Positions 1 to 64,000 of a stretch of DNA of 64,000 nucleotides are shown here, piece after piece. This DNA is from Bolinopsis microptera (Eukaryota; Ctenophora; Tentaculata; Lobata; Bolinopsidae). The stretch covers positions 436,001 through 500,000 of the forward strand of contig NC_087076.1 in the NCBI RefSeq assembly GCF_026151205.1, in the 5' to 3' direction. Below the pieces are notes generated by a model, which worked only from the letters and a program-made list of their open reading frames with translations, ran no database searches and was not told where the DNA came from. Within the stretch, counting starts at the first letter, position 1; every line of letters begins with the position of its first letter. A program made the translations under genes and the position numbers.

Positions 1-885
1 TGAGTGGAAATCTGGGCTCTTATAGTAGGCTGTATAATTTTTGTTCACAGAGAGAATTGAATGGATTGCTCTTGCTGTGGCAGTGAGTGTGGTAGGATCT
101 AGAGTTTTGTTGGAGAGCAAACCGACTAGGTCAGTAATGTTTAGGGGATGGAAATTGAATTTTTCCCTAACTGAGGAGTAGAGCAAACAGTCAATCAATA
201 CGTGACTTTCGTCCTCAATAGGCTTGAGCCCTTTGCTGAAAAAGCAGTAGGTGCACCAACGTTCTTCTCTTGGTACAAGGGGGGTTTCGTATCTGCCCCT
301 TTCGATGTAGAGGTTGTGGCAGCTGATACGAAACCTTGTCAGACTTTTTCGAACATCCGGTATTTTGATAATTCGTAGGTATGCCTCTGGTTCGAAATCA
401 TGTTTAATTAAGTTATAGAATTCTAGTTTTGGCGAGGAGGCCTTGGCAGCTTTCCAGGTATTCACGAATTCTTCCCTCATGTTATGACTGATTTGGGTGG
501 AGAGCTTAGATTTTGAGGAAGATGAGGGGGTGAAGTTGTATTTGGTGAGAAGCTTTGAGATGTTGGTATACCAAGGAAGTCCCAACATGATTTGTTCGTG
601 AAATGCAGCACAGAGTAGTTCGTTTTCAGTGTTTTCAAGGCGACTATAGTAATCTATTGCAAGTTTGCAGGCTTCAAAGAATAGAGGGTGGCGCCTGCTT
701 TCGCCCCAGCAACCTATATTTGATGCTTTTGAATGTACAGACAAAGACCACTTGGTAAACTTTAGGTGGAATTTTTCATAGTGGTCCTGTGCAATGTACT
801 TCAAGGTATGCTGGGGGTTGGCTTTGTCATCTATTTTTGAAAGGTATCTCATGGTTTTAGAGTGGGGGCATAGGACTTGACAGTG
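1..885 (-). mobile_element. 5'-truncated LINE, C-terminal part of ORF2
   Basis: On the minus strand an open frame runs from an ATG at 852 to the window edge without a stop. It continues a few codons further upstream through CPHSKTMRY before the LINE sequence stops near 885. The product has the layout of a LINE ORF2 tail: a post-RT helical region, then LTRFRISCHNLYIERGRY and a WCTYCF cysteine motif followed by HVLIDCLLYSS, a zinc-knuckle-like end. The same family recurs on the plus strand at 58150-59840 and 62344-62724. The intact frame suggests a fairly recent copy. The A/T-rich stretch 890-1000 separates it from the next fragment. Confidence 0.8.
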
Positions 886-1001
886 TGTATATAGCTGAAT
901 TTAAATTTAGATTTATTTGTAAATGTATAAAAATATTAAATATGTATTGATCGTTTTGTGGTAAATAAAAATTTTGTTTTACTAAAAAAAATTTTGTTTT
1001 A

Positions 1002-1391
1002 CTATCTCACTGCATATGAAGTCATGGTGTACATCGCGTCGATATGTATACTACTGAATACCATCAGGTAGTGCTTCACCGATATTATTCTATTACTAAC
1101 TCGGAGTGGGGGTATTCCCAGGATGACCTGTAGTATGGCATTTTGAACATTGAAAACTGCTCTCACAGCAGATTTTACAACCTTGTACCAAAGTTTGTTC
1201 AGTTCAAGCATGTTGGCATTAGTTTGCCAGATAAACGAGCCATAGAAGAGGGAGGAAAACATCACAGTCTTGGCCAACCTCACTAGGACTTTTTGGTTCA
1301 TCCCCCAATTACGGTTTGTATACCTGCTCAGACAAACCCAGCAGTAGATTAGCTTGTTGTATACATCCTGGCTGTGCTGCTTGAAGCTCAA
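1002..1391 (-). mobile_element. LINE fragment (post-RT region, second family)
   Basis: A 129-codon minus-strand frame contains NWGMNQKVLVRLAKTVMFSS, then LFYGSFIW and LGIPPLRV. This is the typical region between reverse transcriptase and RNase H in I/Jockey-type LINEs (helix, YGS.IW, then GIPP). Nothing upstream or downstream continues it, so it is a short relic. It may belong with the RNase H fragment at 49600-50660. Assignment to a clade is inference. Confidence 0.65.
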
Positions 1392-1954
1392 CTTACTGTC
1401 AAGTGTTATACCAAAAACTTAAACGTGCGCTATTAGCCAATCAGCATAACCACGCCCTGCTTGATTGGACCGTAAAAGATTTTACCTGCACAAATATTAT
1501 TTTCCAAACATTATAACTGGATGTTCAAACACATCTCGATTAAATTCCCCTAGGCTACTGTTTTCCAAGTCTTGTCCTGTGAGTAAAGAATGTGTGAGAA
1601 AGTATTACGTAATAAAATAAATGTATATTTTTTGAATTTTCTAAATCTAATCTGAGAATGAAGTATAAAGAAATTTTTAATTTGCTGTATAGTTTAAGAT
1701 ATTTATAGCTTATTATAACCATTGATACAAAGGCCATAATCTTTGGCCAGCTCTTTAATATCCACCTTGAAGCTACATTTTATATCCTTGAACTACACAA
1801 TATAAACTAAAGCATGTTTTAGTGTAGGCTTTTTGTCACAACAAGACTGCAACCTATAGTAACAACTATAAACAGAACCCCTAATGTTTACTAAAAAATT
1901 TCTTCTAGTCCTAAAATGAGCCTTGTCTCTAAAAACCTAACTGAACTAGCGTTT

Positions 1955-2150
1955 CGGTGTGTGCAAAAGCTTTCAGGCACGCGCATTCCTTGCCCCGTTA
2001 GTTACCTGTCCTTCCAAAACCAAACTAGCAGTCAAGGACAAAAAGTCATACACCAAATGGGCATTATATTTTATGAATTGTTTTACATCTTTTTATTCTG
2101 TAAAATGTGCTTAAATTAAATTTCTTGTTTCATTGAAATTTCTTGTTTCA
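1955..2150 (+). repeat. Dispersed repeat, inverted copy at right edge of window
   Basis: This stretch, including CAGGCACGCGCATTCCTTGC and TTTCTTGTTTCATTG, reappears as its near-perfect reverse complement at 63815-64000. A short related piece with AATGAAACAAGAAA lies near 3480-3560 and another near 52568. It is therefore a dispersed element end. No coding capacity is visible. Confidence 0.75.
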
Positions 2151-2285
2151 TTGACTTTGCTGCTTTCGTGAGATAGATGGTGTTTCCACATAGATCAAAG
2201 GATTTGGGAACAGCCGAAGTATATTGGCATTGGAAACATATAACTTCTGTTTTTTTCACGTTTCTGAAATAGGCGAGTGCTTTTG

Positions 2286-2602
2286 GTTCCATGGAAAAAT
2301 ATTGGTCCTGGTTCCTAGCCAAAATGAAAAATTATGTCCAGTCTAAGGTCAGCGCTTATGTGTAATTGTTTTGCAGAGCGATTTTCAATCGTGCGGTCCT
2401 GAAAATCGAGTTAAAAATCTATCTTCTCCTACATCCTACATCCTACACTTTTTGAGCGATCACCTTGAAAATTTCAGGATATGTTCTAGTAGGGACTATT
2501 TAAAACGATTGTCGGGCCAAACGTTTGGGATAGGCCTTTAACATTTTTTATTCGATTTTGAAAATCTTGGACCTCGTTTTTTGACGATTTTTTAAAAAGC
2601 CT
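2286..2602 (+). repeat. Arm of foldback MITE family (solo)
   Basis: It matches one arm of the large inverted repeat at 43935-44690, sharing GGAAAAATATTG, GGTCAGCGCTTATGTGTAATTG, TCTATCTTCTCCTACAT and GGACCTCGTTTTTTGACGATT. Only one arm is present here, so it is a decayed or truncated copy. Confidence 0.7.
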
Positions 2603-3225
2603 GGAGTTGGCCATTTCACTCACATTTAAAGACCTAACCCTTTACTTCAACCCTGACTTTAACCCTAACTCAATTCATATCTCAAGCGTCTGCCTAACGA
2701 AAAATTGTACCAAATTCCTTATAATATAGCCATGTCACTTACCCAGGCTATTATGTTCATAAACCGAATAAAGATTCGGAATGACAGGCTGAGCGCCACC
2801 CAGTAACCATGTCACGTGCATAATCGGAACAGTTTTTTACCGATGACTTGTCAGGGGAAGGGAAAATATCGACCTTCCACTGCACTGTGAAGTGATCTAG
2901 CACGCTTGTTTATTAAAGATATGGCCTCTCTGATAAAAATCGTAACTATAACTCATTAAAATTAACTTATTTTGATATGGATAAAAATGAAAATATTATT
3001 GAACAGAGATGAAAACTTATAAATTACTTCAGTGATGACGTCATGATAGATGATAATGTTACTGACAATTTCTAGGCCCATGCGTTTATATACTGTAAAG
3101 AACTTTATTGTATGCAATTATCGGTAACTAAGTGGGTTACAAAATGATCAATCAAGACTTTTTGTTGTCTATGCAAAGTTATCATTTTAAAAATCTAATA
3201 GATCTAATTGCATCGAATTCTGAAT

Positions 3226-5499
3226 TCAGAGGAAGTTGATAAGAACTGCCAGGATAGGAGCAAGTAGAGTAGCAACTCTGATGGCACCACTTGCTTTGTT
3301 ACAACTATCCTTTGCACATGATTCGCAGGCGGTATCTTTGGTGGTACAGTTTCCACATCCAGTTTTGAGGGTATAGGTTGTCATGGTGGCATCGCTCTTG
3401 GGCCTGAAATTAATCTTGTGTTATTTTTCAAAAGCTTTTCTAATTTTGTAGAAAATTTATAGAAATTTTCAAAGGAACAATGAAACAAGAAATGTTTCAA
3501 TGAAGCAATAAATCTAATTTTTAGCTCATTTTACAGAATCAACAAATTCATAACAGTTGAACAATAAAATATAATGTCGACAAAAGATAGGTGAAAAATG
3601 TGGACAGTTCCTCCCATCTATTTACCATATTTTGTTGCTATGATTTTAGCTTTCATTTTAGACTTCACGTCTCCCGAAATAAAACTGCGAACAAAGTAAC
3701 CTTGATAAAGTCCAATGCGTGACGAAAATTTGGTTTTACAGTTTACTTAGTTCCTTGCTTCACTTTGTTCGCAGTTTTATTTCGGGAGACGTGAAGTCTA
3801 AAATGAAAGCTAAATTTGTCTCAAACTCACGCTCAGCCTTAAGATCTATTTGCTATGATTTTGACAAGTACCACTTACATATTGCAAGCAATTGCTGTTT
3901 TTTCCAATCGTTTACATGCAGATGCAGCTGTAGACATAGCAAAGGCTTTGCTTGTGGCGTTGTATGTGTAGGTGTAACATTTGAAGTCTGCTCCGGCCGT
4001 TTTAGGTGTGTTGCATCCAGCATCAGCTGTACCAGTGCACTCTTCACAAGTCGAATCCTTGGTTTCACCGGCACATGCTCCACATGCATACTTTACTCCT
4101 GTTGCCAATCCGGTGAACTCAGTGAATTTTGGCCTGGGAATGTGAATATTGAGTTAACTATTTAAGGGGCCGGGGGTCTTCATCAAAATTCTCTCGAAAT
4201 TGACTTTATAGTTGTTTCTGATAGAAGGGATATCTATCAGATACTTTTGGTCTAATGGAAAAATATTGTTTCTAGCCAAAATTATTGTCAGTCAAAAGTC
4301 AGCGCTTATATGTGTAATTGTAGTGAGCGATTTTCAGAATTTTGAGATCTAAGGCCTTTTTTATTCGATTTTGAAAATCATGGACCTCGTTTTTTGACGA
4401 TTTTTTGAGGCCTAAGATTTTCAAAATCAAATAAAGAATGTTTAAAGGCCTATCTCAAAATTCTGTCGAGTAAGCATCAGAATTCAGAATAGAAGTTTTA
4501 AATGTATTTCTAAATGTTACATAATATAAATTATAATTACAAACATGATACTAAACACCGCCCCAAACTTCGTTTTGAAAGTCAACAAAACAAACTGATG
4601 CCGACGAAACACAAAATGTGCGCAGACTTCTTCAGGATCTGCACAGAATAAAATAAAAATGCAATGGTCACATGTGCCATTCTTCACAATCTACTGCAAG
4701 CGTTTGTGGTGTAGCCAAGAATCGACCAGTGCCGCTTTTTTGGCCGGGACCAGGACTGGAAAAAAGTGCCGGGACCGGGATTAAGCGGGGACCGGGAATA
4801 AGACCGGTTCCTGATCTCCAAGTCTACGAGAGAGGTGGGCTTGACAGATCACTAAGACACTAAAACCTGGTATCCGTTACTGATTACAAGCACAGCTCAC
4901 CCAACAAACCAGCACGTAACTCTGACAGTGTTTTGTTGAGTAATTGGTAAAGAATTTTGCTTCAAATTTCAGTTTTTCAAAAAATCGTTCATTTGTGCAA
5001 AAATTTTTTCGATAATTTAACAAAATTAGCAAAACAAAATTTAAAAATTTAGACTAAAATCCTAGTTCGGTCCCATTAGCAGGGACCTGGATTCCTGGTC
5101 CGGCCGATTTTTGACCGGAATCGGGATTAAGCCGGGATCCCGGTCGAACCTTGGGTGTAGCCACGTCAAAATAATTGTTAACATTAATTTGATGTTACAT
5201 ACTGTGAACAAAGTTTGTCGTCAGCGCTTGCACAGGCAGTAGCTTCCTTAGCGTCTCCTTGCACACATTTGATTGTGGCATCTGAAACGATTTTGGGTAA
5301 GTTAATGCAATGAGTAAGTCAACAACATTCTGCACAATATTTATTTTTATTAATGGACACTGGACAGAACTGTAACTTGGCTAAATTGTATTTTCAATAC
5401 AATTAAAATCATACACTAATATCTTCATGGTATAAATAAAATAATGATAGTCTTACTTGCGCTGTATATGCAGATGGCTAAAACAATCAGATACTTCAT
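3226..5499 (-). CDS. GPI-anchored two-domain cysteine-rich (Ly6/uPAR-like) protein A
   Basis: Four exons on the minus strand: 5499-5457, 5281-5203, 4133-3879 and 3403-3226 (stop). They total 555 nt, 184 residues, with GT-AG junctions and matching phases. The N-terminus MKYLIVLAICIYSA is a signal peptide. Sixteen cysteines fall in two repeats of one pattern (C, C, C, CxxC, CxxC, CN): C20/31/39/58-61/70-73/81 and C93/114/124/142-145/152-155/160. Each repeat ends in Cys-Asn, as Ly6/three-finger domains do. The C-terminus is a small residue followed by a hydrophobic tail (SGAIRVATLLAPILAVLINF), a GPI-attachment signal. It should sit on the outer cell surface; the ligand is unknown. It is a tandem paralogue of the gene at 8735-10160. 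The Ly6 family assignment is tentative because the CxxC spacing is not the classical three-finger one. Confidence 0.82.
3644..3817. mobile_element. Small foldback MITE in intron 3 of protein A
   Basis: Arms of about 55 bp (TTTTAGACTTCACGTCTCCC and its complement) flank a spacer of about 60 bp. The element lies wholly inside the intron between exons 3 and 4. There is no coding content. Confidence 0.75.
4164..4480 (+). repeat. Arm of foldback MITE family in intron 2 of protein A
   Basis: It begins GGGGCCGGGGGTCTTCATCA and continues like the arm at 43935-44300 (TTGACTTTATAGTTGTTTCTG, GTCAGCGCTTATATGTGTAA, GACCTCGTTTTTTGACGATT). A short inverted part of the second arm follows up to about 4470. 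Confidence 0.75.
4715..5154. mobile_element. Non-autonomous DNA transposon (hAT-like MITE) in intron 2 of protein A
   Basis: The ends are imperfect inverted repeats: CCAAGAATCGACC at the left, GGTCGAACCTTGG at the right, 11 of 13 matching. GTGTAGCCA occurs at both flanks and partly overlaps the ends, consistent with a target duplication of about 6-9 bp. The interior is rich in CCGGGACCGGGA-type sequence. No transposase frame is present. Confidence 0.65.
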
Positions 5500-7190
5500 G
5501 ATTATTCAGAAGGAGATAAAGGCTAGCTACCCAGGATAATTGTACGTTAAAGTTGTATGATTTGAAATATGTATACAAATGAATGATCATTGACAAATCG
5601 ATTGATGGTTGCTTTCAAGGTAAACTTCCAAAGTCCAAACTATAGCCTCTTCTCCTAGGTTAGGGTCGCCTCACCGTTGGGGTGAACTTCCTTTAAGTTA
5701 ATGATGACTTCCCTCTCAAAAAATCAAAATTTCCCTCTCTCTCTCCCTCAAACCTTCAATGTCAGTTATCAAAACAAAAATAAACAAAAATCTGAACAAA
5801 TGGTGCAAAAAGTAATGTGGACTGTGAAACCATGAATATGAGCATTAATCAGTCATTTCCACTGTGATTCCCGAAAAAATCGTACTTAATCATTACAAAT
5901 ATAGATAAAAGCAAGTACCTTACGAGACCTAAAAATAATTTGGGGAAAATAATGACGGTGACCTACATTGTTTAGTCCGAAAATGTGATTTTTGTTAGAA
6001 AAACTACTCCTACTCAGAAAAGCAAGTATGTATTTATTCCCTACTTTTTATTACCCTCTAGCCTGAACAAGTAAGCTGTAGAATGTAGATATGGGTAATA
6101 ACAAGCCTGAAAAACTTGTTTCAAATCATGGTCACGTTTATAAGCCGTTTTGTAAATTGTTACTTCGATCAAATGATATAAAACTAAAATATATACCTTT
6201 TTCCAAACATTTTCGGGGAAAGGGAAAAGGTACGGTAAGTCAGCGTTAACAGTAATTAACAGTAAAGTTTTACTGTACATAGGGTTATCTTCTTTTGATA
6301 CAGTACTGACACTGTATCATTAATTGAAGACAAAGCTTTTAAATTAAGTTTAAATCTCTAGAGTGATAATTCAGACGACATCGATTACAACCTTAAACGT
6401 TCAAATAACTCGACTTCTAATGTTAACTCAGCAGTGAAATCCAATAAAAGTCTCCCCTTATAATGAAAGTGAAAGTGAATGTGCAATCCTTACTCCTTAT
6501 AAAATATATTTGTTATGAGTGACGTGTTAACAAGGGTTTCTATTTCAGTACTTCAGGGCCAAAAATTATGATGTTATAAAACTCATTGTATGTTTCAGAA
6601 ATATAATATACACTTGTAAATGCTGTTAATAATTTGCGAATTATAAATTGACCACATATTATTATAATCAGAAAATTATACCATTTTTATTTTAAAGTAA
6701 ATTGTTAATAAAGAGATTGAAGGAATTGAAGTTGTTAATTCAGTAAATGAGTAGATTCAATGACACACGTTGGTCGTTGAGTAAGGTTAAAGGTAAAGAT
6801 CAATCGATATAATATAAGTCGTTTCAAAGCTGAGGTCACTAAGCATCTATGGAAATGATTATTGGATAGTGAAACAACAGTCTAACCTAGTCTCTTTGCT
6901 CCCCATATTATTATTTTTTTAATTTATTTTTTTATCTACCTTCCTATAGTTTCAACATCATATCACACTTCCCCCACACACCTTCTCACACATTAATGAC
7001 CATATCAGACCTGTATCTAATGTATCTGGAATTTGACGTATTGAAATACCAATTTTGACTCTATATCCACAGTTATTCACCATGGATTTGTTTGTTATTA
7101 AACAGTTTTTCATAAATTTTTGGATTTAGATTAATTCGATGTTATGGGTCTAAGTTACTGCGGACATAGTTCACTATGACGTGTTTACCG
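5500..7190. other. Intergenic, no gene seen
   Basis: AT-rich sequence between the two paralogous GPI-protein genes. No frame with recognisable protein content and no strong repeat structure was found. Confidence 0.5.
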
Positions 7191-7198
7191 TGAAGTAC

Positions 7199-7776
7199 CG
7201 AACTGAAGTAGAGGGACTGCAAGGTGATGATTCCTAAAGAACTGAAGTAGAGGGACTGCAAGGTGATGATTCCTAAAGAACTGAAGTAGAGGGACTGCAA
7301 GGTGATGACTCCTAAAGAACTGAAGTAGAGGGACTGCAAGGTGATGATTCCTAAAGAACTGAAGTAGAGGGACTACAAGGTGATGACTCCTAAAGAACTG
7401 AAGTAGAGGGACTGCAAAGTGATGATTCCTAAAGAACTGAAGTAGAGGGACTGCAAGGTGATGACTCCTAAAGAACTGAAGTAGAGGGACTGCAAGCCGC
7501 AAGGTGATGATTCCTAAAGAACTGAAGTAGAGGGACTACAAGGTGATGACTCCTAAAGAACTGAAGTAGAGGGACTGCAAAGTGATGACTCCTAAAGAAC
7601 TTAAGTAGAGGGACTGCAAGGTGATGACTCCTAAAGAACTGAAGTAGAGAGACTGCAAGGTGATGAATCCTAAAGAACTTAAGTAGAGGGACTGCATGGC
7701 GATGACTCCTAAAGAACTGAAGTAGAGGGACCGCAAGGTGATGACTTCTAAAGAACTGAAGTAGAGGGACTGCAGT
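7199..7776. repeat. 39-bp minisatellite, about 15 copies
   Basis: The unit contains AACTGAAGTAGAGGGACTGC followed by AAGGTGATGACTCCTAAAG (39 bp). Copies vary by single bases (GATTCC/GACTCC, GCAAAG, GAATCC), and one copy near 7496 has an 8-bp insertion. Because 39 is a multiple of three, frames stay open across the array on the minus strand; these are not taken as genes. Confidence 0.95.
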
Positions 7777-8734
7777 AGTTCGCAGCTAGGACTTGGAGCG
7801 TTGGGTATTCTCCCCGGTTGATTAATGATCGTTCAATGTTGAGTTATTTCATTGTAAGTACCTATCAATTATATTAACAATCAAGTAATCCTACCAAAAG
7901 TGACCAAATAACCTATGATAATTATATAGTAACAGGAATACAGCCTGTTGGACCTATAAGGGGCTAATACTTCAGATAATTTGTTTAGCAGGCGACGTTA
8001 GAGCGAGTATGAGAGGCCGAGGAGATATTATGAGATATTATATAATGTAAACTTCCTTCTAGTTGATACAGCACATTATGACACCAGGAAATTAGAGGAC
8101 TTATGGAGGCGACACACTCGGATGTAAGTTCAATTTAACTATTTAATTTTTAAATAAGCTATAGACGGGTTTTGTACAATGGAGGGAAATATGTGGTGAA
8201 ACAATCTGATGTTTACCGAGGTATCAAGTTCGTTAATTTCAGCATGTGTTCTCGATACTGAAACTCCTTAAATTCTACAATTGATACTACTGGGGAGCAC
8301 CTAATATTCAGGCTAAAAAATGAAGACTTGTGATTTTTCATCTGTCATCCTGCATAATGAGATTATACGAAACGGAAATGAATTAAGAACTAAAAATCGA
8401 GAACTCATGTGAGGTTAGTAGAGTTTAATTAATTTTGAACAGTTATTATATAGCCTATAGGTAGTAGGTACATTATACAAATGATAAGCAGCATTTATCC
8501 TTTAAATTAAGATTCAAACTCTTGACTGGAAATTATTATCATGTCATTAAATTTGCCCAAATTGATTTTAAATTATAACTCTATAATAATGCTAGAAAAA
8601 GATCTCGATCGTTACAATTATATATAAATATTTGTATCAACACTTTACGAAAACATTAGTGTGCGAAATTACAATATTATCATCGAATATTATCCTATCA
8701 ATAAGTTTCCGAGATTGGTTGTTAAGATTAGAGA
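7777..8734. other. Intergenic, no gene seen
   Basis: AT-rich sequence downstream of protein B's stop codon. No recognisable coding or repeat content. Confidence 0.5.
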
Positions 8735-10160
8735 TTAGAGAAGGTTGATGAGGACAGCAAGAAGAGGCACAAAGAGAGCAGCAACTCTAATTGCTCCTGA
8801 TGTGTTGCAACTGTCTGTTGTGCACTTTTCGCATGCGGTATCTTTGGTGGTGCAGTCCCCACATCCAGTTGTGGACGTATAGGTTGTCAAGGTGGCATCA
8901 CTTTTAGGCCTGAAATTTGGACTGTAAGTTACGAAAATTAAGTACCTCAAATGTCTATTCTAAGCTATATTAAAAGATAAAACAGCAATTATGATAAATT
9001 TGCAGACTTACTTGTTACAAACAATGGTGGTTGCTTCAAGTCGTTTGCATGTAGTGGCTTTGGCGGCGGCATCAAAGGCTTTGCTTGTGGCGTTGTATGT
9101 GTAGGCGTAACATTTGAAGTCTGCTGCAACCGTTTTAGCTGTGTTGCATCCAGCATCAGCTTTACCAGTGCACTCTTCACAAGTCAAATCCTTGGTTTCA
9201 CCGGCACATGCTCCACAAGCATACTCTACTCCTTGTGCCAGACCGGTGTACTCAGTGAATTTTGGCCTGCAATTTGTTTGCTATTATTAACAATGAAAAT
9301 AACACTATGGCATCAGATAACATACAGGTTGTGATCACAAACATGATACAGGGTAGGGTTGCCAACCGATATTATCGGCCGATAATATCGGCGATCTTTT
9401 CTCAAAAATCGTTATAGATATTATCGCGATCATTTTTAAGAATCATCGCGATAATCAACCACAGTGATTCGACTACAGTAGCAAGGCCAAGGATAGATAC
9501 TCTTGCTTGGGAGATTGGTCTATTGACAACTAACAGGCAGTGTTTCATTTTTGAAAACTAAATTCAATTATGATAATTGCTACATGGCTATGTCATTTTG
9601 TAACTATATTATGATGATGTAACAATGTAACATAGCATAGGAGCATAATTCAAGTATGCAGAGTGCATACAAATATTGCTTCAATTATCTTGCCGAAATT
9701 ATCGCGATAACCGATATTATCGTGATAATTTTGAAAAAATTATCGATCATCCTACTGCAAGTGTGTGTAATATTACATACTGTGAACAGAGTGTTTCGTC
9801 AGTTTTTGCACAGTCCGATGCTGCCTTAGCACCGTCGGTTCCTTGTACACATTTGATTGCAGCACCTGAAAAATTTTTAAAAATGTTACAGATATTTGGA
9901 GCTTAATGGTGGGCTCAAATTGAACTCAATCTCTTAAAAACTGTAAGGCGTAAAGTTGTGATTAAGATGCGATGTTAGATTATTCCTGAGAAATTTTTTT
10001 CGGAAATTGAATCATAACTTGAACTGGTATAGTACATAACATATATTATGTACTATGAATTGTTAATATAAAATGCACCGATAATATAAACAAATAATAT
10101 CTGTTTAGAGATCTTACTTGCGCTGTAAATGCAGACTGCTAGAACGACCAGGTACTTCAT
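8735..10160 (-). CDS. GPI-anchored two-domain cysteine-rich (Ly6/uPAR-like) protein B
   Basis: Four exons on the minus strand: 10160-10118 (an extra in-frame ATG sits at 10163), 9865-9781, 9266-9012 and 8909-8735 (stop). They total 558 nt, 185 residues. The structure matches its neighbour at 3226-5499: same phases, identical length of exons 1 and 3, signal peptide MKYLVVLAVCIYSA, the same doubled cysteine pattern (YACGACAG, CEECTG, GCNTAK; then TGCGDCTTKD, ACEKCTTDSCN), and a hydrophobic GPI-signal tail. Exon 3 differs mainly around the Ala-rich segment AFDAAAKATTC versus AFAMSTAASAC. This marks a tandem duplication with both copies open and therefore probably functional. Function and ligand are not evident. 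Confidence 0.83.
9349..9757. mobile_element. MITE in intron 2 of protein B
   Basis: The homologous intron of the paralogue has ACAAACATGATAC followed later by CTACTGCAAG. In this copy about 400 bp starting CAGGGTAGGGTTGCCAACC lie between those points. The insert has palindromic ends (CGATATTATCGGCCGATAAT at left; CCGATATTATCGTGATAAT at right) and no coding frame. Boundaries are approximate and no clean target duplication was seen. Confidence 0.6.
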
Positions 10161-10163
10161 CAT

Positions 10164-10780
10164 TTGGTTGATTTTCTGCCTTGAACTTGAAGATTGTGTT
10201 ACAATCAAATCTATTGAATTAAGTTGTCTTAAATTAAATGTTATCAATTTCCTTTAGTATTGATCAAATAATAATTGAACATTTTTCCAGATCACAGTCA
10301 TGTTATATTGAATATTATGCGAGTTTGAAAGCGGGATTTAAAAGTACAGTTAAAATATTCAGCATAACATAATTCGCATGTTCAACATCGAGTTCAATAA
10401 TCAATGTACTGTTCTCAGGATAGTGTCTAAACTAGATTCAGAAATTGTATATGGTATAATTTGTAGCTTTGAAGAATACTTTACTAGTACATATTATTAT
10501 TATTATATTTCCGTCTTATTATATTAGTCTCATTGATTTTAGAAAAACTTGCGAATCATGTACTCCATTACTGATGAGGATAAAATATGAACAGTTGTTG
10601 TCTTATGATGTACATAATCATTTACTCCATCTTTATATTGTAAAATTTGGAGCTATAAATCGACTAATGAAGGAACAAAAGAAGGTCGGATGTACAGCAG
10701 CTTACAATGCCCACAATACTCGCACTCACTCTACCCTGCACTTCCATACTTGCCATCACTGACTTGTTCCTTTATTCGCC
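10164..10780. other. Divergent intergenic region (head-to-head genes)
   Basis: 617 bp separate the start of protein B (-) from the start of the trefoil/kringle receptor (+). The region probably carries both 5' UTRs and promoters. No clear TATA or other motif could be assigned. Confidence 0.45.
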
Positions 10781-13700
10781 ATGCTTTGTTATATTTTCCT
10801 CGCCCTCCTTCTGCATCACATTCATGCTGAAGAGTCAGTGCAGGAGTCTTGTGCCTCAGAGGAAGGTGGTGAGTTCTGCACTCAGAACAGCAAGGTGCGA
10901 CATGAGGTGCGATATCGCGGCATCTCTCCTTCCTACTGCTTCTTGGGAAACAAAGACGAATTTGTGCCTAAGAAGATAAACGTAAAGAAGTGTGGTTGGC
11001 CAGGTATGAGCGAGAGTGTATGCGAGAAATCAGGATGCTGCTTCAAGGACGATGTGTGCTACCGACCGATCCGACCAGCTGAAGTCATGACGTACTACCG
11101 GAAAAAATGGATGACTTTAGAGGTTGCAAATGAAACATGTGCAAGAAACTTCATGTCTTTGTATTGCGTGCAACACGACGAAGACATTGAGTTTGTCTCC
11201 AGAGCTACCTGTGGGATCAGCTGGTTGGCCGGACATATCGCTCAATTCAACAGCTCTGATAAGATAACACTTCCCTACAAAAAACCTGAACAATGTTCTC
11301 AGGGGGGACCAATCAAAGTGAAGTGCGAGAGAGATGTTAATGCTAACTATGGTCTTTCCTTGTCTCGCCTGGAAGAGAAGTTCAGCATTACCAACGTTCC
11401 AATGCAAGACGAGCGAAACTCCCCCTCCAAACGAAACTTGTTCTGTAGTTACCAAATTTGGACTCCAACATTTGAGAAGTTTCCTCGGCACATTAGGAAC
11501 GGTACCTTTACCAAGAAAGGTTCTCCCAGAGAGTTTAAGTGCAGGGCAAGCAAAATAACTGTGGATAACCGGGCAATTGTTGAGTCAAATCTTACTTGGA
11601 CCGTTAGGTATATGATCACTTGATATTTTTCCTTTGGAACTTTCGGGCATTAACATTATCTTGGGATTCAATTTTAAATGTAATTTATTGGGTTTAGAAT
11701 AAATAATGGGCAATCATGAGTGGAAACTTGTTACAATATCATAAATCAACTAATGCTTTCAGAGACGAAGGCGGAGAAATTATTGAAAATAGAACTTTGC
11801 AGAATACAGAAAAAATTAAGGCAATGGAAGTAGGAAAATACACATGTAAAGTGAAACTTCTCCTAAAGCCAGGTCTCTTGCCCGACTCCGGTCTAACCAA
11901 TGAACGTGTAATCGAGGCGTACGCTTATCACTACGTGCCAGTAACGTACGAAATACGAATAACGATAACATCGCACACGGAGAGCAAAGCCCGAGTTGAA
12001 AACGAGTTACTAACCAATTGTAGCACTTATCTTCTTTTACTGAGTGACAAGGTTGAGCTGAATATTTCCTATCAGGGTTACCCCTATCCGGGGATAAAGA
12101 TATTCTCGTCCTCACACGACCCACAGTACAGCCAAAAAGAACATTTTAGACTACAAACTGCGGGGTCATGGGTGATGGAAAGTTTTGGTGAGATGGATCA
12201 GGATCATGTTGTTTGGTTGTATCATGATGATCATGTCGAAGAGGTCCTCGTTAAATTCATTTCTGAGACTCCTGATGAACTGATTCCAATTCAGTTCTTC
12301 TTAAAGAAAGTCTTCATTGTTTCACAGGTAGGAATTCAAAATGTTAAAAGATAATATTATTAGCATTTCATACATTTAGTTTGTCAACAAAATTAGCTGA
12401 ATGCATGTTGATATTTCCAAATAATCTTATGTTTTTCTCGCTTTAATTTACTTTGATACAACTTTGATGCGATAACCTGTTACAGATTAAATCACAAGAG
12501 CGGGAGTTGGATATTACAGGAAATGAGCCGCACCAGCTGCAATGCTACGGATACGGGTCCCCTCCAGAGGCAGAGCCAACCTGGAGTATAGATGGACAGT
12601 CATTGTCAGAACGTGGAGTCAAGTACCAAGTTATAGATGATTTACAAGGCTTTATACAAATAGTCCCCGACTCCCCGCTCTACTCAGGAAGATATCTGTG
12701 TGAGCTGGACAATGGGGCAGGATCAGTCAATGTGAGTTACGATGTCAGAGTTAAAGTGGCTCCTTTCAAACCTGACATTCCTAAGCTGCAACAAGGTAAA
12801 GAAGGGGGGCAGGTGTACAGGTTACCTATTGCACAGGACGTTACATGGGGAATTACTGGTTATCACATTACTGTGAGTTCTGGTAGTGACGAGAGCGAAG
12901 TTCTAAAAGTGACATTGAGTGTGGTAAACGAGACGATTCTTATTCCAGAGGATCTAGGAAACTTAAATGTGAAAGTGAAACGGAACATAGAAATAACGCA
13001 CACTGCAATAGGTACAGATGACTCAAAATATAGAATGCGGTACTCAGTGTCAAACGAGTATGGAATGTCGGCTCTTTCATTGCCCACTCCTTGGACTGTT
13101 CCACAATCCGAATTTAACACCAATCTTATCGTGTTCACTAAACCTGCTAAATTTGAAGTGACGAATGATACAGTTATTCTAGAATTGAGGGATAGAAATA
13201 CTTCTGTTAAGTACGATGTAACGTATCACCCAGCGGATGAAGTGATTTCTGATATAACATTAACAACGATTACTTTTGATGGAAATGAAACTCTCGAAAT
13301 CAGTTCTTTAGAGAAAGATACCAGGTAAAGACACTGTGTGCGGTTTAAAAATAGAATAATTATCGAAGACTCAACTTAAAATTAGCAAGTTTCAGTGTAT
13401 TGAAAGCCACCAATCGTTGATTAATTACAGGTACGTTCTCTACGTGCAAGCGTTCTTAACAAAAAGGAATGTGACTAAGAGAGGACCATCAACTGACCCA
13501 ATAATACTACGAACAGCTAAAGAAATGTTTGACGTTGAGGCTCACAAGCCCAAAAAGTTGAACGTTCAACAGGTAAACTTATTATAAAGTTGCAATGATC
13601 GTATGGTCGGATACCGGTTTAAGTACTACGACCATTCCGTAGTCATGAAGCTGTTATCTCACGTGGTTAGCTTGTACAATGTGCATTTCCGCACTTTCGA

Positions 13701-16700
13701 ATAAAATTTTGTAATGTGTATGATAATCACGGAGTCAGGCTATGCTCTTAGTTTATCACGTGATGTATTGGGTGGTCACGTGAACAGCCATATTGTCAGA
13801 CACTTTCTTCTTGCTAAGCTGTCTAACGTGGGCTGCTAACATTTCAAACAACAATTTTCACTTTCACCTTTTCTCTCTCTCTCTCTCTCTCACTATCTCT
13901 TTCACTTTAGCTCTTTCTAAAAATTGTGTACTTGGTCTCACTCTTACAGGAATTGCTCACAAAAATATATTTGGTTCGCTACTCGCTTGACACGAATTAA
14001 TTTCACAGCAAAGGCTTACATTTATTACAACTTACAAGAGTCACAATTTATTACATCGCGTTACAAGAGTCGCGTTCAAGATTTACAAATTTGTCCTGTC
14101 CTTATCTTTCACTTTCGTTTTTTAGTTTCCAGTCGAAGCACAGATTACTGATCAATAATATTATCAATAATATTAAATACGTTTTTAGGCCTTTTTTATC
14201 AAGTCAAATATCAATTATCAATTATCAAATACTAATTATCAAATACTAATTATCAAATACTAATTATCAAATACTAATTATCAAATACTAATTATCAAAT
14301 ACTAATTATCAAATACTAATTATCAAATACCCAATTATCAAATACTAATTATTAAATACTAATACAGTATTATATGTAATAGGGAGCCTACCATTATAAA
14401 TGAAGCTCTGTATATTATAATTATATATAAATATATCAAGCCACTATGTTAATATGCTAGACGTCACGTACTACAGACAGTCTACAGTACTAGACGGCAC
14501 TTACTACAGACAGTCTACAGTACTAGACGGCACGTACTACAGACAGTCTACAGTACTAGACGGCACGTACTACAGACAGTCTACAGTACTAGACGGCACG
14601 TACTACAGACAGTCTACAGTACTAGACGGCACGTACTACAGACAGTCTACAGTACTAGACGGCACGTACTACAGACAGTCTACAGTACTAGACGGCACGT
14701 ACTACAGACAGTCTACAGTACTAGACGGCACGTACTACAGACAGTCTACAGTACTAGACGGCACGTACTACAGACAGTCTACAGTACTAGACGGCACGTA
14801 CTACAGACAGTCTACAGTACTAGACGGCACGTACTACAGACAGTCTACAGTACTAGACGGCACGTACTACAGACAGTCTACAGTACTAGACGGCACGTAC
14901 TACAGACAGTCTACAGTACTAGACGGCACGTACTACAGACAGTCTACAGTACTAGACGGCACGTACTACAGACAGTCTACAGTACTAGACGGCACGTACT
15001 ACAGACAGTCTACAGTACTAGACGGTACGTACTACAGACAGTCTACAGTACTAGACGGCACGTACTACAGACAGTCTACAGTACTAGACGGCACGTACTA
15101 CAGACAGTCTACAGTACTAGACGGCACGTACTACAGACAGTCTACAGTACTAGACGGCACGTACTACAGACAGTCTACAGTACTAGACGGCACTTACTAC
15201 AGACAGTCTACAGTACTAGACGGCACTTACTACAGACAGTCTACAGTACTAGACGGCACGTACTACAGACAGTCTACAGTACTAGACGGCACGTACTACA
15301 GACAGTCTACAGTACTAGACGGCACGTACTACAGACAGTCTACAGTACTAGACGGCACGTACTACAGACAGTCTACAGTACTAGACGGCACGTACTACAG
15401 ACAGTCTACAGTACTAGACGGCACGTACTACAGACAGTCTACAGTACTAGACGGCACGTACTACAGACAGTCTACAGTACTAGACGGCACGTACTACAGA
15501 CAGTCTACAGTACTAGACGGCACGTACTACAGACAGTCTACAGTACTAGACGGCACGTACTACAGACAGTCTACAGTACTAGACGGCACGTACTACAGAC
15601 AGTCTACAGTAAGTTAGAGGGCACGTACTACAGACAGTCTACAGTACTAGACGGCACGTACTACAGACAGTCTACAGTACTAGACGGTACGTACTACAGA
15701 CAGTCTACAGTACTAGACGGCACGTACTACAGACAGTCTACAATACTAGACGGCACGTACTACAGACAGTCTACAGTACTAGAGGGCACGTACTACAGAC
15801 AGTCTACAGTACTAGACGGCACGTACTACAGACAGTCTACAGTACTAGACGGCACGTACTACAGACAGTCTACAGTACTAGACGGCACGTACTACAGACA
15901 GTCTACAGTACTAGACGACACGTACTACAGACAGTCTACAGTACTAGACGGCACGTACTACAGACAGTCTTCAGTACTAGACGGTACGTACTACAGACAG
16001 TCTACAGTACTAGACGGCACGTACTACAGACAGTCTACAGTACTAGACGGCACGTACTACAGACAGTCTACAGTACTAGACGGCACGTACTACAGACAGT
16101 CTACAGTACTAGACGGCACGTACTACAGACAGTCTACAGTACTAGACGGCACGTACTACAGACAGTCTACAGTACTAGACGGCACGTACTACAGACAGTC
16201 TACAGTACTAGACGGCAAATATAATGTGCTATGCGGTCACAGAGCATCGTTAGAATAAGTTAGAATAAGTTCAGGACGATCTAAATTACATGACGTGATC
16301 AAAGTAGGAATGTTGTGACGTCACAACACGTGATCAAAGTAAGAATGTCTTTTATTTGTTCATTATTTAAGAAGCTCTTGCAGTTTGAAATACATGTCTC
16401 TCTTTTGAAAGTTGGCTTAAAGGCTCCAGATTAAAAACTCAGACATGATAATTTCATGATTCTTTATGAGGCCGGGGTATTATTATTATATTAGCTACCC
16501 CACCAGCTAATTAACGTATGTTAAGGAAGATACTGTCTGGTAGGCACATCCCACGCATATATTAATTTTCCCAAAATCTGAAAATTAAACTTTTACAGGA
16601 AAAATAAGCCTAGGCGACACCAAGTAACATTTCTTTTGCAGATTGCGTTTGAGGATGGAAAAACCGAGATGTTTGTAGTGGCACTGGTCAGATGGAAATT

Positions 16701-19700
16701 TACTGGGCCCCTCAGTTTGGTAAGGAATTTCAAACTCAAGGTTAGAAAAGGATCTATCGTTGACATGAACAAAAATGACAATGAGTACGAGGAAACATGG
16801 AAAGTGGTGGTTAATCGGGACGATATAGCACGAACTGCAACATCCAAAATGTTGACAATTAAGAAATTTCAGCAAAGTATGTGGCAGTCTAACTTGAAGA
16901 TTTTGAATTAGTTTTTGTTGCTGTGTAATGTATATTGTATACATAAGAATATAATATACTATGTTATATACAGTAGAACCTCTATAAACCTGGTTCACAC
17001 GATTCCAATCCTGCTTCTAGAATAACCTGACAAGCCTCAGTAGGTAGTATCTCCCCCACTAGTAGTACCTCCCCCACTAGTAGTACCTCCCCCACTAGTA
17101 GTATCTCCCCCACTAGTAGTACCTCCCCCACTAGTAGTACCTCCCCCACTAGTAGTACCTCCCCCACTAGTAGTACCTCCCCCACTAGTAGTACCTCCCC
17201 CACTAGTAGTATCTCCCCCACTAGTAGTACCTCCCCCACTAGTAGTACCTCCCCCACTAGTAGTACCTCCCCCACTAGTAGTACCTCCCCCACTAGTAGT
17301 ACCTCCCCCACTAGTAGTACCTCCCCCACTAGTAGTACCTCCCCCACTAGTAGTACCTCCCCCACTAGTAGTACCTCCCCCACTAGTAGTACCTCCCCCA
17401 CTAGTAGTATCTCCCCCACTAGTAGTACCTCCCCCACTAGTAGTACCTCCCCCACTAGTAGTACCTCCCCCACTAGTAGTACCTCCCCCACTAGTAGTAC
17501 CTCCCCCACTAGTAGTACCTCCCCCACTAGTAGTACCTCCCCCACTAGTAGTACCTCCCCCACTAGTAGTACCTCCCCCACTAGTAGTACCTCCCCCACT
17601 AGTAGTACCTCCCCCACTAATAGTACCTCCCCCACTAGTAGTACCTCCCCCACTAGTAGTACCTCCCCCACTAGTAGTACCTCCCCCACTAGTAGTATCT
17701 CCCCCACTAGTAGTACCTCCCCCACTAGTAGTACCTCCCCCACTAGTAGTACCTCCCCCACTAGTAGTACCTCCCCCACTAGTAGTACCTCCCCCACTAG
17801 TAGTACCTCTTATATAGGTATCCCATTAGGGGCCTGCTCGTATTATTATTATGTCAAATCACACAAAAATGCGATATAATGAGCTATGATAAATAACATT
17901 TCTTGCACAAAACGAGCTAATTAATTATGAGTTGGGGAAAAGATTAAAGAAGAGGCCCTGTTTATCAAGGTACTCGGTGTAGGGAGGTATATAGAGGTTT
18001 GACTGTAGCAGGTATAACTATACATTATACAAGCTAATTTTAGCATGAAATATGTGATAAGTAGCAATTCATAAAATATGTTTCAGTATCGATACTGGTA
18101 TTTAATGACATACTGGTAATGATACTGGTATTCTACATGAATACCTACTCAACACCTTCCTTAGATAAAGTTTACAATTTCTTTCTGTGGACCATCAGCG
18201 AATCCACTGGTGAAAAAAGCGAGCCCGCCACATTTCAAATGAAATTCTCGGAAGAACGATGTCCAGTGCCTCCCCCAAATCCTGTTATATGTGGAGTTCT
18301 AGTCCGCAACGATCACCAACTTGTTGTTCTGGTTAATGATGAGACTCCCAACCGAGAATATGTGAGATAAGTTCAGCTTGTTAATTAATGCTAATTAATG
18401 TTAATTAATGCTAATTAATGTTTACTTGATCTATGTTATCATTTAATCTAAGAAATCTTAATCTTACTCAGAATTACTGTTAAAATTTAAATTAGTTATG
18501 TACATGATATTAAAATAAAATGACATTAATATTTATTGAGGGAATGTCATGTTACACTGATAATGGTACTACGTATGAAGGTAAAGTACACCGGACCATT
18601 GACGGGGAGCTTTGTAAAAACTGGAACCTCGCTCCGGTACGTTTCTTTTAATAAAAATATTGATTATATTACTACCTAGTATCTACTGGAGTAGCAGGGA
18701 GGAGTATCTACTGGAGTAGCAGGGAGGAGTATCTACTGGAGTAGCAGGGAGGAGTATCTACTGGAGTAGCAGGGAGGAGTATCTACTGGAGTAGCAGGGA
18801 GGAGTATCTACTGGAGTAGCAGGGAGGAGTATCTACTGGAGTAGCAGGGAGGAGTATCTACTGGAGTAGCAGGGAGGAGTATCTACTGGAGTAGCAGGGA
18901 GGAGTATCTACTGGAGTAGCAGGGAGGAGTATCTACTGGAGTAGCAGGGAGGAGTAACTACTGGAGTAGCAGGGAGGAGTATCTACTGGAGTAGCAGGGA
19001 GGAGTATCTACTGGAGTAGCAGGGAGGAGTATCTACTGGAGTAGCAGGGAGGAGTATCTACTGGAGTAGCAGGGAGGAGTATCTACTGGAGTAGCAGGGA
19101 GGAGTATCTACTGGAGTAGCAGGGAGGAGTATCTACTGGAGTAGCAGGGAGGAGTATCTACTGGAGTAGCAGGGAGGAGTATCTACTGGAGTAGCAGGGA
19201 GGAGTATCTACTGGAGTAGCAGGGAGGAGTATCTACTGGAGTAGCAGGGAGGAGTATCTACTGGAGTAGCAGGGAGGAGTATCTACTGGAGTAGCAGGGA
19301 GGAGTATCTACTGGAGTAGCAGGGAGGAGTATCTACTGGAGTAGCAGGGAGGAGTATCTACTGGAGTAGCAGGGAGGAGTATCTACTGGAGTAGCAGGGA
19401 GGAGTATCTACTGGAGTAGCAGGGAGGAGTATCTACTGGAGTAGCAGGGAGGAGTATCTACTGGAGTAGCAGGGAGGAGTATCTACTGGAGTAGCAGGGA
19501 GGAGTATCTACTGGAGTAGCAGGGAGGAGTATCTACTGGAGTAGCAGGGAGGAGTATCTACTGGAGTAGCAGGGAGGAGTAACTACTGGAGTAGCAGGGA
19601 GGAGTATCTACTGGAGTAGCAGGGAGGAGTATCTACTGGAGTAGCAGGGAGGAGTATCTACTGGAGTAGCAGGGAGGAGTATCTACTGGAGTAGCAGGGA

Positions 19701-22700
19701 GGAGTATCTACTGGAGTAGCAGGGAGGAGTATCTACTGGAGTAGCAGGGAGGAGTATCTACTGGAGTAGCAGGGAGGAGTATCTACTGGAGTAGCAGGGA
19801 GGAGTATCTACTGGAGTAGCAGGGAGGAGTATCTACTGGAGTAGCAGGGAGGAGTATCTACTGGAGTAGCAGGGAGGAGTATCTACTGGAGTAGCCGGGA
19901 GGAGTATCTACTGGAGTAGCAGGGAGGAGTATCTACTGGAGTAGCAGGGAGGAGTATCTACTGGAGTAGCAGGGAGGAGTATCTACTGGAGTAGCAGGGA
20001 GGAGTATCTACTGGAGTAGCAGGGAGGAGTATCTACTGGAGTAGCAGGGAGGAGTATCTACTGGAGTAGCAGGGAGGAGTATCTACTGGAGTAGCAGGGA
20101 GGAGTATCTACTGGAGTAGCAGGGAGGAGTATCTACTGGAGTAGCAGGGAGGAGTATCTACTGGAGTAGCAGGGAGGAGTATCTACTGGAGTAGCAGGGA
20201 GGAGTATCTACTGGAGTAGCAGGGAGGAGTATCTACTGGAGTAGCAGGGAGGAGTATCTACTGGAGTAGCAGGGAGGAGTATCTACTGGAGTAGCAGGGA
20301 GGAGTATCTACTGGAGTAGCAGGGAGGAGTATCTACTGGAGTAGCAGGGAGGAGTATCTACTGGAGTAGCAGGGAGGAGTATCTACTGGAGTAGCAGGGA
20401 GGAGTATCTACTGGAGTAGCAGGGAGGAGTATCTACTGGAGTAGCAGGGAGGAGTATCTACTGGAGTAGCAGGGAGGAGTATCTACTGGAGTAGCAGGGA
20501 GGAGTATCTACTGGAGTAGCAGGGAGGAGTATCTACTGGAGTAGCAGGGAGGAGTATCTACTGGAGTAGCAGGGAGGAGTATCTACTGGAGTAGCAGGGA
20601 GGAGTATCTACTGGAGTAGCAGGGAGGAGTATCTACTGGAGTAGCAGGGAGGAGTATCTACTGGAGTAGCAGGGAGGAGTATCTACTGGAGTAGCAGGGA
20701 GGAGTATCTACTGGAGTAGCAGGGAGGAGTATCTACTGGAGTAGCAGGGAGGAGTATCTACTGGAGTAGCAGGGAGGAGTATCTACTGGAGTAGCAGGGA
20801 GGAGTATCTACTGGAGTAGCAGGGAGGAGTATCTACTGGAGTAGCAGGGAGGAGTATCTACTGGAGTAGCAGGGAGGAGTATCTACTGGAGTAGCAGGGA
20901 GGAGTATCTACTGGAGTAGCAGGGAGGAGTATCTACTGGAGTAGCAGGGAGGAGTATCTACTGGAGTAGCAGGGAGGAGTATCTACTGGAGTAGCAGGGA
21001 GGAGTATCTACTGGAGTAGCAGGGAGGAGTATCTACTGGAGTAGCAGGGAGGAGTATCTACTGGAGTAGCAGGGAGGAGTATCTACTGGAGTAGCAGGGA
21101 GGAGTATCTACTGGAGTAGCAGGGAGGAGTATCTACTGGAGTAGCAGGGAGGAGTATCTACTGGAGTAGCAGGGAGGAGTATCTACTGGAGTAGCAGGGA
21201 GGAGTATCTACTGGAGTAGCAGGGAGGAGTATCTACTGGACTAGCAGGGAGGAGTATCTACTGGAGTAGCAGGGAGGAGTATCTACTGGAGTAGCAGGGA
21301 GGAGTATCTACTGGAGTAGCAGGGAGGAGTATCTACTGGAGTAGCAGGGAGGAGTATCTACTGGAGTAGCAGGGAGGAGTATCTACTGGAGTAGCAGGGA
21401 GGAGTATCTACTGGAGTAGCAGGGAGGAGTATCTACTGGAGTAGCAGGGAGGAGTATCTACTGGAGTAGCAGGGAGGAGTATCTACTGGAGTAGCAGGGA
21501 GGAGTATCTACTGGAGTAGCAGGGAGGAGTATCTACTGGAGTAGCAGGGAGGAGTATCTACTGGAGTAGCAGGGAGGAGTATCTACTGGACTAGCAGGGA
21601 GGAGTATCTACTGGAGTAGCAGGGAGGAGTATCTACTGGAGTAGCAGGGAGGAGTATCTACTGGAATAGCAGGGAGGAGTATCTACTGGAGTAGCAGGGA
21701 GGAGTATCTACTGGAGTAGCAGGGAGGAGTAACTACTGGAGTAGCAGGGAGGAGTATCTACTGGAGTAGCAGGGAGGAGTATCTACTGGAGTAGCAGGGA
21801 GGAGTATCTACTGGAGTAGCAGGGAGGAGTATCTACTGGAGTAGCAGGGAGGAGTATCTACTGGAGTAGCAGGGAGGAGTATCTACTGGAGTAGCAGGGA
21901 GGAGTATCTACTGGAGTAGCAGGGAGGAGTATCTACTGGAGTAGCAGGGAGGAGTATCTACTGGAGTAGCAGGGAGGAGTATCTACTGGAGTAGCAGGGA
22001 GGTGTATCTACTGGAGTAGCAGGGAGGAGTATCTACTGGAGTAGCAGGGAGGAGTATCTACTGGAGTAGCAGGGAGGAGTATCTACTGGAGTAGCAGGGA
22101 GGAGTATCTACTGGAGTAGCAGGGAGGAGTATCTACTGGAGTAGCAGGGAGGAGTATCTACTGGACTAGCAGGGAGGAGTATCTACTGGAGTAGCAGGGA
22201 GGGGTATCTACTGGAGTAGCAGGGAGGAGTATCTACTGGACTAGCAGGGAGGAGTATCTACTGGACTAGCAGGGAGGAGTATCTACTGGAGTAGCAGGGA
22301 GGAGTATCTACTGGAGTAGCAGGGAGGAGTATCTACTGGAGTAGCAGGGAGGAGTATCTACTGGAGTAGCAGGGAGGGGTATCTACTGGACTAGCAGGGA
22401 GGAGTATCTACTGGACTAGCAGGGAGGAGTATCTACTGGAGTAGCAGGGAGGAGTATCTACTGGAGTAGCAGGGACGAGTACTCAGTACATTTCTACAGT
22501 ACATATTATTGTACACCACTATATTATATAGATTAATTTCCACTAATTATAGATTCATTTCTCTCAGGAGTATACAAACCTAACAAGGAACCTAACAAAG
22601 AACTACTGTCGTAACCCAGGCAACCCTCCTAACAAGCAATTTCATGGACCGTGGTGTTTTACGGCAGACAACGTGTCACACACATGTAATGTGGCACCTT

Positions 22701-23119
22701 GCGGTCAGTACCTCACTAATGTCTCCTTCCCCTCTGGAAACACCATAGTAACTGGCACTGAGATATGTATCGATAAGAAAACATCAGACAGAACCGTTAA
22801 CCTAACCACTTGGTATGATTACGGTCCTGGTGCCCCAACTTGTGATGGAAACCAAACTCAATTGGTGCTCAAATTGGGAGAGGGTATTTTAGTATCTAAT
22901 GAGAATGAAGGACAGAAAAACTACGACAATTTCAGGAAGAAAATTTGGTACAAATACATATGGCTTGTAATGGGGAACTTTCAAATAATGGTGATCATCA
23001 ATCTTATCATTTATTGCAAGCAGCGGATCGTCAAGAATCTGGAGAGAGACAGAAAGCAAGAAAGGAATCAGGAAAACATTAACAAGGCCCTCAGTGCAAA
23101 AGAAAACAAACATTATTAA
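10781..23119 (+). CDS. Type I membrane protein: trefoil, Ig, FN3-like, kringle, short cytoplasmic tail
   Basis: Eight exons: 10781-11607, 11763-12327, 12486-13324, 13431-13572, 16642-16876, 18165-18361, 18541-18636 and 22568-23119. They total 3453 nt, 1150 residues, all GT-AG with matching phases. Seen in order: signal peptide (MLCYIFLALLLHHIHA); a trefoil domain at about 53-95 (KKCGWPG...C...GCCFKDD.CYRP, six cysteines); an Ig-like region ending GKYTCKV near 310; a clearer Ig domain (LQCYGYGSPPEAEPTWSIDG to GRYLCELDNGAG) from about 475; about three FN3-like domains to residue 910; a kringle at 939-1012 split across exons 7 and 8 (C939, C960, C981, C997, C1007, C1012, with NYCRNPG and PWCFT); a membrane segment near 1098-1117; and a basic tail of about 33 residues. 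There is no kinase. It is probably a cell-surface receptor or adhesion protein. I know no named family with this combination. Many NxT/NxS sites fit an ectodomain. Confidence 0.9.
14205..14365. repeat. 14-bp AT-rich tandem repeat
   Basis: About ten copies of CAAATACTAATTAT lie inside intron 4 of the trefoil/kringle gene. A CT-rich run lies upstream at about 13872-13891. Confidence 0.9.
14455..16217. repeat. 33-bp minisatellite, about 53 copies
   Basis: The unit contains GACGGCACGTACTACAGACA followed by GTCTACAGTACTA (33 bp). It fills much of intron 4 of the trefoil/kringle gene. Most copies are identical; a few have GGTACG, CTTACT or AGAGGG variants. Because 33 is a multiple of three, a frame of about 387 codons (LDGTYYRQSTV repeats) stays open on the plus strand. 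It lies inside an intron and is treated as an artefact. Confidence 0.97.
16975..18004. mobile_element. Pogo/Tigger-like MITE carrying a minisatellite
   Basis: The left end CAGTAGAACCTCTATAAACC matches the reverse complement of the right end (CAGTCAAACCTCTATATACC), 16 of 20, and TA flanks both ends. These are the hallmarks of pogo/Tigger-type Tc1/mariner elements. The interior is almost wholly the 18-bp array at 17047-17812. No transposase is present. It sits in intron 5 of the trefoil/kringle gene. Confidence 0.7.
17047..17812. repeat. 18-bp minisatellite, about 42 copies
   Basis: The unit is CTCCCCCACTAGTAGTAC with rare CTCCCCCACTAGTAGTAT variants. On the minus strand it keeps a frame of VGEVLL repeats open; this is an artefact of the 18-bp period. 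Confidence 0.97.
18678..22480. repeat. 25-bp minisatellite, about 152 copies (3.8 kb)
   Basis: The unit contains GTATCTACTGGAGTAGCAGG followed by GAGGA (25 bp). It occupies most of intron 7, beginning about 40 bp after the donor that splits the kringle domain. Copies are nearly identical; scattered variants (GGAGTAACT, GGACTAGC, AGCCGG) become denser towards the 3' end after about 21600. Confidence 0.97.
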
Positions 23120-23199
23120 ACCCTATAATCTATTATATCAGTAATCTCAGGATTTGCTTTTCGAAGGTTGTTGACTTTGTATAATAGTTTTGAGTTTAT

Positions 23200-23700
23200 T
23201 TTTTGACGTGGTTTATCTGAAAAAACATATTGTATAGTAGTAGCACTATACTATATTGTATTGTATTGTGTAGTAATAGCACTACACTATAGTCTATATT
23301 GTATTGTATAGTAGTAGCGCTGTACTATATTGTATTGTATAGTAGTAGTACTATACCATATTGTATTGTAAAGTAGTAGTACTATACTATATTGCATTGT
23401 ATAGTAGTAGCACTATACTGTATTGTATTGTATAATGTATAGTAGTAGCACTATATACAGTAAAACCACGATTTACCGCGGAGTTTGGGGAAAAGGAACA
23501 TCCGCGGTAAATTGAGGTTTGCGGTAAATCGGGGTTTTACTGTATATTTTATTGTATAGTAGTAATACTATACTATATTGTATTGTATAGTAGTAGTACT
23601 ATACGATATTGTATATTATAGTAGTAGTACTATACCATATTGTATTGTAAAGTAGTAGTACTATACTATATTATATAATATTGTATAGTATAGTAGTAAA
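23200..23700. repeat. Irregular TATTGTATAGTAGTAG repeats
   Basis: Degenerate copies of TATTGTATAGTAGTAGCACT lie between the trefoil/kringle gene and ROGDI, interrupted by a MITE at 23455-23543. Confidence 0.85.
23455..23543. mobile_element. Short Tc1/mariner-like MITE
   Basis: An 89-bp sequence with inverted ends: CAGTAAAACCACGATTTACC at left, GGTAAATCGGGGTTTTACTG at right. TA dinucleotides lie at both edges. It is inserted in the TATTGTATAGTAG repeat block. Confidence 0.75.
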
Positions 23701-23950
23701 AAATGAAATTTATCATTATGTGACGTGCAACATTAAATATGCCATTTTTTATTCTCTTGATGAAGTGATATCATTTTAAAGTTCCAAATAAAAATCCTTA
23801 ATTTTTTCGAATTTCATATTTTTTAAGAGGAATGTTAAATTTAACATTCAGCTCGGTTAATAATGATTCATTATTAATCAATATAAATAATCATTTGTGC
23901 ATTATAGAAACTTCCACTAAAATCATTTCCGCCCTATAGATAGCAGAGAA

Positions 23951-24814
23951 ATGAGCGATAAAAAGGAGCAGGAATGGTTCATAGCAGCCGAACTACCTGT
24001 CATATTCAGCGATCTTCTGGCTCGTTTTGAGGAGTTTGGTCCACTTTTAGCCCCTACTGACCCGGCTCAGAGCCTGCTTAGTCCCAAATCAGGTGATATA
24101 CCCAGTGAGACAATCCCACTGAGCTCTTCTCTCAGAGATGACCATGTCAAGGGTCATATTAAAATGAAGGGAACTCTGATCACTAAAACAGAGCTGTCTA
24201 TCGAGATAAACAACACTCCTGTCCCCATCAAAACAGTGGCGAGCATTAAAGAAGAGGAGCACAACCCCTGGAGGCTGTGTCAGCTGGGCCATGCTGCTAA
24301 CTACATGTTCTATGTGAAACAAAAGTGCGAGGACATTGCTAAAGGCAAGGTTACGGATATTAGTCTAGCCAAGAGAGCTCTAGACTTTATCCTGGATCAA
24401 ATAAAGCGTTGTAAACTGCAACTAGTCCTGCCTCGTCAAGACGTCGCGTCTACTTTTAATCGTAACTACTGTGTTTTCTCACCTGAGTTACCAGCCGGTG
24501 TTTTGGTAAACTTCCATATAAAGGATATAAAGTTGGTTCTCACCATTTCCTGTCTGAAAAACCCACAAGATCTGCATGTAAAAGACAAATATAGTCTACC
24601 TAAGAACGCTTACTGCGATCGTACAATAATGTTGAATGTTCATTGGATGACGGACATATTCGATAAACTTACTCAACTGCAGAACGAAATACAACTTGTT
24701 TACCAGAAACTCTCCGTTTTCAATCAGGCAATTTATCATAAGTGTAGATCTTCTGATGGTGCGGTTAGGGACCCAGTAACTGCGGTTAGGGAGGCGGTTG
24801 ACGATTGTTGTTAG
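23951..24814 (+). CDS. ROGDI: ROGDI homologue (RAVE-type V-ATPase regulator)
   Basis: A single uninterrupted 287-codon frame, the same length as human ROGDI as I recall it. Family features seen: DHVKGHIKMKGTLI near residue 43-58; WRLCQLGHAANYMFYVKQKC; a helical middle (SLAKRALDFILDQIKRCKLQL); FSPELPAGVLVNFHIKDIKL; and a C-terminal helix with VYQKLSVFNQAIY. ROGDI/Rav2-type proteins work with DMXL proteins to regulate V-ATPase assembly and hence organelle acidification; in mammals ROGDI also acts at synapses. The start was chosen from length and N-terminal fit. CCCTATAGATAG lies just before the ATG and could be a 3' splice site for a 5' UTR intron or a spliced leader. It is notable for being intronless. 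Confidence 0.93.
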   Translation: MSDKKEQEWFIAAELPVIFSDLLARFEEFGPLLAPTDPAQSLLSPKSGDIPSETIPLSSSLRDDHVKGHIKMKGTLITKTELSIEINNTPVPIKTVASIKEEEHNPWRLCQLGHAANYMFYVKQKCEDIAKGKVTDISLAKRALDFILDQIKRCKLQLVLPRQDVASTFNRNYCVFSPELPAGVLVNFHIKDIKLVLTISCLKNPQDLHVKDKYSLPKNAYCDRTIMLNVHWMTDIFDKLTQLQNEIQLVYQKLSVFNQAIYHKCRSSDGAVRDPVTAVREAVDDCC

Positions 24815-24817
24815 ATT

Positions 24818-25811
24818 CATCCTGGTAATGGGTTATTACTTTCGGCAATATAATACGGACCAGAATTAACTTTGGGTGTCTAAAGACAAGGATAATAACC
24901 TCTAGTAGCAGGGTGTATAACCTCTCTTTAAATTCATCATTGATAAGATTATTTTAAGATTATTGAAATTTCAAATTTTTCATGTTTTTTATGATTTGTG
25001 CTGTGTTTTTGATACATTGAGAAATTACACGATTGACACGTCATAGTGATGTGACTACATATTATCGCGCCATATTCCAATCCTTTATGAACGTTTGACA
25101 GTTGACATACGGGGGATCTCTTTCTATTTTCAGTATTTTTTTCCTATGTAACAGCGATTTGTCGTTCCTACCGAGAAGTCCGTTATAGAGAGTATTAGAG
25201 TTGCACGTAAAGCCAGTTTATAGTGTGCCGGTTATAGAGAGTATTAGAGTTACACGTAAAGCCAGTTTATAGTGTGCCGGTTATAGAGAGTATTAGAGTT
25301 ACACGTAAAGCCAGTTTATAGTGTGCCGGTTATAGAGAGTATTAGAGTTACACGTAAAGCCAGTTTATAGTGTGCCGGTTATGCCTTTCCAATTTCTCTG
25401 ACTTAGATTATTATTGGTGACATTCAATTAGATACATACATAATATTATTGACTTAAAAAAGAAGGTTTGGAAATATTTTCTTGTTTGATGATTGTATGC
25501 TGATCAATAGTGTGCTACTTATGTAAAATAATAAAAATGCTATTGAAATAAAATATCGTTTCTATGAAAAATTACAATAATGATTGCGTTTTCGTTTAAA
25601 CGAAAATATGATTTAAAAGTATTATTACTCAACAAAATTCCGCGTAAATTGAACTACAACTTGTCAAAAAATAGTAATGAAAAATGTGATCTTCTGAATT
25701 TTTAGAATTCATGATTGATGTTCGTTTCAATAAAATGAGCTTAATTAAGTTTCAATGCATGAAGTTGGCGTGAACTTTGAATAATCACTCCCTTCTATAT
25801 TATCAGTAGCA
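24818..25811. other. Intergenic with a 49-bp tandem repeat
   Basis: No gene recognised. A four-copy tandem repeat (about 25178-25381) has a 49-bp unit with GAGAGTATTAGAGTTACACG and GTAAAGCCAGTTTATAGTG. The rest is AT-rich. The stretch before SPAG16 ends CCCTTCTATATTATCAG, an acceptor-like sequence five bases before the ATG. Confidence 0.75.
25178..25381. repeat. 49-bp tandem repeat, four copies
   Basis: Four nearly identical copies of a 49-bp unit containing GTTATAGAGAGTATTAGAGT. Only the first copy differs (TTGCACG for TTACACG). Confidence 0.95.
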
Positions 25812-27575
25812 ATGCCGACACAAGATCCCATCTACTACATAGAGAAGGTGGAGATAGAGGAAGATGCTGAGAGTGTAGATTACGAAGAAGTAAAGTACGA
25901 TGACGACTTGTCAGACTCTGAAGCTGAGGAAGATCTGGAGACTGCACTCCGTTCTATCCAACAAAACTTCCAGATCGACGGAATGCAGGAGTCAGTCGAG
26001 ATTCCTAAAGCAACAGTATCCAGACGGCCTGAAGTTGTTGACGATTTCATCAGAAACTTTTTGATCCGTTACAAGATGACCAGGACCCTGGATGCGTTCC
26101 AGCGCGAGTGGTACGAGCTTCAGACACGTGGAGGACTGGAAAATCCTGAACTTGTCCCTGACTGCTACGTGCAGAATGAGGAACTCGAGAACAGAGTCAA
26201 GTTTCTTCAGCGTGAGATTGAGAAGATGAGACGCAGTGTCAACAAAGCCGGGACTCAATATATCAAGATGAAGAAAGAGCGGGATTACCATAGAATGCAT
26301 CATCGCAGAATAGTTCAGGAGAAAGAAAAACTGTTCACTGACATAAGACGCTTGAAGAAACATTACCAGTCTTACGAGCCTGCGCTTGAAGAGCTAAAAA
26401 ACAAGTACGAGACAGCGATGCGCGAGAAGATGTTGACTAAAATCGAGTGTGAGAAGAACATGAGTAAGATAAGCAACTTAACAACAACATTAACTAACTA
26501 CGAAACAGCTAGAGCTAGTGCCAATGAAGTTACTTTGAATCAGATGAAAGAGGTTGAACTTGACGAGATTGTTCAGAAGGCAGAAGAACCAAAGAAAACC
26601 TTCGAGCACCCCAAAGATTCTGTAATCCCTATTGAACCAGGGGCTAATCCTGACATTAACTCCAGTCTACCCGTAACTTGTCATCTCACTAAACCAGGAG
26701 GTTACCACCAGCAACACTCCTTCAAAGCGCATGACCTAGCAGTGAGTAACATGGCGCTACATCCGCTGCGTGACGTCATAGCAACCGTTAGTGACGACGC
26801 AACCTGGAAAATGTGGAGCGTACCAGATGGGGAACTTCTTCTGACGGGACGTGGTCACACCATGTGGATAGGTGGGTGTGATTTTCATCCTCAGGGCACA
26901 AAGCTAGCGACAGGTTCCGGTGACACATCGGTCAAAGTTTGGGATTTCAGTGAGGGTGAGTGCGTCTCAACGTTCAACGACCACTCCCACCCTGTGTGGG
27001 GTGTCGCATGGCACCACTCCGGCAACTTCCTCGCATCATGCTCCATGGACAACAGCAGCAAACTGTTTGATGTGGTTTCAGAGCGGTGTCGTTGTACTTT
27101 CAGAGGACACTCAGACAGCGTCAACAGTCTCACCTTCCTACCCTACTCTAACATTCTGTGTACTTGCTCTGCAGACAAGACCATATCCATGTGGGATATT
27201 CGCACAGGTCTCTGTGCTCAAACCTTCTACGGTCATGTCAACGCTATCAACAACGTAAGCTTCAACACGCAAGGTACAGCCATTGCTTCCTGCGACGCCT
27301 ATGGTATCGTGAAAATCTGGGATGTAAGGCAAGTGGTTGAAATCGAGACATACGACTTTGAGCCACACCCGGCTAACTCTGTACAGTTTGACACAAGTGG
27401 AGCTTGTTTGGCTGTAGCTAGTAACGATGGTAGTGTCAAGATGTTAGAAATTGAGAAGAACAAGGTTACAGAACTTAACGGCCATGAAGACGGTGTTCAA
27501 GGTGCTCTTTTCAATAGAAACGGTGAGATGCTCATTTCTGCCAGCTCAGACAGTACTGTGAAAATATGGTCTTGA
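25812..27575 (+). CDS. SPAG16: SPAG16/PF20, axonemal central-apparatus WD40 protein
   Basis: A single 587-codon frame. Order of features: acidic N-terminus (IYYIEKVEIEEDAESVDYEE); a LisH-like helix pair near 78-107 (DDFIRNFLIRYKMTRTLDAF, then EWYEL); a coiled coil about 125-235; then seven WD40 repeats from about 302 to the end (first HSFKAHDLAVSNMALHP, last DGVQGALFNRNGEMLISASS ending VKIW). SPAG16 (Chlamydomonas PF20) is a structural protein of the central pair of motile cilia and flagella. The match to the human N-terminus (YYLEQV..., EDFLCNFLIKMGMTRTLDCF, EWYEL) makes the orthology clear. It indicates that the organism has motile cilia. The human gene has many introns; here there are none in the coding part. 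Confidence 0.97.
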   Translation: MPTQDPIYYIEKVEIEEDAESVDYEEVKYDDDLSDSEAEEDLETALRSIQQNFQIDGMQESVEIPKATVSRRPEVVDDFIRNFLIRYKMTRTLDAFQREWYELQTRGGLENPELVPDCYVQNEELENRVKFLQREIEKMRRSVNKAGTQYIKMKKERDYHRMHHRRIVQEKEKLFTDIRRLKKHYQSYEPALEELKNKYETAMREKMLTKIECEKNMSKISNLTTTLTNYETARASANEVTLNQMKEVELDEIVQKAEEPKKTFEHPKDSVIPIEPGANPDINSSLPVTCHLTKPGGYHQQHSFKAHDLAVSNMALHPLRDVIATVSDDATWKMWSVPDGELLLTGRGHTMWIGGCDFHPQGTKLATGSGDTSVKVWDFSEGECVSTFNDHSHPVWGVAWHHSGNFLASCSMDNSSKLFDVVSERCRCTFRGHSDSVNSLTFLPYSNILCTCSADKTISMWDIRTGLCAQTFYGHVNAINNVSFNTQGTAIASCDAYGIVKIWDVRQVVEIETYDFEPHPANSVQFDTSGACLAVASNDGSVKMLEIEKNKVTELNGHEDGVQGALFNRNGEMLISASSDSTVKIWS

Positions 27576-28002
27576 GTGTTAGCGGTTACAGACATTAGAC
27601 TAGGTAACTGTACAGTGTACAAATATGTAAATACTCTTCAAACTGTTAAGCTATTCACTTTTTGTCTATTTTAGTAATACACAACTATCGAGATAGTAAA
27701 CACATATTTTAGGTGTGTATATTTATTTGTAATTTACAGAATGAAAATGATTATGAGTATTTTAAAGTGCAAACATTATTTTTTGTGTGTTCCCCTGAAT
27801 ATAATAATCGCACGCGAATATCTCGAACTGGAATCTGGTTACGGTTAGAGTTAAAGTAATAGGGTTTAATTACAGATGATGGAATTGAGTGGATCTACAA
27901 AACTGTCCGGCTTGTTAAAGCAGGACATGCTAACTCAAGTGTTTCACTGGTGGTAAAGATATTTCCAGGAATGTCATGGCTAAGAGTCTTCATGCTGCAT
28001 TG
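27576..28002. other. SPAG16 3' flank
   Basis: AT-rich 3' UTR or intergenic sequence. No other gene seen. Confidence 0.5.
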
Positions 28003-28415
28003 CAGTGGCGTAACGAAGGGCTCCGCCGACCCCACTGTGCTGAGTGTGCAGGAGGTTGCAATCTTATGGGGGCGCCAAATCGTCGTTTGAATGTGGGACA
28101 ATTTGGAAAAACTTAACTACGGTACTAGCAAAACTGTGCGTTTTGTGCTAGAAACACACTTTTTTAGAGATTTTACCGGCGTATCCTCTGAAATCATATA
28201 ATTTATTAAATTTTAGGGAGGGGCCCGGGCGCCAACTGGGGGGGTGGGCGGTTTTTCAGCGGGGGGGGGGGGGGCGCCAACAGGGGGGGCGCTTTTTCAG
28301 CGGGGGTGGGCGCCAACAGGGGGGTGGCACTTTTTCAGCGCCCCCCGCTGAAAAAGTTATGCAGCAGTGGCGTAACGTTGCCTGTTGGCGGCCAACAGGC
28401 AACGTTACGCCACTG
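28003..28415. mobile_element. hAT-like MITE with perfect 8-bp target duplication
   Basis: It starts CAGTGGCGTAACG and ends CGTTACGCCACTG. CTGCATTG is present directly on both sides (27995-28002 and 28416-28423), the hAT signature. The interior is G-rich with repeated GGGGGGGCGCCAACAGG, and a strong hairpin forms at the right end (28366-28415). There is no transposase. Confidence 0.9.
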
Positions 28416-28639
28416 CTGCATTGAGTATTGTATATATACTTACTTACTTTGGGCGATCCTCAATAAAAACTAAATAATCGGTTTTAAACTAAATAATCGG
28501 TTTTAAGTTTCCCTGCTCAGGGCGGTCTTCTCCAAATGAGATAATGTAGCACCAGTAGTATCACCTACTATCTATGATTATAATGAAGCACCTACTATCT
28601 ATCATTATTTCTTCACGGTTTTTATTCACCGAATAAAAA

Positions 28640-29190
28640 TTTGAATATTTTAGACCATGCCCATATAATATTAAATCACCTATATTGTTATTTCCGGACA
28701 TGCTAGACGCCCATTTATTTCAGATTACTGTGTCTGTAGATAATTAATTGCTGCATCTCATCTGAAAATTGAGGCCAAACGGATTTGAAATGACGAAGCA
28801 TTATCAAGCATTTTATGTAACTCGTTAACAAAATTGATTGGGTGATAATGTGATAGGACACCTTAATTGGGTTCCCTTGTAATTTAACGGGGTCACCTAA
28901 TCACCTGAACAGGTAATCCAATCACCTGATCACACGTAATGAATAAACTCGTTATGCCTCGTATCTCGGTCATCTGAGAAGCTACATCTCTCATTTTTTC
29001 AGATCAAACGTAATTTGAATGGCCAAATAAAATCCTATAAAATTTGGCTCGATCTGTTATATAATAATATCAAAACTATCAAATAAATGCTATAATGAAC
29101 CTTCACTCGAAAAAAATGAACATGAATATTCTTTGATTTAACACATTCCTCGAATGAGTGGTGATAATAAGTCATACCAAAATGAATACC
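28640..29190 (-). repeat. Degenerate copy of the 47657-48423 MITE family
   Basis: Read on the minus strand it follows the element at 47657-48423: GGTATGACTTATTATCACCA, then TGGCCATTCAAATTACGTTT, the GATCAGGTGATTGG block and the CCAAACGGATTTGAAATG block. Ends are decayed. It is one of several copies in this window. Confidence 0.75.
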
Positions 29191-29269
29191 CCGGAACACA
29201 AATCGCATACGGTGGTAAAGATTAGGCCCCATGTAGCCGGTGGGCCCGACATGATACGACATATCTCGA

Positions 29270-29350
29270 CACGTCGGGGTTTGTCGGGGTTTGTCAGGGT
29301 TTGTCGGGGTTTGTCGGGGTTTGCCAGGGTTTGTCGGGGTTTGTCGAGCC
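29270..29350. repeat. 12-bp GGGTTTGTCGGG repeats
   Basis: Seven or so copies of GGGTTTGTCGG in a row, with two further copies near 29456-29470. Weak frames on both strands across it (for example RQTPTNPDKP) are artefacts. Confidence 0.85.
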
Positions 29351-29489
29351 TGGAGGCTTTTTTTTCTTCTTTTTTTTTGAGTCTCCCAACAAAAAGCCGA
29401 GACGGAGTCATCAAGCTTTACGTGGAAAAACACTACACAAGAAGGCCTAGGATATGTCGGGGTTTGTCGGATATTTTGGGATGGTCGTG

Positions 29490-30000
29490 ACCTGAGTAGG
29501 TTGAGAGGTCGAAACTTGGTTTTTCTGATGGTTTGGGACAGGTACTTCCTATTTAACCATCAAAACGTGTTCCTAATACCCGGGAACATAAATCCCCTAC
29601 AGGGGTAAAGATTCTCAGTCTGGATTTGACCTGAATTTCTGGATTTGACCTGAATTTCAGCTTTTTTGGGATGGGCGTGGCCCCTGGGAGTGGTCTGAGT
29701 GGGTCAAGAGGTCGAAACTTGATTTATCTGATGGTTTGGGACAGGTACTAACTATTAAACCACCTAAACATGTTCCAAATATCCCGGAACATAAATCCCC
29801 TACAGGGGTAAAGATTCTCAGTCTGGATTTGTAGGGGATTTGACACGGATTTCAAATCCCCTACAAATAGTTGCGCATTGTTCCTGGGAGTGGTCTGAGT
29901 GGGTCAAGGAAGTACCAGTCCCAAACCATTAGAAAAACAAAATTTCGACCTCTTGACCCACTCAGACCACTCCCAGGGCCAGGCCACGACCATCCTACAA
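29490..30000. repeat. Direct and inverted duplicated block
   Basis: A segment with GTCGAAACTTG, GATGGTTTGGGACAGGTACT and CCCTACAGGGGTAAAGATTC occurs at about 29507-29630 and again at about 29713-29830, followed by an inverted partial copy at 29905-29990. It is probably a decayed transposable element. No coding content recognised. Confidence 0.7.
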
Positions 30001-30636
30001 AATTCAGGGAAACGTCTTCTGGGTATACTTTTCTGTTGGACGCGATAAGGTTATTTCAAGCCTTCTTGCGCTGTGGTGCTAACTACGAGTGTGCGCGCCG
30101 CGCGCGTATTTACGTTTCCATGGTGCAAAGGACTGGCTGTTACGTTTTCGCATGTCACTCGATGGTGTAATAAAATCTCCGCATACTGAGGGGGCTTGCC
30201 ACATAGGTCCGGGAGTTCAGAACGTTTAGGCAGGGTGCTAGGTTATGGTACACACTCAACTAGGTAGTCTGAGAGTCCGAAAATCTTCAAAAGGAGATGT
30301 CATCAGAGTGTGATCCACTGCCTGAGTAACCTGTGGATACAGGATAGAGTTCGCTAGACTCTATAATTATGGCAGGTAGTTAGGTAGTATCTTCTGTATG
30401 TTGCTGAGATCCAGTGTCCATGGTACCTGTTACCTAATTTTGAAGTAGGTGGAAGAAGGATAATCGATAATACTGACCCCACTTACTTGAGGAATTTTAG
30501 AAGACGAGCTAAACGAAAGGAAAAAGTGGATGTTGTAGAAAACAAAGGTAGTGAATATAATATATGAATATAACAAACAAATTGTATACATAACACGTCA
30601 AAATATGATGCTTGTATTTATCGTACAGAAATAAAA

Positions 30637-30694
30637 TAGAGCATAGTAATAATAAATAGTGTGTTGTTATAACAACACACTATTTATTATTACT
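30637..30694. repeat. 58-bp perfect palindrome
   Basis: Left half GCATAGTAATAATAAATAGT then GTGTTGTTA; the right half is its exact complement with no spacer. Two copies of CTATAAATAGACATTGT follow directly. Confidence 0.9.
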
Positions 30695-30759
30695 ATGCTA
30701 TAAATAGACATTGTCTATAAATAGACATTGTCATTCAACTAGGTCCTGGTAAATAGTCT

Positions 30760-31410
30760 ATGTAATAAGCGCCATGAGTTGGCACAGAATTTTTTGTCTC
30801 TGATTTTGATAAATTTGGTACCAAGAGTTGCCTCTAACTGTGAATAATGAAAATTCATCGTGTAGCACGATAACGTCGAGCTGTATGTGGGCCTGCAAGA
30901 GTGTACACAGGACGAAAAATGGGTAATTTATTGCTTAAAATGCCTATACACTATAACTCCTAACATATTGAATATTTTGAAATAATTCTTACAGGATCGT
31001 AATGAGCTTAGTCAAATGCAACTTTTGGTATCAAAATTATAATATTTGAAGCACCAAATTTTTCACAAATTTCACACAATGCACAAGTTGTGTTCAGATT
31101 TTAAAAATTTGAAAATAATTTTCCTTTAAATCTTAAAATATTAGTACTAAAAGTAAAAGTTTCGTCTCGATGAGCTGATTACGATTTCACAATAATTATG
31201 TGATAATAACTGAAAATGTGAAAGTTATAGCATATAGGCCAAAAACTAAAAATTTGCGCGAGGAGAACAAGCGCCGTGTAGCATTTTGAACGAAAATTTC
31301 TACACGGTGGATTTGTTTTATTCACATTTTTAATGTTTAAACAACTTTTGGTACCAAATTCATCAAAATCGGAGAAAAAAAGTTCTGAGCTCGCGCTTAT
31401 TACACTGACT
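30760..31410. mobile_element. Foldback MITE, about 650 bp
   Basis: The left end GTAATAAGCGCC and TTTGATAAATTTGGTACCAA match the inverted right end (TTGGTACCAAATTCATCAAA and GCGCTTATTAC), including the region around CGTGTAG. Arms are about 110 bp and imperfect. No frame. Confidence 0.7.
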
Positions 31411-31464
31411 AAAAGTAAAAAAGGAGTGCTAAGGAGGAACTTGAGTAGAGCGTGATATGGTTTG

Positions 31465-31550
31465 TAGGTTTACATAACCTACCAGGACGCGCGCCGAGTT
31501 GGACTAATGTTTGAAACAAATATTTTACGAGTATCACCCGTTAAGATATG
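31465..31550. repeat. Short dispersed element ending GTATCACCCGTTAA
   Basis: It shares TGTAGGTTTACA, ACCTACCAGGACGCGCGC, GAGTTGGACT and TATTTTACGAGTATCACCCG with 59711-59783. End fragments (GTATCACCCGTTAAAT) occur near 32280 and 60620. Boundaries are approximate. Confidence 0.75.
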
Positions 31551-33926
31551 GTGAGGGGGGATGCGGTTAACATTTGCTTTACTGGGCGGCGCTCAGCCTG
31601 TCATGTGTCATTCCGCCGAATCTTTATTGTTTATGGTAACATCTGCAAAGGCGTGGTGAGGGCCGAGGTGGCGAAGACGCTGGAACTCAAGCATAATACT
31701 GAGAAGTAACTGATGCCAACTAATATAGCGAATCTTGGAGTAATGTTAACGTTGGTCCTACGAAGATATCAGATATACTTTTTCTATCTGATTGGTCAGC
31801 GTCGACTGTAAGCCTTGGCCTTCCTTTCGGTGGCTTTCACAACGCGTCCTTTATTCACGATGTCAATCCTTCGCATCTCGCCGATCTGCATACGTGGTTG
31901 CGAGAAGCATTATTGGATGCGCGCGCGGCCCAGTAGTGCATCGCGCTACAAAAACGCGTCCCTATGTCTCCAACTCCTGCTGCTGGGGAGAGAAACTACC
32001 AAGGTATATACTACTAAATATATTTAACATAGATATCGACAACATAATCCGAGAGTCTTGAACCCCTGTCGGTTTAAAGACGGAGAGACAGGGACTTCCA
32101 GGGGAGGTCATGGCCTGCTATGTGCAACTCGTAGGAGTATGCAGTGTTCCTGGTGGGTGTTACTTCTAAATGTGTTTAACGGGATCGTCAAACAGTTGAT
32201 ACACAGTTGCCTAGGTGTCTACTAAGCAGAAACTTGTCTCTGGCCCTCGCTTATTTGATTATATCTCGAATTATCTCGAGTATCACCCGTTAAATTATAC
32301 AGTATCCTGCTCCTGAATATTTGGATGATGATTAATCACTCTACACTCGACTGTCACGTGACTTTTTCAACCCGTTCTCTAGCTGGTTCTGAACGACTAT
32401 TCGAAACCCTAACCCTCTAATCTGATCCCAACCCTAACCCAATCCTTAACAAAAACATATGCTGAAACCCTAACCCTAACGAGAAATTAGACTAACTTCC
32501 TTATACGGTCATATCACGTGATCGAGACAGTTTTTCGCCAATATCTCGTCAGGGGAGCATTTTAACTCTATGTCATGGGGGGTGATTCGGAATCAGCGTC
32601 CGAAAATACATCGATTGAAGTTGGTTTCAACTGTCCTTTTAGAACAATCTCAAAGATCGACTGTAGAGTGATTTAGCACGCTCGATTTCTTTGTTTATTG
32701 CGTTTTATTTTATTCTTATTTTCTTGTATCATGTATACTTTTTGGGTAAAATTACTTTTTATATTGGGTCAGACATTCCCATTGCAAGTTGACTTTTGAA
32801 TCGTTTAATCCGTTTAATAATACAAATATATGTCATCGAACTGTGGAAAGGCAGAAATTTGATGACGAATCAATCGCGAAATCACGAATGAGCGAAATTC
32901 TCATCTTTCGCACGCGCAAACTTTGACTCATTGAGCGGGCGTTGCAAATTCCGCCTTTAAAACCACACATTATAGACACTAGCAGAAACCCGTCTAACCC
33001 TAAAGTGGTGTCAAGACTCAAGAGACTAAAATAATTATTACCTATTTAATTCGCGTTTTTGACACCACTTCGGGGTCCAAATTTTGGGCTCTAAAACTCC
33101 TATTTCTTGGCCAATTTTTTATTTTTTCATGCTGATTTGAAGGCCATTAAAGCATTTGACCCAGTCAAAAAAGTTTCAGTTGTATATCTTTTACGGTTTT
33201 TGCGGAAAGTCGTGTTAAAGTTGATGCCGTGGTGTCAGTAAAATGGCACAGATAAATATATATATATATCGTCTCGCTTTATATATAGTAAGATATAGGA
33301 AGCATAACTGAGCTCCACAACCCAAGGTGTAGCCCAAATCCAGAATAAAAACCCACAAAATGAGAGGTTTATTATTCCTCAAAAACACTTCATTAATTAG
33401 CATAATTAGTATAAAAATAATGATTTTCGGTATATTTTCGGAATGCTAAAACAATTACCCCTCTTCAATGATAACACTAATGGTACTGGTACTAATGTTA
33501 CATTGAAGGGGAAATTTATCACGTGTGGTGCAGTTGTGGCGAAATTCTTGTTGCCTTCAACATTTGTCGGGCAAAATTCTGAATTTTGACCAGTATATAA
33601 ATCTATCTTGCTGTCAATAATGTAATGTTTTAAATAATTAAAACACATTTATTTAAAACAAAGCATCAATCATAACAATTATAAAAGCTAATCATTCTCA
33701 AAATAGTTAATCAATAATTTTGTTATCAGTTTACGATAAAATTAGGGATCTATAAAGATTTATCAACTGCCAGCAGCAACAGTACTTAACTGTGGTAAAT
33801 TCGCAACCCCTTTACATTAAGACAAAAAGATACAGAAATAAGGCTGATTCTATTTTCAAGTCAAAAAGTCAAACTAAATGAAAATGGCATGATGAATTAT
33901 ACCTGAGCCAACGTCTATTATATTAT
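31551..33926. other. Intergenic, repeat-derived; no gene recognised
   Basis: Contains an inverted copy of the GACAGGCTGAGCGCC segment (about 31580-31615), a GC-richer stretch 31790-32060 with weak frames but no recognisable protein, and CCCTAACCCTAAC motifs (about 32405-32490) within a repeat also seen at 2636-2830. The 3' UTR of the SNX gene must lie just left of 33927 on the minus strand. Confidence 0.5.
32400..32485. repeat. Interstitial telomere-like CCCTAA motifs
   Basis: Degenerate ACCCTAACCC runs. Similar motifs occur at 2636-2680 and 60980-61025, each with related flanks, so they belong to a dispersed repeat and are not a single telomere scar. Confidence 0.6.
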
Positions 33927-36900
33927 TCAGTTTATGATTTTGGCTTCGGGTAAGAATTCCTTCCAGTGTCCAACAATCTGAAAGGAAGTATTTTTATATC
34001 GGTTGTTTGAAGAATATAATGAGAGAAATACTGAAATTAGATTTCTTGAAACATTAAACAATGCAACCAAACTTTCGACAGTATTTTTAGACGCTGATTT
34101 CGAATAACTCTACGAGTGGTCACACAGACTAATTTAAGGGTGAGGGTAAGTGTTGTGGTCATACTACAGGCTAATTTAGGGGTGAGGGTAAGTGTTGTGG
34201 TCACACTACATACTAATTTAGGGGTGAGGGTAAGAGTTGTGATCACACTACAGACTAATTTAGGGTGAGGGTAAGTGTTGTGGTCACACTACAGACTAAT
34301 TTAGGGTGAGGGTAAGTGTTGTGGTCACACTACAGACTAATTTAGGGTGAGGGTAAGTGTTGTGGTCACACTACAGACTAATTTAGGGTGAGGGTAAGTG
34401 TTGTGGTCACACTACAGACTAATTTAGGGGTGAGGGTAAGTGTTGTGGTCACACTACAGACTAATTTAGGGTGAGGGTAAGTGTTGTGGTCACACTACAG
34501 ACTAATTTAGGGTGAGGGTAAGTGTTGTGGTCACACTACAGACTAATTTAGGGTGAGGGTAAGTGTTGTGGTCACACTACAGACTAATTTAGGGTGAGGG
34601 TAAGTGTTGTGGTCACACTACAGACTAATTTAGGGTGAGGGTAAGTGTTGTGGTCACACTACAGACTAATTTAGGGATGAGGGTAAGAGTTGTGGTCATA
34701 CTACAGGCTAATTTAGGGTGAGGGTAAGAGTTGTGGTCACACTACATACTAATTTAGGGGTGAAGGTAAGTGTTGTGCTCATACTACAGACTAATTTAGG
34801 GGTGAGGGTAAGAGTTGTGGTCACACTACAGACTAATTTAGGGTGAGGGTAAGTGTTGTGGTCACACTACAGACTTATTTAGGGGTGAGGGTAAGAGTTG
34901 TGGTCATACTAGAGGCTAATTTAGAGGTGAGGGTAAGTGTTGAGGAACTTTTTCCGTGCAGTGGATATTTCATCCACAGATTGTGGATTTTTCAAGTTTT
35001 ACGCCTCTGGCTATTTCGTTTTAAACCATGATGCAGACGCTGCCATGTTTTTTGAAGGCCCTATAACCCGGGTGTATGAAGACAGGAAACTTATCAAAGA
35101 CGGTACAAAATTGAGGGTCATCAAACTTAGAGCCAGAAGTTGTATTTGTTGATTGGATGTTCCAGCTTATAATTTTGGTTTGAGTTTGGCGTGCATTCCT
35201 CTGTCTGATAGATAGAGATTATCGCGGATTTCTGCTCAGAAGTGGACTGTGTTTCCGTTTAGTAGGGGGCAAGAGACAGTGGCGTAACGTTGCCTGTTGG
35301 CGCCCCCGCCGAAAAAGCGCCCCCCTGTTGGCGCCCCTCCCCTTTTGGTGCCCCTCCCTAAAATTAAACCAATTAGTTGATTTTAGAGGATACGCCGGTT
35401 AAAAAAAAGTGTGTATCTAGAGCAAAACGCGAGGTCAGCGGGGTCCTTCGTTACGCCACTGGCAAGAGATGACCATTCTGGTGGTGGGAGATACTCGTTC
35501 TAGCATTTCGTCAAAGATCTTGAAGTTGTCGACGGTTCTGAGAATGTCCTCTCCTTTGTGTATGTCATTGACGCCGAGATGTACATAATATATTAGTTGA
35601 GGTTTCTCTTTTGATATTTGGCTCCCCATGTTTTCTCCGGTCAGTGATTCACTACATGTTTCATCTGATATGATTTCGAAAAGAGCTAATTTAGCCGCTG
35701 CTGAGCACATTTCACCGGTCAAAGTATTTTGTTCAGAATCTAAGAATGAATCGATACCCAAATTTCAAGGCTCAAACTCTTTCGGGTGCTGCGTGGAAAT
35801 TATGTGACCCGTCCTGGCATCCTGCCAAGGACTACAATATCTACCCAGCTAGTAAACCAGGTCCGACCTGCTGTGCAGTGTGTACGAGAACAGTCAGCAT
35901 GCTGATTACACGACTACTGCCCGCCAGGGAATTAACTTAGTAACTAACGTAACCGTTCTGTTACCGAAACTTATCCGCCTTTTTTTCGGGACACCCAGAA
36001 ATCAGTATCCATTAACAGTTGTGTATATTTGATATTAACAGTTGTTATTTTTGCGATGGCTTGAATACATAGTATCGGGCTTGCGCGCGCGAGAATGGGA
36101 TTACGCGCGCGAGATTGCGCGCTTTGCGCTACGAGAAGGATACTCTTATCATTTCTAACGCATCGCTTGCTACGACAGTAGATGAATCCATAAATTTGGA
36201 ACATGGGCACATCGCAGTATTGGCCGTATTTGAGTGCTGGGAAGGCTCAGTTCGGTTTTCTAAGATGGATATAGCCGTAAGCTAGGCCGAGGAGCCATCA
36301 AAAGTCGTATAAAATTACCCATGGAATGACCAGAAATGAACGAAAATGAACATTCACCTCAAAGTGCTCAGAATGGTTTAAAATTGGTCGTAAAGAGTAA
36401 ATAGTGGTCCTAGGACCACTTAAACCAAGTTTGGGAATCACTGCATGTCTAGAACCGATGTTACCATTGTTCCTACCTACCTATTGGTGTTCCAATTTTG
36501 TCACAATAATCCTACTTAGTATCCAGAGTTTTGGAACATGGGGACATAGAAGTTTTGGCTGTAATTGCTTTCCAGCACTGAAATACAGCCAATACTTGGA
36601 GTCCAAAAAATGGTTCCCAAAATCTGGATACTCAGGATGATTATTAGGACAAAATTGAAACATTTTGGAACAATGGTTACATCGGTTCTAGACATGCAGT
36701 GACACACTTGGCTGGAGTCATCCTACACAAACTCGTTCCGACCAATTTGAACCATTCTGAGCACTTTTGGGAGAATTTTCGTTCATTTCCGTTCATTCCA
36801 TGAACCTGGATCATTTTGTGCGACTTTTGATGGCCACTAGGCATAGCTTACAACTATATCCATCATTTACAATTATTTTTGGCATCATTCATGGCTTATT

Positions 36901-39900
36901 AGGGGAAATAAACGCATGTCCCACTTTTGTCCCTGGTTCCAATTTGGTTTTAAAAATCCGGATTCATCAACTCTACAACTGTAAAATCCAGATTGAAATA
37001 TTATTCATGAGTCGCATAGTTGAAATGTTTTCTTGGTTAAATTTCTATTGATCCCGTTTGAAGCGACAAGGAAAAGGCTCTTATCAGGAAAGGAATTATT
37101 CAACTTTTCTATGTGACAACATCGTATTCATGATCTCAAATTATTTGTTATATAATCATAGTAATGTTGAAAGTATTAAAACACTTTTTAAATTTTAATA
37201 CTTATTTTTCCTTGTCGCATCAAACTATCAAACGGGATCAATCGAAATTTACCCAAGAAAACAACATTGTAGCCAATTCAGAGAGCTGCACGTACGTTAC
37301 AATATTTATAATTGTAGAATTTGTAACGGTAATCCTCCAGAAGTATCACTACGAAGTACTAATCACATTTACTATTTATTAATAGGTACTGAGATATTAG
37401 TAACCTTGTAGTACATGTTCCACCTACCCGGTAACATGGCTACAGGGATAAAGAAATGTAACGCACCTGTTTCTGACAGTCAATAGTTTTCTGGAAGTAC
37501 GCGGTAACTGCTTCCTTCACTTCTCTTACCCAAACTTCCTGAACACGGTTTACTTTAAACAATGAATTATTTGTTCAATTGAAGTTTACCGTGAATAATT
37601 ATTAAAGTATTAAGTTCATTAAAGTTCATTAAGTTATTAATAGTACTAAGTTAAATAGATCCACAGTTTGCATACCTCAAATATTCTGATTTCGTCTTTC
37701 AAATTTTTGCTGATAAGTTCAAAATCTTCCTGACACTTCTCCACTTTGCCTTCCCACTGGAAAATACGCAAATTGAACACGAGCTCAACAATCTATTTAT
37801 TAAATATTAATAACACAGTTGAAAACGGTTTTTGTTGAATGCCTAGACGAGACTAGAAATTACCTAGACCAAGAGAAAATAGGTATAGTTACAGTATAGT
37901 TACTGTATAGTTACTGTATAGTTACTGTATAGTTACTGTATAGTTACTGTATAGTTACTGTATAGTTACTGTATAGTTACTGTATAGTTACTGTATAGTT
38001 ACCGGATAGTTACCGTATAGTTACCGTATAGTTACCGTATAGTTACCGTATAGTTACTGTATAGTTACTGTATAGTTACTGTATAGTTACTGTATAGTTA
38101 CTGTATAGTTACTGTATAGTTACTGTATAGTTACTGTATAGTTACTGAATAGTTACTGTATAGTTACTGTATAGTTACTGTATAGTTACTGTATAGTTAC
38201 TGTATAGTTACTGTATAGTTACTGTATAGTTACTGTATAGTTACTGTATAGTTACTGTATAGTTACCGGATAGTTACCGTATAGTTACCGTATAGTTACT
38301 GTATAGTTACTGTATAGTTACTGTATAGTTACTGTATAGTTACTGTATAGTTACTGTATAGTTACTGTATAGTTACTGTATAGTTACTGTATAGTTACTG
38401 TTTAGTTACTGTATAGTTACTGTATAGTTACTGTATAGTTACTGTATAGTTACTGTATAGATACCGTATAGTTACTGTATAGTTACTGTATAGTTTGACT
38501 CACAAATTTAATATCCTCCTCACATTGGGCTACTCTATCAGCTCTCCCCTGAGCAGTAGCTTTATTTTTAGCTTCTCTCTTCTTGGCTAGTGTCGACTGG
38601 GCTGATTCCCATGTGGAAAATATTTTCACTCTCTCGTCAAATGCAGCCTAGGAAATGTTAAATGGGTTGTTATTAGTAGTAGTATAGTAGTAGTATTAGC
38701 AATACAGTATCTGTTAGTAGTAGTAGTAGTAGTATTAGCAATACAGTATCTGTTAGTAGTAGTAGTAGTAGTATTAGCAATACAGTATCTGTTATTTGAT
38801 CAAATACATTATAAAATATTATAGGTTCTTAAAATAATAGCATAAGCCATAAACCCCATAAAATCACGTCATCAAATAGAGGGGTAAAAATAACACGATA
38901 TCTTCGTTACTTGATATTTGTCTGTGAATATATTTCCCGTAAAATAACCACCTTAGCAGATTGGATGATAGAAATGTAGTCTTTTATAGTCTCTCCAAAA
39001 GTGAATAAATCGTTGTCTGATTGCTCAACGTGAACCGCTTCCATCTTTGTTTCCAGTTCGGATAGTTTTGTTACAGCACGTCGTAACGAGGCGTTATCTT
39101 CTCCTTCCCCTGGACAGTATTAATATAAACAATTAACATTAAACTAATTAACATTACACTAATTAACATTACACTAATTGACATTAAACTAAGTAACATT
39201 TAACAAATTAACATTACGTACACTAATTAACATTACGCTAATTTACATTACGCTAATTAACATTACGCTAATTAACATTACGCTAATTAACATTACGCTA
39301 ATTAACATTACGCTAATTAACATTACGCTAATTAACATTACGCTAATTAACATTACTCTAATTAACATTACACTAATTAACATTACACTAATTGACATTA
39401 AACTTATTAACATTAAACTAATTTACATTTAACAAATTAACATAACACTAATTAACATTACGCTAATTAACATTACGCTAATTAACATTACGCTAATTAA
39501 CATTACGCTAATTAACATTACGCTAATTAACATTACGCTAATTAACATTAAACTAATTAATATTACACTTCATAGAGGCTAAACACCCGTGTACTTATAA
39601 GCTTTGGGAGGTTTTAACAACTAACATTTTTATTTAATTGCCCTTTTCTGTAAATTATAATTTTTGAGAATTTGTTTTGATGAAAGTACAAATTTGAATC
39701 ATTCTTCAAATATCGAATGTTTTGTTGTTATTTTCCCTTGTTTTGTTATTTTGCTTTTAGTATTATGTTATATTATGTTGATATTTGTTTTGATTTGTTC
39801 TTTTGTGATATTTTTAATTATTTCTCGTTGTTTTATCTTTGCATAAGTTATATATATTTTTTGGTGTTCAGTAAAGTTTAAAACAGTAACTAAATTTATT

Positions 39901-42900
39901 CAGGAATATATTTAATGTAGTTTGAGGAGTCCTCACTCTCCTCACGTCCGACAATGGCGTTTCTCTTGTCACTAATATAGGGGGGGGGGGTGTCACTAAT
40001 ATAAGGGGGGGGGGGGAGGGGGTGTCACTAATATAATGGGGGGGGGGGGTGTCACTAATATAAGGGGGGGTGTCACTAATATAAGGGGGGGGGGGGGTGT
40101 CACTAATATAATTGGGGGGGTGTCACTAAATATAAGGGGGGGTGTCACTAATATAAGGGGGGGGGGGTGTCACTAATATAAGGGGGGGGTTGGGGTTGTT
40201 CTGGAGCAGAACACGGTAAATAGATTAAGAAACTTTACACTGTCAAAGTGTACAGTGTACAGTGGGTACACAAGTCTTGTAACCTTGAAACTCTAAACCA
40301 CAAGATATAAAGATAAGTGTCAGGTGACGAATAATGTGCAATGTAAAACATTTACATCCGATAACAGTGCAGAGTAAGAGTAAACAACTAGCAGCCATCT
40401 TACCTAGATGTAAACAACTAGCAGCCATCTTACCTAGATGTAAACAACTAGCAGCCATCTTACCTAGATGTAAACAACTAGCAGCCATCTTACCTAGATG
40501 TAAACAACTAGCAGCCATCTTACCTAGATGTAAACAACTAGCAGCCATCTTACCTAGATGTAAACAACTAGCAGCCATCTTACCTAGATGTAAACAACTA
40601 GCAGCCATCTTACCTAGATGTAAACAACTAGCAGCCATCTTACCTAGATGTAAACAACTAGCAGCCATCTTACCTAGATGTAAACAACTAGCAGCCATCT
40701 TACCTAGATGTAAACAACTAGCAGCCATCTTACCTAGATGTAAACAACTAGCAGCCATCTTACCTAGATGTAAACAACTAGCAGCCATCTTACCTAGATG
40801 TAAACAACTAGCAGCCATCTTACCTGGATGTAAACAACTAGCAGCCATCTTACCTGGATGTAAACAACTAGCAGCCATCTTACCTAGATGTAAACAACTA
40901 GCAGCCATCTTACCTAGATGTAAACAACTAGCAGCCATCTTACCTAGATGTAAACAACTAGCAGCCATCTTACCTAGATGTAAACAACTAGCAGCCATCT
41001 TACCTAGATGTAAACAACTAGCAGCCATCTTACCTAGATGTAAACAACTAGCAGCCATCTTACCTAGATGTAAACAACTAGCAGCCATCTTACCTAGATG
41101 TAAACAACTAGCAGCCATCTTACCTAGATGTAAACAACTAGCAGCCATCTTACCTAGATGTAAACAACTAGCAGCCATCTTACCTAGATGTAAACAACTA
41201 GCAGCCATCTTACCTAGATGTAAACAACTAGCAGCCATCTTACCTAGATGTAAACAACTAGCAGCCATCTTACCTAGATGTAAACAACTAGCAGCCATCT
41301 TACCTAGATGTAAACAACTAGCAGCCATCTTACCTAGATGTAAACAACTAGCAGCCATCTTACCTAGATGTAAACAACTAGCAGCCATCTTACCTAGATG
41401 TAAACAACTAGCAGCCATCTTACCTAGATGTAAACAACTAGCAGCCATCTTACCTATATGTAAACAACTAGCAGCCATCTTACCTAGATGTAAACAACTA
41501 GCAGCCATCTTACCTAGATGTAAACAACTAGCAGCCATCTTACCTAGATGTAAACAACTAGCAGCCATCTTACCTAGATGTAAACAACTAGCAGCCATCT
41601 TACCTAGATGTAAACAACTAGCAGCCATCTTACCTAGATGTAAACAACTAGCAGCCATCTTACCTAGATGTAAACAACTAGCAGCCATCTTACCTAGATG
41701 TAAACAACTAGCAGCCATCTTACCTAGATGTAAACAACTAGCAGCCATGGCACCAGACTTGTTAGCAAGGTCTCTTCTGTTGCCTACCATGTTATCAACC
41801 ACCACCAACAGTTTCTTTAGGGTCTCTTCAAGCTCTGAGGTGGTTATGCTGTATAGTTACCGTATAGTTACCGTATAGTTACCGTATAGTTACTGTATAG
41901 TTACTGTATAGTTACTGTATAGTTACCGTATAGTTACTGTATAGTTACTGTATAGTTACCGTATAGTTACTGTATAGTTACTGTATAGTTACCGTATAGT
42001 TACTGTATAGCTACCGTATAGTCACTGTTTAGTTACTGTATAGTTACTGTATAGTTACTGTATAGTTACTGTATAGATACCGTATAGTTACTGTATAGAT
42101 ACCGTATAGATACCGTATAGATACCGTATAATTACTGTATAGTTACTGTATAGCTACCGTATAGTTACTGTATAGATACCGTATAGCTACCGTATATTAT
42201 AATTACCGTATAGTTACTGTATAGTTACTATATTATATAGTGTATAGTTACTGTATAGTTACCCAATATGTGTTGTTGCTTATCTTCATACCACTCATCT
42301 ACCTCGTTAATCCTTGCCGTTACTTTAGATACCATACTCTCCATGTTCTTCATAAAACCTGAAATATTACACGCCATTATATACTACTAATGTTACATGC
42401 CATTATAGTGAACATTCTGCATAGCTAACATTCTCCTCACAGTAATAAAGCTCTATGAGGCGTATATAGTATACTATATATACCTATATATAGTATACTA
42501 GTATATCATGTGTCAAATAAATATATAAATAATAAATAAATATAAATAATAATTTCCAAGGTGACTGTCTATCCGGCTGTCTGTTCACCCTTGTCTTGGC
42601 TGGTGCTTTGAATGAACTTAGATGGACTATAACAATCAGTTTAGATAGGCCGATCCCCCCGATTACTATTGCTGGCCTTCCACTTGACACTGAATATGCT
42701 GATGATGTTGACTTCAATGATGAAGAGGAAGACAACTTGAGAGCTATTTTGCCCCAGGCAACAGCTATACTTGAGAAATGGAACCTCTTTGTCAATGAAG
42801 ACAAAACGGACTTCACTCATGTTTATTTAGCTAGTACGGGTGAAGTCGACAGTGATGGAAAATTAGTGTCGGGGAATGAAGCATGGAGGAAAAGTATCAC

Positions 42901-45900
42901 TCTAGGGTCCGTCTTGTGTAGCAAAGCTGATATTCAGCGTCGCATAAACCTGGGATATGCTGCCTTTAACAATTACAAGAAGGCCTGGAGTGATAAACTG
43001 CCCCTAAACAAACGTCTAATACTGTACAATGCTTTAGTCGTATCGGTTCTTATGTACAACTCATCCTGTTGGGCCGTCCCCAAGATATTCCTTGAAAAAC
43101 TAGATGTTGTTCACCGCAGACATCTTCGCACTATTTTGAATATAAAGTACCCAGGAGTCATCTCCAACAAAAACTTGTATAAACGCTGCAATGCTGAACC
43201 ATTGTCAGAAAAAGTGGCCCGTAGTCGGTGGAGAATGTTAGGACATATACATGTTTTGCGGGGTCCTATTGACGGACCAGCGTTTTCTTCCCTCATTTTT
43301 GCCATCAATACACTGGACTTACCAGGGAGAAGAGGAAGACCCCAAAGCAATCTATTCTCGCTGATTGTGCATGATTTATGTAAAAGAAATATTTATTTGA
43401 ATAATATCTTTGACCTGCATTATCTCCGTAATTTGAGTTATGACAAGAGATATTGGCGGAAATTGCAATGAAGTTTTTAATTTTTAGTTTTTGTTTTAGG
43501 GAAAGATTAGACTTGGGCGTTGTTTTTTAACTATCCCTTGTTTAGAACTTTGATTTAATAATAATGATAAATATACCTCGTGTCAAAGTGTAAGATGAAA
43601 TTATTTTATGAATAATGAACTTTAGTTCAGCTTTATGAATTATGCCCTTAGTGTTAACCTAGTGTACCCTAGTGTTAGCCTAGTAAGTGTTTACCTAGTA
43701 AGTGTTTACCTTTGATGCCTGAAGCGTTAGGATTAGGTCGTGGGGGATCTTCTTCTTGCATGAATCGTCTCAGAGTTTCGTCCTTGCAGATAAGATAGTG
43801 CCCCATCAACCTCTTCAGATACCTACACAGAAGATGTATTCAAGAATTCAAGTATTATGACGTCACAATGACCAGGACCGGGTCCAAACTATAATGTTTT
43901 ATTGCAGACTGTCCCTTCTCATCCAGTAAGCCCCTTAAGGGGGCCGGGGGGGGGTCTTCATCAAAATTATCTCGAAATTGATTTTATAGTTGTTTCTGAT
44001 AGAGGGGAGTGATATCTATCAGCTACTTTTGGTCCCATGGAAAAATATTGTTCCTAGCCGAAATTATCGCTGGTCAAAGGTCAGCGCTCATGTGTAATTG
44101 TATTGCGCGAGCGATTTTCAATCGCGCGTCCTGAAAATCGAGTCTAAAAATCTATCTTCTCCTATATTTGTTGAGCAATCACCCTGAAACTTTCAGGATA
44201 TGTTCTAAGGATCATTTAGAAGAGAAGTATCGAGCCGAATTTTGAGATAGGCCTCAGAAAATTTTTAATTCGATTTTGAAAATCTTGGACCTCATTTTTT
44301 GACGATTTTTCCAGGTCCAAGATTTTCAAAATCGATTTAAACATTTTCTGAGGCCTATCTCAAAATTCGGCTCGATAATTCTCTTCTAAATGATCCCTAG
44401 AACATATCCTGAAAGTTTCAGGGTGATTGCTCAAAAAATGTAGGAGAAGATAGATTTTTAGACTCGATTTTCAGGATGCGCGATTAAAAATCGCTCGCGC
44501 AATACAATTACACATGAGCGCTGACCTTTGACCAGCGATAATTTCGGCTAGGAACAATATTTTTCCATGGGACCAAAAGCAGCTGATAGATATCACTCCC
44601 CTCTATCAGAAACAATTATAAAATCAATTTCGAGAGAATTTTGATGAAGACCCGTACCCCCCCCCCCCGGCCCCCTTAAGTTAACCCTTTCCCCCAATAA
44701 CAATGAGCTCACCTCTCTGCCTGTATAGTTACTGTATAGTTACTGTATAGTTATTGTATAGTTATATTTACTGTATAGTTACTGTATAGTTACTGTATAG
44801 TTATTGTATAGTTACTGTATAGTTACTGTATAGTTACTGTATAGTTACTGTATAGTTACTGTATAGTTACTGTATAGTTACTGTATAGTTACTGTATAGT
44901 TACTGTATAGTTACTGTATAGTTACTGTATAGTTACTGTATAGTTACTGTATAGTTACTGTATAGTTACTGTATAGTTACTGTATAGTTACTGTATAGTT
45001 ACTGTATAGTTACTGTATAGTTACTGTATAGTTACTGTATAGTTACTGTATAGTTACTGTATAGTTACTGTATAGTTACTGTATAGTTACTGTATAGTTA
45101 CTGTATAGTTACTGTATAGTTACTGTATAGTTACTGTATAGTTACTGTATAGTTACTGTATAGTTACTGTATAATTACTGTATAGTTACTGTATAGTTAC
45201 TGTATAATTACTGTATAGTTACTGTATAGTTACTGTATAGTTACTGTATAGTTACTGTATAGTTACTGTATAGTTACTGTATAGTTACTGTATAGTTACT
45301 GTATAGTTACTGTATAGTTACTGTATAGTTACTGTATAGTTACTGTATAGTTACTGTATAGTTACTGTATAGTTACTGTATAGTTACTGTATAGTTACTG
45401 TATAGTTACTGTATAATTACTTTATAGTTACTGTATAGTTACTGTATAATTACTGTATAGTTACTGTATAGTTACTGTATAATTACTGTATAGTTACTGT
45501 ATAGTAACTGTATAGTTACTGTATAGTTACTGTATAGTTACTGTATAGTTACTGTATAGTTACTGTATAGTTACTGTATAATTACTGTATAGTTACTGTA
45601 TAATTACTGTATAGTTACTGTATAGTTACTGTATAGTTACTGTATAATTACTGTATAGTTACTGTATAGTTACTGTATAGTTACTGTTTAGTTACTGTAT
45701 AGTTACTGTATAGTGTATAGTTACTGTATAGTTACTGTATAGTTACTGTATAGTTACTGTATAGTTACTGTATAGTTACTGTATAGTTACTGTATAGTTA
45801 CTGTATAGTTACTGTATAGTTACTGTATAGTTACTGTATAGTTACTGTATAGTTACTGTATAGTTACTGTATAGTTACTGTATAGTTACTGTATAGTTAC

Positions 45901-48900
45901 TGTATAGTTACTGTATAGTTACTGTATAGTTACTGTATAGTTACTGTATAGTTACTGTATAGTTACTGTATAGTTACTGTATAGTTACTGTATAGTTACT
46001 GTATAGTTACTGTATAGTTACTGTATAGTTACTGTATAGTTACTGTATAGTTACTGTATAGTTACTGTATAATTACTGTATAGTTACTGTATAGTTACTG
46101 TATAATTACTGTATAATTACTGTATAGTTACTGTATAGTTACTGTATAGTTACTGTATAGTTACTGTATAGTTACTGTATAGTTACTGTATAATTACTGT
46201 ATAGTTACTGTATAGTTACTGTATAGTTACTGTATAGTTACTGTATAGTTACTGTATAGTTACTGTATAGTTACTGTATAGTTACTGTATAGTTACTGTA
46301 TAGTTACTGTATAATTACTGTATAGTTACTGTATAGTTACTGTATAGTTACTGTATAGTTACTGTATAGTTACTGTATAATTACTGTATAGTTACTGTAT
46401 AGTTACTGTATAGTTACTGTATAGTTACTGTATAGTTACTGTATAGTTACTGTATAGTTACTGTATAGTTACTGTATAGTTACTGTATAGTTACTGTATA
46501 GTTACTGTATAGTTACTGTATAGTTACTGTATAGTTACTGTATAGTTACTGTATAGTTACTGTATAGTTACTGTATAGTTACTGTATAGTTACTGTATAG
46601 TTACTGTATAGTTACTGTATAATTACTGTATAGTTACTGTATAGTTACTGTATAGTTACTGTATAGTTACTGTATAGTTACTGTATAGTTACTGTATAGT
46701 TACTGTATAGTTACTGTATAGTTACTGTATAGTTACTGTATAGTTACTGTATAGTTACTGTATAGTTACTGTATAGTTACTGTATAGTTACTGTATAGTT
46801 ACTGTATTGTTACTGTATAGTCACTGTTTAGTTACTGTATAGTTACTGTATAGTTACTGTATAGTTACTGTATAGTTACTGTATAGTTACCTCTCTAGAG
46901 CTGCTTTTCTCCTCCTAATAAAGTGACTCTGATCCTCAGCGGACTGGTTGTTTCCTCCGAACCTCACTTTAGCAGTTCCCATGAAGTTCTTCTCCGGAGC
47001 TGGAGGAACTATTACACCGCGAGGTAAGTAGTTCTCTATTAGAAGCTGGTGCAGAACTACAAAATCACTGAACCGCCGCTGTACTGTCGTCTCTGGACTC
47101 GCCTCAGACTGTGTGGTAAGTACTTATATTTACTCAGGTATAGAGCTTCAATACTTGTTATTAAGTGTTATTACTTTCATGATCTCCAAAGTTATTACTG
47201 GATGATAAGTATTAACGGCCAGGTAGCGCAGTTGGTTATTCATCGGATTTGTAATCGTGAGGTTGCGAGTTCGAAACCCACTGCCTGCCTAGTCGTGGGG
47301 TGAGTGTCGTCGACATTCAGCTAAAGATCCTGAGTGGTCTATGCAGCCCCCCGGTCTACTCAGCCGAATATTCGAGAAATCGTGTGTGAGGGTTAAATGA
47401 GGAGCTGTCCATTGCAGCGAAGTCTCGGGCGAAAAAGTATGGTACACACTACCTTAACCGTCACTGGCCTAATTAAATCCTTCGGCTTCCTGTAATTGGC
47501 TAGTTATACTTGTGTAACAATGTGGCTGTTGGAATACTCCGAAGTAAAATAAGTGTGAGATTTAAAAAATTATCTTAAATAATAATCTCAATAAATCTGT
47601 GTGTGTGTGTGTGTGTGTGTGTGTGAGTGTGCGGGAGATTTCCGAGCGGTTAAATACAGGGTGGGCCAAAAGTCAGTACCCATACGTTGGCCTTAATAGC
47701 TCAGTCACTGAGTTCCCAATTGAAATAATTCTTTCTGGTATGACTTACTACCACCACTGGTTCGAGGAATTTGTCAAATCGAAAAATATTCGTGTTCATT
47801 TTTTAAAAATTGAGGTTCATTTTCGCATTTATTTGATAGTTTGGATAGTCGGATCGAGCCAAATTTTATTGAATTGTGTTTGGCCATCCGAATTACGTTT
47901 GTCCTGAAAAAATGAGAGCTGTAACTTCTCAGATCACCGAGATACGAATCATAACGAGTTTATTCATTACGTGTGATCAGGTGATTGATTAACCTAATCA
48001 CGTGATAAGGTGACCCCGTTAACCACCCCGTTAAACATTATGGGAATTGTTAAGGCTGCCCAATTAAGGTGTCGTGTCGTGGTGTCACATAATCACCCAG
48101 TCAATTTTGCTAACGAGATGCACAAAATGCTTGATAACTTCGTCATTTCTAATCCGTTTTGCCTCATTTTTTCAGATCAGATGCAACATTTAATAATCTA
48201 CCGTCTTTGAAAAAATTTGGCGTTCAGCGTGTTCAGAGAGAACAATATAGGTGTTTTAATATTGAATGGGCGTGGTTTAAAATATTCGAATTTTCAAATT
48301 TTGGCGACGGAATCCTCGAACAAGTAGGTACAGTATGCCATCTGCAAAGCAACAACTCTCAAATATAAAACACAGCGGAGGTATAAGACCCAACGTATGG
48401 GTACTGACTTTTGGCCCACCCTGTATAAATTTTCGAGCGGTTAAATATTTTTAAAACGGTAAGAGTTACGGGACTGGTTTTTTCGGTATAGTGCCGACAA
48501 AACTCTGACGAAGCCATTAAGCAAATTTTTTTTCAAAATCGGCCGGTGGTAAGTGGTTTAATTGATGGTTTTGTACCACTAATACGACATAAAATGGCTC
48601 ACTTTTTCTCCCTCTTCGCTCTCTCTTCCATTACTGCATATTATGTAGCGTTGGTACATGAATCATAATTAGGTTAAGCCAGGTAAGATTCGTTGTCATG
48701 TAATACTATAAGCCTATTAGGGGAGGGGACACTCATTGCTTCATTGGGGTCTGTTTGGACTGCAGAGAGAGTTCATACTTTCATACGACAATGTTATGCG
48801 TGTTTTCAAATAGGCGGGTGTGGTGCGGAGTTAACAAGGGTTAATTTCTAAAACGATTTAAATAAAAATGGAGAGCGGTTCAAACGGAAGTGATGAGGTG

Positions 48901-51900
48901 TAATAGTCAGTGTACGGCCACGGACCAGTTGTCAGTAGTCAGTAGTCAGTAGTCAGTTCTCAGTTGTCAGTTCTCAGTAATCAACTTACTCATAAATGAG
49001 GATTCTGTCGGCAAAATTAGTAAATTCGATTGTTGAAAGCCATGCCCTTTCAACATTAAATTGCCTACACTCGTTTTGTTTAGGTGGTATGGCTTATACT
49101 CGTCTCGTCTTGTTACCATGACAAAATTTCATACTTGGCGAACATGCTAGACATTTTGATTTCAAAAAGCCGCATTTGATTCTATCAAAAGGTAGTTTAT
49201 TTGGGCGAGCATGAGACACTCAGAATCAGGGGTGTAGGAAGCGGGGGGACACTCAGAATCTCTCGTGCGCTCTTTAATGGAACCATGAGTTAAGGCTGAT
49301 GGTTATTATATTGGTTTTCTGTTGACTTGGCTCGGGCACTGATCCTCTCATGTTTCTAGCCGTGATGATACAGGGTGTAGTGTTGTAATATTGGGTAAAC
49401 TCACCGTTGCTTGGATTGTGTACACTATGTAACTATTGTAACCCTCGCCTGAAAGTTACAATTACATTAGAATATATTATTATCAAAATATATAAATATC
49501 CGTTCACTATTTTGTAATTAGTATTTGTTAGTGCCTAAAAGCGACAACCAATCACCAAAAATCGTTCAGCAATTGGTTTTGCAATTTTCTAAGAGTAGGT
49601 TTTTTTTAAAAAGAGAGGCTGGGCCTGGGTGGCCCACGAGAGGATAGCATGTGAATGCTTTGCATACCTCTGGGGTATGGCAGTCCTATGGGAGGATGCC
49701 GGGGGAATCAGAATGTGTAATGTAGGATGATGGTAAGTGTTGTAAGATGTGTCGTGTATGAATGCTTAAGTGGCAGCTGGGTGTGGAAGAGAAAGGTGAA
49801 CTAAGACGATGTGTGAGTAGTCGCTATGTCACACCGGTCTGGTCCAGCTCCTCTGGCACAATTAAGCGTTTGGTGCGGTTTGCGAAGTTGACAATAATGG
49901 AGATGTGTTGGTTGTCGAATATGTCATTGACGGAGAGGTAATAGTCCTGGAAATATTGACCTCTTATTTAAGCAATAGCCGAACACTGTCTTAGAAAGTA
50001 TGAGACAGTTTCCTCTCCGTCGCCGCACATAGGACAAGTACTGGTGCTTGATTTGCGAATGGTATGGAGGTGTTTGTTTAAGCCACAATGTCGGACCGTG
50101 ACACTGTAGCTCTGTAATTTTGTCTGTTGTTGCTGAGTGTAGTGTTAAGATTTTTGATGATGTTGATGCGTTTGTGACGGAGTGTCAGTTTGGTGTGTCT
50201 GGGACCATCAGTTAACCAGGTTTCCTGATTTAGTCTGGTGACTTTGTCGTCGATCAGGCGTTTGATGTAAGATTGTGGAATTGGGCACTTCAAAGTGGAT
50301 TTACTGGTTGTACCAGTCTTGGCCAGCTCATCTGCTTTTTCATTACCCCACAATCCGATGTGTACAGCTATCCATCGGATCTCTATAGTGTAAGTGGATC
50401 CGAGTGCATTGAGGGTGTCATAACAGTCTCTTAGTAGTTCTACTCCTCGTTAAGAGCGAGGATATAGCTTGTATAAAGGAGAGACTGTCAGACCATTATA
50501 TGATGATGTGTGTTGGTATAAGTTGAGAGATATTTGCAAGCTTCGATGATGGCGGTGAGCTCTGTTTGATAAACAGTAAAAGTAGGTCTGTTTTGAATTA
50601 AGAAGTCCCTCCTGGCAAGCCATAGATGAAATGCAGACTCTGGCAGTATCGGTCTGTGCCTCTAGAGGACTGTAAAGGGGGGGGGGGGGGGGACGTGTCT
50701 GTATATATTTTGAGATAGGTTTTTGTTGTAGAATGTAGAGGTGTAGTGGTGCCTACCACAAGCAATGTGATTGATTGTAAAGCTTTCCTGACCGGAATTA
50801 TGTTTCAAAAATTGTTTCCAAACTGCTATTTTGAAGTCCGAACAGAGGAGAAATTGTAACATTAAAAACAAAGGAACTACTAACCTATACGAGTAAAACT
50901 TGTTATTGCAATGTTGACCTTAACCTTTGACTTTTTGGTTTCCCCATTCACCTGCAGAAATAAATTAAGTTCAAAACATGTTTGAGAAACGACCACCATA
51001 GGGAATTTATTTTAAAACGATTTCACTACTTATTCATGAATGGATAAACCGGAACTCACAGCAGGCAAAGTTTCTGTTTTTTGAAGGTTCTGTTGAGCTG
51101 ACTCCTTGGCTGCATTTAGCAGAGCTGTAGTGCGTGCATCATCCAGTGCACACCCGACAGCAGGTGTGTTAAATGGGACCTGGTCGTGATCTGACAAAAG
51201 TATCGTTTCAATGCATCAAATTGATGTTCAACTAATGATGAATTACAAAAAAGGTGAGTTTTACAGCGGTTTGTAGTAAAGGAAATATTGACTTACACAC
51301 ATAGTAGAAAATGGCGAGCTACCAAATTTATATGAACGTGTCCAGAATAACCCGCTAATATCTAGCAATAAATGTTTTGAGAAAACAAAAAAACTGACCT
51401 GAATTCATGCGAACTGGAATAGCACCTTGCATATTGCTTTCAATTGTATCTTCGTCATCATCATCATCATCATCATCATCAAACAAATCACATTGCTGTG
51501 AGTTACCAGTAAACAAATCTTTGTCATCAATACCAGCAAGGTCATCTTTGTCATCCTTCTGATCATCCTCGTCAATGCCAAATATGTGTTCTTCCTTTGA
51601 GGCCTCCTCAAATATGTGTTCTTCCTTTGAGGCCTCCTCAAATATGTGTTCTTCCTTTGAGGCCTCCTCAAATATGTGTTCTTCCTTTGAGGCCTCCTCA
51701 AATATGTGTTCTTCCTTTGAGGCCTCCTCAAATATGTGTTCTTCCTTTGAGGCCTCCTCAAAAATGTGTTCTTTCTTTGAGGCCTCCTCTTCGACAGTGT
51801 TATCAAACAAATCTTCGCCTTCACTGACATCGTCAAAAAGATCACTTTCCGTATGAAGCGGTTTTTTTGCAATTTCAACTGTTTCTACAGTAGGATTTGC

Positions 51901-52125
51901 AAAGATATCTCCATCGTCATCACTGACATTTTCAAATATGTCATCAGCAGCTTTTGTAACCTCCTTTGGAGATTCCCCATCTATTTTCACCTCATCTATT
52001 TTCACCTCATCTATTTTCACCTCATCTATTTTCAACTCATCTGGAGTCTCTTTGTTTTCTTCCAATTCTTGCTTTTCTACCTCTTTGCTTTCAATATCAG
52101 CTGGTGCATCTTCTGTTGATTCCAT
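33927..52125 (-). CDS. SNX1/2: SNX1/SNX2 sorting nexin (retromer/ESCPE-1 PX-BAR protein)
   Basis: Thirteen exons on the minus strand: 52125-51399, 51190-51060, 50951-50885, 49448-49405, 47108-46891, 43822-43710, 42358-42263, 41834-41724, 39109-38952, 38647-38504, 37756-37676, 37538-37467 and 33977-33927. They total 2013 nt, 670 residues; every junction is GT-AG and phases agree. The N-terminus is acidic with DLF/DIF motifs and a ten-residue repeat (EEASKEEHIF). The PX domain is about 297-400 (NIAITSFTRIG, RRFSDFVVLHQLL, VPPAPEKNFMG, RRRKAALERYLKRL). The BAR domain is about 435-670 (KVTARINEVDEWYEDKQQ, ANKSGAMAAS, AAFDERVKIFSTWESAQSTL, AKKREAK), ending HWKEFLPEAKIIN. SNX1/2 dimerise with SNX5/6, bind endosomal phosphoinositides and drive tubule formation for retrograde sorting. 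It looks like the single pre-duplication orthologue. The exon 8 donor lies in a tandem array of donors (40381-41750). Confidence 0.93.
34120..34945. repeat. 41/42-bp minisatellite, about 20 copies
   Basis: The unit contains GGGTGAGGGTAAGTGTTGTG followed by GTCACACTACAGACTAATTTA. It is in intron 12 of the SNX gene, about 140 bp from the last exon. Copies alternate between GGGTGAGG and GGGGTGAGG and diverge at both ends. Confidence 0.95.
34950..35761 (-). mobile_element. CR1-like LINE fragment: SGNH esterase end of ORF1 and start of ORF2
   Basis: On the minus strand 35761-35462 reads as a SGNH-hydrolase-like segment (IYYVHLGVNDIHKGEDILRT, then FDEMLERVSPTTRMVIS), as found in ORF1 of CR1-type LINEs. 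A hAT MITE (35277-35461) interrupts it. Beyond the MITE come AEIRDNLYLSDRGMHAKLK, then SWNIQSTNTTSGSKFDDPQF, which resembles the start of an ORF2 endonuclease. Stops and frame breaks show it is dead. It lies in intron 12 of SNX, sense with the host gene. Confidence 0.65.
35277..35461. mobile_element. hAT-like MITE, 185 bp, perfect 8-bp target duplication
   Basis: Ends CAGTGGCGTAACG and CGTTACGCCACTG. GCAAGAGA directly flanks both sides (35269-35276 and 35462-35469). It is inserted in a LINE ORF1 fragment, so it is younger than that LINE. Confidence 0.92.
36267..36862. mobile_element. Foldback element, about 600 bp
   Basis: The left arm (TGGATATAGCCGTAAGCTAG, CATCAAAAGTCG, AAGTGCTCAGAATGGTT) is the imperfect complement of the right arm (AACCATTCTGAGCACTT, CGACTTTTGATGGCC, AACTATATCCA). 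The middle also folds (GGAACATGGGGACATAG; CCAAAACTCTGG-like pairs). No coding content. In SNX intron 12. Confidence 0.7.
37026..37263. mobile_element. Short foldback element in SNX intron 12
   Basis: TGTTTTCTTGGTTAAATTTC with TTGATCCCGTTTGA and CGACAAGGAAAA at left; the complement TTTTCCTTGTCG, TCAAACGGGATCAA, GAAATTTACCCAAGAAAACA at right. Arms about 50 bp. Confidence 0.75.
37884..38497. repeat. 11-bp minisatellite at the exon 10 donor of SNX, about 55 copies
   Basis: Unit TATAGTTACTG on the plus strand, GTAACTATACA in the transcript. The array starts within about eight bases of the exon 10 donor (GTGAGTCAAACTATACAG). Variants ACCG and CCGGA occur in blocks. Confidence 0.95.
38672..38790. 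repeat. 39-bp repeat, about three copies, AGT-rich
   Basis: Three copies of GTAGTAGTATTAGCAATACA with TATCTGTTAGTAG, with an internal variable TAG microsatellite. In SNX intron 9. Confidence 0.85.
39127..39570. repeat. 15-bp minisatellite upstream of SNX exon 9 acceptor
   Basis: About 29 copies of ATTAACATTACGCTA with variants (CACTA, AACTA). It starts about 18 bases from the exon 9 acceptor in intron 8. Confidence 0.95.
39976..40192. repeat. G-run repeat (GTGTCACTAATATAAG plus G7-G13)
   Basis: About nine copies of TGTCACTAATATAA separated by runs of 7-13 G on the plus strand (C runs in the SNX transcript). In SNX intron 8. Run lengths are prone to sequencing error. Confidence 0.9.
40381..41750 (-). 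repeat. 30-bp array of duplicated exon 8 end plus 5' splice site (SNX)
   Basis: About 45 copies of a 30-bp unit. In transcript orientation each begins GTAAGATGGCTGC and ends GTTTACATCTAG. The first donor-proximal copy overlaps exon 8 itself: the exon ends CTGCTAGTTGTTTACATCTAG with one unit's last bases, then GTAAGA. Each unit thus regenerates TAG|GTAAGA, a near-consensus 5' splice site. Two units have CATCCAG and one CATATAG instead of CATCTAG. With a 30-nt period and no stop, the frame stays open on this strand (GKMAASCLHL per unit). Confidence 0.95.
41850..42262. repeat. 11-bp minisatellite filling SNX intron 7
   Basis: The same TATAGTTACTG unit as at 37884 and 44723, more diverged (TACCG, GATACCG, GCTACCG variants). 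It begins at the first intron base of the exon 7 donor (GTAACTATACAG) and runs nearly to the exon 8 acceptor. Confidence 0.93.
42561..43650 (+). mobile_element. LINE reverse transcriptase C-terminal fragment in SNX intron 6
   Basis: The plus-strand frame starts GDCLSGCLFTLVLAGALN, has the YADD catalytic box (TEYADDVDFNDEE), then the thumb region and LYNALVVSVLMYNSSCWAV, and ends with SRWRMLGHIHVLRG and LPGRRGRPQSN. This is the standard LINE ORF2 tail (QGD.LS.LLF, YADD, LGH). It is 5'-truncated just before the QGD-like motif and antisense to SNX. A degenerate second copy of the 3' part is at 61316-61740. Confidence 0.88.
43935..44690. mobile_element. Large foldback (inverted-repeat) element, about 755 bp
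   Basis: Two arms of about 370 bp, nearly exact complements, meet around GACGATTTTTCCAGGTCC near 44310. Ends are GGGGGCCGGGGGGGG and CCCCCCCCCCGGCCCCC. Solo arms at 2286-2602 and 4164-4480 show that it is a family. It is in SNX intron 5, so the transcript could form a very long hairpin. Confidence 0.92.
44723..46890. repeat. 11-bp minisatellite at the exon 5 donor of SNX, about 197 copies
   Basis: Unit TATAGTTACTG (plus). In transcript orientation the intron begins GTAACTATACAGTAACTATA, so the first repeat unit is the splice donor itself. It is very homogeneous, with TATAATTAC the main variant. Confidence 0.97.
47213..47540 (+). mobile_element. tRNA-derived SINE in SNX intron 4
   Basis: The head carries a pol III A box (TAGCGCAGTTGG) and B box (GGTTGCGAGTTCGAAACC), about 35 bp apart, as in a tRNA. 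A putative anticodon loop TTTGTAA suggests tRNA-Thr(UGU) ancestry. A non-tRNA body of about 250 bp follows. The acceptor stem does not pair well, so it is not a working tRNA gene. The 3' boundary is approximate. Confidence 0.75.
47597..47625. repeat. (GT)n microsatellite
   Basis: About 14 GT units just after the SINE body. Confidence 0.95.
47657..48423. mobile_element. Mariner-like MITE, 767 bp
   Basis: Terminal inverted repeats of about 34 bp start CAGGGTGGGCCAAAAGTCAG at both ends, and TA flanks each side. No intact transposase. Partial relatives occur at 28640-29190, 52580-52850 and 57290-57515. In SNX intron 4. Confidence 0.88.
49600..50660 (-). mobile_element. LINE fragment with RNase H domain and zinc-knuckle-like end, SNX intron 3
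   Basis: On the minus strand: VYQTELTAIIEACKYL (RNase H glutamate region), then after frame breaks EIRWIAVHIGLWGNEKADEL with the typical G-N-E-KAD-LAK end of RNase H, then CPMCGDGEETVSYFLRQCSA near 50030. This order is known from I-type LINEs. Several frameshifts make it a relic. 49600-49980 is probably its 3' UTR. Confidence 0.82.
51550..51790 (-). repeat. 30-bp coding repeat in SNX exon 1
   Basis: Seven copies (six nearly identical) of a 30-bp unit containing AATATGTGTTCTTCCTTTGA (plus strand). They encode EEASKEEHIF repeats in the acidic N-terminal region. A 15-bp repeat (four copies, KIDEV) lies at about 51980-52040. Confidence 0.95.
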
Positions 52126-52906
52126 AGAGCTACAGGGAGAAAATGTTCTATATATATTGGAAGTTGGAACTAAATATGTTTTGCATTCTATTCCAGAAGG
52201 GTACCTAAACTAGGTTTCTTGCAATCTTCTCTTTTCTGCTGCAATCAATGCAAAAATAACAGCATCTCTTTTGTTACTAAACAAATTAATTGTTGTTTCT
52301 CAGTTCGACACAAATGCGCATACTCACGCAACTCACTTCTGCAACACTCAAACATCAGGCAATGGTTCGGTTTATTTATGGTAAAGGCACAGCCTGTCAA
52401 CAATGCTTCTCACTTGATCCATCGACACCGCCTGAAGGTGATTGCATAATAACGGGTAAAAGTAGAATCACACAATGGTAAGCTTGCAGCTTTCAATGAC
52501 AGGACATTGGTCTCGGACCTCGGTCTGGTAAACTGTTTGGTTTTGGTCCTCTTGCCTATTTTTTTTCAATGAAACAAGAATTTTTTTTTCAGAGTTCATA
52601 CGTTGGGTACCATCGCCGTGATTCATATTTTAGACTTGTTGCTTTGCAGATGACATACTGTACCTATACTACTCATTCGAGGATTCTGTTGCCAAAATTT
52701 GAAAATTCGGTTTTTAGGGGCCAAAAATTCGTTAGAAATTTCATTGTAACATATTGCAATAGGGTTAAATTAAATCCGGAATTTGATCTGAAAAGATGGC
52801 GCCAAACGGATTCAAAATGACGAAGCTATCAAGCAATTTGTTTATCTCGTGTAATAATTCTTATTTTATTATTTTACTATGTACGTTGATATTTACTAAT
52901 GTTGGC
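52126..52906. other. SNX upstream region and MITE fragment
   Basis: 52126-52560 is the probable SNX promoter and 5' UTR region; no motif could be assigned. 52580-52850 matches the right part of the 47657-48423 MITE (CGTTGGGTACCATCG, TTGTTGCTTTGCAGATG, ATTCGAGGATTCTGTTGCCA). Confidence 0.55.
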
Positions 52907-54242
52907 TTGGGGGGGGGCCAATGGCATAAAATGGCATAAAATGGCATAAAATGGCATAAAATGGAGACTTTTTCTATGGAGAAAATGGAAAAACCCATGA
53001 GTAATTCTCCATTTTCTCCATTTTATGCCATGAATTTTGTCTTCGAAATTTCATCTTTAACACCATTTAACACCTAAATTGGACATCCTAACATGTTTAT
53101 TTACGCTTACTAGGGGCGTAACAAGCTTATGAAAGCTCATAGTAGGCTACTAGATGCTTATACTAGGTTAGTAGAGGCACACTTCAGGCAAACTCATAAT
53201 TACTCAAGCCTAGTGTAAAGTTATTTCTACAGGCTACAGCAGGAGTGAGTAATAGGGGAGAGTAATAGGCACTGAGAAGTGAGACCTACATCCTCGACAG
53301 TCGAAACAAGCTCGCACTGCAAAGGGGAGGCCTGCCTTCCGAGATCGCATTACCAGGGGGAAGCCTCGAGTCCAAATTTGTGTATCGAGGGGTAGGTGCA
53401 GACTTCGATAAACCGAAAAACCAAAAAAATATTTTCGGCTTATAATGAAGAGGGTAGCATGAAACGTGGAGAAAAGTGGTTTTTAGAAAAACTTTGAAAA
53501 ATTTTGACTTAGAAAATTTTCGGCCCGAGTCATTCTCGATACGTACCTCTCGTATCGAGAGCTCCCGATTCCGAGCTCGTGTTGCAAAGGGGAGGCCTGC
53601 CTTCCGAGATCGCATTACCAGGGGGAAGCCTCGAGTCCAAAATTGTGTACCGAGGGGTAATTTCTAAGTCAAAATTTTTCAAAGTTTTTCTGAAAAACAC
53701 TTTTCTCCACGTTTCATGCTACCTTGTTCATTTTAAGCCGAAAATATTTTTTCGGTCAAAATTTTTTCAAATTTTTTCTGAAAACCGCTTTTCTCCACGT
53801 TTCATGCTACTCTGTTCATTATTTGCCGAAAATATTTTTTCGGTTTTTCGAAGTCCACACCTTCCCCTCGATACACAATTTTGGACTCGAGGTAATGCGA
53901 TCTCGGAAGGCAGGCCTCCCCTTTGCAACACGAGCTCGGAATCGGGAGCTCTCGATACGGGAGGTACGTATCGAAAATGACTCGGACCGAACATTTTCTA
54001 AGTCAACATTTTTCAAAGTTTTTCTGAAAACCACTTTTCTCCATGTTTCATGATACTCTGTTCATTATTGGCCGAAAATATCTTTTTTTTAAATAATTTT
54101 TCTCGAAATTCTAAATTTTTCAGGTTTTCAATGGCATAAAATGGCATAAAATGGCATAAAATGGAGACTATTTCTATGGAGAAAATGGAAAAACCTATGA
54201 GTAATTCTCCATTTTCTCCATTTATGCCATTGGCCCCCCCCT
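52907..54242. mobile_element. Inverted-repeat element with nested palindromes, about 1.3 kb
   Basis: The ends GGGGGGGGGCCAATGGCATA and TATGCCATTGGCCCCCCCC are inverted. The left end has four tandem ATGGCATAAA units, the right three, and both are followed by the hairpin GGAGAAAATGG/CCATTTTCTCC. Inside, a block with GGAGGCCTGCCTTCCGAGAT occurs three times in mixed orientation (about 53320, 53590, 53920). TAATGTT occurs just outside both ends. No transposase frame recognised. Confidence 0.75.
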
Positions 54243-54298
54243 AATGTTATAACTTTATAAACTGTTTCAGAATGTTATCTCTTTTCCCTCAGTGACTT

Positions 54299-55085
54299 TA
54301 AGTCATTGTGAATAAGATCGTTTCACTTAGTTCAGTTGAAGTCACTGAGGTAATATTACAATGGATAAGCTACTTCAGTGCAGCTGGAGACGTTCAACTT
54401 GGACCCGACTTCACCCAATGGAAATTAAGAATGGCTGCATTGGAAGTCACGCTTCCAAAAGTTCATCGCATCGATCGACAGTGTATCGGAGGCTAGTAAA
54501 CTAGACCTATTATTTAACTATGTCAGCACGTAGGTATTATATGCCTACATCTCAGAAGCCGCAGACTATGTAAAATCTATAGAGGCATTGGATCTTTATT
54601 GTGTTCAATCTAAAGAAGAACATTATATTTGCGTGGCACTTCCTGAATACGTGCAAGCAAGACTCCCAAACAGTAGACGTGTATTATCAAAAATTTCTGG
54701 CCAAGGACTGCGATTTTAGCGCTGTAGATCAGGCTTAACACCAGAGTCAAGCTATACGAGAGTCTTTCATAGCTGGCTTACAGTCTTCTGATATCCGTCA
54801 ACAGCTATTAGAAAGTGAGAAGACTGATATTTATTCCTTAGCTAGAGGGCTAGAGGCAGCAAAGGTCCAGGCTCAATCATATTTAAAGCAAGGTTCATCC
54901 CTTAATGCGATTGTTAATAACACTGAATCGGTGTCAGATTCCGAAGGCTGTGCTAATCATGATAATAAATTCGTAGCAGCTGCCACCATGCTTGTCTAAG
55001 AGCATTACCAAAGTCCTTGTCAATGGGAGAGAGCTTGATGCTCTGGTAGATTCTGGAAGTTCAGTAACTTTTCTCAGTCATTGAT
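54299..55085 (+). mobile_element. Degenerate Gypsy-like LTR retrotransposon gag-protease relic
   Basis: Broken plus-strand frames carry a gag-like segment (ESFIAGLQSSDIRQQLLE, then SLARGLEAAKVQAQSY) and a retropepsin-like active-site motif ALVDSGSS near 55040. Stops and frameshifts interrupt both. No reverse transcriptase, integrase or LTR was found. Inactive. Confidence 0.72.
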
Positions 55086-55284
55086 TGATTGAAATAAATT
55101 TTCGTGCACATACAGAATGAATGGTTAATAATTTAATATATATATGTAGACCAAGCTCTGTGCACGGGATGCTTCCTGGAAGAATCCAGTTCTTTTAGCG
55201 GGGCACCCTACCTAAAGCCAAATTGAGATATAATAATCATATTCCTAGAGAAATAATCAGAAATCGAATACCAATCAAATAATA

Positions 55285-56535
55285 CAGGGTGGCCCATAAG
55301 TGACTACCCACACGCAACCTCTTAATAACTCACGTAATTCGTCTCCAAATTGCACCAAAATTTCAGAGATTATAGATATGGGTCAAACTTAGATTTCCTG
55401 AAAGTTTCGTAAGCCACGCCCAATTACAGTGGGCGTGGCGTGACACTCCCTCTTTTTCACTATTGTCTTCATAAAATGAGAACGCTTTAAGCTAAGAACT
55501 CAAACTTTTTTGCACACATTTGGCTTGATAATTGAAAACTTTTCCCAAAGTTTCAAGTTCATTGGCTGAGTTATGACCATATTAAAATCCATCGGATATG
55601 TGATCCGAGCACTCAGTCAGTGATATTTGCACTCAATTAGTGATCTCGTCACCCAATCTGATCAAGAGTAAGGCGTTAGCGTGTATTAATGAGGTTCATT
55701 AGGCTTTGATTGGATACCGATGATGACTTTGCTAGAAAGGAAAACACAAATTTTTAGGATAAATCAATAAATGAAATCAACCTCAAAGTAGGGATCTTCT
55801 GCCGACTCTTCGCTTGATCTTGTGATGAATGTCAAAGCAGCTTTTCAGGCAAGGGGGTGGTCGGTTGAATTTCATCTGAAATTGTCGTTTAATCTGAGGG
55901 TAGAACACCCCATTTTATTTCTTCAGGTAGACGAACAATCGTTGTTCTGCAGTAAAGGGAGGATAGTGAACCATTTTCGATGATTCAATGGATGGTTCAT
56001 TCCTTTTTATTGATTGTAAGGAACCTGTGACTAGCAGGGCTAACAAGCCCTGAAATGGTGACACCACCATAAATTCGTGTGATAGCGTTTTAGGTGCTGT
56101 CAGCTGTATAGGCCGGCCCATAAGCAGGCTGCAACCAATCAAGCGGTGCATGTGAGCCAAACAGGCCATTAACCAAGTGACGAGATCACTGACTGAGTGC
56201 TCGGATCACGTATCCGATGAGTTTTGAAATGGTCATAACTTAGCCATATTTTAACCAATGAACTTGAAACTTTGGGAAAAGTTTTCAATTATCAAGCCAA
56301 ATGTGTGCAAAAAAGTTTGAGTTCTTAGCTTAAAGCGTTCTCATTTTATGAAGACAATAGTGAAAAAGAGGGAGTGTCACGCCACGCCCACTGTAATTGG
56401 GCGTGGCTTACGAAACTTTCAGGAAATCTAAGTTTGACCCATATCTATAATCTCTGAAATTTTGGTGCAATTTGGAGACGAATTACGTGAGTTATTAAGA
56501 GGTTGCGTGTGGGTAGTCACTTATGGGCCACCCTG
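55285..56535. mobile_element. Mariner-like element with about 345-bp TIRs
   Basis: CAGGGTGGCCCATAAGTGAC at left, its complement at right, with TA on both sides. The inverted repeats extend about 345 bp to GAGCACTCAGTCAGTGAT on each arm. Between them, on the minus strand (about 56010-55790), is a remnant MVHYPPFTAEQRLFVYLKK, stop, then FYPQIKRQFQMKFNRPPP. This resembles the N-terminal helix-turn-helix region (DUF4817-like) of some mariner-like transposases. The catalytic part is missing. Confidence 0.85.
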
Positions 56536-58149
56536 TATGATATATATGAGTAGTAACCATATTTACTATGCAAAATGCCCCAACCACATAGTGTAAATTT
56601 ATATAGAATTCAAATTCCATATCATCATTAAACCTCAATACCTAGTCAATATAATAGCCCAAGCAAAATTAAATAACTTCTTATATACCTTACTGTCATA
56701 CTACAAATTAATTAAACATTTGAAATCTGTTGACCAGAGAATAAATTTCTAAGCCTAATGCAAGTGAAATAATTTAGATGCAATAATGAATGCCTAATGT
56801 GAGTATCATTTGTCAATGTCCTTGTAAAAAAGTCTGTACAAGAGATATGAGTAACTAATATAGAAGAAAAAACAGGAAGTTGTCGTCTGTTGTAAAATAA
56901 ATAAAATATCTAGAATATAAATTAGAATATAAAATAACATTCAGTCAATGTGTCGTCAATAAACTGTACAATTATCAAATGTTAAAACTGGGTGATACAG
57001 TCACCAAAAAAAAATACTAAGTATGATAAGTTAATAAATTAAATGTGGTCTATAAAACTACCACTAAGTATAATAGGTCAATAAATTAAAAGTGGTTTAT
57101 AAAACTACCACTGTGGGAACCCCTTCTCCAGTTAAAACATGTCAGTCATGTGCAAAATCAATCAGAATGGTAAGGTGGTAAAAAAGGGAATATCTTTTCG
57201 ATACATCAATTATATATGCCTCAGATTTAAAAGAATTAGAAGTTACTTAGTCATGCCAGTGTCCCACCCAATGGGACATTAACCGTGAAGACTATGCATC
57301 TCGTTAGCAAAATTGATGTAATACGACACCTTAATTGAACTCTTGAAATGAATTTTTTCAGGGCGAATGTAATTTGAATGGCCAAATACAATATTTGTAT
57401 ACAATTTAGCTCTGTCAAATTATCAAATAAATGCAAAAATGAACATGAATATTATTGACATATTCCTTAAATGAGTGGTGATAATAAGTCATACCAGAAT
57501 TAGAATGAATTATTTTAATCGGGCACTCATTGACTGATCTATAAAGGCCGATTGTTATTTATTAGGTATTTATTTGGAATCGGTTTAATATGGATTTTTG
57601 ATTATGTAATAAAGTATTTTGTTTTACAGATTTTGTTCATACAACAATACATCTATTAATGGGTTTTTATTATTATTAAATCTAAAATAGCTAATAATTT
57701 AATAAATTATTAACAGGCCCCTTAACGTGGGCAATAATATACGCTTTATATATCTATTAATGGGTATATAACAGTGATAGCAGGAAGCCGGAAACGATTT
57801 ACCCAACGACCTAACAGTGGAACTTTGTTTGTTATTTAGATACAATGTAGAGACTAATTTAGAGACAATTTTAGAGATAGATTTTTGAGTCAAAAATTTG
57901 CATTGAGTCAAAAAAGCGTGCACGAGAGAGGCATACAACGTGTATCAACTTTCTTGAGCATTGAGACTCTCAAGCATAAATTTAGGAAGCCATTTAGACA
58001 GGGCGCATGCCCGCCGACACTGAAGAGTGATTATAGAATGAAATAGTATTGTGTTAGAAGTTACGCTCAGTAAAATTACTCCAGTGTACCAGTAAAAACA
58101 GGTGCTGATATAAATTAAAATTTCCTAAAATTACAATTTTATAAAAAAC
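56536..58149. other. AT-rich intergenic with a MITE fragment
   Basis: No gene seen. 57290-57515 is a partial copy of the 47657-48423 MITE family (TTTGAATGGCCAAATAC, GAGTGGTGATAATAAGTCAT). A duplicated phrase TATAAAACTACCACTAAGTA/TGTGG lies at about 57040-57115. Confidence 0.6.
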
Positions 58150-58790
58150 CAGACCCGGAGCCAGATCCACTCACAACAATAACAAACATTACCCTGAACC
58201 ACCAGATCTGGATATCCTAAACAAGCTCATGTCAGAATCTGAAGTGACCTCCGCCATCAAAAATCTCAAAAAAGGTAAAAGTTGCTCAAACAACTTGATA
58301 TCCAATGAGATGCTTCAGAGCCTATCCAGTGGCGAAACTTTGCTTGTTGGCGCCCCCCCCCCGCTCAGTGACGAAAAGCGCCCCCCTAAAATTTTTTGTC
58401 CCTTAAAAAAAAAAAAAAAAAAAAAAGGTCGGGTACTTTTTTTTCTCGCCCCCCTACAGCTTTTTGCGCCCCCTGAAGCAAAAAAGGGTACCCCAAATAT
58501 TTTTTTCGCGTCGGCCGAACGCTAAATTGGACAGGGAAATACACAAACAAGACGTTTTTTCAGTGAAAGGGCCTAAAATTCAGGAAAATTGCGCCCCCCT
58601 TATACGGCGCCCCCCCCCGCACAGCGGGGTCTGCGGGTCCCTAAGTTACGCCACTGAGCCTATCTCCGCTTTGTCTCAAAGCCATCCTCAAAAACTTCAA
58701 CCACTCACTGGTCTCCGGTTACTATCCATGGCACACCAGTATCATTACTCCTATTTACAAGTCTGGCAACCCTTTCAGTAAGTAGACATC
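58150..58790 (+). mobile_element. LINE reverse transcriptase N-terminal fragment split by a MITE
   Basis: Left part: SESEVTSAIKNLKKGKSCSN and NLISNEMLQS. Right part after the MITE: LCLKAILKNFNHSLVSGYYP, then TPIYKSGNPFS. This is the usual start of a LINE RT domain (ai..Lk.gKa.G.D.i..Eml; W....i.PI.KsG). A hAT MITE (58327-58656) splits it. Probably the same family as 1-885 and 62344-62724. Confidence 0.8.
58327..58656. mobile_element. hAT-like MITE, 330 bp, perfect 8-bp target duplication
   Basis: It starts CAGTGGCGAAAC and ends GTTACGCCACTG. AGCCTATC flanks both sides (58319-58326 and 58657-58664). The interior has long C runs and a poly(A) tract. It lies inside the RT frame of a LINE. Confidence 0.92.
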
Positions 58791-59129
58791 CGATAATAAA
58801 CTTGTTACATCCAGTACAACCCAAGATGTCAACCGACTAACAAAAATAAAGAAAGCTAGCATGTTCATAATTTTTCTAACGAGCATACTTAGGCTGTACG
58901 GAAATAGCTTTAATTCTACGTCATATTAAAAACTTTACATCATTTTTGAGATACAAAAATAAATTTTAAAATAAATAACTCTTTTGCTGCTTAGACGCGG
59001 CACCGCGCTTGACCCACATGCTATACAGCGTGTAGCAACACAGCGCTGAAAACAGAAAATGAAGAGGCTATAACATATAAGCGGTGCGCCGCGTCTAAAC
59101 CTAAAACCATAAACTTTAAATATTGTCAA

Positions 59130-59840
59130 GATATTAAACGAGTTTTGCGAGATAATATAGCATGCTGACTTTGTAGGATATTACAATTATACCACAGAAA
59201 TGGATCTTTTACAGCAGCAAATACTGAGCTGATGGCTTGTATTAAGGCTATTTGACTCTCTAATAAAACCGATCCTGCTCTATGGCTGCCAAATCTTATG
59301 TCCCCACTCAAAAACAATGAGATACCTCTCCAAAACAAATAGCAAAGTCAACCCCCAGCATACTCTCAAGTACATCTCACAAGACCACTATGAAAGATTC
59401 CACCTTAAATTTATCAAGTGGTCTTTGTCTGTCCATTCAAAAGCATTAAATATAGGCTGCTGGGGCGAAAGTGGGCGCCACCCCCTTTTCTTTGAAGCCT
59501 GCAAATTCACATAGCCATGTGCCTACGCATACTGCGTGACGCGCTTGTTTCACAAGGCGGTCGCGCGCTACTGCAAGCGAGAGGGCTCTGGTTAGAGCAA
59601 GCCTGCAAACTTGCAACAGATTTCTATAGTCTGTAGTCGCCTTGAAAGCACTGAAAATGAACTTCTCTCCGCTGCATTTCACGAGCAGATTATGCTGGGC
59701 CTTCCTTGTTGTAGGTTTACAACCTACCAGGACGCGCGCGGAGTTGGACTCGTCGACAGGTATTTTACGAGTATCACCCGTTAACCTTCCTTGGTGCACC
59801 AACATCTTTAATCTTCTCATCAAATATAACTTCCCCACTC
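59130..59840 (+). mobile_element. LINE ORF2 C-terminal fragment with two small insertions
   Basis: Plus-strand KPILLYGCQILCPHSKTMRY, then HTLKYISQDHYERFHLKFIK and NIGCWGESGRHPLFFEACK match the LINE at 1-885 nearly residue for residue. The frame is then broken by an insert at about 59508-59599 flanked by AAGCCTGCAAA, and a second at about 59711-59783 flanked by CCTTCCTTG. After each the LINE sequence resumes (CTTGCAACAGATTTC; GGTGCACCAACATC). Confidence 0.82.
59508..59599. mobile_element. Short element (about 92 bp) inserted in LINE
   Basis: CACATAGCCATGTG at the left, GAGGGCTCTGGTTAGAGCA at the right. A longer copy lies at 60870-60971 and an inverted partial copy at 59846-59888 (GCGTCACGCAGTACGCG). 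The flanking AAGCCTGCAAA repeat suggests a target duplication of about 11 bp. Confidence 0.7.
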
Positions 59841-60123
59841 ATCCAAGCGCGTCACGCAGTACGCGTATACACATGGCTATGTGAACGCAGTACAGGCTGT
59901 GAACACTGCAATGCCAATAACAAATAACAGTGAACAGAGAGATTCCAAAAACCGCGAACTCATGATTTGTGATTGAGCGCGCGCCTCTGTGAACATCGGT
60001 ACCACTGATCAAGCATGAAGTACTGTGCAGTACGCGGTTCTGCGTCAGTTGTAGCATATATGAGATATACATGAAATATATATAAGATATACATGAGCAT
60101 ATATATGAGATCTAGCTAAATTC

Positions 60124-60363
60124 TTGTTCGTTTCTTTTCTTCCGGAGCGAGTCATTCCTTATTGGAACAAACTTCCTCCAGATGTCAAGAACTGCTCGAC
60201 AGTTTTAAGTTTTAAAGTTAGATTAGAAGGATTTAAGAAAGAAATGATTTCTAAAAACAATGTAAATGATTTTTATTTTTGGAATGTTTCAAATGAAGTT
60301 TTAGGGAAAATTGAAGGACCCAGTTATTTAAGCAATAAGGAGAGACATAATGAATATTTTTGA
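60124..60363 (+). mobile_element. CR1-like LINE C-terminus fragment
   Basis: The frame contains RVIPYWNKLPPDVKNCSTVL followed by SFKVRLEGFKK, the typical last segment of CR1/Rex-type ORF2 (R...WN.LP..V..a.s...FK..L). No other part of this LINE is nearby. Confidence 0.65.
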
Positions 60364-60869
60364 TTTCATCCTTTTGTGGCAAAGAAGCGTTTTGTAAATC
60401 TTTATTCCACTGGGAAGTTTTAATGAATTATTTATATATAATGTATTAGATTTTATCAATTAATAAAATTGAATTTGATAAATTATTAATGTTGATGGAA
60501 AAATATATTTATTTAAATTATTTTTCTATTTAGTGCAATAATATTTTGTAGACACTTGTGATGATGTTATGTCATAATTTTCACTTACTTACTTACTATT
60601 CCTGTTTGAAACAAATATAGTATCACCCGTTAAATCAGAGGGTTAGGGTTCCAAATAATTATTCAGAGCCACGCTAGAGGTCGTTTTAAAGGAAAATAAG
60701 TTTTAGTGTTCAGGAAAACAAGTTCTAAATTTTGGTATTTATTAATAACAATTTAATTGCTCTTAAACTAATTCGCTCGCCCAAAAATTTCACGTAACTT
60801 TGGTTTTTATGGTTTTGCAGCCGTACAAAACGGTTTTACATACCTAACCCTTACCATAACCCCGAAGCT

Positions 60870-60971
60870 TCACATAGCCATGTGTCTACGCGTACTGCGT
60901 GACGCGCTTGTTTCACAAGTAGATACGGCGGTCGCGCGCTACTGCAAGCGAGAGGGCTCTGGTTAGAGCAA
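60870..60971. repeat. Second copy of the 92-bp element
   Basis: Nearly identical to 59508-59599, with an extra GTAGATACGG. It is set inside the CCCTAAC-type dispersed repeat. Confidence 0.8.
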
Positions 60972-61136
60972 CCCCGAAGCTAACCATAACCCTTTCCACA
61001 ACCCTAACCCTAACCCGAGCCCTAAACAATCAAATTCATTTTTACTTTTTTAAACAATTGTAAAACAGAAACTCTTGCAATTGAAAAAATTTAATTAAAT
61101 AAAAGTACGATGTAGAAGAATTTTATGTCTAAGCCC

Positions 61137-61240
61137 ATTGGCGTAACGTTGCCTGTTGGCACCCCCCTGCCGAAAAGGTGCCCCCCCTGTTGGTGCCCCC
61201 CTCTCCTTTTGGTCCCTCCCTAAAATTGAAAAAAATCATT
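61137..61240. repeat. hAT MITE end fragment
   Basis: ATTGGCGTAACGTTGCCTGT followed by G/C-rich GGTGCCCCCC matches the left end of the MITE at 35277-35461. The right end is missing. Confidence 0.7.
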
Positions 61241-61315
61241 TTTACTAGCCTGTTTCGGAATCAGTGTCCAAAAATACACCGATTTAAATTAATTTCACAC
61301 CCAAAGAATTTAAAA

Positions 61316-61740
61316 AAAATTTGAGTCATCTCCAACAAAAACTTGTATAAACGCTGATGCTGAACCATAGTCAGAACAATTGTCCCGTAGTCCATAGTCG
61401 GTGGAGAATGTTAAAACATGTTTTGCGGGGTCCTGTTGAAGGATCAGCGTTTTCTTCCTTTTTGCCATTTTTATACTGGACTTACCAGGGAGAAGAGGAA
61501 CACCCCAAAGCAATTTATTTTCGCTGATTGTGCATGATTTATGTAAAAGAAATATTTATATGAATAATATATTTGATCTGTATTATCTCCGTAATTTAGC
61601 TCATGACAAGAGATAGTGGCATAAATTACAATTAAACGAAGTTTTGATGTTTAGTTATTTATTTTAGGGAAATATTAGACTTGGGCGTTGTTTTTAACTA
61701 TCCCTTGTGTAGAACTTTTTATTTAATAATAAATTATTTG
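61316..61740 (+). mobile_element. Degenerate second copy of LINE RT 3' part
   Basis: It parallels 43155-43580 (GAGTCATCTCCAACAAAAAC, TTACCAGGGAGAAGAGGAA, CTGATTGTGCATGATTTATG, GACTTGGGCGTTGTTTTT) with many indels. No open frame. Confidence 0.82.
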
Positions 61741-62343
61741 GAAAATTTACGTCTGACGGTCATTAGAATCAGAATTAGAATCAAACTTACACAGCAATAC
61801 AATAGGAATAAAAAATAATTTAAAGAAGCTTCAGTATGTCATTCTTCAATATAAATGAAATACCTTTTTGTATAATACGACCAAGCTTTGGAACAATGTC
61901 CATAAAACAATTCTCACTTCCAGCATTAGCCTAGAAAATTCTGGTAACCTGATAAAATTAAGACCCAAAGCTCTACTAATACAATCACAGGCAGCTGACC
62001 TAAAAGATGCTTGGACTCCAAATAACGTTCAATTGCAGTAGTCCAGTTGCAGCAGCTCACACTTATTTAGTCACATACTTGATAGTCATGATTGTACTAC
62101 GGGCTTGAAAGCCCTCAGATCAGGTTTCGGCGTTTTTAACTATAAAACTTTTAAATTGTTATCGTAATTTCAAAATTTGTCATCGGATGGTATTTATATT
62201 CGAATAGATCTCAAAGTCAAAGAGGGTGCAATGAGGAAAAACATGTTTTAAGGAATGAATTCTAGAAATGAGGAGTGCAAATTTGGGCTGCTAGGGGCAA
62301 CTATTGTGTATAGTAGTAATAGACTGCCAAGGCATCCTCACCT
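61741..62343. other. Degenerate LINE body or intergenic
   Basis: No clear gene. It leads into the LINE tail at 62344 and may be its decayed upstream part. Confidence 0.4.
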
Positions 62344-62724
62344 AAATTAGAATTCTACAATCAAATTAAACATGATTTTGAACCAGAAACATACTTAGGA
62401 GTGGTTAAGATCCCTGATGCTCGGAAAAGCTTAACAAGGTTTCGTATTAGCTGCCACAATCTTTACATTGAGAGGGGCCGTTACGAAACCCCCCTAGTAC
62501 CAAGAGAACATCGATGGTGCACTTTCTGCTTTTTCAGCAAGGGGCTTAAGCCTATTGAGGACGAAATTCATGTTCTAACTGACTGTTTACTCTACTCCTC
62601 AGTTAGAGAAAAATTTAACTTCCATCCCAAAAATATTACTGACCTAGCCGGTTTGCTATCCGATAAAACACTAGACCCTACAAAATTTACTGCCACAGCA
62701 AGAGCAAAGGGGGGTTCACCCTGA
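62344..62724 (+). mobile_element. LINE ORF2 C-terminal tail
   Basis: The frame from KLEFYNQIKHDFEPETYLGV through LTRFRISCHNLYIERGRYET, WCTFCFF and HVLTDCLLYSS matches the minus-strand LINE at 1-430. The frame stays open until a stop after a GC-rich junction at about 62705. Confidence 0.82.
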
Positions 62725-64000
62725 TTTTTTTGTGAAGCTTGGTTTCGGGGTGGCGGTTGTCCAACAAACCAGGATCGGCAACCGAACCCCTGAGGGGGCC
62801 CCAGACCCCAACCGCCAAACGGTACCCGCGCGGCAGCCACGCCCACACCTGGTCCAAACCAGTCCCAATCCAGCCAAATACCCTGAACATGCCCAAAAAC
62901 CAGACCTCAGGTGCTCCACCTGCAGCTAGCAGTCCCCCGAACCCGCATACGAATTTCATCAAGATTGGACGGGGAATGACTCAGTTGTGAGCCGGGGACC
63001 ATGTGACCATGTTTGGGCATGCGCACCGGATTTGCTCGATTTTGGATTTTGGCCCATGAGTTGGTTGAATGTCGATACCTTTGAATGAAACCAACTCCAT
63101 ATGGAAGGCAAGCCCACACTTCACACTCTCTACGACCACCAGCTCAGTATCTGCCTAGCTGTGGATTCTGTGTTCAAATAATCGCGGGAAATTGACGGGG
63201 TCGCCCATGTCTCCGTTTGCGATATTTGCGAGGCTGGTTTCGCTCGGAGCAGTGGAGCTCAGTGGGGTTTCAATATTTTTGCATGAAATTTTCAGAATCA
63301 ACGTGGAATCGCGTTTCGACCTTGAGTTTTGGGGCAGAGTTTTGAGTTGGGCCCTTGAAAGAATTTATCGGCCAAATTCTGAATTTTGCATTGCAAATTT
63401 TGGAGTTTGGCCGCCAGGTTTTTTTGAAGGCCTAAAGCTCTGAAACTCTGAAAGTGATACTTTCTAAAAAGCTAAAAAAAGATGTAAATTTACCGATCAA
63501 CTTTATATTATAGGCCCCTCGCTACAAATATTTTGAATTTAATCATTTCAAATCGAAATTACATTTGTGCAAACCTTCTACCTTAGTTTTACTGTAAATG
63601 ACATCTGAAGGAAGTGGTGGATGTAGTTCCGGTGATTGGTCTCTTGTCGACGTTGTCTTTAAGGTTTGTTTTTAGTTTTCCTGATCTAAACTACTTTTAT
63701 AAATTCAAGTTTATGTTTCATGATGCATACTTGTTAATCTCCAGTTCCTGCTCAAATTCCAAATTGGTAATCTTCGCTCTTATGAGTGGGTTGATCATAT
63801 ATATTTTGATGATATGAAACAAGAAATTTTTGAAACAAGAAATTTAATTTTAGCACATTTTTACAGTATATAAAGATGTAAAACAATTCATAAAATATAA
63901 TGCCCATTTGGTGTATGACTTTTTGTCCTTGACTGCTAGTTTGGTTTAAGAAGGACAGGTAACTAACGGGGCAAGGAATGCGCGTGCCTGGAAGCTTTTG
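62725..64000. other. GC-richer non-coding repeat-like region
   Basis: 62725-63180 is clearly more GC-rich than its surroundings (GGGGGCCCCAGACCCCAACC, CCCGCGCGGCAGCC), with frames open on several strands but no recognisable protein. 63190-63480 has a moderately open frame without recognisable homology. 63815-64000 is the inverted copy of the repeat at 1955-2150. Confidence 0.5.
63815..64000 (-). repeat. Inverted copy of the repeat at 1955-2150
   Basis: It is the reverse complement of 1955-2150 nearly base for base (GACTTTTTGTCCTTGACTGC; GGGGCAAGGAATGCGCGTGC). It runs off the window edge. Confidence 0.85.

Follow-up and report, generated by a model that had tools for sequence, protein, structure and literature searches.

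A tandem array of 45 donors at exon 8 of a sorting nexin gene in Bolinopsis microptera, and other minisatellites that begin at 5′ splice sites

The window, that is, the whole stretch of 64,000 nucleotides of Bolinopsis microptera contig C5 analysed here, contains an SNX1/2-like gene, the exons and arrays of which are listed in Table 1. Its 12 introns were located from the reading frame and identity to P0001, a public protein model named 'sorting nexin-2-like [Bolinopsis microptera]', and the spliced product (384 aa) is 100% identical over 100% to this protein; the closest relative after P0001 among the matches listed is a ctenophore protein, P0002 (identity, 88%). Exon 8 is of phase 1 at both ends and terminates in ATGGCTGCTAGTTGTTTACATCTAG, followed by the donor GTAAGA. 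The join of its first donor to the first base of exon 9 (39109) reads HLG/EGEDNASLRR (a slash marks a junction here and below), as had been proposed in a first-pass annotation of the window, and P0001 carries exactly this join, in agreement with the further proposal that the host gene works if the first donor is used. The coding minisatellite in exon 1 is absent from the relative P0002. In intron 6, an RT-like open frame (YADD, by eye) was observed antisense to the gene (42536-43471, plus strand).

Table 1. Positions of the gene, exons, first donor and tandem arrays (window coordinates unless indicated).
Feature	Position	Strand	Remarks
SNX1/2-like gene, 13 coding exons	52125..33930	(-)	exons read by identity to P0001
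Coding 30-bp x7 repeat EEASKEEHIF, SNX exon 1	51579..51789	(-)	TRF
SNX intron 5, 11-bp GTAACTATACA array x198	44721..46890	(-)	from the first base of the donor
SNX intron 6, short 15-bp repeat GTAAACACTTACTAG	43649..43709	(-)	at donor; 61 bp in total
SNX intron 7, 11-bp GTAACTATACA array	41849..42262	(-)	from donor (0 bp) to 14 bp before acceptor
SNX exon 8, 111 nt	41724..41834	(-)	phase and P0001 identity; last 25 nt, founder of the repeat
First donor of exon 8, GTAAGA	41718..41723	(-)	used by the public protein model P0001
30-bp x 45.6 minisatellite with 45 donors, TAG or CAG/GTAAGA	40380..41748	(-)	TRF, 99%
SNX exon 9	38952..39109	(-)	joined to first donor of exon 8
SNX intron 10, 11-bp GTAACTATACA array	37883..38495	(-)	begins 8 bp past donor
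PDE intron 14, 8-bp GTAACCAG array with exon-tail copies	C5:576086-576467 (140086-140467)		outside the window

The tandem units of the 30-bp array cross the exon 8/intron 8 boundary, each being composed of the final 25 nt of exon 8 (the number of repeated exon-side bases was measured directly) and GTAAG. When the minus strand is followed from exon 8 and each GTAAGA is scored, the donors number exactly 45 at a strict spacing of 30 bp, 43 of the type TAGGTAAGA (TAG/GTAAGA) and two of the type CAGGTAAGA (CAG/GTAAGA). Hence, the earlier description of about 45 in-frame 5′ splice sites, with a unit made of the end of exon 8 plus its donor, was borne out, except that TAG/GTAAGA had been ascribed to every unit. 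The extent then given (40381..41834) needs correction, since position 41748 within exon 8 is where the array begins and the part 41749-41834 is non-repeated exon sequence. Of the 44 complete units that separate the donors, 41 are identical and three have one change each. When the genome was searched for the unit with up to three mismatches, all 45 matches fell in the array, one of them being exon 8's own copy, with three mismatches. The coding frame through the array remains open for 529 codons up to a stop at 40245, the period being ten stop-free codons as noted before, and both remaining sense frames of the unit contain stops. The open frame alone is weak evidence, because a period of 30 bp is a multiple of three and needs just ten stop-free codons. 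In strength, the array donor ranks at the 76th percentile among the 45 mapped donors.

The copy within exon 8 is the founder, and the others are later copies, because the encoded segment MAASCLHLG aligns ungapped to FAKSLAMLG of SNX1 in the solved structures (7d6d and 8afz), and because P0002 reads AASCLHLGEGEDN at the position matching the end of exon 8. The gapless alignment of the exon-copy protein to SNX1 extends through MAASCLHLGEGEDN, which disposed of a suspicion, formed by eye, that the end of exon 8 has gained a few residues compared with SNX1. In a structure of P0001 predicted from 26 aligned sequences, the point at which the repeats would be inserted (residues 503/504 of the 670-residue protein) is located in the final turn of the first BAR helix (455-505), which is followed by a loop (506-508) and the second helix (509-587); the mean confidence is about 95 for residues 491-510 and 64.8 for the whole protein. 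Extra repeats, if translated, would thus enter where the first BAR helix ends, so that their earlier placement between the first and second helices was nearly right, the predicted junction lying in the last turn of helix one.

Further arrays are found in introns of the same gene (Table 1), three of which, in introns 5, 7, and 10, share the 11-bp unit GTAACTATACA. A 23-mer of this array has 191 matches in the genome, all on the same strand, 190 of them in the window and within SNX introns, and the variant units GTAACTATACG and GTATCTATACA are common to introns 7 and 10. Because these two introns share variant units, the pattern suggests that the 11-bp array has been copied from intron to intron (5, 7, and 10) within one gene. 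The commonest donor repeated in the 11-bp arrays is weak (9th percentile); a higher score is reached by the first donor of intron 5 and by that of intron 7, and roughly the level of these first donors is attained by a minority of the units in introns 7 and 10. We ruled out that intron 7 ends within its 11-bp array, the phase-consistent acceptor being located beyond the array. Elsewhere in the window, the longest array (25-bp x152; 99%; 18678-22481) lies in a different gene region, at no identifiable donor, and no array was seen at any donor of another window gene, whose exons were read by eye near 10763-13600 and 22553-23119.

A PDE5/11-like phosphodiesterase gene located ~80 kb further along was mapped with a relative from Mnemiopsis (P0121; identity, 89%), and in three of the 16 introns mapped (introns 3, 8, and 14) the array was counted as starting at the donor; one unplaceable junction and the part before residue 135 of P0121 were left out of these counts. 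The unit in intron 8 is 28 bp long and includes 17 exon-side bases. In intron 14, an exon tail of at least 28 nt together with the donor is followed by two further copies inside the intron among 8-bp repeats; this intron was scored as 0 bp through a TRF row of longer period, the 8-bp array proper starting 17 bp in. The tetranucleotide CCAG is common to the exon copy and the 8-bp array at the break. In addition, an open frame ending in ...RYNK on the minus strand (C5:534480-534660; window coordinates 98480-98660) runs into a 12-bp GTAACTGATAAG array (x36), a possible further donor-anchored array in an unmapped gene.

For a statistical evaluation of the array starts, the arrays of each intron (TRF score, >=50; period, >=6) were placed randomly within that intron 20,000 times. 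In the SNX and PDE genes together (28 introns, 20 with arrays), seven arrays start exactly at the donor (0 bp) against 0.16 expected, a number reached in none of the 20,000 placements, where arrays reaching into the exon are clipped to 0 bp and cannot be generated by random placement within the intron, and where SNX had been picked through the finding itself and PDE after donor-like arrays were noticed there. Within 10 bp of the donors, nine arrays were observed and 1.77 were expected. At the acceptors, the corresponding numbers are 0 versus 0.16 at 0 bp and 1 versus 1.78 within 10 bp. With stricter arrays (score, 100; period, 8), six start at the donor against 0.13 expected.

Because of the way in which SNX and PDE entered the sample, two myosin genes from a family search, one of class II (in L033) and one of class VI (in L034), were added, having been picked before their sequences were seen. 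Arrays are present in 9 of their 19 introns, among which three were placed by eye and one is a gap between alternative exons, with at least one intron per myosin remaining unmapped. One array starts exactly at the donor (0.07 expected; P, 0.065), two start within 1 bp (0.13 expected; P, 0.0066), and the same two within 5 bp (0.39 expected; P, 0.053), while three start within 10 bp (0.71 expected; P, 0.024) and within 20 bp (1.38 expected; P, 0.13); at the acceptors, there is no array within 10 bp and one within 20 bp. The myosin arrays near donors are short (2.0 to 2.6 copies, the two at donors having 2.0 and 2.2), and the donor-side signal in these two genes is weak. In a third myosin stretch (L035; 5 kb), which was kept outside the counts, an array adjoins a donor as judged by eye. 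The class II myosin also contains two adjacent similar exons (L033:3013-3205 and 3265-3487; FGNAKT...SSRFGKFIRIHF); separate splice sites belong to each of them, and the pair looks like mutually exclusive exons.

When the four genes were pooled (47 introns, 29 with arrays), eight arrays start at the donor against 0.22 expected and none at the acceptor. The excess is retained after removal of SNX intron 8 (7 versus 0.23 expected) or of the whole SNX gene, leaving PDE and the myosins (4 versus 0.13 expected). The possibility that arrays simply fill introns up to the signals at both ends is not supported, since the pooled acceptor counts from 0 to 40 bp are not above random beyond chance (for example, 6 versus 5.90 within 30 bp). 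Donor motifs as a general seed of minisatellites were rejected: among the 94 arrays of C5:336001-600000, such motifs (score, >=7) occur in 13, compared with 13.6 in dinucleotide shuffles of the arrays' own units. Donor-like words are about twice as frequent in these arrays as in non-array segments (13 versus 5.8). Since they do not exceed the shuffles, the excess concerns where arrays begin, and not minisatellite composition.

Minisatellite-like duplications of intron–exon boundaries, termed mirages, have been described in amphioxus. They are reported (PMC3087553, PMC3902484) for Adh3, the globins BflGb6 and BflGb9, TnC, and PGBD5, and splicing of the mirage genes is apparently regular. The unit measures 10-72 bp in Adh3, whereas that of BflGb6 measures 150-160 bp and is present 6 times in one haplotype and 3 times in another. 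Like these mirages, which may contain AG/GT signals, the SNX tandem units span an exon/intron boundary and carry such signals, and by structure the SNX array is best read as belonging to the mirage kind. It differs from them in its ctenophore host, in having 45 near-identical units versus 6 and 3 in the BflGb6 haplotypes, and in being one of several arrays in one Bolinopsis gene; moreover, the arrays of our four-gene sample are on the donor side only, whereas both boundaries are reported in amphioxus. Intron gain by tandem duplication of an AG/GT sequence (the Rogers model, cited in PMC3087553; also PMC4974935) is similar in that the duplicated SNX unit contains AG/GT, as in the model. In contrast to such intron gain, an existing SNX intron has been lengthened, with no new intron position shown.

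Alternative tandem 5′ splice sites are competing donors, and the SNX donors compete in frame in the same manner; here, however, the competitors number 45 and are near-identical, and the gene model uses the first alone. Intronic VNTR minisatellites have a short unit, a high copy number, and homogeneous copies, all of which apply to the SNX array, but unlike intronic VNTRs in general, it has a 5′ splice site at its start and is partly made of coding sequence. In the literature covered, mostly outside subscription papers, we found no report of such arrays in ctenophores or of many duplicated donors; the earlier statement that no described case with so many donors is known agrees with this, although the kind as such was already known from the amphioxus mirages. 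The SNX array is thus real and striking, a representative of an established type that turns up in a new setting and is surrounded by a wider pattern.

It is very probable that the SNX array is a near-neutral minisatellite of the mirage kind, in which the first donor is spliced and the others are lost with intron 8, and that it constitutes one case of a wider tendency by which minisatellites of this genome begin at donors. A tandem duplication would have involved the junction of exon 8 with intron 8 (25 exonic nt and GTAAG), and the units may have been expanded or homogenised recently through slippage or unequal exchange. The donor-containing duplicates would leave the first donor intact, and near-exclusive splicing of this exon-proximal donor would remove the remaining 44 within intron 8. 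First-donor use is inferred from the gene models and the proteins of relatives. With splicing at the first donor, the copies would become part of the intron and be harmless, so that the array would be free to grow and presumably is close to neutral. Frame-keeping does not appear to be required, because sister arrays have periods of 11, 28, and 53 bp; units that break the frame argue against selection for frame. On the other hand, in mammalian assays with duplicated donors, the site nearer the intron is reportedly often preferred; by this rule the repeats would be included, which counts against use of the first donor.

Such inclusion would be the basis of an isoform ladder, put forward in the first-pass annotation, in which several donors are used and 10 x (n-1) residues are added, here where the first BAR helix ends. 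The 45 donors are near-equal in strength, in frame, and free of stops, and their rank among the mapped donors is compatible with use. We nevertheless consider the ladder improbable. A database query lengthened by 20 residues (two units) matched P0001 and P0002 alone (E <= 0.001), neither with the insert, which is a weak test because the P0001 cluster consists of one ncbi/uniref member and the database is seemingly devoid of transcripts of the species for SNX. The insertion point (residue 503) belongs to the final turn of a BAR helix predicted with confidence, and the frame-breaking periods at other donors speak against the ladder as well as against any special function of the array, which had also been suggested. 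Recursive splicing, by which the AG/GT juxtaposed at the unit boundaries would allow stepwise removal of intron 8 with the donor remade each time and the same mRNA produced, is in keeping with the common unit junction (...TTTACATCTAG/GTAAGA), where a 3′ site directly abuts a 5′ site. However, the unit's AG has a score of 4.4, which places it at the 16th percentile of the 44 acceptors mapped, and among 2,574 AGs within introns 18.3% do as well, so that this route is judged very improbable.

Slightly less probable still is a regulatory array, for example a local U1 snRNP sink that would prevent polyadenylation from occurring too early or adjust the level of SNX expression. As many as 45 good donors within 1.3 kb would suit such a role, but in the 11-bp arrays nearby, including the two that likewise begin at donors, most of the donor matches are weak, and a shared U1-binding role is therefore unlikely. 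As to the assembly, tandem arrays are prone to errors and the copy number could be wrong; yet the array runs on without a break from the exon copy, a search of the 264.65-Mb genome detected no match to the unit elsewhere, and the three internal variant units are at distinct places, so that a misplaced or inflated array appears the least probable of these explanations.

Going beyond the single array, it is conceivable, although we hold this tentatively and at less than even confidence, that minisatellites in Bolinopsis preferentially arise or come to a stop at 5′ splice sites, the arrays reaching the first base of the intron and not the acceptors, being tolerated since the spliceosome takes the first of identical donors, and being copied between introns. 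If genome-wide, the donor-side excess would implicate a process of mutation or tolerance linked to 5′ splice sites, and the amphioxus phenomenon would then extend to ctenophores. Studies of how the spliceosome selects one of several equal 5′ splice sites usually employ a small number of engineered sites; the SNX gene is a natural one with 45 near-identical donors, of which the model uses the first, and junction reads could accordingly test a first-come or exon-definition rule.

The genomic background of arrays is uneven. Tandem arrays make up 40.2% of C5:336001-600000 (264 kb), compared with 10.5, 1.4, 4.9, and 7.2% of single 10-kb samples from four other chromosomes and 1.8 and 24.3% of the two myosin stretches. 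For another ctenophore, Hormiphora californensis, 13% tandem repeats by TRF are reported (PMC8527503). The array-rich 264 kb is located near one end of a 23.6-Mb contig, and its richness possibly represents subtelomeric clustering.
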